From assembly GCA_003612405.1 (NCBI GenBank), contig RAYR01000025.1, positions 1 through 64,000 on the forward strand: DNA of 64,000 nucleotides, written 5' to 3'. The stretch's first letter is position 1, and each line of letters begins with the position of its first letter. The notes beneath the pieces were generated by a model that was given only the letters and a program-made list of their open reading frames with translations, made no database searches and was not told the origin of the DNA. Below are positions 1 through 64,000 of the stretch, in pieces. Source of the stretch: a bacterium 0.1xD8-71. Its GTDB lineage: Bacteria > Bacillota > Clostridia > Lachnospirales > Lachnospiraceae. Position numbers and translations under genes: made by a program.

Positions 1-87
1 AGACAGGAGATGTAAAGAAGCAGGTCTGAGGGTTTATAGGTATCCCTTGAACAACCTAAATACATTATACAAGGAGGAGGCATTGGA

Positions 88-432
88 TTGGAAAAGGATT
101 CTGCACTATACCAACTCATGGACATACGCATGAACAGTGTCATGAATGGCATCACAAACGGTGACGGGGAATACCAGGCAATTCTCCGAAAGTCTGACGA
201 ATATTCTGGCAGGCTTGAAAGAATAGGGCTACCGGTGGATGTCCGGCAGTTGATTGACCAATACGTCAGCGAACAGAACGCACTCGGCTCCCGGTATGGA
301 ATGCTCGCCTACCTGTTAGGCTTTTCCGACTGCAAGGTCATGTTTTTGGAAAATGCCTGCCAACAGAAGCAAAAAAATAATTACAGAGTAAGATCACGGA
401 ATGCCAAATCACGAAAAAAGGGCTTGAAATAA
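88..432 (+). CDS. small DUF6809-like protein of a mobile element
   Basis: A 114-residue soluble protein with no signal peptide. The start is TTG, chosen because an excellent AAGGAGGAGG site lies 7 bases upstream and no ATG is nearby. The layout (EYQAIL near residue 45, a middle alpha-helical stretch, then YLLGFSDCKVMFLE near residue 85) resembles the short helical DUF6809 proteins found in clostridial conjugative elements. The family assignment is from memory of its pattern. The tail is very basic (RSRNAKSRKKGLK). It is the first gene of the decayed element at the left edge. Function is unknown. An alternative is a phage-type small protein. Confidence 0.6.
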   Translation: MEKDSALYQLMDIRMNSVMNGITNGDGEYQAILRKSDEYSGRLERIGLPVDVRQLIDQYVSEQNALGSRYGMLAYLLGFSDCKVMFLENACQQKQKNNYRVRSRNAKSRKKGLK

Positions 433-447
433 AGGCTCTTTTTTCGT
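411..447 (+). terminator. terminator-like hairpin overlapping the end of the DUF6809-like gene
   Basis: ACGAAAAAAGGGC pairs imperfectly with GGCTCTTTTTTCGT around the stop codon. The T-run sits inside the 3' arm, so it could act in either direction. Confidence 0.5.
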
Positions 448-639
448 TTCCTCACTCGTAGTAAAACCGTAGTAACCCACTTTCCCAACTGCCGCAATTT
501 GCCCCGTTTTGCCCCACAAGTGCCGCTAATTCCCGGCTACCCGGCGTGCTGCCGTGGCAGACAAAAAGTATCGAAATTATGGCAATCTCTCCTTCCTAAA
601 TGAAGACCAAATTGTGACCTCTTTTAATATATTTTTTAT

Positions 640-670
640 AGGTGATTGCGAAATAAGTTCGCAATCACCT
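640..670. repeat. perfect 13-bp inverted repeat
   Basis: AGGTGATTGCGAA, a 5-base spacer, then TTCGCAATCACCT. There is no T-run on the proper side in either direction, so it is not an obvious terminator. It may be a recombinase or regulator site of the decayed element. Confidence 0.5.
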
Positions 671-900
671 AATTTGCATTATACAAAATAACAATACTAT
701 TTGCCACCAACATTAAAGTGCTTTTTTGCAACTCCTAGTTGCAAATAGAGATTTTTATCCATTTCTATGATATTGGGGTAGGAATCCGAATCGGTAAAAT
801 GGAGCAATCGAAGCTATGATATACTTACACGCAGAAAGCATTTCATCAATTCCGATTGCCCATTATCGAAAGGAGAAGGGATTATGACAAAAGGTTTTAT

Positions 901-999
901 AAGAAAAAGAAATGGTATTACCGCTTCTATGTGGAGGATGCAGGCAAAGACAAGTACCTTAAACAATGGCACTGTCGGTACTTAAATCTATCTACTTAA
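901..999 (+). pseudogene. tyrosine integrase N-terminal remnant
   Basis: The frame from 901 reads KKKKWYYRFYVEDAGKDKYL and then ends at TAA. KKWYYRFYVEDA is typical of the N-terminal arm-binding domain of tyrosine integrases of clostridial conjugative elements. A ribosome binding site (AAAGGAGAAGGG) and ATG at 884 encode MTKG in another frame, which matches the usual start of these integrases, so at least one indel separates start and body. Everything after about residue 40 is missing, including the catalytic R-H-R-Y domain. It is a dead scrap that marks this side as the integrase side of an old element. Confidence 0.55.
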
Positions 1000-1623
1000 A
1001 TAAATACCTAATGCATCCCCCATGAAAACAACAGCAGATAAAAACATAGTAGCGACATAACAACAGATATATAAATGACTCTCCTGAAACCACAGACAAT
1101 TCAATAAACGATGTACTCATCCAATAACAGATAATCAGAAATGCAATCTCAAATGCTCTCTGACCCACTCGTTAGGGATGCCTGCTCTGTCCGTCTGTAA
1201 CTTATTGGGGCTATGTGAACCATAGAATTATAAAACTTTTCTGAACTGATACTTATATATATATATCGGAATACATATTGCCGGAGGACTGGGGTGTCAG
1301 CTGCCCATGAAGCGTTTTGTCAAGTGCTTTTTTGAGTTATTGACGCAAGCCCTTGTTAGTGCGGCGGGAAACGGGGCAGGAAAAGGGACGTAAAACGCGC
1401 CTGTGGACGTTTAGAAGCTGTTTTCGCGTGTGGGGAGTATAAACCCTTGCCCGGTGGTTTTTCGTGTCTGAAACGCCTTAAAAATCAAGCCTTTTCAAGC
1501 CCTATTGCGTAACATTCCATTCTGTTCTTTGGGAGAGGCAGGGGGCGCGGGGGCAGAGCCACCGCATAACCTACCGCCCGCCGCCGAAGTAGTGCAGACG
1601 GTTTTGCCGTTAGAATGGAGCAG

Positions 1624-1668
1624 CCGAAAACGGGGGCAGGATTTTTTTATCCTGTTCCCCGTTTTCGG
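1624..1668. repeat. large GC-rich inverted repeat (about 19-bp arms)
   Basis: Arms 1624-1642 and 1649-1668 (CCGAAAACGGGGGCAGGAT with its near-complement) around a T6 loop, with one bulge. It lies in the gene-free part of the element and could be part of a transfer or replication origin or a strong terminator. Confidence 0.6.
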
Positions 1669-1690
1669 CGGCGAAATGGCAACGGCAAAA

Positions 1691-1773
1691 ATCCAGACGG
1701 TCAAGGGTTTAAGAGTGGAGATTTTTTCGCGCCCTTTGCGAAAAAATACTACTCGTCCCTTGACGGTCTGGAT
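1691..1773. repeat. nested inverted repeats (17-bp outer, 10-bp inner arms)
   Basis: Outer arms 1691-1707 and 1757-1773 (ATCCAGACGGTCAAGGG and complement, 16 of 17 matches) enclose a perfect inner pair ATTTTTTCGC (1721-1730) and GCGAAAAAAT (1738-1747). Together with 1624-1668 this is the most structured DNA in the element. An oriT-like role is possible but unproven. Confidence 0.6.
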
Positions 1774-1890
1774 AGCCGGAACGGACGTAGAACGGGGATT
1801 GTTTTTCGTAATTGGGTATGGTATAATTTTTCCCAGTATAAACCGATAAATCGGGATTTATTGGGGAGTTATGGAGGTAGATATTGAAAA

Positions 1891-2631
1891 ATGAGAATAA
1901 TAATGACAAGCTCTATAGGTGGCTCGATAAAGGAAAATGGTAAAAGAATACCAGCACCATTATTGGGGTATAACAATTTTATAGAAAAAATTCAAAATGA
2001 GTGGATTCACAATTCTAAAGTGATGATTATCGCTGCTTCGCCTAATGACTATGAAAGAAATGATACGATTTGTGAATGTTTTACACAATCATTCCCTATG
2101 AGTGGACTAAGTATTTCTTGTATGGAGATATGCGATAATAGAAATGAAAAATTAGCAGACAAAATTAAAGAAATGGATGTTGTGCTGTTAGCAGGAGGAC
2201 ATGTGCCAACGCAAAATAACTTCTTTCATAGAATTGGTTTGAAAAACAGACTGGAAGATTTTAATGGACTTCTAATTTCTTGGAGTGCAGGTTCTATGAA
2301 TTGTGCTGACATTGTGTATGCTGGACCTGAAATGGAAGGAGAAGCAATCGACCCTAATTATACGAGATGGATTCAGGGACTTGGTATCACTAATATAAAT
2401 ATACTTCCTCATTTTCAAAGCCTGAGAGAAGAATGGCTTGACGGGTTTCGCTTGATTGAAGATATCACATTTGAAGATAGTATGGGACATGAGATAATTG
2501 CTTTGAACGATGGAAGCTATATAACTATTGAAGATGGTGTTACTAGACTTTTTGGAGAAGCATATAAAATTATAGATGGAAAGATTGAAATAATTTGCCA
2601 AAATGGAATGTCAATTGTTTTGAAAGAATAA
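1891..2631 (+). CDS. peptidase E-like (family S51) class I glutamine-amidotransferase-fold protein
   Basis: 246 residues, soluble. The S51 nucleophile elbow is visible as WSAGSMN (about residue 131), preceded by LLAGGHVP (about residue 110), the usual position of the glycine-rich loop. ILPHF near residue 172 supplies a candidate catalytic His. S51 members cleave Asp-X dipeptides or cyanophycin-like substrates; the substrate here is unknown. Start ATG 1891 has GGAGGT about 12 bases upstream; the in-frame ATG at 1903 is an alternative. The gene is much more AT-rich than the relaxase remnant beside it, which suggests it is cargo of separate origin. It converges on the relaxase pseudogene. Confidence 0.75.
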   Translation: MRIIMTSSIGGSIKENGKRIPAPLLGYNNFIEKIQNEWIHNSKVMIIAASPNDYERNDTICECFTQSFPMSGLSISCMEICDNRNEKLADKIKEMDVVLLAGGHVPTQNNFFHRIGLKNRLEDFNGLLISWSAGSMNCADIVYAGPEMEGEAIDPNYTRWIQGLGITNINILPHFQSLREEWLDGFRLIEDITFEDSMGHEIIALNDGSYITIEDGVTRLFGEAYKIIDGKIEIICQNGMSIVLKE

Positions 2632-2670
2632 GAACAAATTACAGTTTATCGGTCTAATAAATGTCCAAAA

Positions 2671-2710
2671 CAATGCGGCGGTGATAAGCATTAACTATCC
2701 CGCCGCATTG
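2671..2710 (-). terminator. hairpin terminator behind the relaxase
   Basis: Perfect 11-bp arms CAATGCGGCGG and CCGCCGCATTG overlap the relaxase stop codon. Read on the minus strand they are followed by TTTTGG. Confidence 0.6.
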
Positions 2711-3990
2711 TCTGTTATCTCTCCATATCCTGCTTTCTTTGTGGCTGTTGTTCCCGCTGTTCCTGCCGCAAGATACCGCTGATTAAGCGTTTTCCTCTCG
2801 GCGGTCAGCTTGGCGTATTCTTCTTTCCATGTCTTTGTCGGGATTGTGGTCTTGCCGTTCATCACGCCTTTAAGATAATCTTTCGCCGTTGTGAATAAGA
2901 TTTGCTCGGCTTCGGTCAGCGGCTTCTTTCCCTTACACTTGAAATAAATGTCGGCTTGCTCTAAGTGCTTTTTCAGAGTGGCAAGCCGCCGTTCAACGGG
3001 TTTCAGTTTCCCTTGAATATCCAGTTGTTCCCCTATCATGGATTTGAATTTTTCATCAAGCCCCGCCATATCCATGATGCTGTTGGCTTGCAGGAAGTTC
3101 AGCATTTTTGCCGCGTCTTTGAGGTTATACAGCGATTGCGAATATCCCGTTTTCTCCGTCTGTGCCTTGCGTGACAGTATGCCTTGAATGTAGTCGGCAA
3201 GGGTGGGCGGCTCGGTGTTCTCCTGTTCCTCTTTCAACCAGTCTTGCAGTTTGGAGATACGCGCCTTTAACTGCCGTAACTTCTGGTTAGTCACTTCGAT
3301 TTCGCGGTTAAGGTCGCCGCGCCCGGTGCGGATGCCGCGCTTCTCCATAGCGGACGCGGCAACGCCTAAATGGACGGTGGGTATCTGGTCTATTCCCTGT
3401 CGTTCATAACTGCGGTGGTCGATACGCTCCGCGTGTCCGTTCTGTTCCAACGCTCGATTACAAAGCCCCGCCCATGCCGCCCGCCATTCCTCGGCTTTGG
3501 TCTGCTCGTTCCAGTCGGTAGCGGGAATGGATTTGCACTTGTACTGCCGCTTTTTCGGGTCATAGATTTTATTCCCGTCCCTGTCAAGAATGTACTCCTT
3601 TTTCTGCTTCGCTCCCCACTCGCCGCCCTCGGCAAAAGGGCGCATTGTCAGCATGATATGGGAGTGGGGGTTGCCGCCGCCTGTGTCGTGTAGGCATACA
3701 TCGGCGCACATTCCCGCCGCCACAAAATGCCGTTTCACATACTCGCGGACAAGGGAAATGCTTTGCTCCCTCGTCAGTTCGCGGGGCAGGGCAATTTCAA
3801 TCTCCCGCGCAAGCTGGGCGTTCTTCGCTTTCTCGATTTTCTCAACCTCGTTCCACAAAACCGCCCTGTCCGCATATTCGGCGGGGCGTGGTCGGGTAGT
3901 AAAATCTCGGTATGGACTACACCGCCCTTGTGGGTGTAGTCATGGGTCATTCCGTCAAACTCGTTTCCTGAAAGCCGCTCCCCATGTGGA
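2695..3990 (-). pseudogene. MobA/MobL-family relaxase, N-terminally truncated and frameshifted
   Basis: The long frame (2695-3858, 387 residues) reads WNEVEKIEKAKNAQLAREIE, then the metal-site region GGNPHSHIMLTMRPF near residue 62, GAKQKKEY and a coiled-coil C-terminal region, all typical of MobA/MobL relaxases that nick oriT for mobilization. Upstream, a different frame encodes NEFDGMTHDYTHKGGVVH followed by TEILLPDHAPP, which is the conserved preceding block of the same family. One missing base around 3878-3880 restores a continuous PPEYADRAVLWNEVEK. The first 25-30 residues of the family are absent. Homology begins near GERLSG (about 3985) and is directly joined to the start of a chromosomal gene. 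The enzyme is therefore almost certainly inactive. If the frameshift were an assembly error, the N-terminal loss would still stand. Confidence 0.85.
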
Positions 3991-4020
3991 ACCTTGTTCA
4001 TTTACATTACTGATCTCCAT
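3955..4020 (-). pseudogene. first codons of a fourth paralogue, cut by the mobile element
   Basis: GGAGGATGACAGAG precedes an ATG at 4020 that opens MEISNVNEQGSTWGA before running into relaxase-derived sequence and a stop. The opening MEISN resembles MEITN of the neighbouring family member starting at 5294, and the ribosome binding site is good. I read it as the 5' end of another copy of that family, truncated at about 3985. The homologous stretch is short, so confidence is modest. Confidence 0.4.
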
Positions 4021-4072
4021 CTCTGTCATCCTCCATTGTATCCAGTTATTTATCACACAATCACCAGACACC

Positions 4073-4476
4073 CTACAACCTTTTCAACTTCTCCAGGAAT
4101 ACCGTATAAAACTCCCGTTCTTTCATACGGGCCTGCTGCTCCTCCATCCCCCTTACCTTGTTAGGTTCTAATGGATGGTCAAAATCACATAATGCCTTCT
4201 GGGTTGCCCGTATTGCCGACTGCACCGAGTTACCCAGAATATTCGTATACTCCTGTCCCCAATAATTGGCTATCGCTTTCTGTATATACATCTGCGTTAT
4301 ATTTTTCCAAACAGGCTTCGGAAATGCTGTCACATTCTACCCCAACAATATTCTTACTCCTATTCTCTCAAAAGGCTTTTGACTTCATGATATTGCATGG
4401 TTCTTTCACTCTTTGGCAAATCGGATACGATGGACTGTATCTTTTTCGATACCTGTTCAATATTTTTTTGATTCAT
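4073..4476 (-). pseudogene. decayed small gene, function unknown
   Basis: A good start (GAGGTGAAAGA then ATG at 4476) opens MNQKNIEQVSKKIQSIVSDL and stops after 38 residues. Protein-like reading continues in other frames: IGVRILLGVECDSISEAC, then, from an ATG at 4333, the block SAIRATQKALCDFDHPLEPN and RMKEREFYTVFLEKLKRL, ending at 4073. Restoring two or three single-base indels would give one soluble protein of about 134 residues. The 86-residue last segment alone might still be expressed. I do not recognise the family. It follows the paralogue ending near 4486 closely, as in an operon. Confidence 0.4.
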
Positions 4477-4485
4477 TCTTTCACC

Positions 4486-5294
4486 TCATTTTTTGATATA
4501 TAAGTTTTCCCAAGCAATATGTTGCGCAACGCTCCAGTCTGCATCAAGCCCCACGATATCCCCATCATTCCCGTATTTAATCTGACACTTTTGTGCTTGA
4601 TACCAATTGCTCTGATGTTATATCAGTAAATATCGGAGAATTATAATACTCTGCCACATCTTCTACACCACGGAAGCGGATGTCTGCAAGCTCTATTGCC
4701 TTATCAGGAAGTTTACACATATCTTTCAAATATTCCCAACAATCCCTTACCATCTAAGGACTGCTTAAATAATCCTGCATCCATATAATCTTTCATCATG
4801 AGCCGAACCATTTTCATCCAGTCCTGTTTCACACTTTTAAACGAGTCGATTCCGTTTGTCAGTTCAAAATATCCATTATGTGAAGCATTGTCACGATAAT
4901 AGTTTAATGTCTGCCAGCTTCCAAACGTACCGCCTGTTCCGATTCCCTTCGCATCCGCATAATTGCATAACGCGAACATCTCGATCTCTGACGCATTTCT
5001 CGGATTCACCTCATTGATGTTGATACGGTATTCTTCCGTTTTACCTTGCCTTGTCACATTCACTTTAATAACCGGATTCTCCTCGGAATAATCTTCCGCA
5101 TACATGGCGCACATCCCGTAATGTACCGTATTATTTTCGTTATGTAAGAATCCTATCCCCAAAATCTCACTTTCCTTGCTTTCAGTTTCGGGCATCTTCA
5201 TTTTCATTGTGCTTTCATAGTCCTGCTTTGGCATATTTTTATTTCTGTATTCATTGACATAAGCACTTGACGCCGTATTATTTGTTATTTCCAT
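4486..5294 (-). pseudogene. paralogue 1 of a lineage-specific family, frameshifted at its 3' end
   Basis: The main frame 5294-4713 encodes 193 residues starting MEITNNTASSAYVNEYRN. It contains the family core: EENPVIKVNVTRQGKTEEY, then ININEVNPRNASEIEMFAL, equivalent to the ENPVYKV...VSKVDPQN...EMYAY block of the intact copy at 7542-8132. The frame stops with LLGIFERYV. Removing one base at the CCC of 4744-4746 continues the protein through DCWEYLKDMCKLPDKAIELA and FRGVEDVAEYYNSP to a stop at 4577. A further indel would reach KYGNDGDIVGLDADW and a stop at 4486. No signal peptide or membrane segment. Function unknown. Confidence 0.55.
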
Positions 5295-5318
5295 TTCGCA
5301 TTTTCCTTCCCAAAATTA

Positions 5319-6076
5319 TTACTGCCTGTTTTCTTCTGGATGCTTATCCAATTCCTTTATAAATTCATAATAGCCGTACAGTTTACTTTCTCCTGCAAAC
5401 TTGAATTTCATGGTCCGCCCTTTCCGCGTCATTGCCCTACCGAAAGAAGGCTGTTCAGAATAAGCCGCTTTTATCTCATTCCCATGGCCGCCCGCCAATG
5501 ACTTACCGCCGACCCGCTTTCGGAGCCATGTCTCCCGCTCATAAAATCCCAATATGCCCGCATACTGTACTGATAATATGCCGCCAATTTTTGCTGCCCC
5601 AACAGCCTCATATCGCTGATCTGCTTTTGAAACATATCCATAAAGTCTGCCCTATCATGCAATCCCATCTCTCCTGTCTCCGGCGGAAGGGAAGAAAGAC
5701 CTCCGTTTTTATCCACACCAAGATGCGCTTCCAAAGCCCGCATCTCCACAACTGTCGCACATTTCGGATTGATCTTGTTGATATGTATGGTCTGTTCAAA
5801 TTCATCACCATTCTCATCAACACCCTTTGCAATGACTGTCGGGTCATCTTCTGTGGAGCCCTCTGCATACTTGATGTAATAAGACAATCCTGTGCCATTG
5901 GCACCGGAATACAGCATATCCTCTGTTTTCATATAAATCTTAATTCTGTTAGGTCTTGCCTTTACCCCTTTAGATACCTGCCCGGCAAAATTTTTCCCTG
6001 CCACATCCGTCTTTGGCTTTTTTGCTTCATATTCTGCCGTCGGGTAGCCTGGCAACCCAATTCCGTTAATGCCCAT
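5319..6076 (-). pseudogene. paralogue 2 of the lineage-specific family, broken by a one-base indel
   Basis: Start ATG at 6076 (MGINGIGLPGYPTAEYE) is chosen because GGAGG lies just upstream and the opening matches MNINGIGASAYPATG of the intact copy. The core DDPTVIAKGVDENGDEFEQ then HINKINPKCATVVEMRALEA is present. The upstream frame ends at 5471. Adding one T at the run 5543-5546 turns AYWDF-MSGR into AYWDFYERETWLRKR and continues to a natural end KLYGYYEFIKELDKHPEENR at 5319. The restored product would be about 252 residues. It could be a genuine pseudogene, slippage-based variation, or a sequencing error. Function unknown; soluble. Confidence 0.55.
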
Positions 6077-6096
6077 CTTCAAGTCCTCCATTCTTG

Positions 6097-7416
6097 TCAA
6101 TTATTCAAATGCCTCTGCTTTTCTTCATCCAACCCTATCCGTTTATAGGTATCCCCGCTAATCCCCAGCAAAATACGGCTCTCCCGCAGCGTATGGGCGG
6201 AATCATAATCATATTCCACGGTATGAATATTCACATGCGGATACCGCTCATGAAGTTTCTTCATAATCCCCCGTTCACACACATGACTGACAAGACAGCC
6301 AAAAGGGTGTACGATCAAAATATTCTCATATCCCTTTTCCACCAGATCTGCTACTTCCGCCGCAATCAACCAGCCATCTCCTGTATGGCATCCCTTGTTG
6401 ATGATTGGTGCCGCCATTTCTTTCATTGTTGCAAAATCAGCATCCGGCAGAAACCGACTCTCCGCTGCAATGGTCTGGTTGATATCCTGCTGAATACGAA
6501 TGAGATAACGAATAACTTTATCATAAGCCTTCTGCGCTATCCGTCCTGCACCGCTAAGTTTCTGATCTTCCTGCTCACTGTCCACCACATAAATGGCATA
6601 ATTTACAAATCCGCCCATGCGGTAGGCACAATCCTGCTCCTGCAAAAATTGTTCTAAATGTCTGTTCCCAATAGGGGAAAACTTAATATAGATCTCTCCT
6701 GTGATCCCTACACGCCGAATATCTCTATCCTCCACAGGAATCTGGGCAAACTCCCGGACAATCTGTCGATACTGCTCTTTTCGCTTCTTTCTGGAAATAT
6801 TTTTTCCAGTCATGATATCCTCACACAGTTTTCTGTTCCAACGCTCCCAACAGGCTTTCGCATCTCCCTTCCTGCGTTCATAAGGTCTCACCTGCTGGTA
6901 AAGCGTCATCAGTAAATCTCCAAAACAGACGGCGGCAATGGCACAAAACAGTAACTTGGGAGTAATGGTAAACCCTGGATGTCTATCGTTTCCAAAAGCA
7001 TTGAGAGAAATAACCGGAATCTGACTATATCCGGTCTTTTTCAAAATTTCTATTATCGAATTATAAATATTACCGGCGCGGCATGCACCTCCGGCCTGGG
7101 GTTCCATAAAGGCAATCTGATCCGGCGAAAAACGTCCGAACCGGAGTGCTGCTAATACTTGTCCCAGTATCAGCACCGTCGGAAGACAGTAATCTCCGCT
7201 GATATAAGGCAGGGAATATCCCGGCAGATTCTTCTCCTCAGAAAGTATTTCCACATGATATCCAGCGGCAGCAAAAGCTGCCTGCAAGAGTGCATTGTGA
7301 TAATGCAACATATTCGGCAGAAGTATCGTATGTGTAGATTTCATCGCCTTTGTAAATTCAGCCCTATCCACTTCCTTCACAGGACATCTCCTTTCGTCCA
7401 GTGTCATTCTTTTCAT
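6097..7416 (-). CDS. 2-hydroxyacyl-CoA dehydratase activator-related protein (DUF2229-like)
   Basis: 439 residues, soluble. The conserved blocks LPYISGDYCLPTVLILGQ (about residue 70), MEPQAGGACRAGN (about 108), GEIYIKFSPIGN (about 245) and HPFGCLVSHVCERG (about 375) match the C-terminal half of the very long activator proteins of the 2-hydroxyacyl-CoA dehydratase system (CoA_E_activ/DUF2229), which carry an iron-sulfur cluster. The N-terminal ASKHA ATPase half is missing, so this is a stand-alone module. The cysteines in these blocks are candidate cluster ligands. No dehydratase subunits are adjacent. It sits between members of the unknown paralogue family and ends 20 bases before paralogue 2. 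A role in radical or low-potential electron chemistry is inference. Confidence 0.7.
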   Translation of the reverse strand: MKRMTLDERRCPVKEVDRAEFTKAMKSTHTILLPNMLHYHNALLQAAFAAAGYHVEILSEEKNLPGYSLPYISGDYCLPTVLILGQVLAALRFGRFSPDQIAFMEPQAGGACRAGNIYNSIIEILKKTGYSQIPVISLNAFGNDRHPGFTITPKLLFCAIAAVCFGDLLMTLYQQVRPYERRKGDAKACWERWNRKLCEDIMTGKNISRKKRKEQYRQIVREFAQIPVEDRDIRRVGITGEIYIKFSPIGNRHLEQFLQEQDCAYRMGGFVNYAIYVVDSEQEDQKLSGAGRIAQKAYDKVIRYLIRIQQDINQTIAAESRFLPDADFATMKEMAAPIINKGCHTGDGWLIAAEVADLVEKGYENILIVHPFGCLVSHVCERGIMKKLHERYPHVNIHTVEYDYDSAHTLRESRILLGISGDTYKRIGLDEEKQRHLNN

Positions 7417-7541
7417 CCAATTATACTTGTATATCTGAATGATCTATAATGTACTGTAACGTTTTACTGATAATATACTAACACAAATCAAAGGCTCTTT
7501 CCATACACAACCACTATTTATTCCATCAACCCAAAAACTGT

Positions 7542-8132
7542 TTATTTATCCAGCAGCCCCAAAAACTTCTTCCACTCCATATAGCCCTTTAAGTCCCTAT
7601 AGCAATACTTCGACTGCATAATATCTTTCACAACATTTACCCAGTCTATCTTTTCCGTAAAACTCCACGCACCGGAATGGCTCTCAGCATCTTTCACAGC
7701 TTTTACGACTGCGGCTTTCAACACAGTATCCTCAAAGCTGCCTCTTCCACTTTCTTTCAGTTGTGCAGTGTATGCATACATTTCAGCGGTATCACAGTTT
7801 TGGGGGTCTACCTTTGACACATCCACCATCTTTTCGATTACGCGCCCCGACCCGTCCCATATCTTCACTTTATATACAGGGTTTTCCGGATCAAAGTCTT
7901 GTGTCTTATAAACGGAAATGGAGGAACCGCTCACAAGCTCCGCCCCTGAAAATATCGCAACATCTCCTGAGCCTTCATCAGCGCCATGCAGAACGGCTGT
8001 CGCTTTCCCTTGCGTCTGTGCCGCCTCTGCCGCCTGTTTTGCAAAGTTTTCTCCTGCCATACCTCTTTGTGTCTTTCTCTCTTCACTCCCTGTTGCCGGA
8101 TATGCTGATGCTCCGATTCCGTTAATATTCAT
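7542..8132 (-). CDS. paralogue 3 (intact copy) of the lineage-specific family
   Basis: 196 residues, opening MNINGIGASAYPATGSEERK, with an Ala/Gln-rich segment to residue 50, then the family core DPENPVYKVKIWDGSGRVIE and MVDVSKVDPQNCDTAEMYAY (residues 78-125) and a helical tail ending YMEWKKFLGLLDK. The start has GGAGGCAG 9-10 bases upstream. No signal peptide, membrane helix or catalytic motif can be seen. The NINGIG opening and size recall small proteins common in motile Lachnospiraceae, but no flagellar gene is near. This is the only copy of the family here without a break. Function unknown. Confidence 0.65.
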   Translation of the reverse strand: MNINGIGASAYPATGSEERKTQRGMAGENFAKQAAEAAQTQGKATAVLHGADEGSGDVAIFSGAELVSGSSISVYKTQDFDPENPVYKVKIWDGSGRVIEKMVDVSKVDPQNCDTAEMYAYTAQLKESGRGSFEDTVLKAAVVKAVKDAESHSGAWSFTEKIDWVNVVKDIMQSKYCYRDLKGYMEWKKFLGLLDK

Positions 8133-8251
8133 TTTTAACTGTCTGCCTCCTCTATATTCCCTATAGTAGCTCTTCTACTAAATAATACGAGTCACACAGC
8201 AAAAAAGTTTCATTATAAGAAAAGGTATTATATAAATAATCCTCATAGAAA

Positions 8252-8294
8252 AACTGTTAAACACCTTCTTACATCGTCGGTATGTTTAACAGTT
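8252..8294 (-). terminator. hairpin downstream of the small membrane protein gene
   Basis: Perfect 12-bp arms AACTGTTAAACA and TGTTTAACAGTT; on the minus strand TTTTCTAT follows. Confidence 0.55.
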
Positions 8295-8325
8295 CCTGTT
8301 TTATTTCCGTATTTTTTATTTTCTC

Positions 8326-8781
8326 TTAGAAACAATATTCACTGACTATATTTACAATAGAAAGTAAAATAATAACTAAAAAAATTACAACACAGAGCAC
8401 ATTGTTTGTCCGCAATCTAGCCGGAGATTTCTTCATTTTCTCAACCCGATATTTTTCGGGAAGTTCATTTTCAAGCACTCTGTAAGCGTTGTCAATATAT
8501 GTTATCTTTTTATTTTCTACAATCATAATATACAGACCAAATAAGGCACATAGGATGCCCAATACTGAAAATACCCATACAGGTAATTTAGTAACCAATT
8601 CGCTTTCCACACTGAAAGCCGCCAAAAAATTCGGCAGGAAAGAGATAATAAGAGATAAATAAACCATTCTCCAAAAAGTCGAAATAAACCACTGATCGCG
8701 GTATTTCCACTCATCTCTATACAAATTCATGAGAGCAAGATAATTTTCAACGTCAAATAATTCTGTTTTAACTTCACTCAT
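8326..8781 (-). CDS. small three-helix membrane protein, function unknown
   Basis: 151 residues. Three hydrophobic segments are visible: around residues 36-55 (MVYLSLIISFLPNFLAAF), 67-90 (LPVWVFSVLGILCALFGLYI) and 125-147 (VLCVVIFLVIILLSIVNIV). A cytoplasmic-looking charged stretch between the second and third helices contains YRVLENELPEKYRVEKMKK. The arrangement is like small membrane proteins that sometimes accompany nucleotide-signalling or defence genes, but no partner is present and I do not recognise the family. The gene is clearly AT-richer than its neighbours, which hints at acquisition. Confidence 0.65.
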   Translation of the reverse strand: MSEVKTELFDVENYLALMNLYRDEWKYRDQWFISTFWRMVYLSLIISFLPNFLAAFSVESELVTKLPVWVFSVLGILCALFGLYIMIVENKKITYIDNAYRVLENELPEKYRVEKMKKSPARLRTNNVLCVVIFLVIILLSIVNIVSEYCF

Positions 8782-8941
8782 ATTGTTTTCCTCTCTGTCT
8801 TAATATTACATTCCTAAATAATCAAGTCGCATTTTGTCGTATTGTCACAACTTACTACAAACATAGCATACTTAAATTAATTTTTCTAGTTCAAAGACAG
8901 AAAAAATCCCCTGTAATCTTTATCATCTTATGACTCTCAAT

Positions 8942-9436
8942 TTATCTATGACTGCTGTCCTCTATGGCAGACCGTACACACATCAGGGAAAAGCCCAGCA
9001 GATTCTGCCCCTGCCACTCCTTCAGATCAAACCTTCTTTCATCTTTCATGGAAAGACCAATGCCCCATATCTTATCCTGCACTGCACACTCCGCCAGAAT
9101 ATGGTTCTGTGTGGCAAGCAGTTTCTGCTTTAACTCGTCGTTTTGCCAAAACTTTTCAAACAACCCCTGATAAACAATCACCTGCCGCATACCGCTCCAA
9201 ATGGCATCCTCATAGTTTTTTACAAGGCGTCCTAATGCCTTGATTTTTCCCACATCCGTTGTTTGCAATATTTCTTCCGCAATCTCTGTATCCTGAAAAA
9301 GAACTGCTTTCTGATACATCATATATTGCTCCATGGAAGAAAATTTAATATCTTTCACATAAAAATCTGAAAGGTACCAGTTACTGAAATATCCGTTTGC
9401 TTCCTCCGGATTATGAAAACATATTATCTTCCTCAT
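8942..9436 (-). CDS. NADAR family protein (YbiA-like N-glycosidase)
   Basis: About 164 residues. The NADAR signature is clear: YFSNWY (about residue 18), SSMEQYMMYQKA (about 35), IWSGMRQVIVYQGL (about 80), IWGIGLS (about 127) and GQNLLG near the end. Characterised relatives hydrolyse N-glycosidic bonds of riboflavin intermediates or remove ADP-ribose from nucleobases. The substrate here cannot be told. ATG at 9436 is preferred over the TTG six bases upstream because GAGGAGG sits 9 bases before it. The gene stands alone. Confidence 0.85.
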   Translation of the reverse strand: MRKIICFHNPEEANGYFSNWYLSDFYVKDIKFSSMEQYMMYQKAVLFQDTEIAEEILQTTDVGKIKALGRLVKNYEDAIWSGMRQVIVYQGLFEKFWQNDELKQKLLATQNHILAECAVQDKIWGIGLSMKDERRFDLKEWQGQNLLGFSLMCVRSAIEDSSHR

Positions 9437-9508
9437 ACACAATATCCTCCTCTTCTTGTGCTCTTTATTTTATTTAATCATTAATTTAACCCAAAAGCAA
9501 CATACAAC

Positions 9509-9540
9509 AAAAGGGACCACACACCCTCGCAGTCCCTTTT
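9509..9540 (-). terminator. terminator of the sugar operon
   Basis: Arms AAAAGGGAC and GTCCCTTTT enclose a 14-base loop, 34 bases beyond the last gene of the operon. The outer A/T tracts allow bidirectional use. Confidence 0.6.
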
Positions 9541-9573
9541 TACAAAATTTATGTCAACCAATCTTACGGTCGC

Positions 9574-11334
9574 TTACTTTCTCACACTTGCTACGATCAG
9601 CATAATCTTTTCCTGCTCTGCCACAATACGATAGGCACCTGCTTTTGCCGGAACAATTGCCGTCTCCGCATAATGGATTTCAAAAGGTTGGAAACTTCCG
9701 TCCACGCTTTCGATAAATGCATGGCTTCCTTCCACCAGATTCATCATGTGAACCGAATCCTCCATGGTGACAGTCAGGCGGTTGTTTACTGTATAGCGGA
9801 AGGTATCCAGAAATTCCCGTTCATGCAGTCCGGTTTTTTCAATCTGATAACCCTCTCCTTCTTCCACTGTCTCTTGCTGCCCTACCACATTGCGGTATAT
9901 CCAATCCGTATCTCTGTCCCACTGGATATTATTAAGTCCATGCTCAATGTGAATTGGTCTGGGAATCCCGTCCAGGCCCACTCTGCCCCAATCCCAGAGT
10001 TTAAAAGTAAAGATATACGGCGTAGCACTGATTTCCAATACCATGGTATCCTGTCCGGAACAGTGTATCGTCCCTGCCGGTATCAGAACATGATCATGCT
10101 TCTTTACCGGAACTCTATTCACATATTTTTCGGCAGGAAAAAGAATTTTTCCTGTCTGTGCGGCTCGCAGATCCCGGGCCATGGCATCCTTGTCCACATC
10201 TTTTTGCAGTCCCAGATAGACATAGGTTTCCTTCCTGTCATCCGTATCCAGAAGATAATAACTCTCATCCTGAGTGTAATGCATCCCAAAGGTATCCTGG
10301 ATATACTCTGTAAGAGGGTGTACCTGCAAGGAAAGATTGCCGCCGCCCATGGTATCCAGCAAATCAAAGCGAATGGGAAATTCAGCACCAAAGCGTGCGT
10401 GCACACGTTCTCCCAAAAGTTCATGGGGGCGATAAAACACAAGGTCCACAGCCGGCACCTTTACGGTCACTGCACCGAACTCAAAAAGCAGGCAATTTTC
10501 TTCAGGAACGCCGTCAAAACTCCAGGCAAAGTTTTCCTCGTCAGGATCCAGGCCAAAATTTTCCTGCATCCAATGTCCTCCCCATACCCCAGGATCAAAG
10601 TAGGGTTCCATGCGGAAGGGTTCTCTGCTGGTAATATCCAAGGCACTGCGAAAAGCGTCTCCTGTAATCATTTTTGGACGGCCTTCTTCCTCCGTATCCA
10701 GCATAAAGTCAAATCGATCATATCTTTCCCGCTTATGCCGGTCGGCAAGGCGCCATTCCACAAAAAAACCTTTCTTATATTTGGCTAGTATATGAGCCTG
10801 TGTATTCGTACAATGCCAGTTAGGCATACCTTTCCGGTAGCGAAGCTGGATTTCCCAACGGGTCAGATTGCAATAGATATAGATATCCGGTTCTGTCAGG
10901 ATTCCGGCTCCCATTCCCAATACGACAACACATCCCTGCGAAATATCTTCCACTGCTTCCTGTGCCCGTTCCAGCTTTTCTGGTTCAAATAAGTCAGCTA
11001 TCTTTTTATGACACATCACGCCAAATACTCTGTCCGTAGTGATATAATCCGCAAAGGTCTTATTGATTTCTTCTTCCGTCTTTGCGTAATCCTCCATGTC
11101 AAAAATATGTACCGGTTTCAACGCCTCTGCAAGAGTCATGATTTCCTCTTTTTGTACTCCCGGATACATATCAAAACATACCAATGCCTTCTTCTTTTTC
11201 CTGCAAACACCAAGCACTCTCTCCTGCAATATTCTTCCGATGGCTTCGGCACCTTCCCATGCCTGGTTCTCAAAACCGTCGATCCGCTTCACCGGATGAA
11301 GCTCATAATTATGATATTTACGCAAACCGTTCAT
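9574..11334 (-). CDS. class I mannose-6-phosphate isomerase-like protein with extra N-terminal domain
   Basis: 586 residues from ATG 11334, chosen for the AGGAAAGG upstream; ATG 11361 lacks a site. The C-terminal part (about residue 240 onward) has the type I phosphomannose isomerase metal-site pattern: LSLQVHP, DESYYLLD and IPAGTIHCSG, giving Gln, His, Glu and His ligands. The first 210-240 residues are an additional domain with VCFDMYP and VVVLGMGAGIL strands and DIYIYCNLTRWEIQLRYRKG, vaguely like a nucleotide-kinase fold without a Walker A loop. It is the last gene of the sugar operon. The inferred role is interconversion of mannose- and fructose-type sugar phosphates produced after import; the added domain may bind or phosphorylate the sugar. 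Confidence 0.75.
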   Translation of the reverse strand: MNGLRKYHNYELHPVKRIDGFENQAWEGAEAIGRILQERVLGVCRKKKKALVCFDMYPGVQKEEIMTLAEALKPVHIFDMEDYAKTEEEINKTFADYITTDRVFGVMCHKKIADLFEPEKLERAQEAVEDISQGCVVVLGMGAGILTEPDIYIYCNLTRWEIQLRYRKGMPNWHCTNTQAHILAKYKKGFFVEWRLADRHKRERYDRFDFMLDTEEEGRPKMITGDAFRSALDITSREPFRMEPYFDPGVWGGHWMQENFGLDPDEENFAWSFDGVPEENCLLFEFGAVTVKVPAVDLVFYRPHELLGERVHARFGAEFPIRFDLLDTMGGGNLSLQVHPLTEYIQDTFGMHYTQDESYYLLDTDDRKETYVYLGLQKDVDKDAMARDLRAAQTGKILFPAEKYVNRVPVKKHDHVLIPAGTIHCSGQDTMVLEISATPYIFTFKLWDWGRVGLDGIPRPIHIEHGLNNIQWDRDTDWIYRNVVGQQETVEEGEGYQIEKTGLHEREFLDTFRYTVNNRLTVTMEDSVHMMNLVEGSHAFIESVDGSFQPFEIHYAETAIVPAKAGAYRIVAEQEKIMLIVASVRK

Positions 11335-11363
11335 TTTCTGTCCTTTCCTGTTTCTGCACATGC

Positions 11364-12029
11364 CTATGATTCTTTGGTCAGCATCCTGTACCGCATAAAA
11401 TATTCCACATGTTCTGCAAAAATACGTGCAATGATATCACAGCCCTCTTTCTCTGGATGTACGCCATCGGGCAGAAAACGCCCGCTGTTCTGCTCGCAGA
11501 ATCCTGTCAGGGCACGCATTTCCACAAGCGGTACGGCATAAGCCTGCGCTGTTTCGCGTAAGGCGCGTTCATAGTCTGCAAGTGTCAGACCCACCTTGTT
11601 TGTCGTTATCCATGCATCCCCTGCCTCCTGTCCGCCATCCGGCATTTCCCGGCGATAAAGCGGCGTTGCCATGACTAACAGACTATCCGGTGCATATCTG
11701 CGGATATTTTTTATGGCAATTTCCAATGCCCCTATATAGGTTGTACCGTCCTGCTGCCCGCAGCTTCCTATCTGTGCGCCCCAATACCAGTCATTTGTTC
11801 CGTGCCACAAAATAACCACATCGGCGCCTTCACAGACATACGCATATAAAGTCAACATTTTTACTACGGAATCGGGAGTTACCGTAGATGCCCCGCTTTG
11901 CGCGACCGCAAGATTATGAAATTCCCGAGGCGCAAGCAGTTGCCGCAGCTGTATCTCATATCCTCCGTCCCCAATGAATGGCGTGGAAATACTGTCTCCC
12001 AAGATTACCATCTTTCTGATTATGCTCAC
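11364..12029 (-). CDS. SGNH/GDSL hydrolase (probable carbohydrate esterase)
   Basis: 221 residues, no signal peptide, so cytoplasmic. Catalytic blocks are visible: ILGDSIS (Ser, about residue 13), a Gly in the second block (QSGAS), HGTNDWYWG (Asn, about 75) and DGVHPEKEG (Asp and His, about 190). The family removes acetyl or other acyl groups from sugars. Located between the two propeller proteins and the isomerase, it would fit deacylation of an imported oligosaccharide. The GTG start at 12029 has GGGAGG almost touching it, so the true start may be the ATG 18 bases in. Confidence 0.8.
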   Translation of the reverse strand: MSIIRKMVILGDSISTPFIGDGGYEIQLRQLLAPREFHNLAVAQSGASTVTPDSVVKMLTLYAYVCEGADVVILWHGTNDWYWGAQIGSCGQQDGTTYIGALEIAIKNIRRYAPDSLLVMATPLYRREMPDGGQEAGDAWITTNKVGLTLADYERALRETAQAYAVPLVEMRALTGFCEQNSGRFLPDGVHPEKEGCDIIARIFAEHVEYFMRYRMLTKES

Positions 12030-12042
12030 ACCTCCCTGTTAT

Positions 12043-13722
12043 CTATCTCTGTTCTGGCAGCACCGACTCACAGATCTCAAGAAAACGTGGTGAATAAATC
12101 ATGGCCAGTTCTTGATTTGCTTCCATACTGCACGCATTGGTATTATAACTTACCAGAAGCCGTCCCGGTTCCGACAGACTAGGATGGGCTTTGGCATTAT
12201 AAGTATAAATACTGTAGCCAAGTTCCGGTTCCGGACAGTGATAAAGCCTTATTATTTCCGAGAATGGCCCCACCGGGGAATCAGCTATGCGACACGAAAC
12301 AATGGGAGAATTTGTATATTCTGTAAATACCAGAATATATTTTCCCTGGTACAGCTTACCAAAATAAGGAGAAAGGCTCATCTCACAGGACACATTCCGG
12401 CACAGGCATGCCGCCTTCTCAATCGCCGGATTCCACGCTGTTCCGTCATAATACTCCATTTTATCCCACTGAGGAAAATCCGCTTCCCGAATACGGGCCG
12501 CATACAGGTTTTTCTCAATCCATTCCGATTGATAGCCGTAAATATAGATATAACCATCCGGATCCGGCGCTTTTGCCTCCTCGGTATTCCGGAAAATCGC
12601 CGCGCCGAATACCAACTCACCGCCATCCGCATTACGATACACAAGCGGGCTCTTTGTCTGCTCCATCTCATCCCACAGCACCTCTCCATTCTCTACCGGT
12701 GCCGAGATAAAAGCCGCCCCCTCCACTGCGAACTGATATCCTTCAACCCCCTGGGGATCCTCTCTGACAATAAGCGGAAAGGCATAATAGCGTCCATGCA
12801 GGATCATGGAATCCTGTCCCCAGAAAAAGGAATCACTGTCCTCTATGCCCAGGGCTTTCTTATCCGGGCTGATAAGGCATGCCGGTGTTCCGTCTTCCAT
12901 CTTCCGATACAGAAACTGCGCCTGACTGGGATCCGCCGTGCCTTCCCTCAGGATACAGCCGCTGTTATTGATCATCACCGTGTCAAGTGAACGTTTATCT
13001 GTACCAGATATCCTGCTGCCGATAAAGGTATCTCCAAACATTAAGAGGGTGCGTGTGTGATTGGGTACATTATCCGCCCCGCCAAAAGGCGTACTGTAGA
13101 TACCGTCCGCACCGGCCCAGCCGTGGCGCTGTGCCAGAAGTCTGTTCCATTCCGGTGCCGGCCGCGTATACAGTCCCGTACCGCTGTAAAGACGCAGTTT
13201 GGCCAGTCCAAACAGACCGCCGAATACATTCTCTGCGTCATAATTATGGACACCGGATTGTCCCTGCCACGCAAGACGGATATATCGGGCTGTAATGCCT
13301 CCAAAATCGATTACCTTCCCATCCTCTAAATTGGTAGGCAGCATATTTCCTGTTCCTGATGCCTTCTTCAGGCAATAAGGATAACCCTCTTTTTGCAGTT
13401 CCATCCACTGCTTCCCATCAATGGAATGATACACCTGTATCTTTCGCAGTCCGCAGACTGTATAATCCGTACCATCCCCTGAAATCCTGTTATAATTCCA
13501 TATCAAAAGCTGTCCCAGGGGCGCTGTTTTTTCCAGCTGGAAGGAGATGCTTCCGCCTTCCGGTGTTCTCTTCAGCCACATAGTAAATCCGTTGGTGCTC
13601 AGCATACATCCATGAGCAGAATCCATGCCAAAGTCATTGATCAGATTTGTGGTACAACACTCGAGCCCTTCATAGTTATCACCGAGGGGCCACAACCGTA
13701 ACTGTTCTCCTCTTATATTCAT
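12043..13722 (-). CDS. discoidin-like plus DUF4185/DUF5005-type propeller protein, copy B
   Basis: 559 residues, no signal peptide. Residues 1-190 look like an F5/8-type (discoidin, CBM32-like) domain: PLGQLLIWNYNR, CGLRKIQVYHSIDGKQW and a closing ARYIRLAWQG. The rest resembles glycosidase-like beta-propellers annotated as DUF4185/DUF5005: GADGIYSTPFGG, TLLMFGDTFIG, DSFFWGQDSM, a repeated bladed pattern and the closing YNAKAHPSLSEPGRLLVSYN. Its start overlaps the stop of the upstream paralogue by ATGA, so the two are translationally coupled. Activity is unproven; candidate roles are glycoside hydrolase, phosphorylase-like enzyme or sugar-binding protein acting on imported glycan. Confidence 0.75.
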   Translation of the reverse strand: MNIRGEQLRLWPLGDNYEGLECCTTNLINDFGMDSAHGCMLSTNGFTMWLKRTPEGGSISFQLEKTAPLGQLLIWNYNRISGDGTDYTVCGLRKIQVYHSIDGKQWMELQKEGYPYCLKKASGTGNMLPTNLEDGKVIDFGGITARYIRLAWQGQSGVHNYDAENVFGGLFGLAKLRLYSGTGLYTRPAPEWNRLLAQRHGWAGADGIYSTPFGGADNVPNHTRTLLMFGDTFIGSRISGTDKRSLDTVMINNSGCILREGTADPSQAQFLYRKMEDGTPACLISPDKKALGIEDSDSFFWGQDSMILHGRYYAFPLIVREDPQGVEGYQFAVEGAAFISAPVENGEVLWDEMEQTKSPLVYRNADGGELVFGAAIFRNTEEAKAPDPDGYIYIYGYQSEWIEKNLYAARIREADFPQWDKMEYYDGTAWNPAIEKAACLCRNVSCEMSLSPYFGKLYQGKYILVFTEYTNSPIVSCRIADSPVGPFSEIIRLYHCPEPELGYSIYTYNAKAHPSLSEPGRLLVSYNTNACSMEANQELAMIYSPRFLEICESVLPEQR

Positions 13723-15395
13723 TTGGTCACCTCCACCAATCGAATGAATTTAGGCCGGCAGATATCACCATGGGCCATATGCATCTGCCACGCAATGGTA
13801 TTGACATTGTAACTGACAAGGTACTCTCCGGCAGGCGACAGATGAGGGTGGGCTTTCGCATTATAAGTATATATGCCCCGTCCCTGACAGACCTCCTCGG
13901 TAAAGTAAACTTCATGGGCTTCCGAGAACGGCCCCCAGGGTGCGGGCGCCGTGCGGTATGCGATCACCGGGGAATTCACCTCTTTCTGGTATACCAGCAG
14001 ATATTCCTCCTGGTGCAGCTTTCCCGTAATCCGGGAAAGGCTTAGTTCGCAGGACACATCTTTGGCCAAGGCTGCCGACCTGGCAATATCCTCACTCCAT
14101 CCTTCTCCGTCATAAAACTGCCATGCCTCTGTCTGGGCAATCATCGTCTCCGGAATCCGGGCCACGCATAAATCCGCGCCCATTCCCACATGAATGGTTC
14201 CCAGCAGGTAGATATAACCATCCGCATTTTCTATGCCTGCGGCTTCCGTATTCGGGAAGACACAGCCGCCATAATAAATACTCTTTCCCTCTGTCTCATA
14301 ATATAGATTCGTTTTACAGTGTTCTGCTTTATCCCAACGGATGTGCCCTTCTTCCACCGGTGATATGACCATGGACACACCGTCTACACGAAACTGAAAT
14401 CCTTCCGGACCTTCCGGCCAGTCATGTATGGTCAGCGGAAAGGTATAACATCTGCCGTCCGCCATCAGACTGTCCTGAGGCCAGTAATATCCGGGAGAAG
14501 ACGGGTCGTTTAACACACTGACAGGGGGATTTAACAGGCTGTCATCCGAACCATCCTCATGTATACCCCAGGTAAAATCCATCCGGGTCAGGTCTGGTAT
14601 GGATTCCGGTACAAAGGCACAGGAATTGTGCAGCATATGCATCCTGTCACTGCGGTGGAAATCCAGAGGATCCACTTGATCGATCAGGGTATCCCCAAAA
14701 GTAATCGTGGTATCACAGCCGCTTCCATAGACTTCCCTTCCGTCCATGGGAATCGTAAAGACGCCGTCGCTTCCCGTCCATCCGTCATTGTTCTGCATGA
14801 TCGCGGACCAGGGCTCATCTCTGACTACGGCAAACCCTTCTCCCATGGTAAACCGCACCTTGGAGAGTCCGTAAGAATCCGCCAGAACATTTTCTTCATC
14901 ATAATTTCCCACCCCCGGCTGTGCGGGAACAGATAATTTCACATAACGGGCTGTCTGACCTCCAAAGCTGAAAGGCTCCCCGCCCACGGTATTCGTAGGC
15001 GGCATATGCTCCTCTCCACAGGCCTTTTCAAAAGTCACATATCCCGTATGCGCGTCATGCCATTCCACGCTGTCCAGAGAGTAGGATATTTTCACATTTC
15101 TGATACCGCAAAGGGTATAATCTTTTTCATCCGGCCTGCGGTTATAATTCCATATATAAAGTTTCCCCAATGGGTAAAAGCCGCCGAAATCAAATAGTAT
15201 GTCAAAATCTTTTGTGCGTCCGGACAACATCCACATATCACTTCCCAGGGGATGATTATCATGGGTTGCATCACCTGCTGTCTTGTGCTCTTCCAGACCA
15301 TAATCATTGACCAGATTCACAGCCAGGTAAGGTGCTTCCTTAAGAAGCGGTGCACTGACAGTCACCCGCAGTTCATCACCATATCGAAATTTCAT
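13719..15395 (-). CDS. discoidin-like plus DUF4185/DUF5005-type propeller protein, copy A
   Basis: 558 residues with the same architecture as the next gene: PLGKLYIWNYNRR and CGIRNVKISYSLDSVEW (discoidin-like, residues 70-120), ARYVKLSVPAQPGVGNYD, then TGSDGVFTIPMDG, TTITFGDTLIDQ, YYWPQDSLM and the family ending YNAKAHPHLSPAGEYLVSYN. No signal peptide or membrane helix. The pair is a diverged tandem duplication, moderately similar throughout. It lies 25 bases after the ROK kinase gene. Differences in the middle loops suggest distinct linkages or sugars. Enzymatic function is inference from fold resemblance and operon context only. Confidence 0.75.
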   Translation of the reverse strand: MKFRYGDELRVTVSAPLLKEAPYLAVNLVNDYGLEEHKTAGDATHDNHPLGSDMWMLSGRTKDFDILFDFGGFYPLGKLYIWNYNRRPDEKDYTLCGIRNVKISYSLDSVEWHDAHTGYVTFEKACGEEHMPPTNTVGGEPFSFGGQTARYVKLSVPAQPGVGNYDEENVLADSYGLSKVRFTMGEGFAVVRDEPWSAIMQNNDGWTGSDGVFTIPMDGREVYGSGCDTTITFGDTLIDQVDPLDFHRSDRMHMLHNSCAFVPESIPDLTRMDFTWGIHEDGSDDSLLNPPVSVLNDPSSPGYYWPQDSLMADGRCYTFPLTIHDWPEGPEGFQFRVDGVSMVISPVEEGHIRWDKAEHCKTNLYYETEGKSIYYGGCVFPNTEAAGIENADGYIYLLGTIHVGMGADLCVARIPETMIAQTEAWQFYDGEGWSEDIARSAALAKDVSCELSLSRITGKLHQEEYLLVYQKEVNSPVIAYRTAPAPWGPFSEAHEVYFTEEVCQGRGIYTYNAKAHPHLSPAGEYLVSYNVNTIAWQMHMAHGDICRPKFIRLVEVTK

Positions 15396-15420
15396 AGATT
15401 TCCTCCATCCTCATAACCTT

Positions 15421-16365
15421 TTACTGATAATCAGCTAATGCCGCTGCACCCACAATCCCCGCATCATTTTGAAGCTGTGCCGCACGAATCTCAGGCATCG
15501 CCAGGCTTCCACAGTAAAGCTGTGTTTCCACCTTGTTACGTATCGGTGCAAGGAGTCTTTCTCCTTCACCGCTCAATCCCCCGCCGATCACAAAGATCTG
15601 GGGATTAAAAATATTGATCAGACTGCCAATCCCGCTCGCCAGATCACTGGTATAAGTATCAAACACCTCTAATGCACAGACATCCTCCTGGGCAATTGCC
15701 TGAAAGACGGCCATACCGTCCAACTTACCCTTCTCCTCTTTCAGGCGGGCCAATACCGAATCCTGACATCGTTGTGCTGCCGCCTCTGCTTCCCGGATCA
15801 GTGCCGTTACCGATGCATATACCTCGAAACAGCCCTTTCTTCCGCAATTACATGGCAAACCGTCTTTCTTGATCACCATATGTCCCAGGATGCCTGCTGC
15901 GCCGTTACTGCCATGATACAGTCTGTTATGCAGTATCAGTCCACCGCCTATCCCTGTACCGATGGTAACCATCACCATGGAGTCTGCCTCTTTGCCCGCA
16001 CCTGCAACAAACTCTCCCAGGGCTGCACATACTGCATCATTATCCACATAGACCTTACAGGCAAAACGCTCGCCCAATATCTCACCCAATGGGACATGAT
16101 GCCAGTCTATGTTGTTGGAATATATCACTTCGCCGTTTGTCCGATCAATCATCCCGGCGCACCCAACCCCTATGTGAGTGAGCGTCCCTGCTTCCACCTC
16201 TTTCTCTTTCAGCAGGGACTGCACCATATCGCCAATGCGCCGGATAATTATTTCAGGAGTCTGCCAGGATCTGGTCTCTATCTTTCTTTTCCATATGATC
16301 CGTTCCTTTTCATCCACCAGTCCGGCAGACACAGTGGTACCTCCAATATCAATTCCAATCTTCAT
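15421..16365 (-). CDS. ROK family sugar kinase
   Basis: 314 residues. ATP-binding DIGGTTVSAGLVDE at the N-terminus, catalytic VDNDAVCAALGE (Asp, about residue 107), TIGTGIGGGLI, the ROK zinc motif GHMVIKKDGLPCNCGRKGCFE (His plus three Cys, residues 160-180) and C-terminal IGGGLSGEGE are all present. There is no N-terminal winged helix, so it is a kinase and not a repressor. It likely phosphorylates a hexose, N-acetylhexosamine or mannose released by the operon's enzymes. ATG is preceded by GAGGAGC. Neighbours are the permease (13 bases) and the first propeller protein (25 bases). Confidence 0.88.
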   Translation of the reverse strand: MKIGIDIGGTTVSAGLVDEKERIIWKRKIETRSWQTPEIIIRRIGDMVQSLLKEKEVEAGTLTHIGVGCAGMIDRTNGEVIYSNNIDWHHVPLGEILGERFACKVYVDNDAVCAALGEFVAGAGKEADSMVMVTIGTGIGGGLILHNRLYHGSNGAAGILGHMVIKKDGLPCNCGRKGCFEVYASVTALIREAEAAAQRCQDSVLARLKEEKGKLDGMAVFQAIAQEDVCALEVFDTYTSDLASGIGSLINIFNPQIFVIGGGLSGEGERLLAPIRNKVETQLYCGSLAMPEIRAAQLQNDAGIVGAAALADYQ

Positions 16366-16378
16366 CTCATCAAGCTCC

Positions 16379-17206
16379 TCAGCCTTTCACCGCCCCTTCT
16401 GTGACACCCTCTATAATACGGTTCGAGAAAATAATGAACAGTATCAGAATCGGGATTGTCGAAAGGACAGATACCGCCATTGACATATCGACATTCCGCA
16501 GCAGATTGCCTGTGTATTTGGTCACCAGAAGCGGCACCGTTTTATTGCTGTCACTCTTTAAGAAAATGAGCGGCAGGAAGAACTGGTTCCAGATTCCCAC
16601 CGAAGTAGTGATACATACCGACATGACCACCGGCGACGCAATGGGAAACATAATCCGGAAAAAGGTAGTCCATTCTCCTGCGCCGTCCATAATGGCCGAC
16701 TCGTATATTTCCTTCGGCAGCTTTTCAAAGAAATTGGTGAGCATAAATACCGGCAGTGAAATACCCGCAGAGGAAATCAATATCACCGAAAGCAGATTGT
16801 CCACAAGTTTCACATTGTTCATCATCAAAAACAACGGCACCACACTAAGCTGCACAGGAAACATCATTCCGATCAGGAAAAATACCCGTACCAGTCTTTT
16901 TAGCGGGAATGTAAACCGCGCTATCCCATATGCCGTAATGGACGATATCAGAATCAAAAGTACAAGACTGACGGTCAGGATTATCACACTGTTGAAAAAA
17001 TACCGAAAAAAGTGATCCTGTGTGATAAGTCTCGCATAACTCTGCACCCCCAGTGACTCTGGCTTCCCAAATGTATTGCTCAGAAAATCATTCCGCGGCC
17101 GGAGCGAATTGTACACAAGATACAGTAAAATAGCAAAGGTGGCCAAAGAATATATCCACATGAATATCTTAAAAAAGCCTGCCATAATTCCCTGTTTTTT
17201 CTGCAT
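16379..17206 (-). CDS. carbohydrate ABC transporter permease, MalG type
   Basis: 275 residues, six predicted membrane helices. The EAA loop that contacts the ATPase reads EIYESAIMDGAGEWTTFF (about residue 170) and continues RIMFPIAS. It pairs with the MalF-type gene 3 bases upstream, GGAGGAC of which forms this gene's ribosome binding site. As usual for Bacillota CUT1 systems, no ATPase gene is in the operon; a shared MsmK-type ATPase elsewhere would energise it. Confidence 0.9.
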   Translation of the reverse strand: MQKKQGIMAGFFKIFMWIYSLATFAILLYLVYNSLRPRNDFLSNTFGKPESLGVQSYARLITQDHFFRYFFNSVIILTVSLVLLILISSITAYGIARFTFPLKRLVRVFFLIGMMFPVQLSVVPLFLMMNNVKLVDNLLSVILISSAGISLPVFMLTNFFEKLPKEIYESAIMDGAGEWTTFFRIMFPIASPVVMSVCITTSVGIWNQFFLPLIFLKSDSNKTVPLLVTKYTGNLLRNVDMSMAVSVLSTIPILILFIIFSNRIIEGVTEGAVKG

Positions 17207-17209
17207 CGC

Positions 17210-18136
17210 TCAGTCCTCCTTCTTCGTGCGGAACATCAGTACAATCTGACAGATTGCAACCACAAAAACCATCAGGAAAAGTACACATGCTATGGTGGTT
17301 CCCATACCCATGGCATTAACACTCACCTTTCCTCCAAGAGGGCTGTTCTCCCCAAAGGCCGTCCGGTAGAACATAAGTGCAAGTGTGTCCACGCTGCCGG
17401 AAATCCCGCCGCCGGAACCGCCAAGTATATAATTAAAATCAAAGATGGTCATGGAAATGATGTACGATGTCAATATCAGATTAAAAATCGTCCCTTTAAT
17501 CTGCGGAATCACAATATACCACAAACGCTTCCAGAATCCCGCGCCATCCACATAGGCACTCTCTATCATCTCTCCTGAAATCATCTTCATGGCACCGATA
17601 AAGTACACCATTCCCACACCCATACCAGCCCATGTCATCATAAACCAGATCACATAGATTCCGTATTCCGGAATCCCCATCCAGGGTCTGGCCAGATTCC
17701 CAAACCCTGTCTCCCGCAAAACCTTGTTGACAATTCCAAAGGATCCGTCAAATAATAATGTGAAAATAAACACGATGACGGGTGTGGAGATAAACTGGGG
17801 CGAAAACACCGCCACCTGGAAGAAGCTGCTTCCCCTGGCTTTTGAATGAATGGTATAGGCCATGATAATCTGTATCGGCATCATAATGATAACCGACAGG
17901 AAAAATATGGTCAGGCAGTTCTTCAAGGCATTGCCCAACTGACTCATCAGGTTCGAGTTGGTAAACAGATCTTTATAATTTTGCAGTCCCACATATTCCT
18001 TTGGCCCGTAACCGTTCCATTGGAAGAAACTGATATATCCTGCCGAGAGAATGGGATATACAACAAACACAGAATACACAATGATACCCGGCAGTAAAAA
18101 CATCAGATAGGGATTTTTGTTGAAAAATTTTCTCAT
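17210..18136 (-). CDS. carbohydrate ABC transporter permease, MalF type
   Basis: 308 residues, six helices, starting MRKFFNKNPYLMFLLPGIIV. The EAA motif is EMIESAYVDGAGFWKRLWYI (about residue 200). The ATG at 18136 is preferred over an upstream TTG because AGGAGGC is 9 bases before it. It follows the solute-binding protein gene by 38 bases. Together with the MalG-type partner it forms the translocation channel of a CUT1-type oligosaccharide importer in the cytoplasmic membrane. Confidence 0.9.
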   Translation of the reverse strand: MRKFFNKNPYLMFLLPGIIVYSVFVVYPILSAGYISFFQWNGYGPKEYVGLQNYKDLFTNSNLMSQLGNALKNCLTIFFLSVIIMMPIQIIMAYTIHSKARGSSFFQVAVFSPQFISTPVIVFIFTLLFDGSFGIVNKVLRETGFGNLARPWMGIPEYGIYVIWFMMTWAGMGVGMVYFIGAMKMISGEMIESAYVDGAGFWKRLWYIVIPQIKGTIFNLILTSYIISMTIFDFNYILGGSGGGISGSVDTLALMFYRTAFGENSPLGGKVSVNAMGMGTTIACVLFLMVFVVAICQIVLMFRTKKED

Positions 18137-18174
18137 AGTCAAACAGCCTCCTGAAAGCCTCGCTTCCTATCTGT

Positions 18175-19494
18175 CTATTTCTCAAGTTCCTGCCTGAAAA
18201 GATCCAGCGCTTCATCCACAGTGTACTCTCCTGTCATCAGCTTCGGAAGCACATCGTTGGTAAACAGATCTGCCGGCTGACTGTTTTCGTTGCCTGCAAA
18301 GGAGAGCACGCCAAACAAATTCTGCCCTATCACATCATATTCCGCAGCGGCCGCAATCACCGGATCGGTAATTGTAATCCCGTCCACGATCGGAATACTG
18401 GGTACATGATCAAACATGATCTGCTCCGCTTCCTCGCTGCTTAAGAAAGCAAGATACTTGCCCACCGCTTCCGGTTCTGTCGTCTTGGCGGACGCCGAAT
18501 AGGTCAGACTCTGACTGGGCCCCGTCTGGGAATAACCTTTTCCGTCCTTACCCGGAATCGGGAAACATCCCACGTTCATATTTTCATATAAACCTTTATT
18601 CCATGTTCCGTCTACAATCATGGCCCCCTGTCCGTTTGCAAAAGAAAGCTGTGCGCTGGCCATATCAGAAGCCGCATAATCTGTGCCAGCATATCCCGCA
18701 TCCAGAAATGCACGGTAATCTTCAAAGCACTCTCTCACGTTGGAATAATCGCTGATTTCAGCGCCTTCATTCCAGGTAACCATCTCACTTTCCATATAGG
18801 CAGGCGCCATAGCCCCGATCAGCCAGTAACGATCCAGCCATCCGTTGCCACCGTATGCCATGGGCAGTTCCCCGTTATCCTGCAATACCTTACATACATC
18901 AAGAAATTCATCCCATGTCTTCGGCACTGCAAGCTCATATTTGTCAAAGGTGTCCACATTATAAAAGACAACCGCATAGTCAAAAAATGCCGGCAGAGAA
19001 CAATAGATCACATCATCCACCGTCGCATAGTCATATGCATCCTCCGGGAAACGGGAGGTATCGGTGATATACTCATTCAGCGGAAGCAGATAGCCGTTGG
19101 CTGCCATCTCTGACATGGATGTATTTTTATTGCCCTGTGAGAAAAATACATCCGGAAGAGAATCGGTCTGAACCGCAACAGTCAGGGAGTCAAAACTGCC
19201 AGACCACTGATAGTTAATCTTGATACCGGGGTTCTGCTTCTCAAATGCCTCATTGATTTCGGCAAAAGCATCTGCATACAGAGCCTGCTGTCCTTCCTCG
19301 CCCCAGACAGTCAGTGTAACCTCTTTATCCTCTTTATCTTCTTTAACACTATTTTGGGTATTATCCTGGGTCTGTGCGGCAGAATCCGTCCCGGAAGCCG
19401 CCCCGCTGTCCGCTGCCGGCTTAGATCCACAAGCCATAAGAAGCGCTGTCAAGGTAACCGTAAGTGTCATCATTTTTATTTTTTTCATTTTCAT
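18175..19494 (-). CDS. extracellular solute-binding lipoprotein of sugar ABC importer
   Basis: 439 residues. A lipoprotein signal peptide (MKMKKIKMM, hydrophobic core, LLMACGSKP) places it on the outer face of the membrane, tethered at Cys22. A low-complexity linker precedes the family 1 binding-protein fold: LTVWGEEGQQAL, FEKQNPGIKINYQWSG, MAYGGNGWLDRYW, ANGQGAMIVDGTW, YLAFLSSEEAEQI. It captures the oligosaccharide for the two permeases. First gene of the operon, with AGGAG before ATG and a recognisable promoter about 210 bases upstream. Confidence 0.92.
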   Translation of the reverse strand: MKMKKIKMMTLTVTLTALLMACGSKPAADSGAASGTDSAAQTQDNTQNSVKEDKEDKEVTLTVWGEEGQQALYADAFAEINEAFEKQNPGIKINYQWSGSFDSLTVAVQTDSLPDVFFSQGNKNTSMSEMAANGYLLPLNEYITDTSRFPEDAYDYATVDDVIYCSLPAFFDYAVVFYNVDTFDKYELAVPKTWDEFLDVCKVLQDNGELPMAYGGNGWLDRYWLIGAMAPAYMESEMVTWNEGAEISDYSNVRECFEDYRAFLDAGYAGTDYAASDMASAQLSFANGQGAMIVDGTWNKGLYENMNVGCFPIPGKDGKGYSQTGPSQSLTYSASAKTTEPEAVGKYLAFLSSEEAEQIMFDHVPSIPIVDGITITDPVIAAAAEYDVIGQNLFGVLSFAGNENSQPADLFTNDVLPKLMTGEYTVDEALDLFRQELEK

Positions 19495-19707
19495 GTAAAA
19501 TTCTCCTTCCCAAAAGGTATTTACCTTTGTTTCTGTTGCTTACTATATAACTATTAAAAAGTTTTTTGGTTGACAGTTTACTCCTCCTTTCTTATTATTT
19601 CCACTCCTCCCTGTTTTATCATTTCACATATGTAATTCAGCATATTTATCATATTTCTTTCTTTTATAACCGGATATTTATGCGACATTCCATATGTTTG
19701 TGTAGTC

Positions 19708-19737
19708 AGTATACTATAGCATTGTCTATAAAGTCAA
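19708..19737 (-). promoter_or_regulatory. probable sigma-A promoter of the sugar operon
   Basis: On the minus strand TTGACT (19737-19732), an 18-base spacer, TATACT (19713-19708). The transcript would carry a leader of about 200 bases before the binding-protein gene; an operator for the nearby ROK repressor may lie there but none is obvious. This covers most of the 390-base gap at 19495-19888. Confidence 0.6.
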
Positions 19738-19828
19738 TCTCTTTTTAAATATTTCTTACAAAGTGGTTGACATTACCATGTTTTGTACATATCAAAGGAC
19801 GCCTGGACTGATTATGCTTAACAAAACA

Positions 19829-19859
19829 GGGCTGGCACAGTGTATTTCTGTGTCAGCCC
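19829..19859 (-). terminator. terminator of the ROK repressor / signalling operon
   Basis: Arms GGGCTGGCACAG and CTGTGTCAGCCC (one G-U pair), followed on the minus strand by TGTTTTGTT. It separates the 27.8-19.9 kb operon from the sugar operon. Confidence 0.7.
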
Positions 19860-19888
19860 CATTCTGAAATGCATTATAAAGTATTCTG

Positions 19889-21046
19889 TTATCTTCCCAA
19901 CTGATTTTCCATGGTAAGTGCAGATGTGCCGATAAAAGATGCATCACTCACAAAGGAAGACCCTTCCACCTCGATTTTGCGGCGATAGCTCCATTTCAGA
20001 CTTTCACTTTGCAGCCTCTCCCGCACATTGGATACAATATAATCCTTGGCCCCGTACAATTCTCCGCCGATAATCACACCCTCCATATCAAAAGCCGCCT
20101 GAAAATTTGAAATCGCCACATAAAGATACTCTGCCATCCGGTCTACCGCTCGCTGGGATATGGAGTCTGCCTCCAATATTCCGCCGGCCAGTTTCATCCA
20201 TGTTATCGAGTCATCCCCGCTCTGTTCACGGGCCCATTTCACGATCGCCGTTATGCTGCTGTATTGTTCCAGGCAGCCGCGCTGACCACAGGTACAGGGC
20301 AGTCCGTCCATCTGTACTATCGAATGGCCAATAATACCCGCGAGACCTGATGTGCCGGTAAAAAGCTTCCGGTTCAGGATAATACCGCCGCCGATTCCGG
20401 AAGAGATACCGATATACAGAAAGTTTCTCATGGAACTGTGGCGCCCATAATAAGCTTCCGCCAGGGCTGCCAGACACATGTCATTTTGCAGATAACAGGG
20501 AAGATGGTATCTTTCCTCCAGCAGACTGACAATGGACAGATTATGAATATTCCCAAAATCAGGGGGATTTAAGATTTCCCCTTCCTCAATAGAAAGAGGC
20601 CCCACACATGAGACCCCGATTCCCCAGAAATTCCTGCTCAGGGGATCCTGCATCATCATATCACATAAATAAAAGATGTTGTCCGTCAGAATCTGGTTGG
20701 TATCCACCTGCCGGAACGGAATATGCTCTGCGCGCAAAATCGTCCCTCTCGCATTTACGATACCCACCAGAAGCATTTCCCGATCAATGGATACCGCCAG
20801 CGTAAGCAGCGCATTGGGATTTAATTCCAGGAGCTTGGGCTTGCGCCCGCCGCTTGAGCTCAGCTCCCCGCACTCCCGCAGCACGCCCTGTTCCATGTAC
20901 TCATTGGCTATGGCCGTCACAGCCATCTTGCTCAAACCGGACAGCACGCTGAGTTCGTTGCGCGGCAAAGCGCCCTTTGTCGCAAGGGCCTTGAGAATGA
21001 CATATTTATTTTTGGTATTCATGTCATGGTGGTTTACACCCGTCAT
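19889..21046 (-). CDS. ROK family transcriptional repressor (NagC/XylR type)
   Basis: 385 residues. N-terminal winged helix: VILKALATKGALPRNELSVL then SGLSKMAVTAIANEYMEQG (residues 15-60). The C-terminal ROK domain has NDMCLAALAEAYYG, IGISSGIGGGIIL and the zinc motif GHSIVQMDGLPCTCGQRGC. It would bind DNA and release it on binding a sugar or sugar phosphate. Its ATG overlaps the HD-GYP stop as ATGA, with GGGAGG 10 bases upstream, so it is co-translated with the signalling operon. It also lies just upstream of the sugar operon on the same strand, the likeliest regulatory target. Confidence 0.88.
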   Translation of the reverse strand: MTGVNHHDMNTKNKYVILKALATKGALPRNELSVLSGLSKMAVTAIANEYMEQGVLRECGELSSSGGRKPKLLELNPNALLTLAVSIDREMLLVGIVNARGTILRAEHIPFRQVDTNQILTDNIFYLCDMMMQDPLSRNFWGIGVSCVGPLSIEEGEILNPPDFGNIHNLSIVSLLEERYHLPCYLQNDMCLAALAEAYYGRHSSMRNFLYIGISSGIGGGIILNRKLFTGTSGLAGIIGHSIVQMDGLPCTCGQRGCLEQYSSITAIVKWAREQSGDDSITWMKLAGGILEADSISQRAVDRMAEYLYVAISNFQAAFDMEGVIIGGELYGAKDYIVSNVRERLQSESLKWSYRRKIEVEGSSFVSDASFIGTSALTMENQLGR

Positions 21047-22515
21047 CCGCTGACTTCCTCCCTTTTAAGCGCCTCATCCAGCCATTCCACAAGTCTTAAA
21101 TCCACTTTTCCCCTCTGTGCCATATCCTTTAATATCTCAATCGCCTTTGGCCTTGAGATAGGTTCTTTATAGGGCCTGTCCGTAGCTACAAGCGCATCAT
21201 AAATGTCCACCACCGTAAGAAGCCTTGTTTCCAGATCCAGTTCATCACCCTTTAAGCTGTTGGGATAACCGCTTCCATCCAGATATTCATGATGGGCGCC
21301 CACCCACTTTGGCACCATGGAAAATCCTTTATAAAACTGCACTTTCTCCAGAATCCTGGCGGTCATGACCACATGATTCTCCATCTCCTTACGCTCCTGC
21401 ACTGTCAATGTCCCGCTTCGGATACTCAGACATTCCGTCTCTCTTTGTGTGAGATAAGAAAGGACTGTGCCATCCTCGCTCACATGCCGTTTCTTAGAAA
21501 GTCTCGCTATATGTTCACATGCCTCATCACTCACATGATCAATCACATTTATCTCATGAATAAATGCCAGCTCCGACTCCAGGTCTCTGTTGACAGCCTC
21601 AAACTCTTCTCTGGTTATTCTGCCCCGCAGCATATCAATCTCATACAACGCTTTCAGCAGTTTAAACCGGTTATCTACTTTCTCAATCTCCTTGTCCAGT
21701 CTGGTAGCCTTATTCATAATGCTTAAAGGCACTACCATCTTTCCGATATCATGGATGAGTGCTGCCAACATCAATTGTTCCTTCCTTGCAGGATCAAAGG
21801 TCTCTTTGCATTTACCTTCTTTATGTAATTCCACAATATAATCCGCCAGAAGACTGGCATATTTTTCCACATTTCTTGTGTGCAGGGCGTTGTATGGCGT
21901 CCTCTCCTCCAAGGCCGTTGTAAGAGCCTCCACAAAGGAATATATCTGCGTTTTAAGAGCCTCCACATAAGAAAGATTCGTCAGTTCAATGGCCGCAATG
22001 GATCCCAGCGCCCGGATAATAATCTCATACTCTTCATTAAAGGCGGTTACCTTCCCCTCTTCATCCATGGCATTAATCAACTGTAATACGCCGATCAGTT
22101 CATTCTCATTATTTGCAAGAGGCACCACCAGCTGCGACTGTGTACGATATCCGGTAAGATTATCATACTGTCTGGGCCCGGAGAAATCAAAACGGCTGCT
22201 GGCATACACATCCGGTATGTTCACCACTTCCTGATGAATCGCCGCATAGGAGCACACATTTTCCTCCTTCATGGGAACCGGCGGCAGATCAATCGGTTCT
22301 CCATCCATTCCCCGGCTTATGCCCTTGGAAAGTGTCTTCATAAACTTAAAGCGCAATTCGTCATTCTCATATAAATACAAGGTACTCGCATCACAGTTTG
22401 TGATTTCCATCCCCTTATCCAGAATGGTCATCAGCAGACGGTTTCTGTCCCTTTCCGTAGAAAGACGGATTCCAATATCCATTATCTTCTCAAAATCTTC
22501 ATGTTGCAAATGCAT
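21043..22515 (-). CDS. GAF-HD-GYP domain protein (putative cyclic-di-nucleotide phosphodiesterase)
   Basis: 490 residues from ATG 22515, two bases after the preceding stop and behind GAGGGAAGAG. A GAF domain occupies about residues 20-170 (CDASTLYLYE, QSQLVVPL, LIGVLQLINAMD). The HD-GYP domain follows: HTRNVEKYASLLA, ALIHDIGKMVVP (HD pair, about 257) and HHEYLDGSGYPNSLKGDEL (GYP signature, about 427). A helical insert of about 120 residues, partly coiled-coil, lies inside the domain. Key residues are intact, so phosphodiesterase activity is plausible. The GAF domain could sense the cyclic nucleotide made by the cyclase in the same operon. Confidence 0.88.
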   Translation of the reverse strand: MHLQHEDFEKIMDIGIRLSTERDRNRLLMTILDKGMEITNCDASTLYLYENDELRFKFMKTLSKGISRGMDGEPIDLPPVPMKEENVCSYAAIHQEVVNIPDVYASSRFDFSGPRQYDNLTGYRTQSQLVVPLANNENELIGVLQLINAMDEEGKVTAFNEEYEIIIRALGSIAAIELTNLSYVEALKTQIYSFVEALTTALEERTPYNALHTRNVEKYASLLADYIVELHKEGKCKETFDPARKEQLMLAALIHDIGKMVVPLSIMNKATRLDKEIEKVDNRFKLLKALYEIDMLRGRITREEFEAVNRDLESELAFIHEINVIDHVSDEACEHIARLSKKRHVSEDGTVLSYLTQRETECLSIRSGTLTVQERKEMENHVVMTARILEKVQFYKGFSMVPKWVGAHHEYLDGSGYPNSLKGDELDLETRLLTVVDIYDALVATDRPYKEPISRPKAIEILKDMAQRGKVDLRLVEWLDEALKREEVSG

Positions 22516-22516
22516 C

Positions 22517-23365
22517 CTACTCTTCCCTCTCTTTTTCCATTGGGTATATCCCATGGCGCTTCATATACAGAAGCGATTCCTTCTGTGCCTCGTAACCGCT
22601 TACCTCCACTAACACCGGTGCCTTTACCTGATACTTTCTGACCAACTGATCAAACTCTGTCCAGTCTGTCTGCCCTGCTCCCACTGCCAGGTGCAGATCA
22701 TTTTTCAGATCATTGTCATTGATGTGTATGTGCCGAATATAGGGAGCCAATGTCTCAATCCACTCCTGTCCGGAACACCCTGAAATCATGGCATGGGCAT
22801 AGTCCAGACAGATCCCGAAATTTCCCACATCCTTCATCTTCTCCGCCAGTCCTGCCAGAATATCCGGAGCTTCATCAAACATATTCTCCATATAGATCTG
22901 CTGTTCGGGATATTGGTTCGCCACTTCCGTAAAAAAGGAGGCATTTCTGTCACGCCAGTTTCTCAAATAACCCGGCGCACGAAATCCGGCAAGACGCCCC
23001 GTGTGAAACACAACACCCTTTAAACCCATCTTCTTTGCTATCTCCATGGACTGTCTCACACGCAATACGGAAACATCCCTGATCCTGGGATCATCGCTGT
23101 GTATTGTCACATCCAGAAAAGCACCGTGCATTGTATCCGTGGAGAAAGAATTTCTCCGAAATTCTATCTCCGAGAAAGGATTTCTCCGAGCAATCCCACC
23201 CCTGTACTTTGCATAGTCTGCGATGGCTTCGTCCTGTCTTTGGGAATCGTCCATCATATCCGCCATATAAAAATCATTATATTCAAAGGAGCATCCGTAC
23301 TCTGCTGCCAGAGCGCACATCCGCTCCATATCCTTCCTGTCAGGAACCAAATACAGTTTACTCAT
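22517..23365 (-). CDS. sugar phosphate isomerase/epimerase-like TIM barrel
   Basis: 282 residues from ATG 23365 (MSKLYLVPDRKDMERM), which overlaps the cyclase stop by 8 bases behind AGCAGGT. Motifs fit the xylose-isomerase-like/AP-endonuclease-2 barrel: HGAFLDVTIHSDDPRI, GVVFHTGRL, QQIYMENMFDE, NFGICLDYAHAM, IRHIHINDND and PVLVEVSGYE; Glu, Asp and His residues in these strands would bind a divalent metal. An unusual 17-residue insert, RRNPFSEIEFRRNSFST, precedes the MHGAFLDV strand and is encoded by a palindromic repeat. Substrate unknown. Confidence 0.82.
   Translation of the reverse strand: MSKLYLVPDRKDMERMCALAAEYGCSFEYNDFYMADMMDDSQRQDEAIADYAKYRGGIARRNPFSEIEFRRNSFSTDTMHGAFLDVTIHSDDPRIRDVSVLRVRQSMEIAKKMGLKGVVFHTGRLAGFRAPGYLRNWRDRNASFFTEVANQYPEQQIYMENMFDEAPDILAGLAEKMKDVGNFGICLDYAHAMISGCSGQEWIETLAPYIRHIHINDNDLKNDLHLAVGAGQTDWTEFDQLVRKYQVKAPVLVEVSGYEAQKESLLYMKRHGIYPMEKEREE
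23141..23190. repeat. palindromic direct repeat inside a coding sequence
   Basis: Two near-identical units, GAGAAAGAATTTCTCCGAA (23142-23160) and GAGAAAGGATTTCTCCGAG (23172-23190), each a small palindrome, spaced exactly 30 bases apart and therefore in phase with the reading frame. They are translated as RRNPFSEIEF and RRNSFS in the isomerase. Confidence 0.75.
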
Positions 23366-25175
23366 TTTTACCTGCTTTCTTAACCGTATCAACCTGATAG
23401 ACAAAGACCCCCTGGGTTTTTCCCTTCAAGGGTATCTCCCCGATGGGTGTCACTGTCACCCTGTCTTTTACCGCTTCATAGACTTCTCTGCTGATCAGAA
23501 TCTGACCGGGCCGCGCATTGCTCTCCAATCTGGCCGCCGTATTGACCGTATCTCCAATAGCTGTATAATCCATTCGGAAATCACAGCCAATGTTTCCCAC
23601 AACCGCATTGCCGCAATTAACGCCAATCCCAAATGACACACTCTTTCCATATCTTTTACGGAATTTCTCAGCAATTTCTTCCGCCCCTGCCTGCATATCC
23701 CAGGCAGTACAAACGGCACGGAATATATAATCATCCAGATCAAAAGGCGCATTAAAGACCGCCATGGTGGCATCCCCGACAAACTTGTCAAGGGTCCCGC
23801 CGTTATCAAAAATCGCCTGTGTAGTCAGTCCTAAATACTCATTCAGAATCTCCACCACTTCCTCCGGCCGCAGACTCTCCGACATGGTGGTAAAGCCCCT
23901 GATATCTACAAACAGCACCGCAATATGACGATTCTCCCCACCGATAACCAGTTCAAAATCCTTATCTTTACTGATCTTATCCACGACCTGTGGTGCCACG
24001 TACTGTTTAAATACATTAATAACCCGCCGTCTGCGCATAATCTCCGCCAGATATCTGCGTACCATCTGTACCAGATAAATCACCAGAAGACAGACTGGCA
24101 ACAGAACTGTAGGCACAATCCATCCGCCGGCATACATTACTTTGGCAACAATAACATCCAGAACGAACAACACTGCCAAAATCATGGTGGAATACAGCAT
24201 CCGGAGTTTTTCACTGCACACATAGAATACACCGCACAGCACTGCTGCTGCAAGTGCATACAAGAGCGGAGATACAGGAAGCTGTGTCCTGCCTTCTAAT
24301 AAGGCCTCAATAATGTTGGCATGTATTTCCACCCCATACATCTGGCTGTTATGGGCAATGGCCGGCATGTAAGAATCCTGCATCCCCACGGCATAAGCGC
24401 CCACCAGCACTATCGCATCCTGAAAGATTGCGGGATCCACGGTGCCATCCAGCACATCCGCCATGGAGACTACGCTATAGCCTCCCGCCTTACCAGAATA
24501 GGTGAAATAAAATCGGTTATTTCTTCCATAGACAACCGGAAATACTGCTTCTTCTCCCCTGCTTTCCTGATAGATCTTATATAACTGGGAAGAGAGACTG
24601 TATATTCTTGTTCCCTCATGATCCAGATAGGCCATTGCCTGCCGCACATAGCCGTCCGTATCCACAAAGGTATTGGCAAAACCGCACACCACTTCGCTCT
24701 TTAAACTGTCATAGGGTTCTATCACGTAATCCACATAATAAGGATTATAAATGATTCTGCCGTCTTCTCCTGTTTCGGGCTGCTCTTTAAAGGAAAAACT
24801 GATGGCAGCTACAACATTGCCCGCCTCCCCACAGACTTTAGCGAAAGAATCATCCGCCTCCCGGTCCGCCTCTTCACTGTAAATCACATCGAAGCCGATG
24901 ACCGCCGGACGCACATTATCTGCACCGTTTAACAAGGATACCAGTTTCGCCGGAATCTCTCTGCTCCAGGTATTGACAGGGCCGTATTGCTCCAGCGTTT
25001 TATCATCAATCCCTATGATATATATTTTTTTGTTGGTGACAGTCTCCCGCTGGTTCAGCCTGTCGGATATTCCCATGTCCCAATTGCCGGCCGTCCCGAA
25101 ATACAAAAATGCAAGAGATGTCAGAATAACGGCGGCGGTAACCGCCGCCGCTTTTATTCCGCTCAGATATTTCAT
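23358..25175 (-). CDS. CHASE2 domain class III adenylate/guanylate cyclase
   Basis: 605 residues. One N-terminal helix, an extracellular CHASE2 sensor (about 35-300; RETVTNKKIYIIGIDDKTLE, VIGFDVIYSEEAD, VLVGAYAVGMQDS), three helices (about 305-370), a short linker, then the cyclase domain: VLFVDIRGFTTMSE (first metal Asp), LDKFVGDATMAVFN (adenine-selecting Lys and second Asp), FGIGVNCGNAVVGNIG and YTAIGDTVNTAARLE (transition-state Asn and Arg). All catalytic residues look intact; the Lys favours ATP, so cAMP is the likeliest product. Downstream coupling to the isomerase and HD-GYP genes suggests one pathway. Confidence 0.9.
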   Translation of the reverse strand: MKYLSGIKAAAVTAAVILTSLAFLYFGTAGNWDMGISDRLNQRETVTNKKIYIIGIDDKTLEQYGPVNTWSREIPAKLVSLLNGADNVRPAVIGFDVIYSEEADREADDSFAKVCGEAGNVVAAISFSFKEQPETGEDGRIIYNPYYVDYVIEPYDSLKSEVVCGFANTFVDTDGYVRQAMAYLDHEGTRIYSLSSQLYKIYQESRGEEAVFPVVYGRNNRFYFTYSGKAGGYSVVSMADVLDGTVDPAIFQDAIVLVGAYAVGMQDSYMPAIAHNSQMYGVEIHANIIEALLEGRTQLPVSPLLYALAAAVLCGVFYVCSEKLRMLYSTMILAVLFVLDVIVAKVMYAGGWIVPTVLLPVCLLVIYLVQMVRRYLAEIMRRRRVINVFKQYVAPQVVDKISKDKDFELVIGGENRHIAVLFVDIRGFTTMSESLRPEEVVEILNEYLGLTTQAIFDNGGTLDKFVGDATMAVFNAPFDLDDYIFRAVCTAWDMQAGAEEIAEKFRKRYGKSVSFGIGVNCGNAVVGNIGCDFRMDYTAIGDTVNTAARLESNARPGQILISREVYEAVKDRVTVTPIGEIPLKGKTQGVFVYQVDTVKKAGKNE

Positions 25176-25211
25176 GACTTTCTATCTAATGTCCTTCTTC
25201 CTTCAATACTA

Positions 25212-26555
25212 TCAGTTCCATGTTATTGTCGTATCAGCCTGAATTATAGTGGCAAAATCAAAATCCCATGCTCCGGTTGTTTCCGGAATCAGCACAGGCT
25301 CCTCGACTGTTCCCCCGCTTACAACTGTCTGCGTTGCAAATACCTTACCATCATACACAAATGTCACTGTATAAACCACCGGCCGCTGGGGTTTATCCTT
25401 ATCCGGCTTATGGGGTTTATCTTTGTCAGGCTTATCCTTATACTCCTGATTATCTCCTGTAGCATCACCGCCAGAATTTTCTTCCTGGGAGCTGTCATCC
25501 CCTGTATTATCATTCACGGCTGCGCTGTTCACCTGCTCTGCCGCCTGCGGCTGTACCGCAACCAGCGCCGGCAGCTTTGCCTGTGGATTCTGTGCCGACT
25601 GATCCGCTGTACCCTGCGGTGATGCAACGCCCTGCGCCTCTCCGGCAGTTGCTGTCGATGCTTTCCGGTCTTTGCGTACATCTGCACTCGCATCAGCCTG
25701 TTTGTCCTCGTCCGCTTTCATGTCCGTATCATTCTGCAAAGCTTCATCCTGATCACTCGCTGCTGTCTGCTCTGCTTCCCTCTTTTCAGTCTTATCGCCG
25801 GCCTCCTTAGCTTTCTCCGCCAGCTTTGTCAAATCATCCGGCGATATACAGGTTAAGGTCTGCCCGCTCTCTGTCAGACTGATCAGATTCTGCACTGCCT
25901 GCCGGGGAAGTTCCTCATAGTCAATATCCCTGGGGCCATCCATGGTTCCGTCACTGTATACAATCAGTTCACTCCCCGCAGGAACCAGTACCTCTTCCCC
26001 ATAAGTTCCGTCCGGAAGAACCGGTTTTGTTCCGACCTTTCCCTGAAAACAGCACAGTTTCGTATTCTGCTCGCCATTCTCATCCGTGTATAATTCGACC
26101 CGGTAAATCGTTCCCCGGACAGCCATCACAGAATTCGGGGTAGATGTTTCGTACTGGGAACCCCCGCTCAGAGGATGTTGAATCTCATTGGTAATCGCTC
26201 CCTGTTCCAGACAGATTTTCGTCCTGGAATTCTCATCCGTTCCTTCCGCCTCAATGGAAAAGACTGTCTCTGCTTCCGCCATCACATACTTATCATCGTC
26301 CAGTTTCATGCGCATACTGCTATCCTGCGCCACACTGACACGATCACCGGATTCCAGATACAGATTTTCCGCCGCGTTCAAAGATCCTACATCTTCCCGT
26401 TCAATCACAGCGTTTCCTTCCACATCATAAACCATGATGGAACGGAATGTCTCTTCCCGGTTAAACAAAAGTACCACCACTGCCACAGCAATCACAGCCA
26501 CCGCGGCACAAACACAAATTATGATCTTCTTATCAAATATCTGCTTTTGCATCAT
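25212..26555 (-). CDS. FecR-domain membrane-anchored protein with C-terminal InlB-type repeat
   Basis: 447 residues. A single helix near residues 11-30 anchors it, with the rest outside. The FecR-like domain is about 38-185 (LESGDRVSVAQDSSMRMKLD, NSVMAVRGTIYRVEL). A low-complexity linker rich in Ala, Gln, Asp and Lys follows, ending in PDKDKPHKPDKDKPQRP, then a beta-grasp repeat YTVTFVYDGKVFATQTV like InlB B-repeats. FecR domains relay extracellular signals to membrane regulators, and FecR plus CHASE2-cyclase pairs occur in other phyla, so it may tune the adjacent cyclase. 33 bases separate it from the upstream gene. Confidence 0.82.
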   Translation of the reverse strand: MMQKQIFDKKIIICVCAAVAVIAVAVVVLLFNREETFRSIMVYDVEGNAVIEREDVGSLNAAENLYLESGDRVSVAQDSSMRMKLDDDKYVMAEAETVFSIEAEGTDENSRTKICLEQGAITNEIQHPLSGGSQYETSTPNSVMAVRGTIYRVELYTDENGEQNTKLCCFQGKVGTKPVLPDGTYGEEVLVPAGSELIVYSDGTMDGPRDIDYEELPRQAVQNLISLTESGQTLTCISPDDLTKLAEKAKEAGDKTEKREAEQTAASDQDEALQNDTDMKADEDKQADASADVRKDRKASTATAGEAQGVASPQGTADQSAQNPQAKLPALVAVQPQAAEQVNSAAVNDNTGDDSSQEENSGGDATGDNQEYKDKPDKDKPHKPDKDKPQRPVVYTVTFVYDGKVFATQTVVSGGTVEEPVLIPETTGAWDFDFATIIQADTTITWN

Positions 26556-26588
26556 TCACCACGCCCCTCTTTCGGCTTACTGCTTTTC

Positions 26589-27755
26589 TTATAAAACGTT
26601 TTTCCAAAATGCATAATCACCATCTGCTTTTACATAAAAGGAGCTTCCACCCTGATAAACCGTTCTGCTCCCGCCTACACTCCAGATTCCTCCTGCCAGT
26701 TGATAAGCCGTACCCGCTTTCAACGAATAAATTCCGCTCTGGGAAATCGTATTTCCTGCCGGATTTTTCCCCGATACACTAATACTGCAAGAGGTCTCAT
26801 TCCCTGCCTTGTCTTTAGCCTTGATAACACAGGATGTACTGTTACCTTTTGCCGTCACCTGATATTTTCCATCTTCCGACAATGCAACCGACTGGTCATT
26901 TATTATGACGCTCTCCAAATTGGCATCCTTTATCTGGAATATGGTTCCTTCCGGATAAGTATTTCCATCCACCAAATCAATCACTTGCGGTGCCTGTATA
27001 TCCACCACAATACCGCCGGACCGTTTATAGACCACATTCCCATCTTCTTCTGCTTTCACATATAAGACATAACTTCCATTATCGGAAAGAAGAACACTTG
27101 CAGGAGAAGACACCGCCTCCACCCATGTAAGGGAATCGTCCATCTGTTCTTCTTCCAAAGCCTCTTTTCCACTATCCTTCTTCAGATAATACGAAAAGGA
27201 AACCTGCTGACCATCCCGACTGACTGCCACATCAAACGACCGGCCGGTATGATTGACATACTCATATGTAATCTCGCCGCCCAGTTCAAAAGTCTGAGAC
27301 TGTCCTCCACTGGTAATCACAATCTCGGGTGCCCCAACACTCGCCCTGGTTTCTGCCGCTTTGGCCGATACGTTCTGCTTTATCTGCGGTGTAATTTCGG
27401 TGACGTCACTCTCTTCCTCATTCTGATCACAGTTCACTTCGTCCCCGTCATTCTCTTCCTCGTCCGCGTCCGCCTCTTCTGCGGCTTCCCCATCATCCGC
27501 ATCTTCCTCATTCTGATCCGGATTGTCCTGATCCGGGAGATTCTCATTGTCGTCCTTTCCTTCTTCGGTGTCCTTCTCATCTTCCAGGATAGTCTCACCA
27601 TCACGAATCTCGTCGCCGTCAAAATCAGAATTTATCCCAGTCTCCTGAACTGTTCCCGCATCTTCCTCTGCCGCCAGCATCGTACCCATAGGTAACATAC
27701 ACCCGAGCAGTACAGCCAATCCCAGGGCCGACATCTTCTTCCAGTTCCTGCACAT
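26589..27755 (-). CDS. exported acidic surface protein with Ig-like region
   Basis: 388 residues. Signal peptide MCRNWKKMSALGLAVLLGCM then LPMGTMLAAEE, cleaved near AAEE. Residues 30-120 are extremely acidic (runs of Glu/Asp/Asn, DNPDQNEEDADDGEAAEE), probably Ca-binding or an extended spacer. The C-terminal half looks like two or three Ig-like beta domains (GGEITYEYVNHTGRSFDVAV, VIKAKDKAGNETSC, GTAYQLAGGIWSVGG). No LPXTG sorting motif. GGAGG lies 8 bases before ATG. First gene of the signalling operon; it could be the extracellular partner of the FecR protein. No family recognised. Confidence 0.65.
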   Translation of the reverse strand: MCRNWKKMSALGLAVLLGCMLPMGTMLAAEEDAGTVQETGINSDFDGDEIRDGETILEDEKDTEEGKDDNENLPDQDNPDQNEEDADDGEAAEEADADEEENDGDEVNCDQNEEESDVTEITPQIKQNVSAKAAETRASVGAPEIVITSGGQSQTFELGGEITYEYVNHTGRSFDVAVSRDGQQVSFSYYLKKDSGKEALEEEQMDDSLTWVEAVSSPASVLLSDNGSYVLYVKAEEDGNVVYKRSGGIVVDIQAPQVIDLVDGNTYPEGTIFQIKDANLESVIINDQSVALSEDGKYQVTAKGNSTSCVIKAKDKAGNETSCSISVSGKNPAGNTISQSGIYSLKAGTAYQLAGGIWSVGGSRTVYQGGSSFYVKADGDYAFWKNVL

Positions 27756-27907
27756 AGTTACCGCCTCCAGTTCTCACACTTAAAACACTAATTACGCCTG
27801 CGATTCATCAAACTTTTCAATATATTGTATATCGACTCATTTATTATAATATTTTACACGTAATCCATAATCTGGTCAATATTTTACCGTTCTGCATATA
27901 AGATATA

Positions 27908-28954
27908 TTATTCCTCCTCTATTTCATCATCTTCTATATCAATTCTATACTTGCCTATATATTTATCTATATCTTCCGCTCCATTTTCTCTCAAAAAAAT
28001 GAGACAAGATCTGTCAATACTTCCCCAGTTGCCATAAAAGGCCTCTTCAAAGTATTTCCGGCAATCCTTTATCATCATTAGATTCCTGAGTAACCCAATA
28101 TATGTATCTTTATACTCGCAAATATTCTCACAGCTATTGATATCATCATCCAATTCCTGAATCGTTTTGTATCCAAACCTGACCAGTTCTTCCACCACCT
28201 TATCTGTAACAATTGTTTTATCATAACACGGCCTTACATTCTCCACTCCATCAAACTTTCTCAACACATACTGTTCTACCGATTTGGAGTCTATACCCAG
28301 ATTATAGTCGCCTTTTGACACAGCTTTCTGCATACTCTTTTCATATGTATCGATATCCCGTGAAAGCTTGTCAAATTCATTATCCATTAACTCCAAAACA
28401 CCCGCTACCAGATAAAACCTTCTTTTAATCTCCTTGGGCAGTACTCCCGAAAACTTATAATTTCTATCATGCTCAATTTCCGCCCATGCATGTTGTAATA
28501 ATGTCCTCACCTGTACTTCACATTTTAAATTTTCAAACAACTTATATTCTGACAATCCCAGACGTTTTTCATTTAACTGTATAATATAATGCACTGACAG
28601 ATATCCAACCTTATCTGTTTCCAACATATCAGCCTTATTTCCGGAATTGCCTTCATCTACTATAAATTCATCCTGCAAAATTTCGCATATTCTTGCAACA
28701 TCCTGATTGGTATAGGCAATAATCCGTATTCCCGATACATCCGTTATTTGCTCGATTGGATCCGCATATTTTTCTTTGTTACATTTATTTAAATAGCTTT
28801 CTTTTTCCTTTACCCGATGGCTGACACTCTGATAAGGTATACTTTGGGCTTTTAATATCTTGGTAATAATTTCTTCTACTTCTTTTGAAAACTGTTCATA
28901 TAATGTCTTATTTTGATCATACCACTGCGCCGGATCCATAGTCTTTTGTTCCAT
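27908..28954 (-). CDS. RelA/SpoT-type (p)ppGpp synthetase with C-terminal extension
   Basis: 348 residues from ATG 28954. The upstream TTG at 28990 overlaps a TATAAT box and has no ribosome binding site. Synthetase motifs are complete: SVSHRVKEKESYLNK, ITDVSGIRIIAYTNQD, KVGYLSVHYIIQ, CEVQVRTLLQHAWAEIEHDR. There is no HD hydrolase domain and no TGS/ACT. The C-terminal 140 residues (after TYEKSMQKAV) are helical and acidic at the end, longer than in RelQ/RelP-type small synthetases. It transfers pyrophosphate from ATP to GDP/GTP, or, like toxSAS and CapRel-type relatives, to other targets. AT-rich compared with neighbours; stands alone. Confidence 0.8.
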   Translation of the reverse strand: MEQKTMDPAQWYDQNKTLYEQFSKEVEEIITKILKAQSIPYQSVSHRVKEKESYLNKCNKEKYADPIEQITDVSGIRIIAYTNQDVARICEILQDEFIVDEGNSGNKADMLETDKVGYLSVHYIIQLNEKRLGLSEYKLFENLKCEVQVRTLLQHAWAEIEHDRNYKFSGVLPKEIKRRFYLVAGVLELMDNEFDKLSRDIDTYEKSMQKAVSKGDYNLGIDSKSVEQYVLRKFDGVENVRPCYDKTIVTDKVVEELVRFGYKTIQELDDDINSCENICEYKDTYIGLLRNLMMIKDCRKYFEEAFYGNWGSIDRSCLIFLRENGAEDIDKYIGKYRIDIEDDEIEEE

Positions 28955-29027
28955 CCTGTTACCCGCCTTTTCTTCGGTTTGTCTGTTCAATTATACATTA
29001 TACTACATTAGATGCGCTAAATGAATA

Positions 29028-29072
29028 TTCGTAACACAAACATTTTATTTTTTCAAGTTTGTGTTACGAATG
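29028..29072 (-). repeat. perfect 15-bp inverted repeat between relA-like and GH36 genes
   Basis: ATTCGTAACACAAAC and GTTTGTGTTACGAAT around a T-rich 15-base loop, 18 bases beyond the GH36 stop. It may terminate that gene. It shares CGTAACAC(A/G)AAC with the structured element at 62107-62212. Confidence 0.6.
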
Positions 29073-29089
29073 TGCAAAAACTTTTCAAT

Positions 29090-31294
29090 TTATTCCTTTC
29101 TTTCCACCACAAACAACCTGGCCATAACCGGCTTCTCAAACGTAACCGTCAGCACATCTTTCTCAACGGTAAAAATAACCGGCTCTTTTTGCGGATACAG
29201 ACAGGAAATCTTAACCCCGTCTTTCCCAAAAGGCAGACTGTTAAGGGGTATCGACAAAGAGATGTCTGAACATAGCGTACCGACTTTCTTTCGTCTGTCA
29301 TTGCTCTTTCCTTCCATCTGCCGCTTCCACACAGCCAGATATGCCTTATTCTCCAGCTGAAGACCGCCGCAGACCCACAGGTCTTCATTGTCTGTCACAT
29401 CCAGAGGCCAGAACGGCACAGCCGTCTTTATCTCTGCGCGCATGTTTTTATAACAGGCAATACCCTCTTTTACCAGTTCCATACGCTCCGGAGAAAGCTC
29501 CGCCAGATGACCGCTCTGATGAATCCGGCCCAACATGGCGTTTATCATATTATAGATAACTTCCTCCTTGTCACCCTGGCGCATGGGGTAAGACCATACT
29601 GCCGCCTGCTCCGGTGTCACACCGGCTCCTGCATTGGCCGCAATGGTGGCATAATTGCGGTAATCTTCCTGGTCGGAAGTGGACTGGAGACTGTAACGAG
29701 AAAGCAGTGCATAGTCAATACGCAGTCCGCCGCTGGAACAGTTCTCAATCACCAAATCCGGATACCTTGCAAACACATCATCCAGCCAGGCCAGATAAGC
29801 TCTCTCATGCTCCAGCATACCCTGGCCCACACTGTCCGCCCCGATCTCTGTGCCGATACCGGGCTCAATGTTATAATCCATTTTAATATAACCGACACCG
29901 TACTCATTCACCACCCGGTCAATGACCTCGTTGACATGGGCAATCACCGCCGGATTACGGAAATCAAGCTGATATCTGCTTCTGTCAAACACTCTCCTGC
30001 CATGACGGACAAAGAACCAGTCATCCGGCGCTTTCTTTGCCTTCTCACAATTGATTCCCATCACTTCCAGTTCCAGCCAGACACCGGGAATCATGCCTTT
30101 ACTGCGAATATAGTCGGTCACTTCCTTAATACCGCCGGGAAAACGTTCCTTACATTCCTGCCACTCTCCCACGCTGTCCCACCACTCACCGGGGGCATAC
30201 CAGCCTGCGTCAATGACATAATATTCACAGCCACACTGCGCCGCGGCATCAATTAATGGAAGTTCTTTTGCCGTCGTAGGGTCGCCGAAAAGACAGTTCA
30301 TATAATCGTTAAAGATAACCGGCAGGTTTTCATTATCTTTATTGGGTCTCCGGATCAGGCGGCGGTATCTGGTCAGTTCATCCACCGCTTTCTCGAAGCA
30401 GTCTTCCGCCACACCCACAGCCACCGGCACCGACACAAAGCTTTCTCCCGGCGCCAAATTCTTAAACCAATGAGACTGCACTTCCGTAGGACCGCTGACA
30501 CAGACATAAAAATGAGTATTCTGATCACCAATCTCATAATGCCAGGATCCGTTGTGCTCTATCTGCCAGAAGAGACTGGTATGCGCCTGGGTATTCTCGA
30601 TGTAGCCCAGGGGCAGGTATTTCTTGGAAGACCAGTTGCCCGTATTGGTCACTTCCAATACCTGTGAGGTACGCTGATAGACCCCCGGCTGTGTCTGGGC
30701 AAGTCCCACATCACCGAAAGTATACTCCTTAATGCTCATCTCCTTCTGCCAGCCATTATAGGGAATCCGGATTCTCATTTTGGCATCGGAATCTGCACTG
30801 CCTTCCTTTTCGATCCCTGTATAACAGAAGGAAGACAGATATTCCAGACACTGTGTCTCCTCCCCCTCATTCGTCACTTTATTGAACATGCGGACGATGG
30901 AGGTTCCGTTATAAAACTGCATCACCGTCTCCACCCGGACATGGGTAACTTCTTTATCTTCCTGGATGATTGTCAGCCTGCGTCCGGTTTCGTTCACCTC
31001 ATCCTCCATGCCCACATAAGTAAGCAGGTATCCCGGCGCTGTCACGATATGTTTATTGCCGTGTTTCTCATAAGGACGGTCGTAGCCGGACAGACTGATC
31101 TGCACAAGCTGAAAGGCTTCCTCCAGAAACTGTTCTTTTCTCATCCGATCTTCTGTCTTACATTCCGGCCCTGTTTTACACAAATCTTCTTCCTTAAATT
31201 CATTCCGGGAAAAATGAAGCAGTTTTAACTGCCTCTTTTCGGTAATGCCAAATACGATATGGATACCATTTTCACACACATTGATATATTCCAT
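29090..31294 (-). CDS. alpha-galactosidase, glycoside hydrolase family 36
   Basis: 734 residues from ATG 31294 (MEYINVCENGIHIVFG), behind GGAGG; the open frame extends upstream without a site. An N-terminal beta-supersandwich is followed by the GH36 barrel: YYVIDAGWYAPGEWWDSVGE, VWLELEVMG, GVGYIKMDYNIEPG (nucleophile Asp) and ENCSSGGLRIDYALL (acid/base Asp) with STSDQEDYRNYATIA. Length and motifs are normal. No signal peptide, so it hydrolyses imported alpha-galactosides (melibiose, raffinose type) in the cytoplasm. No transporter gene adjoins it. Confidence 0.93.
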   Translation of the reverse strand: MEYINVCENGIHIVFGITEKRQLKLLHFSRNEFKEEDLCKTGPECKTEDRMRKEQFLEEAFQLVQISLSGYDRPYEKHGNKHIVTAPGYLLTYVGMEDEVNETGRRLTIIQEDKEVTHVRVETVMQFYNGTSIVRMFNKVTNEGEETQCLEYLSSFCYTGIEKEGSADSDAKMRIRIPYNGWQKEMSIKEYTFGDVGLAQTQPGVYQRTSQVLEVTNTGNWSSKKYLPLGYIENTQAHTSLFWQIEHNGSWHYEIGDQNTHFYVCVSGPTEVQSHWFKNLAPGESFVSVPVAVGVAEDCFEKAVDELTRYRRLIRRPNKDNENLPVIFNDYMNCLFGDPTTAKELPLIDAAAQCGCEYYVIDAGWYAPGEWWDSVGEWQECKERFPGGIKEVTDYIRSKGMIPGVWLELEVMGINCEKAKKAPDDWFFVRHGRRVFDRSRYQLDFRNPAVIAHVNEVIDRVVNEYGVGYIKMDYNIEPGIGTEIGADSVGQGMLEHERAYLAWLDDVFARYPDLVIENCSSGGLRIDYALLSRYSLQSTSDQEDYRNYATIAANAGAGVTPEQAAVWSYPMRQGDKEEVIYNMINAMLGRIHQSGHLAELSPERMELVKEGIACYKNMRAEIKTAVPFWPLDVTDNEDLWVCGGLQLENKAYLAVWKRQMEGKSNDRRKKVGTLCSDISLSIPLNSLPFGKDGVKISCLYPQKEPVIFTVEKDVLTVTFEKPVMARLFVVERKE

Positions 31295-31349
31295 TGTCTT
31301 CCTCCGTTTGTATCTGTCAGTCCATTTGCTATCATAATAGCCTAAAAAA

Positions 31350-31372
31350 TCGGGTGGTACAAGACCACCCGA
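31350..31372 (-). terminator. terminator of the MATE gene
   Basis: Perfect arms TCGGGTGGT and ACCACCCGA with a 5-base loop, followed on the minus strand by TTTTTTAGG. Confidence 0.8.
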
Positions 31373-31392
31373 TATATTTTTCAATGATAATT

Positions 31393-32796
31393 TTACACAG
31401 GAAGCGCCTGTGTGCATTTCTTCACATTTTTCTCTTCAAATATATTACGCCATCCTGACCGGACAACAAGAATAGCCACCACCCCGGAAAGCATATCTGA
31501 AACCGGCCCGGACCATAACAGACCGTCGATTCCCCATACTGCACTTAAAATAAACATAGCCGGAATCAGGAACACAATCTGTCTGGAAAGAGAAATCGCC
31601 ATGGCCGGCACCGGTTTGCCAATGGCCTGGTAAAAGATGCCGATGACCATACCGGAAGGAATCATAAAACAGGCCAGCAGATAGATACGGAAGCATTTCA
31701 CCGCAAATTCCATATACAGTTCGGATTCCTGCCCGAAAATATGAATAATCGCCTCCGGAAACACCTGAAAAACAAACAATGCCGCAAACATAATTACCGT
31801 ACAGGTCCCAATGGAAATCTTAAAAGTCTGTTTCACCCTGTCATACTGCCTGCTCCCGTAATTATACCCCAGAATCGGCTGAACCCCGGAAGCAATTCCC
31901 ATGGCGATACTGGTAATCAGCTGGCTGGTTTTCATGGTAATACCCAAAGCTGCCATCGGAATATCCGCCCCGTAGACGGATCTTGCCCCATATTTCACTA
32001 AAAGATTATTCTGAACGGCAATGACCACAGTACTCGCAATCTGCGTAAAAAAGGACGACATGCCCAGTGAAACAATTCTTCCCGCCGTATGCAGATGCGG
32101 TATAAAATCTGTCCTTTTAAGCCGTATTGTCTGAAAACGATACAGACATACAATATAGAAAACGGCATTGAGAAGCTGTCCGATGATTGTTGCCCAGGCG
32201 GCGCCCTGCACGCCCCACTTACATACAAAAATAAAAATCGGATCAAGAATCATATTGGTAACACAGCCAATCAACATGCCTGCCATACTGGCCTTGGGCC
32301 GTCCGTCCGCCCGGATGACATTGCCAAAGCCTACCCCGATCACAAAGACCGGAAAACCAAGTACTATGATCTTACCGTAATCCATTGCATATCCCATCAC
32401 CTCGCCCCTGGCTCCAAACAGATAACAAACAGGCTGCAACATAATTTCAAAAAGAATCAGAAATAAGATACCGCTTCCAATGAGCAGAGTGACCATATTT
32501 CCCACACCCTTTGCCGCCTTTTGTGCATCTCCTTTGCCCAGCTGCAAGCTCATATAAGCCGACGCCCCGTTTGCAAACATCATGGCCACTGCCATTAATA
32601 TCAGCGTCATGGGCATAATCACATTGGTGGCCGCATTGCCCAGATATCCGACGCCCTGCCCGATAAACACCTGATCCACCATGTTATATAAAGAATTGAC
32701 CACCAGTGATATCACACTGGGTATGGCATAGCGGGCTGCCAATCTGCCCGTATTCTCTGTTCCCAGAGGATTTATTTGTGTCTTATCTGAATTCAT
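31393..32796 (-). CDS. MATE family multidrug/metabolite efflux transporter
   Basis: 467 residues, twelve predicted helices in two similar halves. Recognisable family stretches are YNMVDQVFIGQGVGYLGNAA (about 40), FGNVIRADGRPKASM (about 160) and, in the second half, SGVQPILGYNYGSRQYDRVK (about 305). Such pumps export drugs or metabolites using a Na+ or H+ gradient; the substrate is unknown. It is divergent from the LysR gene at 32940, with a palindrome between them, and has its own terminator. Confidence 0.92.
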   Translation of the reverse strand: MNSDKTQINPLGTENTGRLAARYAIPSVISLVVNSLYNMVDQVFIGQGVGYLGNAATNVIMPMTLILMAVAMMFANGASAYMSLQLGKGDAQKAAKGVGNMVTLLIGSGILFLILFEIMLQPVCYLFGARGEVMGYAMDYGKIIVLGFPVFVIGVGFGNVIRADGRPKASMAGMLIGCVTNMILDPIFIFVCKWGVQGAAWATIIGQLLNAVFYIVCLYRFQTIRLKRTDFIPHLHTAGRIVSLGMSSFFTQIASTVVIAVQNNLLVKYGARSVYGADIPMAALGITMKTSQLITSIAMGIASGVQPILGYNYGSRQYDRVKQTFKISIGTCTVIMFAALFVFQVFPEAIIHIFGQESELYMEFAVKCFRIYLLACFMIPSGMVIGIFYQAIGKPVPAMAISLSRQIVFLIPAMFILSAVWGIDGLLWSGPVSDMLSGVVAILVVRSGWRNIFEEKNVKKCTQALPV

Positions 32797-32878
32797 ATCT
32801 TACCTCCTATATCCGGTTGATCGGATCGCTTATTATTTTATCCATTTTGTGGTTGTCTGTGAATTAAGAAAATGTTAT

Positions 32879-32903
32879 TATTAATAAGATAATTTTATTA
32901 ATA
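32879..32903. promoter_or_regulatory. LysR-type operator candidate between MATE and lysR genes
   Basis: TATTAATAA, 7 bases, TTATTAATA: a perfect 9-bp AT-rich inverted repeat with the T-N11-A character of LysR boxes, in the 143-base divergent intergenic region. Confidence 0.5.
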
Positions 32904-32939
32904 GAAAAGGAATTTTAAAGATAATACAGGAGAAACCAT

Positions 32940-33821
32940 ATGACTACCATGCAAATAGACTGCTTTCTGGTTGTGGCCGAAACACTGAACTTTGCCGCAG
33001 CCGCAGACCGTCTCCATGTAACACAGCCTGCCGTCACACAACAGATTCATTCTTTGGAAAAAGAACTGAATGTCAAATTGTTCAAACGCACCACAAGAAC
33101 AGTAAAACTCACCCCGGAAGGACATATTTTCCTCAATGATGCCAAGTCCATTCAGCATATCGTCGGTCATGCCAAAAAACGATTTGAAGAACCAGCCAGC
33201 CGGGAATTTGTTCTGTTTTCCATTGGATGCCGCAGCCAGAATGAATTAACTTTACTGCCCGGTATTTTGCAGAAAATGCTGGCACACTACCCTGCCCTGC
33301 ACCCGGTATTTCAGATTGTGCCATTTCAACACCTGCATCAGCTGCTTAAGGAAGATTCTGTGGATGTGATTCTTGATTTTCAAAAAGATTTACAAAGAAA
33401 AAGCTATGGAACCTATAAAGAACTTATGAAAATAAAACCTGTGTGCATTTTGCCGGTTAATTCCCCTCTGTCACAGAGGGCCGGTCTTTCGATAGACGAT
33501 CTTAGAAAAGAAAAAGTCATCCTATTCAATCCACAGATTGCGCCGGATTCTTTCAATCCCATCCAACGCATCATTCTGGATCAGAAATCAATGACTGATA
33601 TTTATATGCAGGACTCGCCGGCAGCCTGCATCACACTGGCCAAAGCTGGATTTGGTATCACAGTGCTTCCGGACCTGAACCTGCCAAGAGACCCTGATTT
33701 GGTATATCTTCCTTTTACCGGAGTTGAACCCTTATCTTTCGGCGCCTATTATAACACTACCACCGGAAACCCGGTTTTAAAGCTGTTTTTACAGTTGTGC
33801 AGGAAGCAGTTTACTCCTTAA
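32940..33821 (+). CDS. LysR family transcriptional regulator
   Basis: 293 residues. N-terminal winged helix-turn-helix (CFLVVAETLNFAAAADRLHV, TQPAVTQQIHSLEKEL, residues 8-50, then FKRTTRTVKLTPEG) and a periplasmic-binding-fold effector domain. Start ATG 32940 has AGGAG 7 bases upstream. It likely controls the divergent MATE pump. Its last 11 bases overlap the 3' end of the convergent hipA remnant. Confidence 0.92.
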   Translation: MTTMQIDCFLVVAETLNFAAAADRLHVTQPAVTQQIHSLEKELNVKLFKRTTRTVKLTPEGHIFLNDAKSIQHIVGHAKKRFEEPASREFVLFSIGCRSQNELTLLPGILQKMLAHYPALHPVFQIVPFQHLHQLLKEDSVDVILDFQKDLQRKSYGTYKELMKIKPVCILPVNSPLSQRAGLSIDDLRKEKVILFNPQIAPDSFNPIQRIILDQKSMTDIYMQDSPAACITLAKAGFGITVLPDLNLPRDPDLVYLPFTGVEPLSFGAYYNTTTGNPVLKLFLQLCRKQFTP

Positions 33822-34444
33822 AGTTCATATCAAACGCAGGCATCATTCTCTCTATCTCCCCTCTGTGCAGGCCATATTTTTGTGCCAGTTTTTTCCAGTT
33901 ACTTTCCACAGTACCTTTTATCTCATCCAGCACTTTCTCTGCCTGTTCCCTGGACATCTCATACATTTTTGATACCGATAATGCCAGAGAATAATCAATC
34001 AGATTGTTGTCTTTATCCACATTTAAGGACAGTACATCCCCATCCGCATCGGGATTCACATCGTATACCGGCGACAGCTTCCAACCTTCACCCGACAATA
34101 CAAAACCATGATTTCTCAAATGGTCATCCGTATTGGATACCGCCATATTAAAGACAATACGGCGCCACAACGGATGCCTTAGGCCTTGCGCCTCCCAATG
34201 AAGAACCTGGTGCCAATAATTGTCTGAGCCATTTTTCATCTAGTCCATCATCATGTTCAAATGCCAGTGATGCGGCCTCCAGTTCACACAGGGTTGTCCA
34301 TGGAGGTGCAGCCAGTTCCTTATCATCTGCCACAAACAGACCATCCTCAGAAACAGCAAATCGAAGTGCTCCCATTCTTGTTTCATCAGAAGGCGTCCCC
34401 ACCTGTCCGGACAGGAATCCGCAAAAACACCAAACATCGGCCAT
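33811..34444 (-). pseudogene. hipA: hipA kinase remnant, multiply broken
   Basis: Three frames carry HipA pieces in order: FGVFADSCPDRWGRLLMKQE (near 34430), then MGALRFAVSEDGLF, PWTTLCELEAAS and APGSSLGGARPKAS (34380-34160), then PLWRRIVFNMAVSNTDDHLR and NHGFVLSGEGWKLSPVYDVN (34180-33990) to the stop. The usual first 60 or so residues are missing, and roughly 90-100 residues between GGARPKAS and the NTDDH block, which hold much of the ATP-binding lobe, are deleted. The kinase toxin cannot be functional. It directly follows the intact antitoxin-type gene. Confidence 0.8.
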
Positions 34445-34447
34445 ACC

Positions 34448-34765
34448 CTACTTACTCCTTTTCGCCCTTCTTCTGGAGGAAAGATTTAAATCCTGTAATT
34501 TTTTGCCAAATTCATCATCTTTTGCAATCTGCTCAAACTCTTTATCCATTCCGCCTAAAGCATGTAAAACTGCCGCATAGGTTCCAATCGCCACCGTTGG
34601 TGTCCCCTTTTCCACAGCCCATAAAGTTGCCCTGCTGATTCCGGCTCTTTCTGCAACAAGTTCTGTCGCCAGATTACGTCTTAATCTTGCCATTTTAATC
34701 TGATTTCCCATTGTCTCCAGAATTTTTTGTGTATCCGGCATAATCGCCACTGTTTTTTTACTCAT
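34448..34765 (-). CDS. hipB: HipB-like XRE family antitoxin/regulator
   Basis: 105 residues from ATG 34765 (MSKKTVAIMPDTQKILE); an upstream ATG lacks support. The helix-turn-helix is residues 20-75: GNQIKMARLRRNLATELVAE, RAGISRATLWAVEKG. The C-terminus is basic (SSRRRAKRSK). In intact hipBA systems it neutralises HipA and represses the operon. Here its partner is broken, so only the regulator survives. The stop lies 3 bases from the remnant of hipA. Confidence 0.8.
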   Translation of the reverse strand: MSKKTVAIMPDTQKILETMGNQIKMARLRRNLATELVAERAGISRATLWAVEKGTPTVAIGTYAAVLHALGGMDKEFEQIAKDDEFGKKLQDLNLSSRRRAKRSK

Positions 34766-34939
34766 AATCGTTCCCATTTCAGAATATTTCCACAACATAT
34801 GACAATATCCAAAATTTGTAAAATCCTTATCTATATCTTTTTATTATAATCCTATCTATGTTTAATATAATATACAGTATTGCTTTATTTGTCAATTATA
34901 TTAAACATTATTATTCTTTCCTTCACATATATGTCAAAA

Positions 34940-34965
34940 ACGGCATAGCCCCAAAGCTATGCCGT
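34940..34965 (-). terminator. terminator of the marR-tauE operon
   Basis: ACGGCATAGC and GCTATGCCGT, perfect arms overlapping the TauE/SafE stop codon, followed by TTTTTGACAT on the minus strand. Confidence 0.8.
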
Positions 34966-35742
34966 CCTTGTCAGAAACGTAAATCCCATCACCACAATGC
35001 CAAGCACCACAAGCACAATGCCCGTTGCCCGGTTCAATGTCTTAGGTTCAGCCTTATTGGCAAAAACCGCCGCTATCCTTGCCCAGATAAAGGTAAACAC
35101 CACGCACAGGATCCACACCGGCCAATTGGGCGCCCCGCCGATGGCAAAGTGCGATACTGCTCCCGTAAAGGCAGTAAATGCCATGATAAACACACTGGTG
35201 CCCACGGCGGTCTTTAATTCATAATGGAGGATGGAGGTTAAGATCAGAAGCATCATCATTCCGCCGCCTGCGCCGATAAAACCACAGATAAATCCGATCA
35301 TTACCCCCGCAATCAGGGACTGTACCGCCCGCTTCTTCGGAGAGACCGCTCCCATCGCCTCCTTGGTGGTCATCACTGGCTTTACGATAAACTTAATCCC
35401 CAGCAAAAAGGTCATGAACACAGAAAACCCGCCCATGGTAGCCGGCGGAACCAGACTCGCCACATAACTGCCCACCACTGTAAAGGCAAGCACACTTCCC
35501 ATCATAATCAGGCCGTTCCTGATATCCAGATTCTTATTCTTACCATACGTATAAGCCGACACCGCACTGGCCAGCACATCGGAAGACAAGGCGATTCCCA
35601 CCGCCATATAGGCATCCATACCCAGAAAGGTAATCAGCATGGGGCTGATCACAGCCGCCGCACTCATGCCTGCAAATCCTGTCCCCAGACCCGCACCCAT
35701 TCCGGCAAAAAATGTCACAATAATAATCCACAACCATTCCAT
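34957..35742 (-). CDS. sulfite exporter TauE/SafE family membrane protein
   Basis: 261 residues, about eight membrane helices, with the family's two glycine-rich repeats: GMGAGLGTGFAGMSAAAVIS near the N-terminus and ICGFIGAGGGMMMLLILTSI near residue 155. Members export sulfite, sulfoacetate or other organosulfur or organic anions. The gene starts 2 bases after the marR stop, so both are one operon and the exporter is probably induced by the MarR ligand. Confidence 0.9.
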   Translation of the reverse strand: MEWLWIIIVTFFAGMGAGLGTGFAGMSAAAVISPMLITFLGMDAYMAVGIALSSDVLASAVSAYTYGKNKNLDIRNGLIMMGSVLAFTVVGSYVASLVPPATMGGFSVFMTFLLGIKFIVKPVMTTKEAMGAVSPKKRAVQSLIAGVMIGFICGFIGAGGGMMMLLILTSILHYELKTAVGTSVFIMAFTAFTGAVSHFAIGGAPNWPVWILCVVFTFIWARIAAVFANKAEPKTLNRATGIVLVVLGIVVMGFTFLTRTA

Positions 35743-35744
35743 GA

Positions 35745-36179
35745 TCAGTCCCTTCCTTCCTGCATATCTTTCAGATTTGCTTCCAATATTTCCATCACAT
35801 GAAAAAAATTAGCCCTCGATGATTCATCTACATTTCGGAATAATTCTTCTCTAAACCCTTCCTGCAACAACCGTCCCTTTTCCACAATCGGCTGCGCCTT
35901 GTCTGTACAGGCCAGCAACGTCTTTCTTCTGTCACCCAGACTCTGGTTCCTGCTCAGATACCCTTCCTTAACAAGTTTCTCCACATTAATAGAGACCAGA
36001 TTCGCCTTGATGTTTCTGATCTCCACAATATCCCTGGCCGTATTGCACTCAGGATTATTCGCCAGAAACATCAGAATATCAAAGGCGGTCTGCGGCATCC
36101 CTATCTCCTGACACAAGGGTTTACACTTTGCACTGTATACCTGCAAAAGATTACGGGCAATCTTCATACTTTTCTTCAT
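35745..36179 (-). CDS. MarR family transcriptional regulator
   Basis: 144 residues. Winged helix: QTAFDILMFLANNPECNTAR, DIVEIRNIKANLVSINVEKL, VKEGYLSRNQSLGDRRKTL (the wing with the DRR motif, about residue 92). Flanking helices form the dimer interface. It is the first gene of a two-gene operon with the exporter and probably autoregulates from the AT-rich palindromic stretch upstream (36190-36240, TTTCAATATTTCAAAATTGA). Confidence 0.88.
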   Translation of the reverse strand: MKKSMKIARNLLQVYSAKCKPLCQEIGMPQTAFDILMFLANNPECNTARDIVEIRNIKANLVSINVEKLVKEGYLSRNQSLGDRRKTLLACTDKAQPIVEKGRLLQEGFREELFRNVDESSRANFFHVMEILEANLKDMQEGRD

Positions 36180-36259
36180 GTGGTGTCTCCTTATTATATT
36201 TATTTCAATATTTCAAAATTGAATAGTTCGTTTTTGAAATAATTTTATACCTGGAAAAA

Positions 36260-36281
36260 CCACTTGTCAAGAGACAAGTGG
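36260..36281 (-). terminator. terminator of the diguanylate cyclase gene
   Basis: CCACTTGTC, 4 bases, GACAAGTGG, followed by TTTTTCC on the minus strand, 19 bases beyond the stop. Confidence 0.85.
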
Positions 36282-36299
36282 CTCCGGAAAATCCTACCT

Positions 36300-37223
36300 T
36301 CAGGAATTATATAAACCATCCTTATTCAGCTTCTCAGCCGCTTCCATGCCGTTTTTCTTTCTTTTGGCCGCATACAGCGCCTTGTCTGCTGTTTTTAACA
36401 GATCTTCATAATCCGTTTTCCCATCATCAGGAACAAAAGTATATCCCACACTTTTTCCCACCGAGTAGGAGGAAATTGTATTTTCCATAAAACGGTTTAT
36501 CATTTCAATTAACGATTCCTTCTGTGAAAAAGGACAAAGCACCATAAACTCGTCTCCACCAAAACGCCCTATCAATGACTGCTTCGGAAAAGACTTCTTT
36601 ATCTGACTTACTGCTTCCAGAAGAATCTCATCCCCTACATCATGCCCAAAAGTGTCATTGACTGTCTTAAAATCATCTAAATCCATCATGATAAAGGCGT
36701 AGGATGGTCTTGGCCTTTTATTCAGGAGCTTCTGGGACAATTCTTTAAATGCATTTTTGTTATAACATCCAGTAAAAGCATCCCTCATGCTCTTTTCTTT
36801 TTCCTCAAAAATAAGCTCATAAAGACTGCTTACATCAGACACAACACCTATCATGTGCACTTCTTCTCCCTTCGCATAGGGAGCAGCGCATACACGACAC
36901 CAACGGTACTCGCCTGATCCGCTTTTCATCCGTGCATCATAAACAGTCCGCCGGCCACTTAGAACCTTCCCAAAAGCGTCTGATACGGTCTCGTGATCAT
37001 CCGGATGAACAAAATAATCTGATACAGCTTTCATATATGCATCCGGTGCTAAGGATGAAAACTCCTTCAGCTCAGATAAAATCTTATCTCCTGGCACCTT
37101 ATAGATAGCTTCTGCATTTTCAAAATTGAGGTATTCCTGCCTTTCAACATTTACCTCAAAGGCACACAGCTCTGCACTCTTCAAAACTAAATCCAGATAA
37201 TCTTTATAATTTACCGAATACAA
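36300..37223 (-). CDS. PAS-GGDEF diguanylate cyclase
   Basis: 307 residues, no membrane segment. A PAS-like sensor (about 15-140; FVHPDDHETVSDAF, GEYRWCRVCAAPY) precedes the GGDEF domain (about 142-297; DAFTGCYNKNAF, FIMMDLDDFKTVNDTFGHDV, LIGRFGGDEFMVLCPF, SVGYTFVPDDG, DKALYAAKRKKNG). The catalytic GGDEF and metal Asp are intact; an RxxD inhibitory site is not evident. It makes c-di-GMP from GTP. A TTG start with GAGG upstream is likely. Monocistronic, with its own terminator. Confidence 0.9.
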   Translation of the reverse strand: MYSVNYKDYLDLVLKSAELCAFEVNVERQEYLNFENAEAIYKVPGDKILSELKEFSSLAPDAYMKAVSDYFVHPDDHETVSDAFGKVLSGRRTVYDARMKSGSGEYRWCRVCAAPYAKGEEVHMIGVVSDVSSLYELIFEEKEKSMRDAFTGCYNKNAFKELSQKLLNKRPRPSYAFIMMDLDDFKTVNDTFGHDVGDEILLEAVSQIKKSFPKQSLIGRFGGDEFMVLCPFSQKESLIEMINRFMENTISSYSVGKSVGYTFVPDDGKTDYEDLLKTADKALYAAKRKKNGMEAAEKLNKDGLYNS

Positions 37224-37398
37224 ATCCCTCAGCCTCCGTTTTCTGTCAAAACCTTGTCAGATATTGTCCATCCATTTCTCTGATTTTCAATTTTTCACTT
37301 TTCGTTTTTCATTCTACCATAATTCCAGAAGCGTGGGAATAGGGATTTTGCAGCTATGACAATGGCAGCTGTTTGGCGCAGGATTGCAAAGGTCATTG

Positions 37399-39735
37399 TT
37401 ACACCCCAATCGTTTCCACCACCGACATCCGGCTGATTCTTCGCACCGGCCCGGTCATGGCCGCCACCGCTGATATGATCATCACTGCCCCGATTACCAG
37501 ACATTCCATAATCGGCAGACTCCATGCATCGCCCCATCTCAGCGTAATGGCCTGCCGATACAGATAATAATGAAGCGGAAGCCCTAAAAGAAGCCCCTCC
37601 AGCAGTCCACCTGCCAGATAAGTAAATGTCTCCGCCGCAATCATAAGCTGCATCTGCCGGATACTGATGCCAATTGCTCTCATGGCACCGTATTGCCGCA
37701 TCCGTGCCGATACACTCATGCCGATACTATTGATAATATTAAAGGAAGCAATCAGGGCAATGACAGCCAGGAAACCATAGACAAAAAGACCAAAGGAAAA
37801 ATAAACTGCCCGCATTTCTCTGTTATGGGCACGGCTGTCAGAGAAGCTGTATCCCTCTCCTGCCATACTGCGGATTCCCTGCACCGCCTCGTCTGAGCGA
37901 TTTTTCAGCTGTATATCCAGAATGGTATATCCGGTCTCACCCGTCAATTCCTGAAACAGGCTCTCCGAGCAGATCAATGTGCCCACATTCTCACCGCCGT
38001 CAAAGGGCGCATAACCAAGTACGCCTGACACTTTTACTTTCTGTACTCCCATCGGGGTTTCCAGCTCTATCTCATTTCCTGCTTCTGTCGCAAATCCCGG
38101 TTTCGCTGCCAGAAGAACCCCTTCTCCGTTCCTGGCATTGTCCATGTTTCCCGACAACAGTTCCTTCTGCGCCCAGCCAAACTGGTATGTCTCATAGGAA
38201 ACCAGCATCACTGTTTTGTGTTCATCCTGTATCACTGCCGGCAGATCATAGGCAAAACGCCTGCCAAAGATCCGCCTGATATCCGGATTATCTCTCAACT
38301 GCACATATAGTGAATCCGGTATGCTACAGGTATTATCCGGACTGACAATCGCTGCATCCGGCGTATAAGGGCGCAGTGCCACAACAGCATGTTTCATGAA
38401 ATCAATCCCTATCCCAAATCCCAGGAATAAAATAATACTGAAAGCAAAAGACGAAGTAAGCAGCATCAGGTTTTTCCTGCTGCCTGCCGCATGATGCAGG
38501 CCAAGGGCCGTCTCCACGTGCATCCGCCTGGTATTGGCCGCCTTCTTTGCAGCAAATACTGTATCGGCATTGCCGGAAACCGCCGTCAGCGGAGATACTT
38601 CCGATGCTTTGCGGGCCGGTGTCCTGCTTGCCGTCAACACCGTCATCAGACCAATTAAAATCCCAAAAAACAAACCCGGCAGACTGATTCCCAATCCCGG
38701 CATCTCTCCAAACCAGGTAGGAGTGATTACTTTCAACATTCTGCACAGTCCCCATACCGTCACCACACTGATCAAAAGCCCCATGGGAATTGCCTTAAGA
38801 CACCAGAAAAGCGCCTCTATCCGCACATAACGCCGTACCTGCTTTCCGGTGGCACCAAGACAGCGCATCATCCCGAAAAATTCCGTTCTCTGTGCCACAC
38901 TGCTGTTCATACTGCCCAGAATCATCATCATCCCGGAAACCGCCACCAGCACTGCCAACACAAAGGCAATCAGATACAGCATCATGATATAGTGGTCACT
39001 GCTCTGCATGAGAGTCCCCATCAATTTGGCATTTTCACTGACCGATTCCTGCGAAATATGCAGCTGATCACAGATGTCCCGGATTGCCTTCTGTATCCTG
39101 CAATGAGGTACAAACTCCACATAATAAGCGAAGTCCTCCTGAAGCGTCACATCAAGGAAACAGGACAGATAGGTTTCCGTATTCATAAAAACACCGTAGG
39201 CATCTGTCTTTAACATCATGGAAGTATCTTCCACAAAACCGCTGATTGTAAAAGACAAAGAACCGTCCGGCGTTGTAACTTCCACCTCGTCTCCTATCGC
39301 AAGCCCCTGTCTGTTGTGCAGGCTTTCTGTAATCAATACTTCCCCGGCACCTTTGGGAAACGTACCATCAAGCAGACGGGCACCCGGATAGATTGCAAAG
39401 AATGTCTCATCAAATCCGCACAGAACTGTCTGGACACCGTTAACCTCATAACCCATATCCAGTTTATAATTCGTAGCCGCATAGCGGGTCATTGTCTTTA
39501 CCTCCGGCCTGGCGGCAAGCAATGCCGTCTGTTCCTCCTCCAGATCCCGGAATATCACATGCCATGCGCCGTCTGTCATGACCGCCAGATTTTTCTGGCT
39601 TTGCAGAAACATGTCCGCCATGCCGAAAATCGCAGAAATCAAAAAGACAGAAATCATAATGCACCATCTTGTCATACGGGTCTGCCTGCGGTGTATCTTA
39701 GCCGAAACGGGTATCAGATTAAGATAATTTTTCAT
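37399..39735 (-). CDS. ABC transporter permease, FtsX/MacB type, two FtsX modules
   Basis: 778 residues from ATG 39735, which lies inside the ATPase gene's end. A first helix (about 28-46), a large extracellular region (IGDEVEVTTPDGSLSFTISG), three helices (about 255-375; SVAQRTEFFGMMRCLGATGK), then helix, second extracellular region and three more helices with MSVSARMRQYGAMRAIGISI. This is the layout of exporters or peptide-resistance systems with one ATPase and one large permease. Regulated presumably by the two-component system encoded directly upstream. Confidence 0.88.
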   Translation of the reverse strand: MKNYLNLIPVSAKIHRRQTRMTRWCIMISVFLISAIFGMADMFLQSQKNLAVMTDGAWHVIFRDLEEEQTALLAARPEVKTMTRYAATNYKLDMGYEVNGVQTVLCGFDETFFAIYPGARLLDGTFPKGAGEVLITESLHNRQGLAIGDEVEVTTPDGSLSFTISGFVEDTSMMLKTDAYGVFMNTETYLSCFLDVTLQEDFAYYVEFVPHCRIQKAIRDICDQLHISQESVSENAKLMGTLMQSSDHYIMMLYLIAFVLAVLVAVSGMMMILGSMNSSVAQRTEFFGMMRCLGATGKQVRRYVRIEALFWCLKAIPMGLLISVVTVWGLCRMLKVITPTWFGEMPGLGISLPGLFFGILIGLMTVLTASRTPARKASEVSPLTAVSGNADTVFAAKKAANTRRMHVETALGLHHAAGSRKNLMLLTSSFAFSIILFLGFGIGIDFMKHAVVALRPYTPDAAIVSPDNTCSIPDSLYVQLRDNPDIRRIFGRRFAYDLPAVIQDEHKTVMLVSYETYQFGWAQKELLSGNMDNARNGEGVLLAAKPGFATEAGNEIELETPMGVQKVKVSGVLGYAPFDGGENVGTLICSESLFQELTGETGYTILDIQLKNRSDEAVQGIRSMAGEGYSFSDSRAHNREMRAVYFSFGLFVYGFLAVIALIASFNIINSIGMSVSARMRQYGAMRAIGISIRQMQLMIAAETFTYLAGGLLEGLLLGLPLHYYLYRQAITLRWGDAWSLPIMECLVIGAVMIISAVAAMTGPVRRISRMSVVETIGV

Positions 39736-40414
39736 TGACATTCCCTCCCAGATCGGTCAAAATTCCATCCGACACCTGCATAACCCGGTCCACAGAAGTA
39801 ATCAAATTGGGATTATGGGTAATCATCAGAATGGTCTGCTGATAATGTCTGGATGCCCTGGTCAACAGCTCCATCACATCCTGACTGTTTTTTCTGTCAA
39901 GGTTCCCTGTAGGCTCATCCGCCAGAATCAGTTTGGGTCTTGTGATCAGCGCCCTGCCAATTGCCACTCTCTGCTGTTGTCCGCCGGAAAGCTGTCCCGG
40001 CAGGTGTCCACGCCTCTCCTTTAACCCCAGGACTTCCAGAATTTCTTCCACCTGTCCGGCATCCGGCTTCTTATGATCCAGCAGCAGCGGAAATATAATA
40101 TTCTGCTCCACATTCAGTTCCGGAATCAGATGAAAGGATTGAAAAATAAAACCAATGTTTCTGCGTCTGTAAATCGTACGCTTCTCTTCGTCCATGGCAA
40201 ACAGATCCTGTCCGTCCAACAAAATCTTACCGCTGGTGGGAACATCCAATGCGCCGATACAGTTTAAAAGGGTGCTCTTGCCGGAACCGGATTCTCCGAT
40301 TACCGCCGCAAACTCCCCCTTTTGCAGTGTAAAAAAGACATGTCTCAAAGCTTCCACTTTCGCTTCGCCCTGACCGTAAGTTTTACACAGATCTTCTACT
40401 TTCATAATTTCCAT
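39719..40414 (-). CDS. ABC transporter ATP-binding protein, LolD/MacB type
   Basis: 231 residues. Walker [10 protein letters not shown] (about residue 40), Q-loop [14 protein letters not shown], signature [15 protein letters not shown] (about 140), Walker [13 protein letters not shown] and H-loop MITHNPNLI. It energises the FtsX-type permease, whose gene begins 17 bases before this one ends. 63 bases separate it from the histidine kinase gene. Confidence 0.93.
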
Positions 40415-40477
40415 GGTATCACTACCTCCTTTTCCATAAGGATACCAGGAACTGCTTACAATCCCGTGAATGGAAAC

Positions 40478-41707
40478 TTACATATCTGTAAGAAAGATAA
40501 TTGTAAAGGCAGCGCCTTCTCCAGGCGTGCTGTTTACGGAGAGTATGCCGCCTTGTCCTTCCACTATGGATTTGGCAAGAGATAATCCAAGACCGATTCC
40601 CTGTCTGTCACTATCCCTTTTACTTCGATAAAAGCGCTTAAATATATGGTGCATATCTTCCTCATCGATACCGCACCCGTCATCTGTCACCGACAGCCGG
40701 AACATGGCCGGGGAACGCTCCCAGAAGACCGTAATCACACCGCCCGCATCGGTGTGATCCAATGCATTTTTGACCAGGTTAGCAATCGCTTCCCTGGTCC
40801 ATTCCCTGTCACACACAACTTCCTCCTGCAAGTCTCCTTTTAACAGCAGCTGTTTGCCTTCCATCCGGGCCCTCACAGACAAATCCTCTATGGCATCCGC
40901 CACAAGCCCGGACACAGACTGCTTTTCTTTCCGAAAAACAATGCTGCCCGCATCAATCCTGCTCACTTTAAGCAATGTCTGCACCAATTGTTCCATCCGT
41001 TCCAGTGATTGCATGGTTTTACCGGAAAACCGCTCTACTGTCTCCCTGTGATCCGGTTCTTCTGCTATGATTTCCGTGTACATATGCAGAGCCGCAAGAG
41101 GTGTTTTCAACTGGTGGGAAATGTCCGAGATCGTATCCTTCAAAAAGGTTTTCATCTGCTGTTCCTTCTCGTTCTGCGCCCGTAAAGCTACAGCCAGCTC
41201 CTCCACCGCAGCAAATAACTGATAAATGCTCCCATTCTCATTCTGCGGCAGATGTTTCTTAAAATCCCCCTCTGAAAACCGGGCGATAATATCCTCAGCC
41301 TCACAATATAACTTCTCCCGCTTCCACAGGAAACGCATCGTCACTCCTGCCAGAAACACCATCAGTATCATGACCATCCCCACCGCAATCCTGGCAAACA
41401 GATGCACCGATTGGTCTATCGCCGGGAAGAACCTGACAGGAGCCGCATCCGTGTGTCCTATCTTCTGCATCAACGCCATGCCTTCCCCTGTAGACTGCGA
41501 ATTTTTGATGGCATTGGCAAGTGCCGCCGGAGATACACCCTGTTCCATCAGGGAAGAAACCATGGTCTGTTCTCTTGCAAACAGGATATCCTGCGTCTCT
41601 TTTCCATGAAACCAGGAAAGAAAGCATGTCCATAACACAAATGCCCCCATCAGACCAAACAGAAATATATAATAATGACGAGTATTTCTTTCCAGCAAAA
41701 TGCTCAT
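40478..41707 (-). CDS. sensor histidine kinase
   Basis: 409 residues. Two helices (about 12-30 and 105-128) flank an extracellular sensor. A HAMP-like linker is followed by the dimerisation box DISHQLKTPLAALHMYTEII (His about residue 204), then the ATPase boxes NLVKNALDHTDAGG, VTDDGCGIDEEDM, FYRSKRDSDRQGIGLGLSLA. It would phosphorylate the regulator encoded 17 bases upstream and sense the substrate or stress handled by the adjoining ABC transporter. Confidence 0.92.
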   Translation of the reverse strand: MSILLERNTRHYYIFLFGLMGAFVLWTCFLSWFHGKETQDILFAREQTMVSSLMEQGVSPAALANAIKNSQSTGEGMALMQKIGHTDAAPVRFFPAIDQSVHLFARIAVGMVMILMVFLAGVTMRFLWKREKLYCEAEDIIARFSEGDFKKHLPQNENGSIYQLFAAVEELAVALRAQNEKEQQMKTFLKDTISDISHQLKTPLAALHMYTEIIAEEPDHRETVERFSGKTMQSLERMEQLVQTLLKVSRIDAGSIVFRKEKQSVSGLVADAIEDLSVRARMEGKQLLLKGDLQEEVVCDREWTREAIANLVKNALDHTDAGGVITVFWERSPAMFRLSVTDDGCGIDEEDMHHIFKRFYRSKRDSDRQGIGLGLSLAKSIVEGQGGILSVNSTPGEGAAFTIIFLTDM

Positions 41708-41724
41708 ACGACTCCTCCATACTC

Positions 41725-42414
41725 CTACGATTTCCAGATATACCCAAATCCCCGCACAGTCAGCAAATGCCTGGGATTGGACGGATCCTCCTCTATCTTC
41801 TCCCGCAGTCTGCGAATATAAACAGACAGTGTATTATCATCCACAAAATTACCGTTGTTATCCCACAACACATCCAGAATGGTATTGCGCAATACTATCT
41901 GTCCCTCATTGCGCACAAGCAGACACAACAGGCGGTATTCTGCAACGGTCAAATCCAGAGGCTGATTATGGTAAGAAACCCTGCCGCCCAAAAGATCAAT
42001 GGTCAGCGGCCCGGAGGAAATCTGATTTGCCTCATTTTCACCACGCATGCCGCTTCGCCTGAGCAGAGCCCGGATTCTGGAACACAGTTCTCCCAGTTTA
42101 AAGGGTTTCGTGATATAGTCGTCCGCACCGCTGTCCAACCCATGAATAATGTTGACCTCTTCATCCAGTGCCGTCAGGAAAATAATCGGCACCTGACTGC
42201 CCTGTTCTCTCACAAAGGTACACACATCCATGCCGCTTCCGTCCGGCAGGGTCACATCTAAAAGAAGAAGACAATAGGTCTCCTGCTGCAAATATTCATA
42301 TGCTTTTCTGACTGACTGCGCCACATCTATGGTATAGCCGTTTTTTTGCAGAGAATAGGTCAGACCGTCAATCAGGCTGACATCATCTTCTAGTAAAAGT
42401 ATTTTATATTCCAT
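41725..42414 (-). CDS. OmpR/PhoB family response regulator
   Basis: 229 residues from ATG 42414 (MEYKILLLEDDVSLIDGL), behind AGGAG; the frame continues upstream without a site. The receiver has the acidic pair ED, phospho-acceptor LLLLDVTLPDGSGMD (Asp about 52), Thr in FLTALDEE and Lys in YITKPFK. The winged-helix effector ends with VRGFGYIWKS. With the kinase and ABC genes downstream it forms a complete regulated export or resistance cassette. Confidence 0.92.
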   Translation of the reverse strand: MEYKILLLEDDVSLIDGLTYSLQKNGYTIDVAQSVRKAYEYLQQETYCLLLLDVTLPDGSGMDVCTFVREQGSQVPIIFLTALDEEVNIIHGLDSGADDYITKPFKLGELCSRIRALLRRSGMRGENEANQISSGPLTIDLLGGRVSYHNQPLDLTVAEYRLLCLLVRNEGQIVLRNTILDVLWDNNGNFVDDNTLSVYIRRLREKIEEDPSNPRHLLTVRGFGYIWKS

Positions 42415-42434
42415 GGGTATTTCTCCTAAGCTTT

Positions 42435-43661
42435 TCACAGGGCCGATACCGGATAAAGCCATACCTCCCGATTATAGGGCATCATTTCCTCTGTCATGCA
42501 TAAGATGATGCCCGGCTGTATCTCCATACCAAACTTTTTCAAAGCAGTAAAGTTTTTCTCTGCATGACTGGGGATTTTCGCCTTTTTAATCTCGATCGGA
42601 TACATTCTGTCTCCTTCTGTCATCAACAAATCTATCTCTTTTCTGTCTACATCCCGATAATAATACAAGTCCGGCCGTACCCCCGCATTATAAAAGCTTT
42701 TCACGATTTCACTGACAACATAAGTCTCAAAAAAAGCACCATCCATAGCGCCATTCTCAATGGTTCCGGCACTGGGCCACCGACACAGATAAGCAGCCAG
42801 TCCGGTATCCAGGAAATACACTTTGGGTGTTTTTACCAGACGCTTGGTTATATTCGTATAATAGGGACGCAGTATAAAGATAACGCCGGACTTTTCCAAT
42901 ATGGAAACCCACTCTTTCGCCGTGGGTGCCGATATTCCAATGGCACCTGCAATTTCACTGTACTTTAATTCCTGTGAAGTCCTGGCTGCCATATAAACCA
43001 GAAAATCATAAAACTCACTCAGCTTTCCCACCTGCGAAAGTTCATGGATATCCCGTTCCAGATAGGTATTGATATAATCTGTATAAAACCTTTCCCGATC
43101 CAGATTTGCCGCCACCATTTTGGGCATACTGCCCTGGAAAATACGTTCATATATCTGATGAATGTCTCTCGGTTGATTTCCTTTCATACGCGCGCGCAGC
43201 TCTTCCAAGTCCGGATGAAAAGCCCTGCTTTCCCGCCCATCAAGTTCCGCCGCAGACAAGCCTGCCATATCAAAAACTGCCACACGGCCCGCAAGCGATT
43301 CCGATACATGTTCCATCATTCTGAATTTCTGCGAACCTGTCAGCCAGTACATGCCATTGTTATCCTCACCTTCCAGCGCTTTCTGGTCAACAATCCGCTT
43401 CATCTCCAGTAAAATGGAGGGCACTCTCTGAAACTCGTCAATCAGCAAAGGATAGCCATACGTCTCAAAAAAAAGAGCCGGATCCTGCTTTGCCAACCGT
43501 CTGGCATTGCCATCATCCAAAGTTACATACCGCCGTTCCTCCTCTTTTATATGATACAACATAGTTGACTTTCCTACCTGTCTTTGTCCACATACCATAA
43601 CGACCGGATAATATTGAGAGGCTTTTTTTACCTGTTTTTCCAAATGTCTTTGTATATACAT
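42435..43661 (-). CDS. AAA+ ATPase with DUF4143 C-terminal domain
   Basis: 408 residues. Walker A MVCGQRQVGKSTML (about residue 22), Walker B YPLLIDEFQRVP, sensor WLTGSQKF, then a helical lid and the DUF4143 nuclease-like domain (KTPKVYFLDTGLAAYL, YYRDVDRKEIDLLM with a PD-(D/E)xK-like ExD, YPIEIKKAKIPS). The family is widespread in gut bacteria; cellular role unknown. AAGGAG precedes ATG. It ends 20 bases before the response regulator start and may be co-transcribed with it. A perfect 17-bp palindrome lies just upstream. Confidence 0.88.
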   Translation of the reverse strand: MYIQRHLEKQVKKASQYYPVVMVCGQRQVGKSTMLYHIKEEERRYVTLDDGNARRLAKQDPALFFETYGYPLLIDEFQRVPSILLEMKRIVDQKALEGEDNNGMYWLTGSQKFRMMEHVSESLAGRVAVFDMAGLSAAELDGRESRAFHPDLEELRARMKGNQPRDIHQIYERIFQGSMPKMVAANLDRERFYTDYINTYLERDIHELSQVGKLSEFYDFLVYMAARTSQELKYSEIAGAIGISAPTAKEWVSILEKSGVIFILRPYYTNITKRLVKTPKVYFLDTGLAAYLCRWPSAGTIENGAMDGAFFETYVVSEIVKSFYNAGVRPDLYYYRDVDRKEIDLLMTEGDRMYPIEIKKAKIPSHAEKNFTALKKFGMEIQPGIILCMTEEMMPYNREVWLYPVSAL

Positions 43662-43682
43662 AGGATTTACACTCCTTTTTAA

Positions 43683-43723
43683 ATTACGAGTAAAATAAAA
43701 TTATACTTTATTTTACTCGTAAT
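43683..43723. promoter_or_regulatory. perfect 17-bp inverted repeat upstream of the DUF4143 ATPase
   Basis: ATTACGAGTAAAATAAA, 7 bases, TTTATTTTACTCGTAAT. It begins 22 bases upstream of the ATPase start, a position suited to an operator; it is also 48 bases beyond the lipoprotein stop and could terminate that gene. Confidence 0.6.
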
Positions 43724-43770
43724 CTTGGTTGAAAGTCAAGATTTTTCATTTTGAATGACACGCCCCATCC

Positions 43771-46074
43771 CTACCGTTCCACCGTCGGAATCTCAAGTTC
43801 TCCCTTTTCTATGCAATTGGATATATACCGGAAGCTTCCGTCATCGTGCGGCTCTACGGTGATCTGGCTGGTAAATGCACAGTCAGAATCATAATCCGGC
43901 CATACACCGTCTACATATAGAGTGATTGTCCCATCCGGATTGTCCACATAGTCCACCACTTCGCCAAATGGCGGATACTGTCTGGAAAAGATCATCTCAT
44001 AAGGATAACTGTCCGTGGCCGCATGATAGCCGCACTTCTCCCTGACCTGCTCTGTAGTCACCGGGAAATAGGTGGTCATAATCCTTTCATAGACCTTTGC
44101 CGGTATCTCTCCATTCTCGGGCTGTATTACCTTTCCCGTGTCAATCCGGTAGATATCTTCAAACATACAGGGCATCAGAATATCCTCCGCATTACTGCTG
44201 TCCCAGTTCGTGACAAAGGCATTATAGTTTACATAACTTATTCCATGCACATATTGTTCCGTCAGTTCCCTGCACTTGTCGGAAAGGGGTGCCGCCCGCC
44301 AGTACTGGCGCAGACTGGAATGATAGGGCATATCCTCATAGCCATAAATAAAATACCCCTTTTCTGTCAGCTTTATCTGTTTGATATCACCGATCTCTAT
44401 AGATGTGATTTCCGGCACGCCGCCTTCTTTCCATGCAATCTGCATATAGCAGCTTTGCAATTGCCCATCCCGATACAGGAAGGTACAGGCTCCAATGATT
44501 CCATTGGTTCTGACATCAAACACCGTGACCATGGCTTCCTGCTTTTCCTGATATGCGGTATAAAACTCCCGGAGTGCCTCAGGATTCTGCATATTGACAC
44601 CGTCTGCCACACTGACATATCCAGCCTGCCCAAGCAGGGATACCACCTCGTCTCTCTGCGCTCTGGAGAAATCCCTGACGATATGACCATAAATCAAATC
44701 CTCTTCTATCGCCGCATCCCTGTATATCTCCCCGACTTGTCCGGCCGCCGTTATTATGTCTTTTTCTAACTTCTCTTTTTCATCTGCCAGGAGAAGGCTC
44801 CCGTCCTCACTGATATGCTCCCATCCACCATAAGTCTGATCCCTGTAAGTTTCACCGCTGTAAGTTTCCTCCCACTGCTCTTTGGTCAGTCTCCCGGCAT
44901 ACCACCAGGCATCATATCCGTCTGCCGGATAAACCAGTTGGTTTGACACATATTGAAACCTTCCGTCTGCAAGAGGCCGGATTACCGTCTTGTGCGTAAA
45001 TGCCCTGGATGTGTTTTCTTCCGGGTACACAGCATTTACCGTCAAAGTTACAGTCCCGTCACTGTTTTCCTGATAATCTGCCACTTCCGGATAGGGAATC
45101 TCCACATAGCCGCTCTCATAAAATCCTCTCGGCCTGTATTCATATGTCTCCCCTTCCGAAATGTAGACTGTCTTTTGCCGCAAAATGCTCTCCTCTATCC
45201 TGATATAACTGCCGACCGCCATCTCAAAAGTATCTGCCGGTATCTGATATACTGCCCCCGCGTTTAAATCATCATCTGCGGTATAAGGAACCGACCGTCT
45301 GTAAACAAGGGGATAAAAACGATCAAACAGATCGTAAAAATCTAATGCTCCATAATCTGTCTCATCCCAATCAACAAGAAACATGTTGTTTTTCTCATAG
45401 CCCACCGGTAACAGATACTGCCTGTTCAGCTTTCTGCAAGTTTCCGGTAACGGCGCCACCCTGATGGCCATATGTTCCGTCACATCACTGGACAAAAGTG
45501 CATGGTAGCTTTCGGAATAATACTTCCCTTCAAACAAAAGCCAACCTTCCTCCGTATACTGCCATTCGTCGGCCCTGAAACTGACGGCACCTGCATTTTC
45601 CAGATTCCCGTCCACATACTGATATTCTTCCCTGATAACCGCTACCGTTCCATCCTCTGTATGAAAATCATACTGAAGAAATCCGCCGGCACGGGTAACT
45701 ACAATCAGTGTCAGATCTGCCGGCACCTTTTCCCTGACCGCCTTACAAAAATCCTCAACCTGCTGTGGATTTATCATATTAATCTGGTTCTTGTCATCCA
45801 CTGCCGCATACCCTTTTTCACCCAGGCCTTCAACACAGCTTCTTATCATTTCCAGGCTGCCTGTTGTGCCATCCTGCAATGCGTTCTCATAAATGTCCTT
45901 ATAAAGAGCAGCAATATGTCTTGCCGCCCCGTCATCATATTCTTTCTTTTGTACCGCCGACTCACTGTAACCGGAAACCGGCTCTTTATTCCCGGCAGAA
46001 TCCGGATTCGCGCATCCGCTCAATAAAAGTATCATGCCAATACCAAAGACTGCTGTTATGACTGCATGTTTCAC
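43771..46074 (-). CDS. large lipoprotein with internally duplicated domain, function unknown
   Basis: About 767 residues. The GTG at 46074 is preferred (GGAGAAAG upstream; MKHAVITAVFGIGMILLLSG then CAN is a clean lipoprotein signal), so it is anchored outside the membrane. Two related halves are visible: QINMINPQQVEDFCKA / VNMQNPEALREFYTA, APLPETCRKLNRQYLLPVGY / APLSDKCRELTEQYVHGISY, FLVDWDETDYGAL / FVTNWDSSNAEDI, NSDGTVTLTVNAVYPE / NPDGTITLYVDGVWPD, DGRFQYVSNQLV / DGSFRYISNCIE. No catalytic motif recognised. No close operon partner; a large Lachnospiraceae-type lipoprotein of unknown role. Confidence 0.75.
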   Translation of the reverse strand: MKHAVITAVFGIGMILLLSGCANPDSAGNKEPVSGYSESAVQKKEYDDGAARHIAALYKDIYENALQDGTTGSLEMIRSCVEGLGEKGYAAVDDKNQINMINPQQVEDFCKAVREKVPADLTLIVVTRAGGFLQYDFHTEDGTVAVIREEYQYVDGNLENAGAVSFRADEWQYTEEGWLLFEGKYYSESYHALLSSDVTEHMAIRVAPLPETCRKLNRQYLLPVGYEKNNMFLVDWDETDYGALDFYDLFDRFYPLVYRRSVPYTADDDLNAGAVYQIPADTFEMAVGSYIRIEESILRQKTVYISEGETYEYRPRGFYESGYVEIPYPEVADYQENSDGTVTLTVNAVYPEENTSRAFTHKTVIRPLADGRFQYVSNQLVYPADGYDAWWYAGRLTKEQWEETYSGETYRDQTYGGWEHISEDGSLLLADEKEKLEKDIITAAGQVGEIYRDAAIEEDLIYGHIVRDFSRAQRDEVVSLLGQAGYVSVADGVNMQNPEALREFYTAYQEKQEAMVTVFDVRTNGIIGACTFLYRDGQLQSCYMQIAWKEGGVPEITSIEIGDIKQIKLTEKGYFIYGYEDMPYHSSLRQYWRAAPLSDKCRELTEQYVHGISYVNYNAFVTNWDSSNAEDILMPCMFEDIYRIDTGKVIQPENGEIPAKVYERIMTTYFPVTTEQVREKCGYHAATDSYPYEMIFSRQYPPFGEVVDYVDNPDGTITLYVDGVWPDYDSDCAFTSQITVEPHDDGSFRYISNCIEKGELEIPTVER

Positions 46075-46144
46075 TATAGTTCTTTCTCCGTTTCTTTGAT
46101 GCAACCTATTTTACATGCATATCATTATACTCCCATTTTCTATC

Positions 46145-46173
46145 TTGACTCCAGTATTATTTTTCTCTATAAT
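46145..46173 (+). promoter_or_regulatory. sigma-A promoter of the tetR-MFS operon
   Basis: TTGACT, 17 bases, TATAAT: near-consensus hexamers at ideal spacing, about 52 bases before the tetR start. Confidence 0.8.
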
Positions 46174-46199
46174 AGTTATTGACCATTAGTCAATAACTA
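46173..46199 (+). promoter_or_regulatory. TetR operator candidate
   Basis: TAGTTATTGAC, 5 bases, GTCAATAACTA: a perfect 11-bp inverted repeat beginning at the last base of the -10 box and spanning the transcription start. The position predicts autorepression by the TetR protein. Confidence 0.7.
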
Positions 46200-46225
46200 A
46201 ATTATGCACCCGAAAGGAGTACATC

Positions 46226-46885
46226 ATGGCCAGGCCTGTCAAAAAAGCACCGGAACAATGGAAACAGGAAATTCTCAATGCAGCAAAACAACTGTTTCTC
46301 TCTAAAGGTTACGAAGAAACTTCCGTCTCCGATATCATGAACCTGGCAGGCGGCGCCAAGGGCATGTTCTACCGCTTCTTTCAGAGTAAAGAAGAGCTTA
46401 TGCACGCCTTGGGCAATCAAATGTTTTTTGAGAACAATCCCTTTGAAGCAGTGAGAAAACGAGAGGACTTAAACGGCCTTGAAAAGATCAGAACCCTGCT
46501 TACCTTAAACCAAACCGATGAGAAGCGCAATACCATCAACCAACAGGCAGTGGCCATTTTACGAGATCCCCATATTCTGTCCTCCGCTATTGCGGAAAAC
46601 CGCCGTGTCCTGACGCCGCTGTGGCTGGAACTTATGGAGGAAGGTATCCGGGACGGTTCTGTCCAGACAGAATATGCAAGAGAGCTAGCCGAACTGCTGC
46701 CGTTAGTCAACTTCTGGATGCTTCCATCCATCTTTCCGGCTACAGAAGAAGAACTGCTTCATAAATACCATTTCGTTATGGAAGTGCTCTCCCACATGGG
46801 TCTGCCGCTCTACAATGAGGACAGCATCTCTTTCACGGAAAAACTGATCACCGACATGACCGGCAAAGGAGGGAACGCGCCGTGA
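46226..46885 (+). CDS. TetR family transcriptional regulator
   Basis: 219 residues. The N-terminal helix-turn-helix is typical: ILNAAKQLFLSKGYEETSVS then DIMNLAGGAKGMFYRFFQSK (residues 14-55). The remaining helices form the ligand pocket and dimer interface. AAAGGAG lies 6 bases before ATG. Its stop overlaps the MFS start (GTGA), so both are co-translated, and it probably represses the pair through the palindrome upstream until a toxic ligand binds. Confidence 0.92.
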   Translation: MARPVKKAPEQWKQEILNAAKQLFLSKGYEETSVSDIMNLAGGAKGMFYRFFQSKEELMHALGNQMFFENNPFEAVRKREDLNGLEKIRTLLTLNQTDEKRNTINQQAVAILRDPHILSSAIAENRRVLTPLWLELMEEGIRDGSVQTEYARELAELLPLVNFWMLPSIFPATEEELLHKYHFVMEVLSHMGLPLYNEDSISFTEKLITDMTGKGGNAP

Positions 46886-48129
46886 CACAGAAATTATTTA
46901 CCCCCAATTTCATACTGCTGATTTTAGGACAGCTGACTTCTTTGTTCGGCAACTTTATCCTCAAACTGGCCCTGTCCATGTATGTGCTGGATATCACCGG
47001 TTCTGCCGCAGTATTTGCCAGCATACTCTCCCTGGCAGTGATTCCCACCATCCTTCTGTCTCCTTTTGGCGGCATCCTGGCCGACCGGGCTGACCGCCGT
47101 AATATCATGGTTGTATTAGATACCTTAACAGGCATCAGCGTGTTGGGCACGGCACTTCTTTTATCCGGCAAAAACGACCTGGCACTTATCAGCATACTGC
47201 TGATTATCCTCTCCATCCTGGGCGCCTTCGAGACACCTACTGTACAGGCCTGTATTCCCACCATGCTTCAGGGCGATAACATCATCCGCGGCAACGCCGT
47301 AGTCAACCAGATTGCTTCCCTGTCCTACCTGACAGCCCCCATGCTGGGCGGCGTCTTCTATACCATGTTTGGCTTACAGCCCGTAATGTATGCCAGCGTA
47401 GGATGCTTTATTGTCACCGCAGCGTTTGAATGTTTTATCCGCCTGGACTATCAGCGCCCTGCCCGCAAAGAAAAAATCCTGACCATTGTCCGCCAGGATT
47501 TCACTGAAAGTATGCGCTACATTATAAAAGAGCAGACATCTATTGTTAAAATGCTGCTCCTGACTGCCATTTCCCGATTTTTTGTCATGGGGATTCTCCT
47601 GGTGGGGCTGCCTTTCCTGATACGCACGGTTCTTATGCTGAACGCCGGTTATTATGGGGCGGCAGAGAGTACCCTGGCGATTGCAACCATCGTGGGCAGT
47701 ATTCTGGCAGGGCTTCTCGGCACCAGATTACAGTCACACAGCCCCTCCGTCCTGCTTACCCTGCTGGGCATTTTTATGCTGCCTGCCGGAATCGCCTTCC
47801 TTCTTCCGGTCAGCCCCCTGATCCGTTATGGGATTATTCTGGTTTCTTTCTGCGGGATGCAGATTGTTATCAGTATCTTTTCCATTGCCGCCGTTTCCCT
47901 CATCCAGCAGAGGACTCCCAACCATCTGATCGGCAAAGTGATGGCCTACACATCCACGATTACTTTATGTGTACAGCCTATGGGGCAGATGGTATATGGG
48001 TTCCTTTTTGACAGATTCCATAATACCGTTTATCTTGTCCTGCTTCCTACTGCTGTCATCATAGGTGCCATCGGGCTGTCTGCCACAAAATTCCTGCCTG
48101 CCCCGGAATCAGACTTCTATGCACAGTGA
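46882..48129 (+). CDS. MFS transporter (drug efflux type)
   Basis: 415 residues, GTG start overlapping the tetR stop. Twelve predicted helices. The MFS loop signature appears as PFGGILADRADRRNIMVVLD (about residue 65). The middle loop follows LDYQRPARKEK. The N-terminal pattern FTPNFILLILGQLTSLFGNF is that of the DHA3-type efflux pumps. Probably exports the compound sensed by the TetR protein. Its 3' end overlaps by 13 bases the convergent DUF3737 part of the next gene. Confidence 0.92.
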   Translation: MTQKLFTPNFILLILGQLTSLFGNFILKLALSMYVLDITGSAAVFASILSLAVIPTILLSPFGGILADRADRRNIMVVLDTLTGISVLGTALLLSGKNDLALISILLIILSILGAFETPTVQACIPTMLQGDNIIRGNAVVNQIASLSYLTAPMLGGVFYTMFGLQPVMYASVGCFIVTAAFECFIRLDYQRPARKEKILTIVRQDFTESMRYIIKEQTSIVKMLLLTAISRFFVMGILLVGLPFLIRTVLMLNAGYYGAAESTLAIATIVGSILAGLLGTRLQSHSPSVLLTLLGIFMLPAGIAFLLPVSPLIRYGIILVSFCGMQIVISIFSIAAVSLIQQRTPNHLIGKVMAYTSTITLCVQPMGQMVYGFLFDRFHNTVYLVLLPTAVIIGAIGLSATKFLPAPESDFYAQ

Positions 48130-48815
48130 CATTTTCTCTCCACCACAATCTCACCTTTGGAAGCCACATCATCCTGTATGATTTCTCCTACAGCCGGTAC
48201 ATAGATATGTCCGGCCAGCGGATTCTTAATGCTCATCACAGGGGTTGTGATCACAGCTTCCACCTCGGACTTCTCAAAGCTTAAATCCGTATCGATCATT
48301 TCACAGTCGATCAGCTTAAGACCCTTACAGTAACAAAGCGGCTGCGTCCCGATAATCTTACAGTTTTCAAAGGTCACATTCTCACAGTACCAGGCCAGAT
48401 ATTCCCCTTTTACGGTACTGTTTCTTACGGTCACATTCTTTGCATGCCAGAAAGCGTCCTTCGTATCAAAATCACAGTTTTCAAACACAGCATCCTCAAT
48501 GTACTGGAAGGAATGTAACCGCCATATCTCCGCAAGCACCCCCTTTATTTCTTCTATGTCCTCTTTGTATGCGTTCCCCGTCGCGTTCACGCGGCGGGCT
48601 ATCTGGTTGACGTTGACACCGATTTTCTGTATCTCTGCGGTCATTGCCTTTATATCGGCGTGGTCTATCTGAATGATGTACCCGTCAATGGCAATCTTCC
48701 GCAGATATGCCGCCATGTTCCGGGTGGGAACGAGCTTCATTTTTTCCAGTATTAAATCCCGTTCCGCTTCCGTCACTCTGAATTTGATTTGCACCGTCCT
48801 TTTGCGTCCGTCCAT
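48117..48815 (-). CDS. chimeric gene: MobC N-terminus fused in frame to a DUF3737 C-terminus
   Basis: 232 residues from ATG 48815 (AAAGGAGCG upstream). Residues 1-100 are a MobC relaxosome accessory protein: KRTVQIKFRVTEAERDLIL, TRNMAAYLRKIAIDGY, IQKIGVNVNQIARRVN, DIEEIKGVLAEIWRL. From about residue 101 (HSFQYIEDAVFENCDFD) onward the sequence is the right-handed beta-helix type DUF3737 family: KDAFWHAKNVTVRNSTVKGE, NVTFENCKIIGTQPLCYC, LIDCEMIDTDLSFEKSEVEA, SIKNPLAGHIYVPAVGEI. The junction is near 48515. About half of DUF3737 and the last few MobC residues are missing. It marks the end of the inserted element; neither half is likely to be fully functional. Confidence 0.85.
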   Translation of the reverse strand: MDGRKRTVQIKFRVTEAERDLILEKMKLVPTRNMAAYLRKIAIDGYIIQIDHADIKAMTAEIQKIGVNVNQIARRVNATGNAYKEDIEEIKGVLAEIWRLHSFQYIEDAVFENCDFDTKDAFWHAKNVTVRNSTVKGEYLAWYCENVTFENCKIIGTQPLCYCKGLKLIDCEMIDTDLSFEKSEVEAVITTPVMSIKNPLAGHIYVPAVGEIIQDDVASKGEIVVERKCHCA

Positions 48816-49084
48816 GTGTTCGCTCCTTTCCTTTCCGTTCCGAGGGTTTGGGACACTTCCCAACAAGCCATTTTCAACCGACGCGCCGCAGCGCGGGAGG
48901 AGGAAAATACGGAAGTGGGTACCCGCTTCCTATGCTTGCTACGAATGTTTTTATCCCTTATGCCCTTATCCCTTACTACGGAGCTATGCCCGGTTTTGCC
49001 AAACTTCCGCAAAAGAAAAACGCTGCAATCCTCAAAAAAGATTACAACGCTCTCTATACCCTGTTCACTTGTGACGGACACCTC
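48816..49084. other. candidate oriT region upstream of mobC
   Basis: No gene. It contains GC-rich direct and inverted motifs, including the 20-bp imperfect palindrome GGAAGTGGGTACCCGCTTCC (48911-48930), CGACGCGCCGCAGCGCG just before it, and a hairpin at 49019-49051. In related elements oriT lies directly upstream of mobC. This is inference from position. Confidence 0.4.
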
Positions 49085-49438
49085 TTATCTGCCCTCTGTT
49101 TCGACTTCCGCTATCTCCTTTGCCGTTGCGCTCACAATCCTTATGCCCTTATCGCTCATACCGTCAAGGAGCGCGTCAAGCTGCCGCCGCTGCGTGTTCT
49201 TCTCTGGCGGCGTTTCCAAAAGGAACTGGTCTACGGATATATTGTAGCGGAGCATTAGCTCAAAGAATATCTGCAAACTTGGGTGCTGCCCCTTGTTCTC
49301 AATGTTCGCAAGGTAGCGCGGCGAGATAAACATTTCGTCGCTTACTTTCTTGCGGCTCTCCTTGCGCCCTGTCCGCGCCGCCTTTATCGCTGCCCCAAAA
49401 GCCTTGAAGTCGTATTTCGGTACTGGTCTTTTTGCCAT
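49085..49438 (-). CDS. XRE family helix-turn-helix regulator of the element
   Basis: 117 residues. Helix-turn-helix at residues 12-70: FGAAIKAARTGRKESRKKVS, DEMFISPRYLANIENKGQHP, then FELMLRYNISVDQFL. The C-terminus contains the conserved RRQLDALLDGMSDKGIRIVS seen in XRE regulators of clostridial conjugative elements. AGGGTGA precedes ATG. It is divergent from the excisionase-like gene and probably controls transfer or excision functions. Confidence 0.85.
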   Translation of the reverse strand: MAKRPVPKYDFKAFGAAIKAARTGRKESRKKVSDEMFISPRYLANIENKGQHPSLQIFFELMLRYNISVDQFLLETPPEKNTQRRQLDALLDGMSDKGIRIVSATAKEIAEVETEGR

Positions 49439-49607
49439 AGTTATTCACCCTATTACATTTTACTGTTCACCTTTCTTCTTGGATATGTCTACACTATTCT
49501 ATCAGTTAGCTAAAATAATTCATAATTCTTTTCGGTAGAAGCCTTGTATTTATTCGGCTAACCGTATATAATTATAGCGATAGAACTTACGGAAAGGGTG
49601 AATGAAA

Positions 49608-49793
49608 ATGTTAGAGTATATTTCTGCCCCGGAAGCGGCGAAGAAATGGGGCATTTCAGAAAGACGGGTGCAAAAGCTATGTGAGGAAAAGCGCATACCC
49701 GGCGTGGCAAAATTTAGTCGCATGTGGCTGATACCAAAGGACGCGGAGAAACCGACCGATAAAAGACGAAAAAATTTCAAATCTACACAATAG
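49608..49793 (+). CDS. excisionase-like MerR-type helix-turn-helix protein
   Basis: 61 residues. EYISAPEAAKKWGISERRVQ then KLCEEKRIPGVAKFSRMWLI is the small winged helix of element-borne excisionase-like proteins; a basic tail follows. ATG 49608 is preferred over 49602 because the spacing to GGAAAGGG is better. It lies directly before the two-component genes. Confidence 0.75.
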   Translation: MLEYISAPEAAKKWGISERRVQKLCEEKRIPGVAKFSRMWLIPKDAEKPTDKRRKNFKSTQ

Positions 49794-49803
49794 ATTCAAA
49801 TTA
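49790..49803 (+). promoter_or_regulatory. TAGATTCAAATTA motif before the response regulator gene
   Basis: TAGATTCAAATTA at 49791-49803, 31 bases before the regulator start, with TTCAAATC 15 bases further upstream. It recurs with one change (TAGATTCAAGTTA, 51987-51999) before the lipoprotein gene, so it may be the regulator's binding box. Confidence 0.4.
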
Positions 49804-49834
49804 CCCTGTTACAATTACGGTTAGGAGGTGCGCT

Positions 49835-50506
49835 ATGAGTAAAATCTTAATTGTTGAGGACGATTTATCTATACAGGCTTTGCTGCATGACTTTATACAG
49901 GAAGCCGGATATAGTGTTGTACTGGCGGCTGATGGTGTGGAAGCTCTTGCGAAGTATTCCGAACAGAGCTTTGATTTAATACTGCTTGATATTATGCTTC
50001 CCAAAATTGACGGTTTTGGTGTTTGCGAAGTTATCCGGCAAAAATCAGATGTACCTATCATCATGCTTACGGCATTAGACGACGAGGGGAACCAGCTTAA
50101 AGGCTTGGATTTGCAAGCTGACGATTATATCACGAAGCCGTTTTCTATGCCTGTACTGTTGCGGAAAATCGCCGCTGTCCTACGCCGTTCGTCAAAGCAG
50201 AATGATATGCCGCAGACCATGAGCTATAAGGATTTAACACTGGATTTAGAGGGGTACAAGGTTTATACAAAGGAAGAAAGCATTGATTTAACGCCCCGCG
50301 AGTTTGAAATACTGCGGGAACTGTTGATACACAAAGGCAGAATTTTAACGCGGCAAAACCTGTTACAGACACTTTGGAAATATGAGTTTTTCGGAGAAGA
50401 ACGGATTGTTGACACACACATAAAGAACTTACGGAAAAAACTTGGCGCTGCTGACTATATAGAAACGATTAGAGGGGTGGGATATAGAATTGATAAGGAA
50501 GATTAA
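49835..50506 (+). CDS. element-borne OmpR/VanR-type response regulator
   Basis: 223 residues. Receiver: ILIVEDDLSIQALL, phospho-acceptor LILLDIMLPKIDGFG (Asp about 52), IIMLTALDD, DDYITKPFS. Effector winged helix: EESIDLTPREFEILRELL, RILTRQNLLQTLW, VDTHIKNLRKKL, IRGVGYRID. TTAGGAGG precedes ATG. It overlaps the kinase gene by 17 bases. The genes here are visibly more AT-rich than the surrounding chromosome, consistent with horizontal origin. Confidence 0.92.
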   Translation: MSKILIVEDDLSIQALLHDFIQEAGYSVVLAADGVEALAKYSEQSFDLILLDIMLPKIDGFGVCEVIRQKSDVPIIMLTALDDEGNQLKGLDLQADDYITKPFSMPVLLRKIAAVLRRSSKQNDMPQTMSYKDLTLDLEGYKVYTKEESIDLTPREFEILRELLIHKGRILTRQNLLQTLWKYEFFGEERIVDTHIKNLRKKLGAADYIETIRGVGYRIDKED

Positions 50507-51893
50507 AAGCCGATTGTCTGTTAAAGTTTTTTTGCTGACATTGTTATTGATAGCGGTGTGCTGTTTTACAACATATAGTTTCATTTTACAGGCTGCTCCA
50601 AAAAACTATCAGTATGACATAGAAGATGTCGATTTGGAGCTTAGCTTTTTGCCGAATGAACTTTCGAGAACCGAAAGTGAATACGCTTATATGTTTCTTG
50701 AAGCTGAGTCTGAATGGATAGGGGAGCAATACGAAAATGAATTTGAGCTGCATTTCTTTCAGTCTGACGGACAGGAAGTGAGCTTACATGATATTAACCA
50801 GCTTGTTGGCGGGCAGATTACAGATTTTGATAAAGTTGAAAAAACAAAACCCTACACCACTTCATTTGCTGATAGCGATTCGATTTATACGTTATTGGTA
50901 ACAAGGAATACTGAAAAACATACCCAGACAGAAGAAGCGATACAAGGGACGCTTCCAGTGCTTTGTCTTGTCGTATTGTTGGGTTCTATCATTTCAGCCT
51001 TTTTCTATTCATGGTATATGACTGCGCCTATTAAAAAAGTAAGTAAACTTTCAAAGAAAATGGCAGATATGGATTTTAGCGGATTTTGTTCTGCCGGGCG
51101 CACTGATGAAATAGGCGTGTTATCTGACAGCCTAAATACACTCTCCCGGAAATTGGAGGTGGCTCTTTCAGAGTTACAAGAAGCCAATCAAAAGTTACAA
51201 GCTGATATTGACATGGAAAGGCGGCTTGAAAAACAACGGGTAGAATTTTTTGCGGCAGCTTCCCATGAATTAAAAACACCTATTACCATTATCAAAGGAC
51301 AGCTTCAAGGTATGCTCTATCAAGTGGGACGCTATAAAGACCGGGAAACATATCTTGCACAGTCTTTGGAAATTACGGACACTTTAGGAAAAATGGTACA
51401 GGAGCTTTTAACAATATCCCGATTAGATACTCCGGGTTATACTTGCAAAAAAAGTAATCTTAATCTTAGCAATTTCATAATTGACCGCGTTACAGCGTTT
51501 GAAGATTTATTCATGCAAAAGGATTTGACGGTTGAACAATCCATATCCCCAGAGATTTATATTTTAGGCGATATGCAGCTACTTCAAAAAGCATTGGATA
51601 ATCTTTTAGGAAATGCGGCGGCGTATTCGGGAGCCGGAAATCAAGTATTGATAAAGTTATGGAAAGATACTGAAACAACCACCCTTACGATTGAGAATAC
51701 AGGCGCACATATCCCCGACGAAGCTATTTCCAAACTGTTTGAACCATTTTACAGGGTAGACCAGTCAAGAAACAGGCAGACAGGCGGTACAGGTTTAGGA
51801 TTGTATATTGTAAAAACAATTCTTGATTTGCATGGTGCGAAAATTGAAATTGCTAATACTATTCAAGGCGTTATCGTTTCCATACAGTTTTAG
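50490..51893 (+). CDS. element-borne sensor histidine kinase
   Basis: 467 residues, TTG start (GGGGTGG upstream) inside the regulator gene. Helices at about 11-30 and 152-175 bound an extracellular sensor. HAMP (YSWYMTAPIKKVSKLSKKMA) and a coiled coil (ELQEANQKLQADIDMERRL) precede the H-box FFAAASHELKTPITIIKGQL (His about 260). ATPase boxes: ALDNLLGNAAAYS, RNRQTGGTGLGLYIVKTIL. With the regulator and the lipoprotein it forms a cargo signalling cassette; the resistance or export genes usually linked to such pairs are not here. Confidence 0.92.
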   Translation: MIRKIKSRLSVKVFLLTLLLIAVCCFTTYSFILQAAPKNYQYDIEDVDLELSFLPNELSRTESEYAYMFLEAESEWIGEQYENEFELHFFQSDGQEVSLHDINQLVGGQITDFDKVEKTKPYTTSFADSDSIYTLLVTRNTEKHTQTEEAIQGTLPVLCLVVLLGSIISAFFYSWYMTAPIKKVSKLSKKMADMDFSGFCSAGRTDEIGVLSDSLNTLSRKLEVALSELQEANQKLQADIDMERRLEKQRVEFFAAASHELKTPITIIKGQLQGMLYQVGRYKDRETYLAQSLEITDTLGKMVQELLTISRLDTPGYTCKKSNLNLSNFIIDRVTAFEDLFMQKDLTVEQSISPEIYILGDMQLLQKALDNLLGNAAAYSGAGNQVLIKLWKDTETTTLTIENTGAHIPDEAISKLFEPFYRVDQSRNRQTGGTGLGLYIVKTILDLHGAKIEIANTIQGVIVSIQF

Positions 51894-51909
51894 CACATAT
51901 ATTTCAAAG

Positions 51910-51937
51910 GCGGCGAGCAGTTAGCTTGCCGCTTTTT
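51910..51937 (+). terminator. terminator of the two-component operon
   Basis: GCGGCGAGC, 5 bases, GCTTGCCGC, then TTTTTCT, 17 bases beyond the kinase stop. Confidence 0.8.
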
Positions 51938-51986
51938 CTAACGCAGATTTGCGTTTCTCCACATAAAAAACATATTCAATTCAAAG

Positions 51987-51999
51987 TAGATTCAAGTTA
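51987..51999 (+). promoter_or_regulatory. TAGATTCAAGTTA motif before the lipoprotein gene
   Basis: Second copy of the motif found before the response regulator gene, 71 bases upstream of the lipoprotein start, with further ATTCAA copies just 5'. Candidate regulator box. Confidence 0.4.
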
Positions 52000-52070
52000 G
52001 GACGATATTCTTTAACTGTACCCGGAAAAGGTAACAAAAAAGCCGTTGTTCACAGAAAGGAGATTCTACT

Positions 52071-52844
52071 ATGAAAAAATGTTTACCCATCATCTTTGCC
52101 GCCCTCTTCATGGTAAGTGCGCTAACAGGGTGCGCAGGACGAAATTCTTCGCCCGAACAAAACAATGCTACTGCACCGAGTGGCGAAACCTCTATTAGCC
52201 AACCTGTAACGTCAACAACCGGGGCTTCAAGCCCGACCGTTTCCCCTACTGCATCTGCTGCATATGAAAAGCTGATTGCATACAAGACCGAGAGTTACGG
52301 GGAGCAGAGTATAGCCGATTTTAACGCGACGCTTGCACCGACACCCGATGAACTGACAGAGCTTCTTGCCGCAGTAGCTGATGTGAGCAGTACCATATCC
52401 TCTGACGACGAAAACTATGAATTTTTTACAACCACAATAACCTTTTCGTCCCATGAATTATACTGCGAGCATATGGGGGAAGAAGTTACATTTAATATAC
52501 CAATCTCCAAACAAAGCAGACCATGCGACTATCTGGACGAGGACGGGGAAACAGTATATGATTTTTCCTGTTTCGTTGAAGCGGATGTTGCTTATTCTAT
52601 CAACGCCCCGAAACTTGTATCGGTAGCAGAACGGGATAAGGCGTTGCTGACATTCAAAGAGGAAATGCAAAATTACTTGAATGGTCTAAGCGAAGAAGAA
52701 ATTGCGGGCGGCGATATTAAAAAAATGCTCATAGACAAGTCCACTGAACTTGCAAATAGCTTGTCTACCGAAAATATGAAACTATCGCCTTGTGACATTT
52801 ATATGATTGAAATTCACAATGCCGGAGCAGAAATCACCAAATAA
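52071..52844 (+). CDS. element-borne lipoprotein, function unknown
   Basis: 257 residues. Lipoprotein signal MKKCLPIIFAALFMVSALTG then CAG; mature protein starts with a Ser/Thr/Pro-rich linker (residues 24-65) and a folded acidic domain (YGEQSIADFNATLAPTPDEL, ITFSSHELYCEHMGEEVTF). AAAGGAG lies 9 bases before ATG. It stands right after the two-component pair and shares an upstream motif with it, so it may be its target or an accessory sensor. No family recognised. Confidence 0.7.
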   Translation: MKKCLPIIFAALFMVSALTGCAGRNSSPEQNNATAPSGETSISQPVTSTTGASSPTVSPTASAAYEKLIAYKTESYGEQSIADFNATLAPTPDELTELLAAVADVSSTISSDDENYEFFTTTITFSSHELYCEHMGEEVTFNIPISKQSRPCDYLDEDGETVYDFSCFVEADVAYSINAPKLVSVAERDKALLTFKEEMQNYLNGLSEEEIAGGDIKKMLIDKSTELANSLSTENMKLSPCDIYMIEIHNAGAEITK

Positions 52845-52931
52845 AAATACAATCGCCTTAATCTGCCGCACGACGGCAAAAGAAAAAAAGCCGTCGTACA
52901 GCAGAGGTATTTACACACGCCTATTCTTACG

Positions 52932-52970
52932 CGGCGGCTTTTGAGAAATCAAAGCCGCCGTTTCTTTTTT
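52932..52970 (+). terminator. rho-independent terminator after the lipoprotein gene
   Basis: CGGCGGCTTT, 9 bases, AAAGCCGCCG, then TTTCTTTTTT. A second hairpin (CTGCCGCACGACGGC with complement, 52863-52904) lies between it and the stop codon. Confidence 0.85.
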
Positions 52971-53031
52971 ATCTTCTCAAGAAATGACGTGGTATCAATG
53001 TTAAAAGCGGCGGCTAAAGGAGGTAGCCGCC

Positions 53032-53142
53032 ATGAAGCACATACCCTATCGACAAAATCCGACGGTCATTGACTTATCAAAAAAAGCCCGACCACCGCCG
53101 GGGAAAATTTTACCCATGAATATGAACTGTCTAATCATCTAA
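53032..53142 (+). CDS. very small protein of the element
   Basis: 36 residues, MKHIPYRQNPTVIDLSKKAR followed by PPPGKILPMNMNCLII. AAAGGAGG sits 8 bases before ATG, a strong signal for translation. Basic, with a Pro-rich middle and a short hydrophobic end. It could be a genuine small element protein or the start of a truncated larger one. Function unknown. Confidence 0.5.
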   Translation: MKHIPYRQNPTVIDLSKKARPPPGKILPMNMNCLII

Positions 53143-53161
53143 ATACTGCTTTCAATACCTA

Positions 53162-53192
53162 TACGCCTGTCCGGGCTTTTCGGACAGGCGTA
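53162..53192 (+). terminator. hairpin terminator before the sigma-like gene
   Basis: TACGCCTGTCCG, 7 bases, CGGACAGGCGTA (perfect 12-bp arms), then TTTTG. Confidence 0.6.
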
Positions 53193-53317
53193 TTTTGCTG
53201 CTCAAAAAATTTTTTGAAAAAAATCCGAAAATCTTCGGCGTTTTTTTCAAAAGGCAGTATTGCCCCGCGAAAAGGGGGAAGCACCACCAACTTTCCAACG
53301 AGAAAGGGGGTGAGAAT

Positions 53318-53749
53318 GTGGAACCTAATCGCAGAGAGTTTATAAAACAGTGCGCTTTCCAGAAGTTTTGTAATACGGTACTGCACAATGAAGCGTGTGA
53401 CGCTCACAAAGAGCTGCACAGGCATAAGGCAAAGGAGATTACTTTTTCCGACTTGACCTTAGAAGAAGCGCGGCAGCTTCATACCTTTGATGAATATTTC
53501 AAAGGGGAAACCGCCTTTGAAAGAGCCGGGAAGAAAATCACGCCGAAGCTGCTTCTTGAAGCAATCCGTACTTTGCCGGAAGAAAAGCGCAAAGCCGTAC
53601 TCCTGTACTATTTCGAGGGAATGAACGACACCGAGATTGCGGAGCTGTTCGATACGTCGAGAAGTACGATACAGTACAGGCGGACAAGCTCTTTTGAGCT
53701 GCTAAAAAAATATCTGGAGGAAAATGCTGATGAATGGGACGAATGGTAA
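53318..53749 (+). CDS. sigma-70-like factor of a conjugative element
   Basis: 143 residues from GTG 53318, chosen for AGAAAGGGGGTG upstream; the frame extends 5' through non-coding hairpin sequence. The C-terminal half is a sigma region 4 helix-turn-helix: LPEEKRKAVLLYYFEGMNDT then EIAELFDTSRSTIQYRRTSS. The N-terminal half (NRREFIKQCAFQKFCNTVLH, ITFSDLTLEEARQL) is typical of the short sigma-like proteins in Tn916-type and related elements. It overlaps the next gene, with which it is coupled. Confidence 0.82.
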   Translation: MEPNRREFIKQCAFQKFCNTVLHNEACDAHKELHRHKAKEITFSDLTLEEARQLHTFDEYFKGETAFERAGKKITPKLLLEAIRTLPEEKRKAVLLYYFEGMNDTEIAELFDTSRSTIQYRRTSSFELLKKYLEENADEWDEW

Positions 53750-54014
53750 CGAACCCGGCTATCCGGAAAAAGCCCTTGTTCCCTATCCTGTCATTCTGGC
53801 AGCGACAAAGGGCGACCCGGACGCTATGAAGATTGTCTTGCAGCATTTCAGCGGCTACATAGCCCGCCTCTCCATGCGGAAGCTGTACGACGAGCGCGGG
53901 AACGTCTATTTTGGCGTAGACCACGACATTCGGGAACGGCTGCAAGCAAAACTGATGATGGCTGTCCTCACCTTTAAGGCTCCTTCTCAAAACAAAAAGG
54001 CAGGACCAGATTAG
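53730..54014 (+). CDS. HTH_16-type small helix-turn-helix protein of a conjugative element
   Basis: 94 residues from ATG 53730 (GGAGG 9 bases upstream; the ATG at 53724 is too close to it). VPYPVILAATKGDPDAMKIV then LQHFSGYIARLSMRKLYDER and VDHDIRERLQAKLMMAVLTF match the small helix-turn-helix proteins that follow sigma-like genes in Tn916-related elements. It is the last gene of the element fragment. Confidence 0.8.
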   Translation: MNGTNGNEPGYPEKALVPYPVILAATKGDPDAMKIVLQHFSGYIARLSMRKLYDERGNVYFGVDHDIRERLQAKLMMAVLTFKAPSQNKKAGPD

Positions 54015-54271
54015 CATTGCACAAACGGAATATCCGTTTTGAGAGCCAATTTAGTCCTACCTAAATCTTTGCTATTTTGTTTCACCTCGCATTTCATTAA
54101 AGCCATAGAATGACCGTATCAGTAATCGACCATTATCTGACTTTCGTAATGTAGGTTTTCGATTTTGATCAGCGCTGTCCTAATCTTGACCTAAAATGGG
54201 CTTAGAATAATAGGACTAAATCAGTGCAAACCCTTATGTTTACTGGGCTTCTCTTAATTTAGTCCTATTAT
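54015..54271. other. right end of the element fragment with repeated ATTTAGTCCTA motifs
   Basis: No gene. A hairpin AAACGGA/TCCGTTT (54023-54039) follows the last gene. ATTTAGTCCTA appears at about 54048 and in the 3' arm of a perfect 15-bp inverted repeat, ATAATAGGACTAAAT (54207-54221) and ATTTAGTCCTATTAT (54257-54271). The last arm ends exactly where flavodoxin homology resumes, so it may be a recombination end. Confidence 0.5.
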
Positions 54272-54808
54272 ACCACCAGCATAGCCCACATAAATGATGC
54301 CATATTGAGCAATATCCTCTATACTTCCCGCAATTGCCGGACGGGCACCGCTTTCCTTCTCCTGTGTGGCAATATCCAGAAGTGCATTATAGTCGGGGGT
54401 ATAGGCTTCCTCCGGAACAATCTCAAAGACATCCGCTCCCGTCTGAGTCACAATGGCATTTGCGACATTCTCCGTATTCCCCGACCATGAGAAATAGACA
54501 ACCAACGCATTGCCGCCATCTGCGGCGGTAGGTTCTGTCTCTGATCCAGCTGCCGCACCGCTTCCCGGATCTGTCATATCCTGCTCTGCCATACTACTCC
54601 CCGGTTCCTGCTGATTTGATTCATCTGCCTCATTCTCCAACACTGACTCAGAATCTTCTTCTCCGGTTCCTGTTACCTCATGACTTACCGTATTTTCATT
54701 TGCCGTAACGCTGTCTCTGTTGCTGTCTGTCTCATCTGTGCCGCATCCTGCCAGTGAAAATACCAGTATACCAACCATAATGACGGATCCTATTTTCTTC
54801 ATTGTCAT
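54254..54808 (-). pseudogene. exported flavodoxin-like protein, truncated by the element
   Basis: 184 residues remain. Lipoprotein signal (IGSVIMVGILVFSLAGCGTD), an acidic Ser/Glu linker (30-95), then the flavodoxin FMN-binding start VVYFSWSGNTENVANAI (about 103), ADVFEIVPEEAYTPDYNALL and YGIIYVGYA, where the fold is cut. The expected P-x-W-W loop and the whole C-terminal half are missing; the last residues GGIIGLN come from the element end. FMN binding is unlikely. It is divergent from the LysR gene that probably regulated it. Confidence 0.82.
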
Positions 54809-55078
54809 TTTAAAAAATTACCCCTTTCTTTACTGTCACAAGCATTGTTTCTTTTCACAGCTTATTGATTACAAAAAATATATACGCTCCCTTCTGGAAC
54901 ATCTATATTGTAAATCCGCCTTTATATAATGTCTAATACCTATACTGAATTAACAACAATGCCTGAAACGTATATCTGTTATCAAATACATTTCATAATA
55001 AATACTTATAGCAGATTCCTTGTTCTGCTTTACAAGCATATCTATCTATGTTAAGCTGAAACAAGGAGGACACTTTCT

Positions 55079-55963
55079 ATGGAACTTCGCGTATTACAAT
55101 ATTTTCTGGCTGTCACCAGAGAACAGAGTATCTCCCGGGCCGCAGAATCCCTGCATCTGTCCCAGCCCACCTTATCCCGCCAGCTTAAGGACATGGAAGA
55201 AGAACTGGGCAAGCAGCTCTTTATCCGCAGTAACCGCAATATTACCCTCACGGAAGAAGGTATGATCCTGCGCAAACGGGCCGAGGAAATCCTGGAACTG
55301 GTGGCAAAAGCCACAGATGAAATCACTTTGTCTGACGAGACGGTTGCCGGCGATATTACCATCGGTGCCGGAGAGTCGGAGGCCATGCGTTTTCTGGTCA
55401 AAGCCGGCGCAGCATTGCAGAAAGAATATCCCCTGGTGCATCTCCATGTAATCAGCGGCGATAAAATTACTGCCCTGGAATATCTTGACCGCGGACTGAT
55501 TGACTTTGGACTTCTTCTGGGACATATCGATACCGCCAAATACGAATCTATAAAGATTCCCTTTGTAGAAAAATTCGGAGTTCTTATGCGGCAGGATTCT
55601 CCCCTTGCCGGGAAAGAAGCGCTTTGCCCCGAAGATCTGTGGGACAAACCGCTCATTTTATCCAGGCAGACTGCCCAGGACTCCAATATTCACAATGTTT
55701 ATAGTATTTTAGGGAAAGAAAGAGAAGAACTGAATGTGGTAGCCACCTGTAACCTGTTGTTCAACGGTTCTCTCATGGTAGAAGAAGGCATGGGATACGC
55801 CCTGACCCTTGATAAGATTATTAACACGACCGGCAGCTCAAATCTCTGCTTCCGTCCTCTCCAGTCAAGCCCTGATCTGGAATGGCATATGGTCTGGAAA
55901 AAATATCAGGTCTTTACCAAGGCAGCCGAAAAATTCCTGGGCAAAATACAGGAGATGCTATAG
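55079..55963 (+). CDS. LysR family transcriptional regulator
   Basis: 294 residues. Helix-turn-helix: LRVLQYFLAVTREQSISRAA, ESLHLSQPTLSRQLKDMEEE, then LFIRSNRNITLTEEG. Effector domain follows (GDITIGAGESEAMRFLV). AAGGAGG is 10 bases before ATG. It faces the truncated flavodoxin gene, the classical arrangement of a LysR regulator with its target. Its end overlaps the convergent radical SAM gene by 6 bases. Confidence 0.92.
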   Translation: MELRVLQYFLAVTREQSISRAAESLHLSQPTLSRQLKDMEEELGKQLFIRSNRNITLTEEGMILRKRAEEILELVAKATDEITLSDETVAGDITIGAGESEAMRFLVKAGAALQKEYPLVHLHVISGDKITALEYLDRGLIDFGLLLGHIDTAKYESIKIPFVEKFGVLMRQDSPLAGKEALCPEDLWDKPLILSRQTAQDSNIHNVYSILGKEREELNVVATCNLLFNGSLMVEEGMGYALTLDKIINTTGSSNLCFRPLQSSPDLEWHMVWKKYQVFTKAAEKFLGKIQEML

Positions 55964-57211
55964 CCGTATCTGTTTGGGGAACGCTTCTTTGCGCATGATG
56001 CCCCACATCTTGTCTATATAGGCCAGTGTATAGAAGTTCTCATAATAATGATAATAAAAAGCACCTTTCAAGGTCATCCTGTAAACGCCGTCTTCATAAG
56101 TTACGAAACCAAGCGCCCGGGCAATCCAAAGCGCAGATCCATACATCCGTTTCAGAGGGACACCGAAAAACTTTTCAAAGTCCGCCTCATTCACCCTGGT
56201 GCTGTAGGCCGTCCAGAACAGATAATACACCATCCGCTGACGCCTGGTAAAACGAAGGGTAAGGGATGTGGGAAGCTCACCCTTTCTGATTCTCTCACAA
56301 TACCCCTCCACACTGAAAGTATTGATCTTAAACTGCCCCTGCAAAAGGGTGGTTGCCGAACAGCCAAAACCAAGAAAGTTATCCCTGGTCATGGAAGAAT
56401 ACCGTGCCTGCCGTTCCCGGGCAAATGTCCAGATGGAACTGCGTACATACCCTTTATCCAGACAATAGTTGGTGATATCGTCAAGCAGTCTCTGCTTCTC
56501 TCTTTTAGGGAGGGCTTTGACTGGACTCTGTGTAAACGTAAAGTCAATAAACGGATAGATGGCGATGTGGTTCGCCCCATTTGCAAAGGCAGTGTCAATG
56601 TCTGTCTTTAAATCCGCAAAAGTCTGTCCCGGAAGCGCAAAGATAAAATCCATGGACACCGTCTCAAATTCCACTTCTTCCAAAGCTGCCGCCATGGCCG
56701 CCAGATCTACCGGCTTTCTTCCCAATATCTGCTGAAATTTTTCCTGAAAAGACTGCACCCCGATACTGATTTTCGTGACACCGGCCTCTTTTAACATCTG
56801 CAAGACCGAAACCCTTACATTATCCGGATGAAGCTCTACCCCAATGCCTTCTGTGATAATAAAATGCTCCTTGACCGCCTCTATGATTTCCCCGATTCTT
56901 TCCACGATCATTGCCGGCGTTCCGCCGCCAAAATACAGACTGGTAACCGTCTTTTTATCCGTCGTCTGCCGCCCCGCCATATGGATTTCCTGAATCAAAG
57001 CATCAAGATAACGGTCACACAGCTTTTTAGAATACAGTACCTTACAATAGGGACAGAAAGCACAGATCCTTTCACAAAAAGGAATATGGATATACAGACC
57101 CAGATTCTCACATGCCTCGTAAGGCAGTTTCTGATCATATGCATTTGTAAAGAGAAATGGCCGAAAAGAACGAGTCAGCCATGTCCTGGTCAAATATGTA
57201 ATCGCGCTCAT
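55958..57211 (-). CDS. HemW/coproporphyrinogen-oxidase-like radical SAM protein
   Basis: 417 residues. The iron-sulfur site reads IPFCERICAFCPYC (C-x3-C-x2-C plus a further Cys, about residue 45), followed by SLYFGGGTPAMI, GVELHPDNV, TKISIGVQSFQEKFQQILGR and MDFIFALPGQTFADLKTD, the HemN/HemW core. The C-terminal part (ARERQARYSSMTRDNFLGFG, LTLRFTRRQRMVYYLFW) differs from housekeeping HemW. A role in heme chaperoning, methyl transfer or cyclopropane-type chemistry cannot be settled. It starts 8 bases after the second radical SAM gene. Confidence 0.82.
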   Translation of the reverse strand: MSAITYLTRTWLTRSFRPFLFTNAYDQKLPYEACENLGLYIHIPFCERICAFCPYCKVLYSKKLCDRYLDALIQEIHMAGRQTTDKKTVTSLYFGGGTPAMIVERIGEIIEAVKEHFIITEGIGVELHPDNVRVSVLQMLKEAGVTKISIGVQSFQEKFQQILGRKPVDLAAMAAALEEVEFETVSMDFIFALPGQTFADLKTDIDTAFANGANHIAIYPFIDFTFTQSPVKALPKREKQRLLDDITNYCLDKGYVRSSIWTFARERQARYSSMTRDNFLGFGCSATTLLQGQFKINTFSVEGYCERIRKGELPTSLTLRFTRRQRMVYYLFWTAYSTRVNEADFEKFFGVPLKRMYGSALWIARALGFVTYEDGVYRMTLKGAFYYHYYENFYTLAYIDKMWGIMRKEAFPKQIRL

Positions 57212-57219
57212 ACTATGTC

Positions 57220-58122
57220 CTATATGTATTTTAAATATGTCTTAAGCATCTCCAGAATAATCCTGCAATTTCCCTGAAACAACAGGGTGTATTCCGCCAC
57301 AAAAAAGTATCCGCACTGCTCGCATAATCCCGGCACCTCAATGCACCGCCCGCAGGTACTCAGCTTACCGTTTTCCATGACCACACACTGATAACAGGGA
57401 GTGGGGAACCGGTTGTCTATCAGATAGGGAAAAGCACTCTTTAAATTAAAGACCGGCGCGCCCTCCTCCATCATCTGCGTGATCGTCTCACAGCATACCG
57501 CCTTTTGTTCCCTGCTAAGAGCCAGATCTTTCGTATCCGGATAAGGCGTATGAAAATTAAAAGAGACCGCACGTACATTAGTCATATCCCTTGCTGCAAG
57601 ACACACATCACGAATGGCGCCCTGGTTGATCTGATTGACCGCCATGTAGAAACAGATATTATCGGATGTGGCACTTACAATGTTTGTCATAATCGTATCA
57701 TAGGTATCCCCTCGGATTGCATTATGACGCTCCCTGTCGCCGTCCAGACTCAGTAAGATTAGGTCTGCTTCCGGCAGATCTATGGGAAAAGTGCCGTTTG
57801 TGACCACATTGACAATCAGAAATCCCTTTTTCTTTGCCTCTGTCACAAGCTCCCGCAGCCCCATTTCCCCATCTCTCCACAGAAATGTTTCCCCGCCGCA
57901 GAAAAATAAAATACGCACTCCCATATCGTACAACTGCCGCATCTCCTGCTGTATCTGTGCAAAGGGATGCATAATGGCTGTAATGTTATTCACGGAACAG
58001 TGCTTACATTGTAAATTACACTTGTCCGTGACAATGACCGTGCCAAGAATGGGCTTTTTCTTCCGTAAGAGAATGGTCTCTATCCCAAACCCGGCAAAAT
58101 ACAAAAACGATGATAATTTCAT
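57220..58122 (-). CDS. radical SAM protein with Cys-rich C-terminus
   Basis: 300 residues from ATG 58122, which overlaps the GNAT stop as ATGA behind GGGAGAAGG. The SAM cluster motif is VTDKCNLQCKHCSVNN (about residue 33), then ILFFCGGETFLWRDG, VNVVTNGTFPIDL and LILLSLDGDRERHNAIRG. The last 60 residues hold seven Cys (PCYQCVVMENGKLSTCGRC, GLCEQCGYFF), resembling a SPASM-type auxiliary cluster. Proteins of this kind modify peptides or small molecules. No precursor peptide gene was found beside it. Coupled to GNAT and to the HemW-like gene. Confidence 0.82.
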   Translation of the reverse strand: MKLSSFLYFAGFGIETILLRKKKPILGTVIVTDKCNLQCKHCSVNNITAIMHPFAQIQQEMRQLYDMGVRILFFCGGETFLWRDGEMGLRELVTEAKKKGFLIVNVVTNGTFPIDLPEADLILLSLDGDRERHNAIRGDTYDTIMTNIVSATSDNICFYMAVNQINQGAIRDVCLAARDMTNVRAVSFNFHTPYPDTKDLALSREQKAVCCETITQMMEEGAPVFNLKSAFPYLIDNRFPTPCYQCVVMENGKLSTCGRCIEVPGLCEQCGYFFVAEYTLLFQGNCRIILEMLKTYLKYI

Positions 58123-58568
58123 ACCTTCTCCCGACCAATCCACTGTATAAACGCCGTCTTATCCGTACTGTTATATCCTGCGCGCCGATAAAACGCCAAG
58201 GTACCCGGTTCTTTACTGCCTGTCAGCAGCATCATTTTATAACAGTTGCTCCCCTGCGCAATCCGCCTCGCATACTCCAGACATGCCGCGGCAAATCCAC
58301 GCTTTCTGTACTTCTCATGGGTGACCACATTTTCAACGAAGGCATAAGGCCGCACATTTCTCGTCAGATTGGGAATGATCACACACACGCAGGAAGATAC
58401 AATCTTACCCTCCTCCTCATACACAATCAGATGGTGGTTCTCATCCCGCAAAATCTGTTCCCAGGTATCTGCCAGATGTTCTGACATCTCCGGCACAGAA
58501 TCTTCATGCAGACACAGATATAATTCCAATATCTGCTGTAAATCCTCTCTTCCTGCTTCCCGAATCAT
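58119..58568 (-). CDS. GNAT family N-acetyltransferase
   Basis: 149 residues from ATG 58568 (MIREAGREDLQQILELYLCL), behind GGAGAGG. The acetyl-CoA site is FVENVVTHEKYRKRGFAAAC (R-x-x-G-F/G-A, about residue 88), followed by CYKMMLLTGSKEPGTLAFYR. It acetylates an unknown amine. It is translationally coupled to the radical SAM gene, suggesting it modifies the same product or substrate. Confidence 0.88.
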   Translation of the reverse strand: MIREAGREDLQQILELYLCLHEDSVPEMSEHLADTWEQILRDENHHLIVYEEEGKIVSSCVCVIIPNLTRNVRPYAFVENVVTHEKYRKRGFAAACLEYARRIAQGSNCYKMMLLTGSKEPGTLAFYRRAGYNSTDKTAFIQWIGREKV

Positions 58569-58629
58569 CTTATCCTCTCCAGTCACACACTTTTCTTTTC
58601 CCCTAACCTTCCGCAATCGTAATCCTATT

Positions 58630-59559
58630 CTATCGGTTCACCGACTGCGCCATGCGGTGATAAGCATGTCTGATACCGCGGATGGCAATCGAATAAGCCA
58701 TGATATTCTCCGGCAATGCCATTCCCACATAACCGGAATCTCCGATGTGATGGATATCTGTCCCCGTCATCTTACACCAGAGTGCAATCTGTCTGATAGT
58801 CTCTTTGTCACTTCCCTCCTGCGAGGTCCCGATGGCCGTGATGGTCAGGGCCCCCAGCTTATGGGCATAACCTACCAGATCCCTGACATATTCCATGGTG
58901 ATGCCGGGAACCGTTCCCGGCGCCGGCAGAAGAATCACATCCGCCCCTGCTTCCCTGAACTCTCTGATATCTTCTTTGGAAATAATCTCCTGCGCCGCTT
59001 CTGTGAGAATCCCCGCCGCATGCATCTTCCCGGCCGCCAGAATCACCTTATCTCCCACAGCATTTTTGATTTCCCGCAGAGAATCCACAATCGCAGAATT
59101 GCTGATACCGTTACCCGGATTGCCGGTTAACAGGATCATGTCCACACCCATTTCGACCGCCAGCGCCGCATTTTGTACCGTAGCCCGCCGGCCCTCTGTC
59201 ATCCGCCAGAGTTCCCCGTTATCCTGCATCCTGTCCGCCACCGGCTCCAGATTGATTCCTACAATCCTTCCGGTCAGCCTTTTGATTTCCCTTACAGTCT
59301 CCGATTTCTCCACCGCAGGCAATGCCTGTATTACCGGATTCTGTACATCAAACATATTAAGCAGTAAAATATCGGCTCCCATGGAGGCCACCACTTCCGC
59401 ATTGGTAATATCCGTCAGCAGCGGCTGCGTGATACCGATGCACTCTCCCATCATGACGCGGCCTTCGCTGGCCGCTATCGCTTCTATCATCTCTCTTGCA
59501 TTATATCCCGCCAGATCAGATGCCTTACAGTCTAAAATCCGTTTCACCATACCCGTCAT
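58630..59559 (-). CDS. TIM-barrel protein of unknown function (phosphomutase-like barrel)
   Basis: 309 residues, soluble. Barrel strands carry acidic and glycine-rich tips: EGRVMMGECIGI, NAEVVASMGADILLLNMFDV, RIVGINLEPVAD, VEMGVDMILLTGNPGNGISN, VILAAGKMHAAGI, EAGADVILLPAPGTVPGIT, ITAIGTSQEGSD, HHIGDSGYVGM. The pattern suggests a phosphate- and metal-binding (beta/alpha)8 enzyme akin to PEP-mutase or BtpA-like barrels. It is sometimes labelled haloacid dehalogenase-like, but no HAD motif is visible. It lies 61 bases upstream of the GNAT gene and may head the four-gene operon. Substrate unknown. Confidence 0.65.
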   Translation of the reverse strand: MTGMVKRILDCKASDLAGYNAREMIEAIAASEGRVMMGECIGITQPLLTDITNAEVVASMGADILLLNMFDVQNPVIQALPAVEKSETVREIKRLTGRIVGINLEPVADRMQDNGELWRMTEGRRATVQNAALAVEMGVDMILLTGNPGNGISNSAIVDSLREIKNAVGDKVILAAGKMHAAGILTEAAQEIISKEDIREFREAGADVILLPAPGTVPGITMEYVRDLVGYAHKLGALTITAIGTSQEGSDKETIRQIALWCKMTGTDIHHIGDSGYVGMALPENIMAYSIAIRGIRHAYHRMAQSVNR

Positions 59560-59704
59560 CCTTTCTCCTTACACACCCAAAAGACAGACTCTTCCTGTCC
59601 TGATGCAAAATAAGGTTTCAGCATTACATTGACATCTTATTCTATATCAGTATACGCATTTTCATATCATTTAAACATACCGCTTTCTGTAGGCATTATG
59701 CTGT

Positions 59705-60136
59705 TCAATCCGCCTGATTCCCAGCCGTCAGATTTTTCTTTAAAGCTGCAAAAAACAAACCCAGTGATACAGTGAGCAGGATATGGGAAATACCGGCAAA
59801 ACCGGAGATCATAGCGTCAACAGATTTTGTAAGATCCACATTCCGCACCTGCATGATTCCTCTGACTAACATGACACAGGCCATAAAAGGAAGGGCAATA
59901 TTGTAAAGTATGTAAAAAGACCGGAACCGTTTATCCTTTGATAAAGCAGGCTCCTGTTTACAAAACAGCGTGATGACAAGAAACAAAATCATGCCTAAAA
60001 CAAACAAATGCGTATGCACATATCCCAGGACAGTGATACCCGTATATCCATTCCATTTGGTAAATTCTCTGTAAAATACACCTGCCGCAATTGCTAAAGC
60101 AAAATAGACCATGGCCGTATTTAATATTTTTTTCAT
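59705..60136 (-). CDS. DUF2871 family membrane protein
   Basis: 143 residues, four to five membrane helices: LNTAMVYFALAIAAGVFYRE, GYVHTHLFVLGMILFLVITL (with conserved His residues), LYNIALPFMACVMLVRGIMQ, ISHILLTVSLGLFFAALKK. The YVHTHLFVLG block is characteristic of this family, which may bind a metal or heme by its histidines. AAAGGAG precedes ATG. Function unknown. Confidence 0.82.
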   Translation of the reverse strand: MKKILNTAMVYFALAIAAGVFYREFTKWNGYTGITVLGYVHTHLFVLGMILFLVITLFCKQEPALSKDKRFRSFYILYNIALPFMACVMLVRGIMQVRNVDLTKSVDAMISGFAGISHILLTVSLGLFFAALKKNLTAGNQAD

Positions 60137-60188
60137 TGTCCTTCTCCTTTCTCATTGCCATATAGTTATAGCATATCACAAAATACAG

Positions 60189-62093
60189 TCATGGTGAAAG
60201 AGATATCATATCATCCGTCAATTTTCGTTCCATATCATGCCTGATTTTCCGGTTTTCTACCGTGTCAAATAAAATGGAAAAATCATAATCCTCAGGATAC
60301 AATTCCGCAGCCGCCACATGCAGTTTGACCCTCTTGTGGTTGATCCATATTTTTTTACCCGGCATCTGCACTCGTAAAACACCCTTTTCATTGATTGGTT
60401 CACACACAATTCCAATCTTTTTATCCGGGTATATCATCACACTGTCTCCAATATGATATTTATCTGCAAGTTTACTTCCCTGTTTACCCTTTCCGGCTTT
60501 TACAATCCTGCTGCCTCCCTGTCTCGCCTTCTCCGGCTCTTTATCCCGGAACCTGAAATCTGCCACAGCACTGTTCCCATATGCCGCACGGATCGCAGTC
60601 TGTAACATTTCATTGGACATACCGAGCCTGTCGGCTATATAAAATGCACAACTTTCCCCGGCTTCCCCAAGCACCATCTGGTATGTGGGTATCAAAGTTT
60701 CTTTATCAAAAGTCATCCGGGCATTGATGATGTTGTCCGTTGTTCTTGCATACTCTTTGATTTCCGGATAATGCGTCGTGACCAGAAACAGGCAGCCACT
60801 CTTTCGCAGTTCTTCCAATATGGCGATGGCGATTCCCATACCTTCCGCCGGATCCGTTCCGGAGCCCAGTTCATCCATGATCACAAGACTCTCCCGGTTT
60901 ACCTGGTCTAAAATGTCCAGTACATTCTTGATATGGGCAGAGAAAGTAGATAGATTCTCGGTAATATTCTGTCCGTCTCCGATGTCGCACAGATACGCGC
61001 CATTCATACAGATGTCCGCCTCCCTGCATGTGACATGAAGCCCGCACTGCGCCATCATGCAATTGAGCATGACAGTTTTGATGGCCACTGTCTTTCCCCC
61101 TGTGTTGGGCCCGGTTATAATGATGCCTCTGATATCTCCACCCATCTCAAATTGCAGCGGAACATTGATTTTCCTGTCCATAATCGGATTCCTGGCATCC
61201 TTTAACCTGATCTTGCGATTGGTATTAATGGACGGTTCCACCCCATCCATCTCTAAGCTGAGTTTTCCTTTTGACAATATAAAATCCAGTTTTTCAATGG
61301 TTTTGATATTATCATACATCCCATCTACAGCATCTGAAACCATGGATGTCAGCGTATACAGGATGCGGTAAATCTCGTTCTCCTCACTGATTTTGCACAA
61401 CTGCAATTCCTCATAATACTTTGCAGCACCGGCCGGTTCCATAAAGAGGGTGCTTCCTGTGGAAGACTTATCTACCACCACTCCCGTAATCTTAAGTCTG
61501 TATTCCTTCTTCACCGGCACACAGATCCTGCCGTTTCTGAAAGTACAATAACTGTCCGCCATATACTGCTTATGAGAGCGGATAACCTGTTCCGCCTTTT
61601 GTTTCATCTGTTCATCACATTTTACAATCTGCGCTCTGATGGACTGAAGTTCCCTGGACGCATAATCGTCCACTTCACCGCCCCTTATCTGCCTACAGAT
61701 TTCTTCCCGTAATTCCTCCATGGAATCCAGATTTTCCTCATAATAACTGAGGGGATTCTCATAGACTTTGCCTCTTGCCAGATACTCTTTCAGCCTTCTG
61801 ACCGCAACCAGGATTTTCTCCACACGTTCCAGCTGATAGGGGGAAAGACAGTCTCCCTTTTGCGCCGCTGTCAATATCTCCTTTATTTCCTCCACATTCT
61901 GCAACGGCGGTGTCCCCAGCTTTTCAATCAGTTCCCTGCTCTTTGTCGTATCACGCAGATGCTTTCGCAGTTCCGGCTCCGCTAAATATACCGATATATC
62001 CCTGATTCTCTCCTTTGCCTCCTCTGTGACAGTCTGTTCCATCCACATCTCTTTTATTTTATGAAATTCTATCATTGTTTTCATATAATCCAT
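60189..62093 (-). CDS. MutS-family (MutS2-like) ATPase lacking the Smr domain
   Basis: 634 residues from ATG 62093 (GGGGAT upstream; the longer frame reads through an inverted-repeat leader). An N-terminal helical core and coiled clamp precede the ATPase: IIITGPNTGGKTVAIKTVML (Walker A, about residue 310), GDGQNITENLSTFSAHIKNV, LVIMDELGSGTDPAEGMGIA (Walker B) and FLVTTHYPEIKEYA. After a linker a KOW/SH3-like piece remains (HIGDSVMIYPDKKIGIVCEP), but the C-terminal Smr nuclease of true MutS2 is absent. It may act on recombination intermediates or stalled ribosomes, as MutS2 relatives do. Confidence 0.85.
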   Translation of the reverse strand: MDYMKTMIEFHKIKEMWMEQTVTEEAKERIRDISVYLAEPELRKHLRDTTKSRELIEKLGTPPLQNVEEIKEILTAAQKGDCLSPYQLERVEKILVAVRRLKEYLARGKVYENPLSYYEENLDSMEELREEICRQIRGGEVDDYASRELQSIRAQIVKCDEQMKQKAEQVIRSHKQYMADSYCTFRNGRICVPVKKEYRLKITGVVVDKSSTGSTLFMEPAGAAKYYEELQLCKISEENEIYRILYTLTSMVSDAVDGMYDNIKTIEKLDFILSKGKLSLEMDGVEPSINTNRKIRLKDARNPIMDRKINVPLQFEMGGDIRGIIITGPNTGGKTVAIKTVMLNCMMAQCGLHVTCREADICMNGAYLCDIGDGQNITENLSTFSAHIKNVLDILDQVNRESLVIMDELGSGTDPAEGMGIAIAILEELRKSGCLFLVTTHYPEIKEYARTTDNIINARMTFDKETLIPTYQMVLGEAGESCAFYIADRLGMSNEMLQTAIRAAYGNSAVADFRFRDKEPEKARQGGSRIVKAGKGKQGSKLADKYHIGDSVMIYPDKKIGIVCEPINEKGVLRVQMPGKKIWINHKRVKLHVAAAELYPEDYDFSILFDTVENRKIRHDMERKLTDDMISLSP

Positions 62094-62106
62094 TTTAATC
62101 CCCATT

Positions 62107-62212
62107 CCGGAGCGTTTACGCGACGGGGCGACGCAAATCTCAAATATTGCGTAACACGAACAAGTTCGTGCGCCATCAAACAAATTTGCGGCGCTCCGGC
62201 ACAAATTTGCGT
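62107..62212. repeat. structured palindromic element in the mutS-like leader
   Basis: Nested pairs: CCGGAGCG (62107) with CGCTCCGG (62192); ACGCAAAT (62131) with ATTTGCGT (62205); CACGAAC AA GTTCGTG (62155-62170); CAAATTTGCG twice (62181, 62202). The remaining part of the 578-base gap to 62671 holds short hairpins (AGCACTTCAGTGTG; ACCATG/CATGGT) and no gene. Confidence 0.6.
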
Positions 62213-62607
62213 GTAAAAAATCAGCACTTCAGTGTGATTTTTCACACTATTCTCTCCTTAAAAGATTTACTTATTTTTATGCAACAAAAAAACCATGCGC
62301 ACTCCCCCTACGGTATCATGCTTCATGGTCTGATAAACAACTGATTAACTATACTTTCAAATAATAAATTGCAAGCATATATAAGGCGAATGGCAGTGAC
62401 AACAGGACAGACTCTCCCTCTATACCTTCCCAGAATAAAAGCCATCGTCCCTTGTCAACTATTTAGTTAACTGTCTCCACACTTACAATGCTTAACAAAA
62501 AATGTCCTCTCTTTCTTTTACTCACTATAGTGTACCCCATCCTGTAGTGACTTGTCAACCGGTACTGCACCCCAGGCAAATACACTTACTCCCGGACATT
62601 TACAAAA

Positions 62608-62646
62608 AATATACCGGAGCAGACAAAATGTCCATTCCGGTATATT
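62608..62646 (-). terminator. terminator of the DUF4234 gene
   Basis: AATATACCGGA and TCCGGTATATT, perfect 11-bp arms 25 bases beyond the stop, followed by TTTTTTGTAAA on the minus strand. Confidence 0.85.
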
Positions 62647-62670
62647 CGACTAATACTTCCAAGCCATCTT

Positions 62671-63015
62671 TTAAGCAGCCAGCTTATTCAACTCGTTCTG
62701 AATCAACGCATAAGCAATAATTCCTCCAAAGATGTAGAGAATCAGATAGAGAACGCCCCCATTGGATGCCGGCATACCTCTGTTCACCTTCGCTTTATCC
62801 AACAGCTCACCGCGTTTATATGCCCAATAAAGGCCATAAATTCCGCAGGTGACTATGGTGAGCACAAGCGCCAGCACTCCCGATGTTCCCTCCTCATTTG
62901 CCGCTGCATTGGTGTCTTCTGTCAGGCATACAAACCAATATAAACCGTAAATTCCACAGGTCACCAATGACAGAATGATGCAAAGAGCAATGTTCCTCTC
63001 CTGTACTGTCCTCAT
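62671..63015 (-). CDS. DUF4234 domain membrane protein
   Basis: 114 residues with three membrane helices. Two copies of the family motif VTCGIYGLYWF/VTCGIYGLYWA (residues about 18 and 55) and a glycine-rich last helix (LYLILYIFGGIIAYALIQ) define it. AAGGAGG precedes ATG. Function unknown; monocistronic with its own terminator. Confidence 0.88.
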   Translation of the reverse strand: MRTVQERNIALCIILSLVTCGIYGLYWFVCLTEDTNAAANEEGTSGVLALVLTIVTCGIYGLYWAYKRGELLDKAKVNRGMPASNGGVLYLILYIFGGIIAYALIQNELNKLAA

Positions 63016-63147
63016 AACACTTCCTCCTTCACTATGTAATCATTTTTCTAAATTAATATAACATTTTTTTCAAGAAACATCAACAATAATATCTTTACAT
63101 CTGTAGCCGCTGTATATTTTTTTGCTGTCAGATTTATACAACAAAAA

Positions 63148-63170
63148 ATCCCTTGAAATTTCAAGAGATT
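63148..63170 (-). terminator. terminator of the tRNA gene
   Basis: AATCCCTTGAA with TTCAAGAGATT, then TTTTTGT on the minus strand, 7 bases after the tRNA 3' end. Confidence 0.7.
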
Positions 63171-63176
63171 TCTGAG

Positions 63177-63260
63177 TGCTGGTGGTGGGACTTGAACCCA
63201 CACGTGGTTGCCCACAACAGATTTTGAGTCTGCCTCGTCTGCCATTCCGACACACCAGCA
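63177..63260 (-). tRNA. tRNA-Leu (anticodon CAA)
   Basis: 84 bases on the minus strand. The 7-bp acceptor TGCTGGT pairs with ACCAGCA; the anticodon arm GCAGA-CTCAAAA-TCTGT gives anticodon CAA; the T arm is GTGGG-TTCAAGT-CCCAC; a long variable arm (class II) is present, as expected for leucine. The CCA end is not encoded. Confidence 0.92.
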
Positions 63261-63350
63261 TTTCCAACAACCGAGTTATATATTACCATAACCGCTGGTA
63301 GTTGGCAAGGTTTTTAGACAAATTCTATAAGGAATTCTATAGGAAATGAT

Positions 63351-64000
63351 CTAAAACCCCATCTTTTTATAAACCTCAAATCCATCAAACGTTGCAAAAT
63401 AATCCTGCGGCGTTTCAGCCCGTCTGATCAGCTGTACGCTCCCATCTTCTTTCAACAGAAGCTCTGCGGACTTCAGTTTGCCGTTATAATTATACCCCAT
63501 GGCATAACCGTGTGCTCCTGTATCATGAATAAACAGATAATCTCCTTTATCAATCTGCGGCAGCTGCCTGTCAATGGCAAACTTATCATTATTCTCACAT
63601 AGAGAACCAACCACATCATAAGTGTGATCACAGGGGGCATCCTCTTTGCCAAGCACTGTGATATGATGATATGCTCCATACATGGCCGGCCGCATCAGAT
63701 TTACTGCGCAGGCATCCACACCGATATATTCTTTATGGGTATGCTTTTCATGAATGGCTTTTGTCACCAAAGCGCCGTAAGGCCCTGTCATAAACCGTCC
63801 CATCTCCGTATAGATTGCTGTCTCTCCCATTCCGGCAGGTACAAGCACCTCCTCATAAACCTTATGGACGCCTTCTCCGATTGCCCGGATGTCATTGGCT
63901 GTCTGTCCAGGTTCATAAGCAATTCCCACACCGCCGGAAAGATTGATGAACTCTATCTGTACACCCACTTTTTCTTTGACCTGCACCGCTATCTCAAAGA
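63351..64000 (-). CDS. lysA: diaminopimelate decarboxylase, C-terminal part (runs off the window)
   Basis: The reading frame continues in from the window edge (FEIAVQVKEKVGVQIEF...), so only the last 215 or so residues are seen. Features: NLSGGVGIAYEPGQTANDI (phosphate-binding Gly-rich loop), YTEMGRFMTGPYG, NLMRPAMYGAYHHI, GSLCENNDKFAIDRQLP (Cys/Glu of the dimer-interface active site), DTGAHGYAMGYNYNGKL. This PLP enzyme makes L-lysine from meso-diaminopimelate in the cytoplasm. The PLP-lysine lies upstream, outside the window. Confidence 0.85.
   Translation of the reverse strand, partial: FEIAVQVKEKVGVQIEFINLSGGVGIAYEPGQTANDIRAIGEGVHKVYEEVLVPAGMGETAIYTEMGRFMTGPYGALVTKAIHEKHTHKEYIGVDACAVNLMRPAMYGAYHHITVLGKEDAPCDHTYDVVGSLCENNDKFAIDRQLPQIDKGDYLFIHDTGAHGYAMGYNYNGKLKSAELLLKEDGSVQLIRRAETPQDYFATFDGFEVYKKMGF

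Follow-up and report, generated by a model that had tools for sequence, protein, structure and literature searches.

DUF4185 is the domain of CAZy family GH183, created in about 2023 to hold enzymes that degrade D-arabinan and are of interest for the mycobacterial cell wall (PMC10115798, PMC10509167). As these reports present them, the characterised members are retaining endo-D-arabinanases, and every GH183 enzyme described cuts the D-arabinan of arabinogalactan and/or lipoarabinomannan. The GH183 cluster of M. arabinogalactanolyticum also includes a sugar ABC importer, a putative kinase and a putative isomerase (PMC10509167, PMC10115798). A ROK protein and an ABC importer combined with GH38, GH92 and GH125 form a known arrangement for mannose-rich N-glycans in Streptococcus pneumoniae, where the CPL comprises GH20C, ROK, GH38, GH125, GH92 and GH29, together with the NgtS-P1-P2 importer; DUF4185 is not among the proteins listed there, and the term 'mannose-6-phosphate' is absent from the main text (PMC5215778).

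The operon analysed here lies in a 64,000-nucleotide stretch of DNA (the window) from the Lachnospiraceae bacterium 0.1xD8-71. Like the pneumococcal locus, it pairs an importer made up of one binding lipoprotein and two permeases with a ROK putative sugar kinase encoded beside glycosidases, and it has importer, kinase and isomerase genes in common with the M. arabinogalactanolyticum cluster. Unlike the former, which takes mannose-rich oligosaccharides using GH38, GH125 and GH92 mannosidases (PMC5215778), it contained no recognised α-mannosidase gene (GH38, GH76, GH92 or GH125) in a Pfam scan. Unlike the GH183 systems as described, its kinase and isomerase are a ROK protein and a mannose-6-phosphate isomerase (PMI) rather than products of D-arabinose genes; neither GH172, GH116 nor a recognised D-arabinose isomerase or kinase, by which we would have known a D-arabinan locus, was found among the nine genes scanned.

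All eight genes of the operon are open and lie on the minus strand at 9574-19494 (Table 1), with gaps in transcription order of 32, 3, 13, 25, -4, 13 and 2 bp. The preliminary description, which had claimed eight co-directional, tightly spaced genes, was right in this. The genes may be co-transcribed: a promoter-like site and a terminator-like hairpin fit a putative single transcription unit, but both kinds of signal occur near chance frequency in the scanned region (32 promoter-like sites versus 23.7 in shuffles, sd 4.6; 14 hairpins versus 11.0, sd 3.3). The ROK regulator gene that may act locally lies 394 bp ahead of the operon and shares 4 bp with the GAF-HD gene on its own upstream side; its HTH_24 match (17.2 bits) is under the Pfam cut-off of 21.9. 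Two relatives' loci (L061 and L062) are likewise preceded by ROK-regulator-like genes, that of L061 being confirmed.

Table 1. The operon and its flanking features, with positions in the window.
Feature	Position	Strand	Basis
CUT1-type substrate-binding lipoprotein	18175..19494	-	PF01547 SBP_bac_1, 134.9 bits, above cut-off
CUT1 permease 1	17210..18142	-	PF00528 BPD_transp_1, 43.3 bits, above cut-off
CUT1 permease 2	16379..17206	-	PF00528 BPD_transp_1, 55.0 bits, above cut-off
ROK sugar kinase	15421..16365	-	PF00480, 245.7 bits, above cut-off
P1, discoidin-like domain plus DUF4185/GH183-related propeller	13719..15395	-	PF13810, 54.3 bits
P2, paralogue of P1 (37% identity; 4-bp overlap with P1)	12043..13722	-	PF13810, 51.3 bits
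SGNH/GDSL hydrolase, proposed deacylase	11364..12029	-	PF13472 Lipase_GDSL_2, 52.4 bits, above cut-off
Long class I mannose-6-phosphate isomerase family protein, 595 aa	9574..11361	-	1QWR alignment and homologues
Transcriptional regulator of the ROK family (HTH + ROK), perhaps acting locally	19889..21046	-	PF00480, 180.3 bits
Promoter-like site TTGACT-18-TATACT	19708..19737	-	10/12 matches; not clearly above regional chance
Terminator-like hairpin	9509..9540	-	13-pair stem, tail GTTGTATGTT, ~34 bp beyond the PMI gene

The propeller proteins P1 and P2 both exceed the curated PF13810 (DUF4185) cut-off of 39.5 bits. The earlier statement that the locus holds no known glycosidase family was therefore mistaken, DUF4185 being GH183 (PMC10115798, PMC10509167). 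The matches cover part of the 309-position model only (95-278 in P1, 137-270 in P2). The discoidin domains (F5_F8_type_C; P1 match 52-159) score 17.2 and 18.5 bits, below the Pfam cut-off of 28.2; the same domain is above it in the propeller relatives from genomes G1175 (35.9) and G1200 (32.7). The acid/base motif FGDT is kept in P1 (D235) and P2 (D231), in a column shared with canonical DUF4185 members; the acid/base D51 of EndoMA1 also lies in FGDT, the residue being counted in an alignment where 8IC1 reads N. The candidate nucleophile, D210 (in GSDG) of P1 and D206 (in GADG) of P2, precedes the acid/base Asp by 25 residues, compared with 18 in EndoMA1 and a Nonomuraea relative and 17 in an S. 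cattleyicolor relative. Across the nine sequences of our alignment A4, neither this residue nor the W-x-G-x-D and F-x-D-T columns vary; a Cohnella relative is without W-x-G-x-D, and neither MAFFT nor hhalign placed the candidate nucleophile on the EndoMA1 D33 column. DUF4185, FGDT and a candidate upstream nucleophile are common to P1, P2 and the described enzymes EndoMA1 (PDB 8HHV), DgGH4185a/b and Rv3707c, from which P1 and P2 differ in their discoidin-like N-terminus and in having no signal peptide that we could see (PMC10509167, PMC10115798). Direct PDB matches are to 4HBS, not EndoMA1, and judged by sequence the two proteins are a divergent branch of DUF4185/GH183. For the putative five-bladed propeller fold, an AlphaFold model of P1 built from three sequences reached a mean pLDDT of 40.9. 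The crude hydropathy scan, in which neither P1, P2 nor the PMI showed a stretch resembling a signal peptide, is a weak instrument, because a lipoprotein-like Hymenobacter protein also scored low (0.65).

The other genes point to mannose. By eye, the binding lipoprotein has a lipobox-like N-terminus, and the closest importer relatives found were those of genome G1392 (L069; 43, 52 and 55% identity for binding protein, permease 1 and permease 2) and of an A. citreus plasmid (L071; 44, 60 and 60%); six other CUT1 systems, compared like with like, reached just 22-30%. Both loci resemble the window in their importer, long PMI and ROK genes, and L071 in an SGNH gene too, but carry GH38 in place of the propeller pair. 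An importer closely related (43-60% identity) to one accompanying a mannosidase gene, together with ROK-family kinase and PMI-family isomerase genes, assigned at family level, is what we had expected of an α-mannoside locus. The ROK kinase is glucokinase-like by sequence (TIGR00744, 268.3 bits against a cut-off of 260.35; closest solved structure, glucokinase 3VGK), and we propose that it acts on mannose. No Pfam match above cut-off was obtained for the PMI gene (PMI_typeI_cat, 13.4 bits). Residues 245-547 of its product can be aligned with 1QWR, the mannose-6-phosphate isomerase of B. subtilis (E 5.7e-11), and the second half carries the motifs QVHP (346), DESYY (365) and PAGTIH (428); H348, E366 and H433, which we take to be the metal ligands, sit in motifs matching 1QWR. 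It shares 49% identity over 570 aa with a Hymenobacter sp. DG25B protein of 596 aa annotated as class I PMI, and 38-65% with homologues in nine other genomes of the window's family. With PMI motifs in its second half it has the long class I form of ~590 aa; the 'fusion' of the preliminary description is a family-wide architecture, not a local one; its importer, ROK and SGNH assignments stood, with Pfam scores above cut-off.

The SGNH protein contains GDS (in GDSIS), GTND and DGVHP stretches, corresponding to the GDS, GTND and DxxH blocks of SGNH/GDSL hydrolases. Gene fusions in two genomes, G1392 and G1473, where a DUF4185 propeller and an SGNH domain form one protein (701 and 682 aa), support a link between propeller and esterase; similarity of the window's SGNH protein to the fused domain or to the Hymenobacter esterase described below was not detectable.

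Gene neighbourhoods in other genomes, the check proposed in the preliminary description, backed the mannose link through long-PMI, importer and propeller loci alike. Genes of GH38, GH92 or GH76 lie near the long PMI in five of nine homologue loci from the window's family (L033-L041) and in seven of the nine plasmid loci viewed. In the family sample these are GH38 genes (L033, L034, L036, L037 and L038, with two GH76 also in L036), and no mannosidase was recognised in L035 (a DUF5054 gene only), L039, L040 or L041. On plasmids, GH92 occurs in two Hymenobacter loci, Parabacteroides (with GH38) and Spirosoma (with GH76), and GH38 in both Deinococcus loci and A. citreus; the Listeria and DG25B loci are without a recognised mannosidase, and DG25B has a DUF4185 pair. 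That DG25B locus (NZ_CP010056.1, 75716-100789) encodes, behind SusC/SusD, a ROK protein, a long PMI, an MFS porter, a DUF4185 protein, a sialate O-acetylesterase and a second DUF4185 protein. ROK, long PMI, two DUF4185 proteins and an SGNH-superfamily-type esterase are thus common to it and the window, whereas its transport is by SusC/SusD and MFS, its DUF4185 proteins both look by eye like exported lipoproteins, and its esterase belongs to the SASA family (PF03629). Five further propeller relatives, one from the window's family (G966) and four from its class (G1175, G1200, G1392 and G1473), all stand beside CUT1 permeases. Three (G966, G1392 and G1473) stand beside GH38 rather than replacing it; neither GH38 nor SGNH was recognised at the G1175 and G1200 loci. 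No DUF4185 gene occurred in the nine family long-PMI loci and no long PMI within the stretches fetched around the five propellers; across those five genomes and G1059, two of six encode one anywhere (54% and 30% identity).

Because the related importer, long PMI and ROK elsewhere accompany GH38, the propeller pair and esterase appear to fill the GH38 position. We put at about an even chance that this operon serves mannoside utilisation and has had its cleaving step exchanged, so that an acylated, mannose-containing oligosaccharide is imported and the DUF4185 pair acts where GH38 would. In the best-fitting scheme, all later steps would be cytoplasmic: the CUT1 importer, with a shared ATPase encoded elsewhere, would bring in a short oligosaccharide, the SGNH hydrolase would take off its acyl groups, and P1 and P2, using two aspartates in a retaining mechanism, would break the glycosidic bonds, with linkages or chain positions probably split between the two paralogues. 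The ROK kinase would then phosphorylate the mannose set free, and the long PMI would convert mannose-6-phosphate to fructose-6-phosphate for glycolysis. Apart from its glycosidase statement, the preliminary picture of one uptake-and-processing operon, including its pathway, was largely right. More tentatively, at somewhat less than even chances, the propellers may form an undescribed GH183-superfamily subfamily active on acylated mannosides in the cytoplasm, replacing GH38 and teamed or, in two genomes, fused with an SGNH deacylase.

Several observations were counted against the mannoside reading: the D-arabinan specificity of all GH183 enzymes described (PMC10115798, PMC10509167), the mostly separate long-PMI and propeller loci in the other genomes sampled, GH38 beside the propeller in three relatives, long-PMI loci without a mannosidase, the dissimilar SGNH proteins and the unaligned nucleophile. 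The window genome also has two GH38 genes together in a separate operon with its own CUT1 importer (G000:C1), which could cleave in trans. Given the described specificity, the propellers might instead cut D-arabinofuranosyl or other furanosyl bonds in imported arabinomannan fragments of actinobacterial lipoarabinomannan-like glycans, or of some other mixed mannose-furanoside, with mannose passing to ROK and PMI. DUF2961/GH172, the partner of GH183 in PMC10115798 and PMC10509167, lies ~7 kb from a DUF4185-SGNH fusion in L064 and in L043 immediately follows a canonical DUF4185 gene, and a fucose-isomerase-family gene elsewhere in the window genome could act on D-arabinose. We nonetheless consider such scavenging rather doubtful: the D-arabinan partners are missing from the nine genes scanned, DUF2961 was not found in the window genome (nor, by the same search, in 14 control genomes), the propellers are divergent with 4HBS as direct match, and EndoMA1 and EndoMA2 carry signal sequences and are thought extracellular (PMC10115798, PMC10509167), unlike P1 and P2 as far as the crude scan goes.

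Several GH families that use other mechanisms also have five-bladed propellers, and because the gene accompanies GH38 in three relatives, propeller and GH38 may do different jobs. That P1 and P2 act on a different sugar or by different chemistry (another furanoside, or phosphorolysis, for example), with mannose released in trans by the GH38 pair at G000:C1, is unlikely in our estimate, as neither the window operon nor the annotated plasmid locus of Hymenobacter showed a GH38, GH92 or GH76 gene alongside its propellers, and the conserved F-x-D-T and invariant Asp suggest GH183-type hydrolysis. The discoidin-like domains and the Cohnella relative without W-x-G-x-D would suit a non-catalytic, carbohydrate-binding or structural role, which we regard as very improbable: both motif aspartates are kept in P1, P2 and all nine A4 members, in two genomes a relative forms one protein with an SGNH hydrolase, and the crude scan gave no export signal. 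An unrelated role such as adhesion, which the preliminary description had named as fatal to its proposal, did not emerge, the characterised family members being enzymes (PMC10115798, PMC10509167).

Among the matches listed in full-text searches for DUF4185 and GH183, in which mannose was not a joint term, no title or abstract opening named a mannoside-cutting member. The operon, as read from its sequence, points to a putative further specificity within the DUF4185/GH183 enzyme family, in a claim that is directly testable with the two propellers, their fused counterparts from other genomes and defined candidate substrates. If true, it would add to the carbohydrate field an operon type in which the mannosidase slot is taken by an unrelated fold; a cytoplasmic, mannose-linked branch would broaden GH183 chemistry and be a reason against calling every DUF4185 protein an arabinanase.

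Analysis of positions 9574..19494 bore out the tightly spaced eight-gene set; with a ROK regulator, it makes nine minus-strand genes. Pfam and NCBIfam assigned seven of the eight to SBP_bac_1, two BPD_transp_1, ROK, two DUF4185 and a GDSL hydrolase; the eighth gene encodes a 595-aa protein placed by alignment in the class I mannose-6-phosphate isomerase (PMI) family, hereafter long PMI; the ROK kinase fell in the NCBIfam ROK glucokinase subfamily (268.3 bits versus a 260.35 cut-off). Intergenic gaps of 32, 3, 13, 25, -4, 13 and 2 bp and a terminator-like hairpin would be compatible with one transcript, short of proof. All upstream inverted repeats were imperfect, none being a convincing operator. 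Because a GAF-HD gene overlaps the regulator start by 4 bp, these two genes may be co-transcribed. A CUT1 importer such as this would need an ATPase shared with other systems. Elsewhere in the window, two small proteins with alike N-termini (INGIG...YP) flank a 439-aa protein, all three lacking a Pfam match, and a 777-aa protein matches DUF6070.

Features of the window and of the compared loci (L-numbers)
Feature	Location	Strand	Remark
Small protein	5471-6100		INGIG...YP
439-aa protein	6097-7416
Small protein	7542-8132		INGIG...YP
NADAR-domain gene	8942-9442		PF08719, 165.1 bits; just downstream of terminator-like site
Terminator-like hairpin	9540-9509	minus	3' of operon
Long PMI	9574-11361	minus	595 aa
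SGNH (GDSL-type) hydrolase	11364-12029	minus
P2 propeller	12043-13722	minus	DUF4185
P1 propeller	13719-15395	minus	DUF4185
ROK regulator	19889-21046	minus	394 bp upstream of the eight genes
GAF-HD gene	21043-22554
CHASE2-cyclase gene	23358-25175		farther upstream than GAF-HD gene
777-aa protein	43771-46104		DUF6070, 626 bits in two stretches
URO-D gene	L059:1572-2792
URO-D gene	L061:5512-6732
URO-D gene	L062:5301-6533
URO-D genes	L063:7567-8676, 8755-9729
URO-D genes	L064:3935-5029, 8189-9151, 11578-12633
DUF2961/GH172 gene	L064:18189-19379		~7 kb from G1473 fusion gene
DUF2961/GH172 gene	L043:10385-11437		G725; immediately after canonical DUF4185 gene
GH38 pair, importer, DUF1861 gene	L065:5968-16452		own genome, another contig

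The preliminary description had proposed oligosaccharide import and processing, an outline that holds, and had seen no known glycosidase family, which does not: both propeller proteins, P1 and P2 (37% identical, each with a discoidin-like N-terminus), matched part of the DUF4185 model above its 39.5-bit cut-off (54.3 and 51.3 bits). Two papers equate DUF4185 with CAZy GH183, retaining endo-D-arabinanases, and give D33 and D51 as nucleophile and acid/base of the member EndoMA1 (PMC10509167, PMC10115798). With residues counted by hand, D33 lies within TDLG and D51 within FGDT in the 8HHV alignment, and 8IC1 reads N at the FGDT Asp, matching the published D51N. FGDT is present in both propellers (P1 D235, P2 D231). 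The candidate nucleophile, D210 in P1 and D206 in P2, lies in a W-x-G-x-D motif and is invariant across nine aligned members; it stands 25 residues before the acid/base Asp in P1/P2, versus 18 in EndoMA1 and a Nonomuraea relative, and neither MAFFT nor hhalign placed it in the D33 column. Homology of the window-type propellers with the canonical GH183 group was nevertheless supported by hhalign (97.3%, E 2.4e-11). Both motifs were kept in 10 of 11 other propellers checked by motif, with FQDS in the L008 version; the remaining one, from Cohnella, is without W-x-G-x-D. A stricter pattern overlooked three sampled genomes (G966, G1175 and G1200), all recovered by a looser one.

In direct PDB sequence searches, 4HBS was matched by P1 (E 2.4e-4) and P2 (E 5.2e-4), and EndoMA1 was reached indirectly, via a Hymenobacter relative (E 3.3e-7); P2 also brought up an unrelated lectin (E 1.4). 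AlphaFold prediction of P1, run on P1 aligned with two relatives, gave a pLDDT of 40.9, and PHROGs and phage records yielded no match. A 12-propeller tree suggests, with weak support (UFBoot 85, 80), that P1/P2 and the Hymenobacter pair each arose by a duplication of their own; three of the 12 sequences had not been cut back to the propeller, and no claim is built on this tree. P1 and P2 are probably active glycosidases; that they cut mannosidic bonds is somewhat less likely than not.

The propeller query matched one of 61 relatives (the window's own genome), the 36 others of the genus being negative. A two-row profile hit 3/392 genomes of the order including its own, the other two through the discoidin region; a four-row profile hit 3/397 of the family including its own (one partial, G1059) and 5/391 of the class, again including its own; and PF13810 was found in 4/398 phylum genomes including its own and 0/14 controls. 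These samples overlap, so the counts are not additive. Family and class sampling thereby added G966 (37.1 bits), G1175 (41.8), G1200 (45.0), G1392 (32.5) and G1473 (30.2), all five with CUT1 permease genes beside the propeller by blastp. Against the 39.5-bit DUF4185 threshold, G1175 and G1200 qualify, as do the Cohnella and Hymenobacter pairs; G966, G1392, G1473 and L008 stay below it. The fetched stretches of G966 and G1473 each hold two GH38 genes and that of G1392 holds one; none was recognised in those of G1175 and G1200. G1392 and G1473 encode the propeller and a C-terminal GDSL hydrolase (PF13472, 78.6 bits each) as one protein, in the order of the window's P2 and SGNH genes. The window SGNH has no detectable likeness to the fused domain or to the Hymenobacter esterase; the propellers may therefore have acquired esterase partners from different SGNH lineages, pointing to an acylated substrate.

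All five further loci also carry genes of the URO-D (uroporphyrinogen decarboxylase-like) family, with PF01208 in 8/8 genes scanned and none in the window operon; methyl transfer during use of methylated sugars is possibly their role, at a guess. DUF2961/GH172 genes stand near two DUF4185 genes, and none was found in the window's own genome or any control genome.

A contig scan across genomes used query peptides from the discoidin domain only, so its silence on other species means little. Its two loci were L008, a lone secreted-looking protein (32.6 bits), and L009 (Cohnella terricola, 6910-12139), where two DUF4185/discoidin proteins that look secreted stand in tandem (40.1 and 45.4 bits), with a full GH38 gene upstream. 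By eye, the L009 discoidin domain appears inserted inside the propeller, the first protein being the one without W-x-G-x-D. Of two unannotated actinobacterial loci, Nonomuraea L050 has a GH38-like frame ~6 kb from its propeller relative, and the S. cattleyicolor relative (L051) had no Pfam match at E 0.001.

The strongest single argument for mannose in the imported compound is the kinship of the importer, judged by sequence identity. Its closest relatives found were in G1392 (L069: binding protein 43%, permeases 52% and 55%), beside ROK, long PMI (52-54%) and GH38 genes, and in locus L071 of an A. citreus plasmid (44%, 60% and 60%), beside two ROK genes, long PMI (32%), an SGNH hydrolase and GH38. 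Six other CUT1 systems of these loci reached 22-30% like-with-like, among them the distinct importer of the own genome's GH38 operon. That operon holds two GH38 genes, whose products may act in trans. An ordinary PMI, whose model does not detect long PMI, lies on a third contig, which makes long PMI an additional copy; a fucose-isomerase-family gene lies on a fourth.

Residues 245-547 of long PMI align to B. subtilis PMI 1QWR (E 5.7e-11), no Pfam family exceeds its cut-off over the first ~240 residues, and the protein is 49% identical to an annotated 596-aa class I PMI; its H348, E366 and H433 would be metal ligands, and the SGNH protein carries the GDS, GTND and DGVHP blocks. Homologues occurred in 10/200 sampled family genomes, its own included. 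Among the nine other loci, GH38 was present in L033, L034, L036 (with two GH76), L037 and L038, and no mannosidase was recognised in L035, L039, L040 or L041; the identities of neighbouring genes come from blastp against a small collection of reference sequences, with Pfam for chosen genes, so other families were possibly missed. DUF5054 proteins, whose THLDIGFT resembles GH38, follow the PMI in L034, L035 and L036. Literature searches returned nothing on DUF5054 with mannose, or on GH92, PMI and ROK with alpha-mannan.

Long PMI matched 50 plasmid records, of which nine loci were viewed: Hymenobacter DG25B, A. citreus and seven others. GH92 was found in H. tibetensis, H. volaticus, Parabacteroides (also GH38) and Spirosoma (also two GH76), and no mannosidase in Listeria. 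Both Deinococcus loci combine ROK and CUT1 genes with GH38, detected by Pfam in "hypothetical" genes (64.2 bits, in a gene of only 259 aa, and 50.9), which slightly favours mannose. DG25B, from a different phylum, has the window's enzyme set, in the order SusC, hypothetical, SusD, ROK, long PMI, MFS porter, hypothetical, DUF4185, sialate O-acetylesterase (PF03629), DUF4185; its DUF4185 proteins (59.3 and 59.2 bits) have lipoprotein-like N-termini by eye.

Taken together, the operon probably serves a mannose-containing glycan. The full statement, that it is a mannoside operon in which a DUF4185/GH183-related pair and an esterase would stand in the GH38 position, has about an even chance of being correct.
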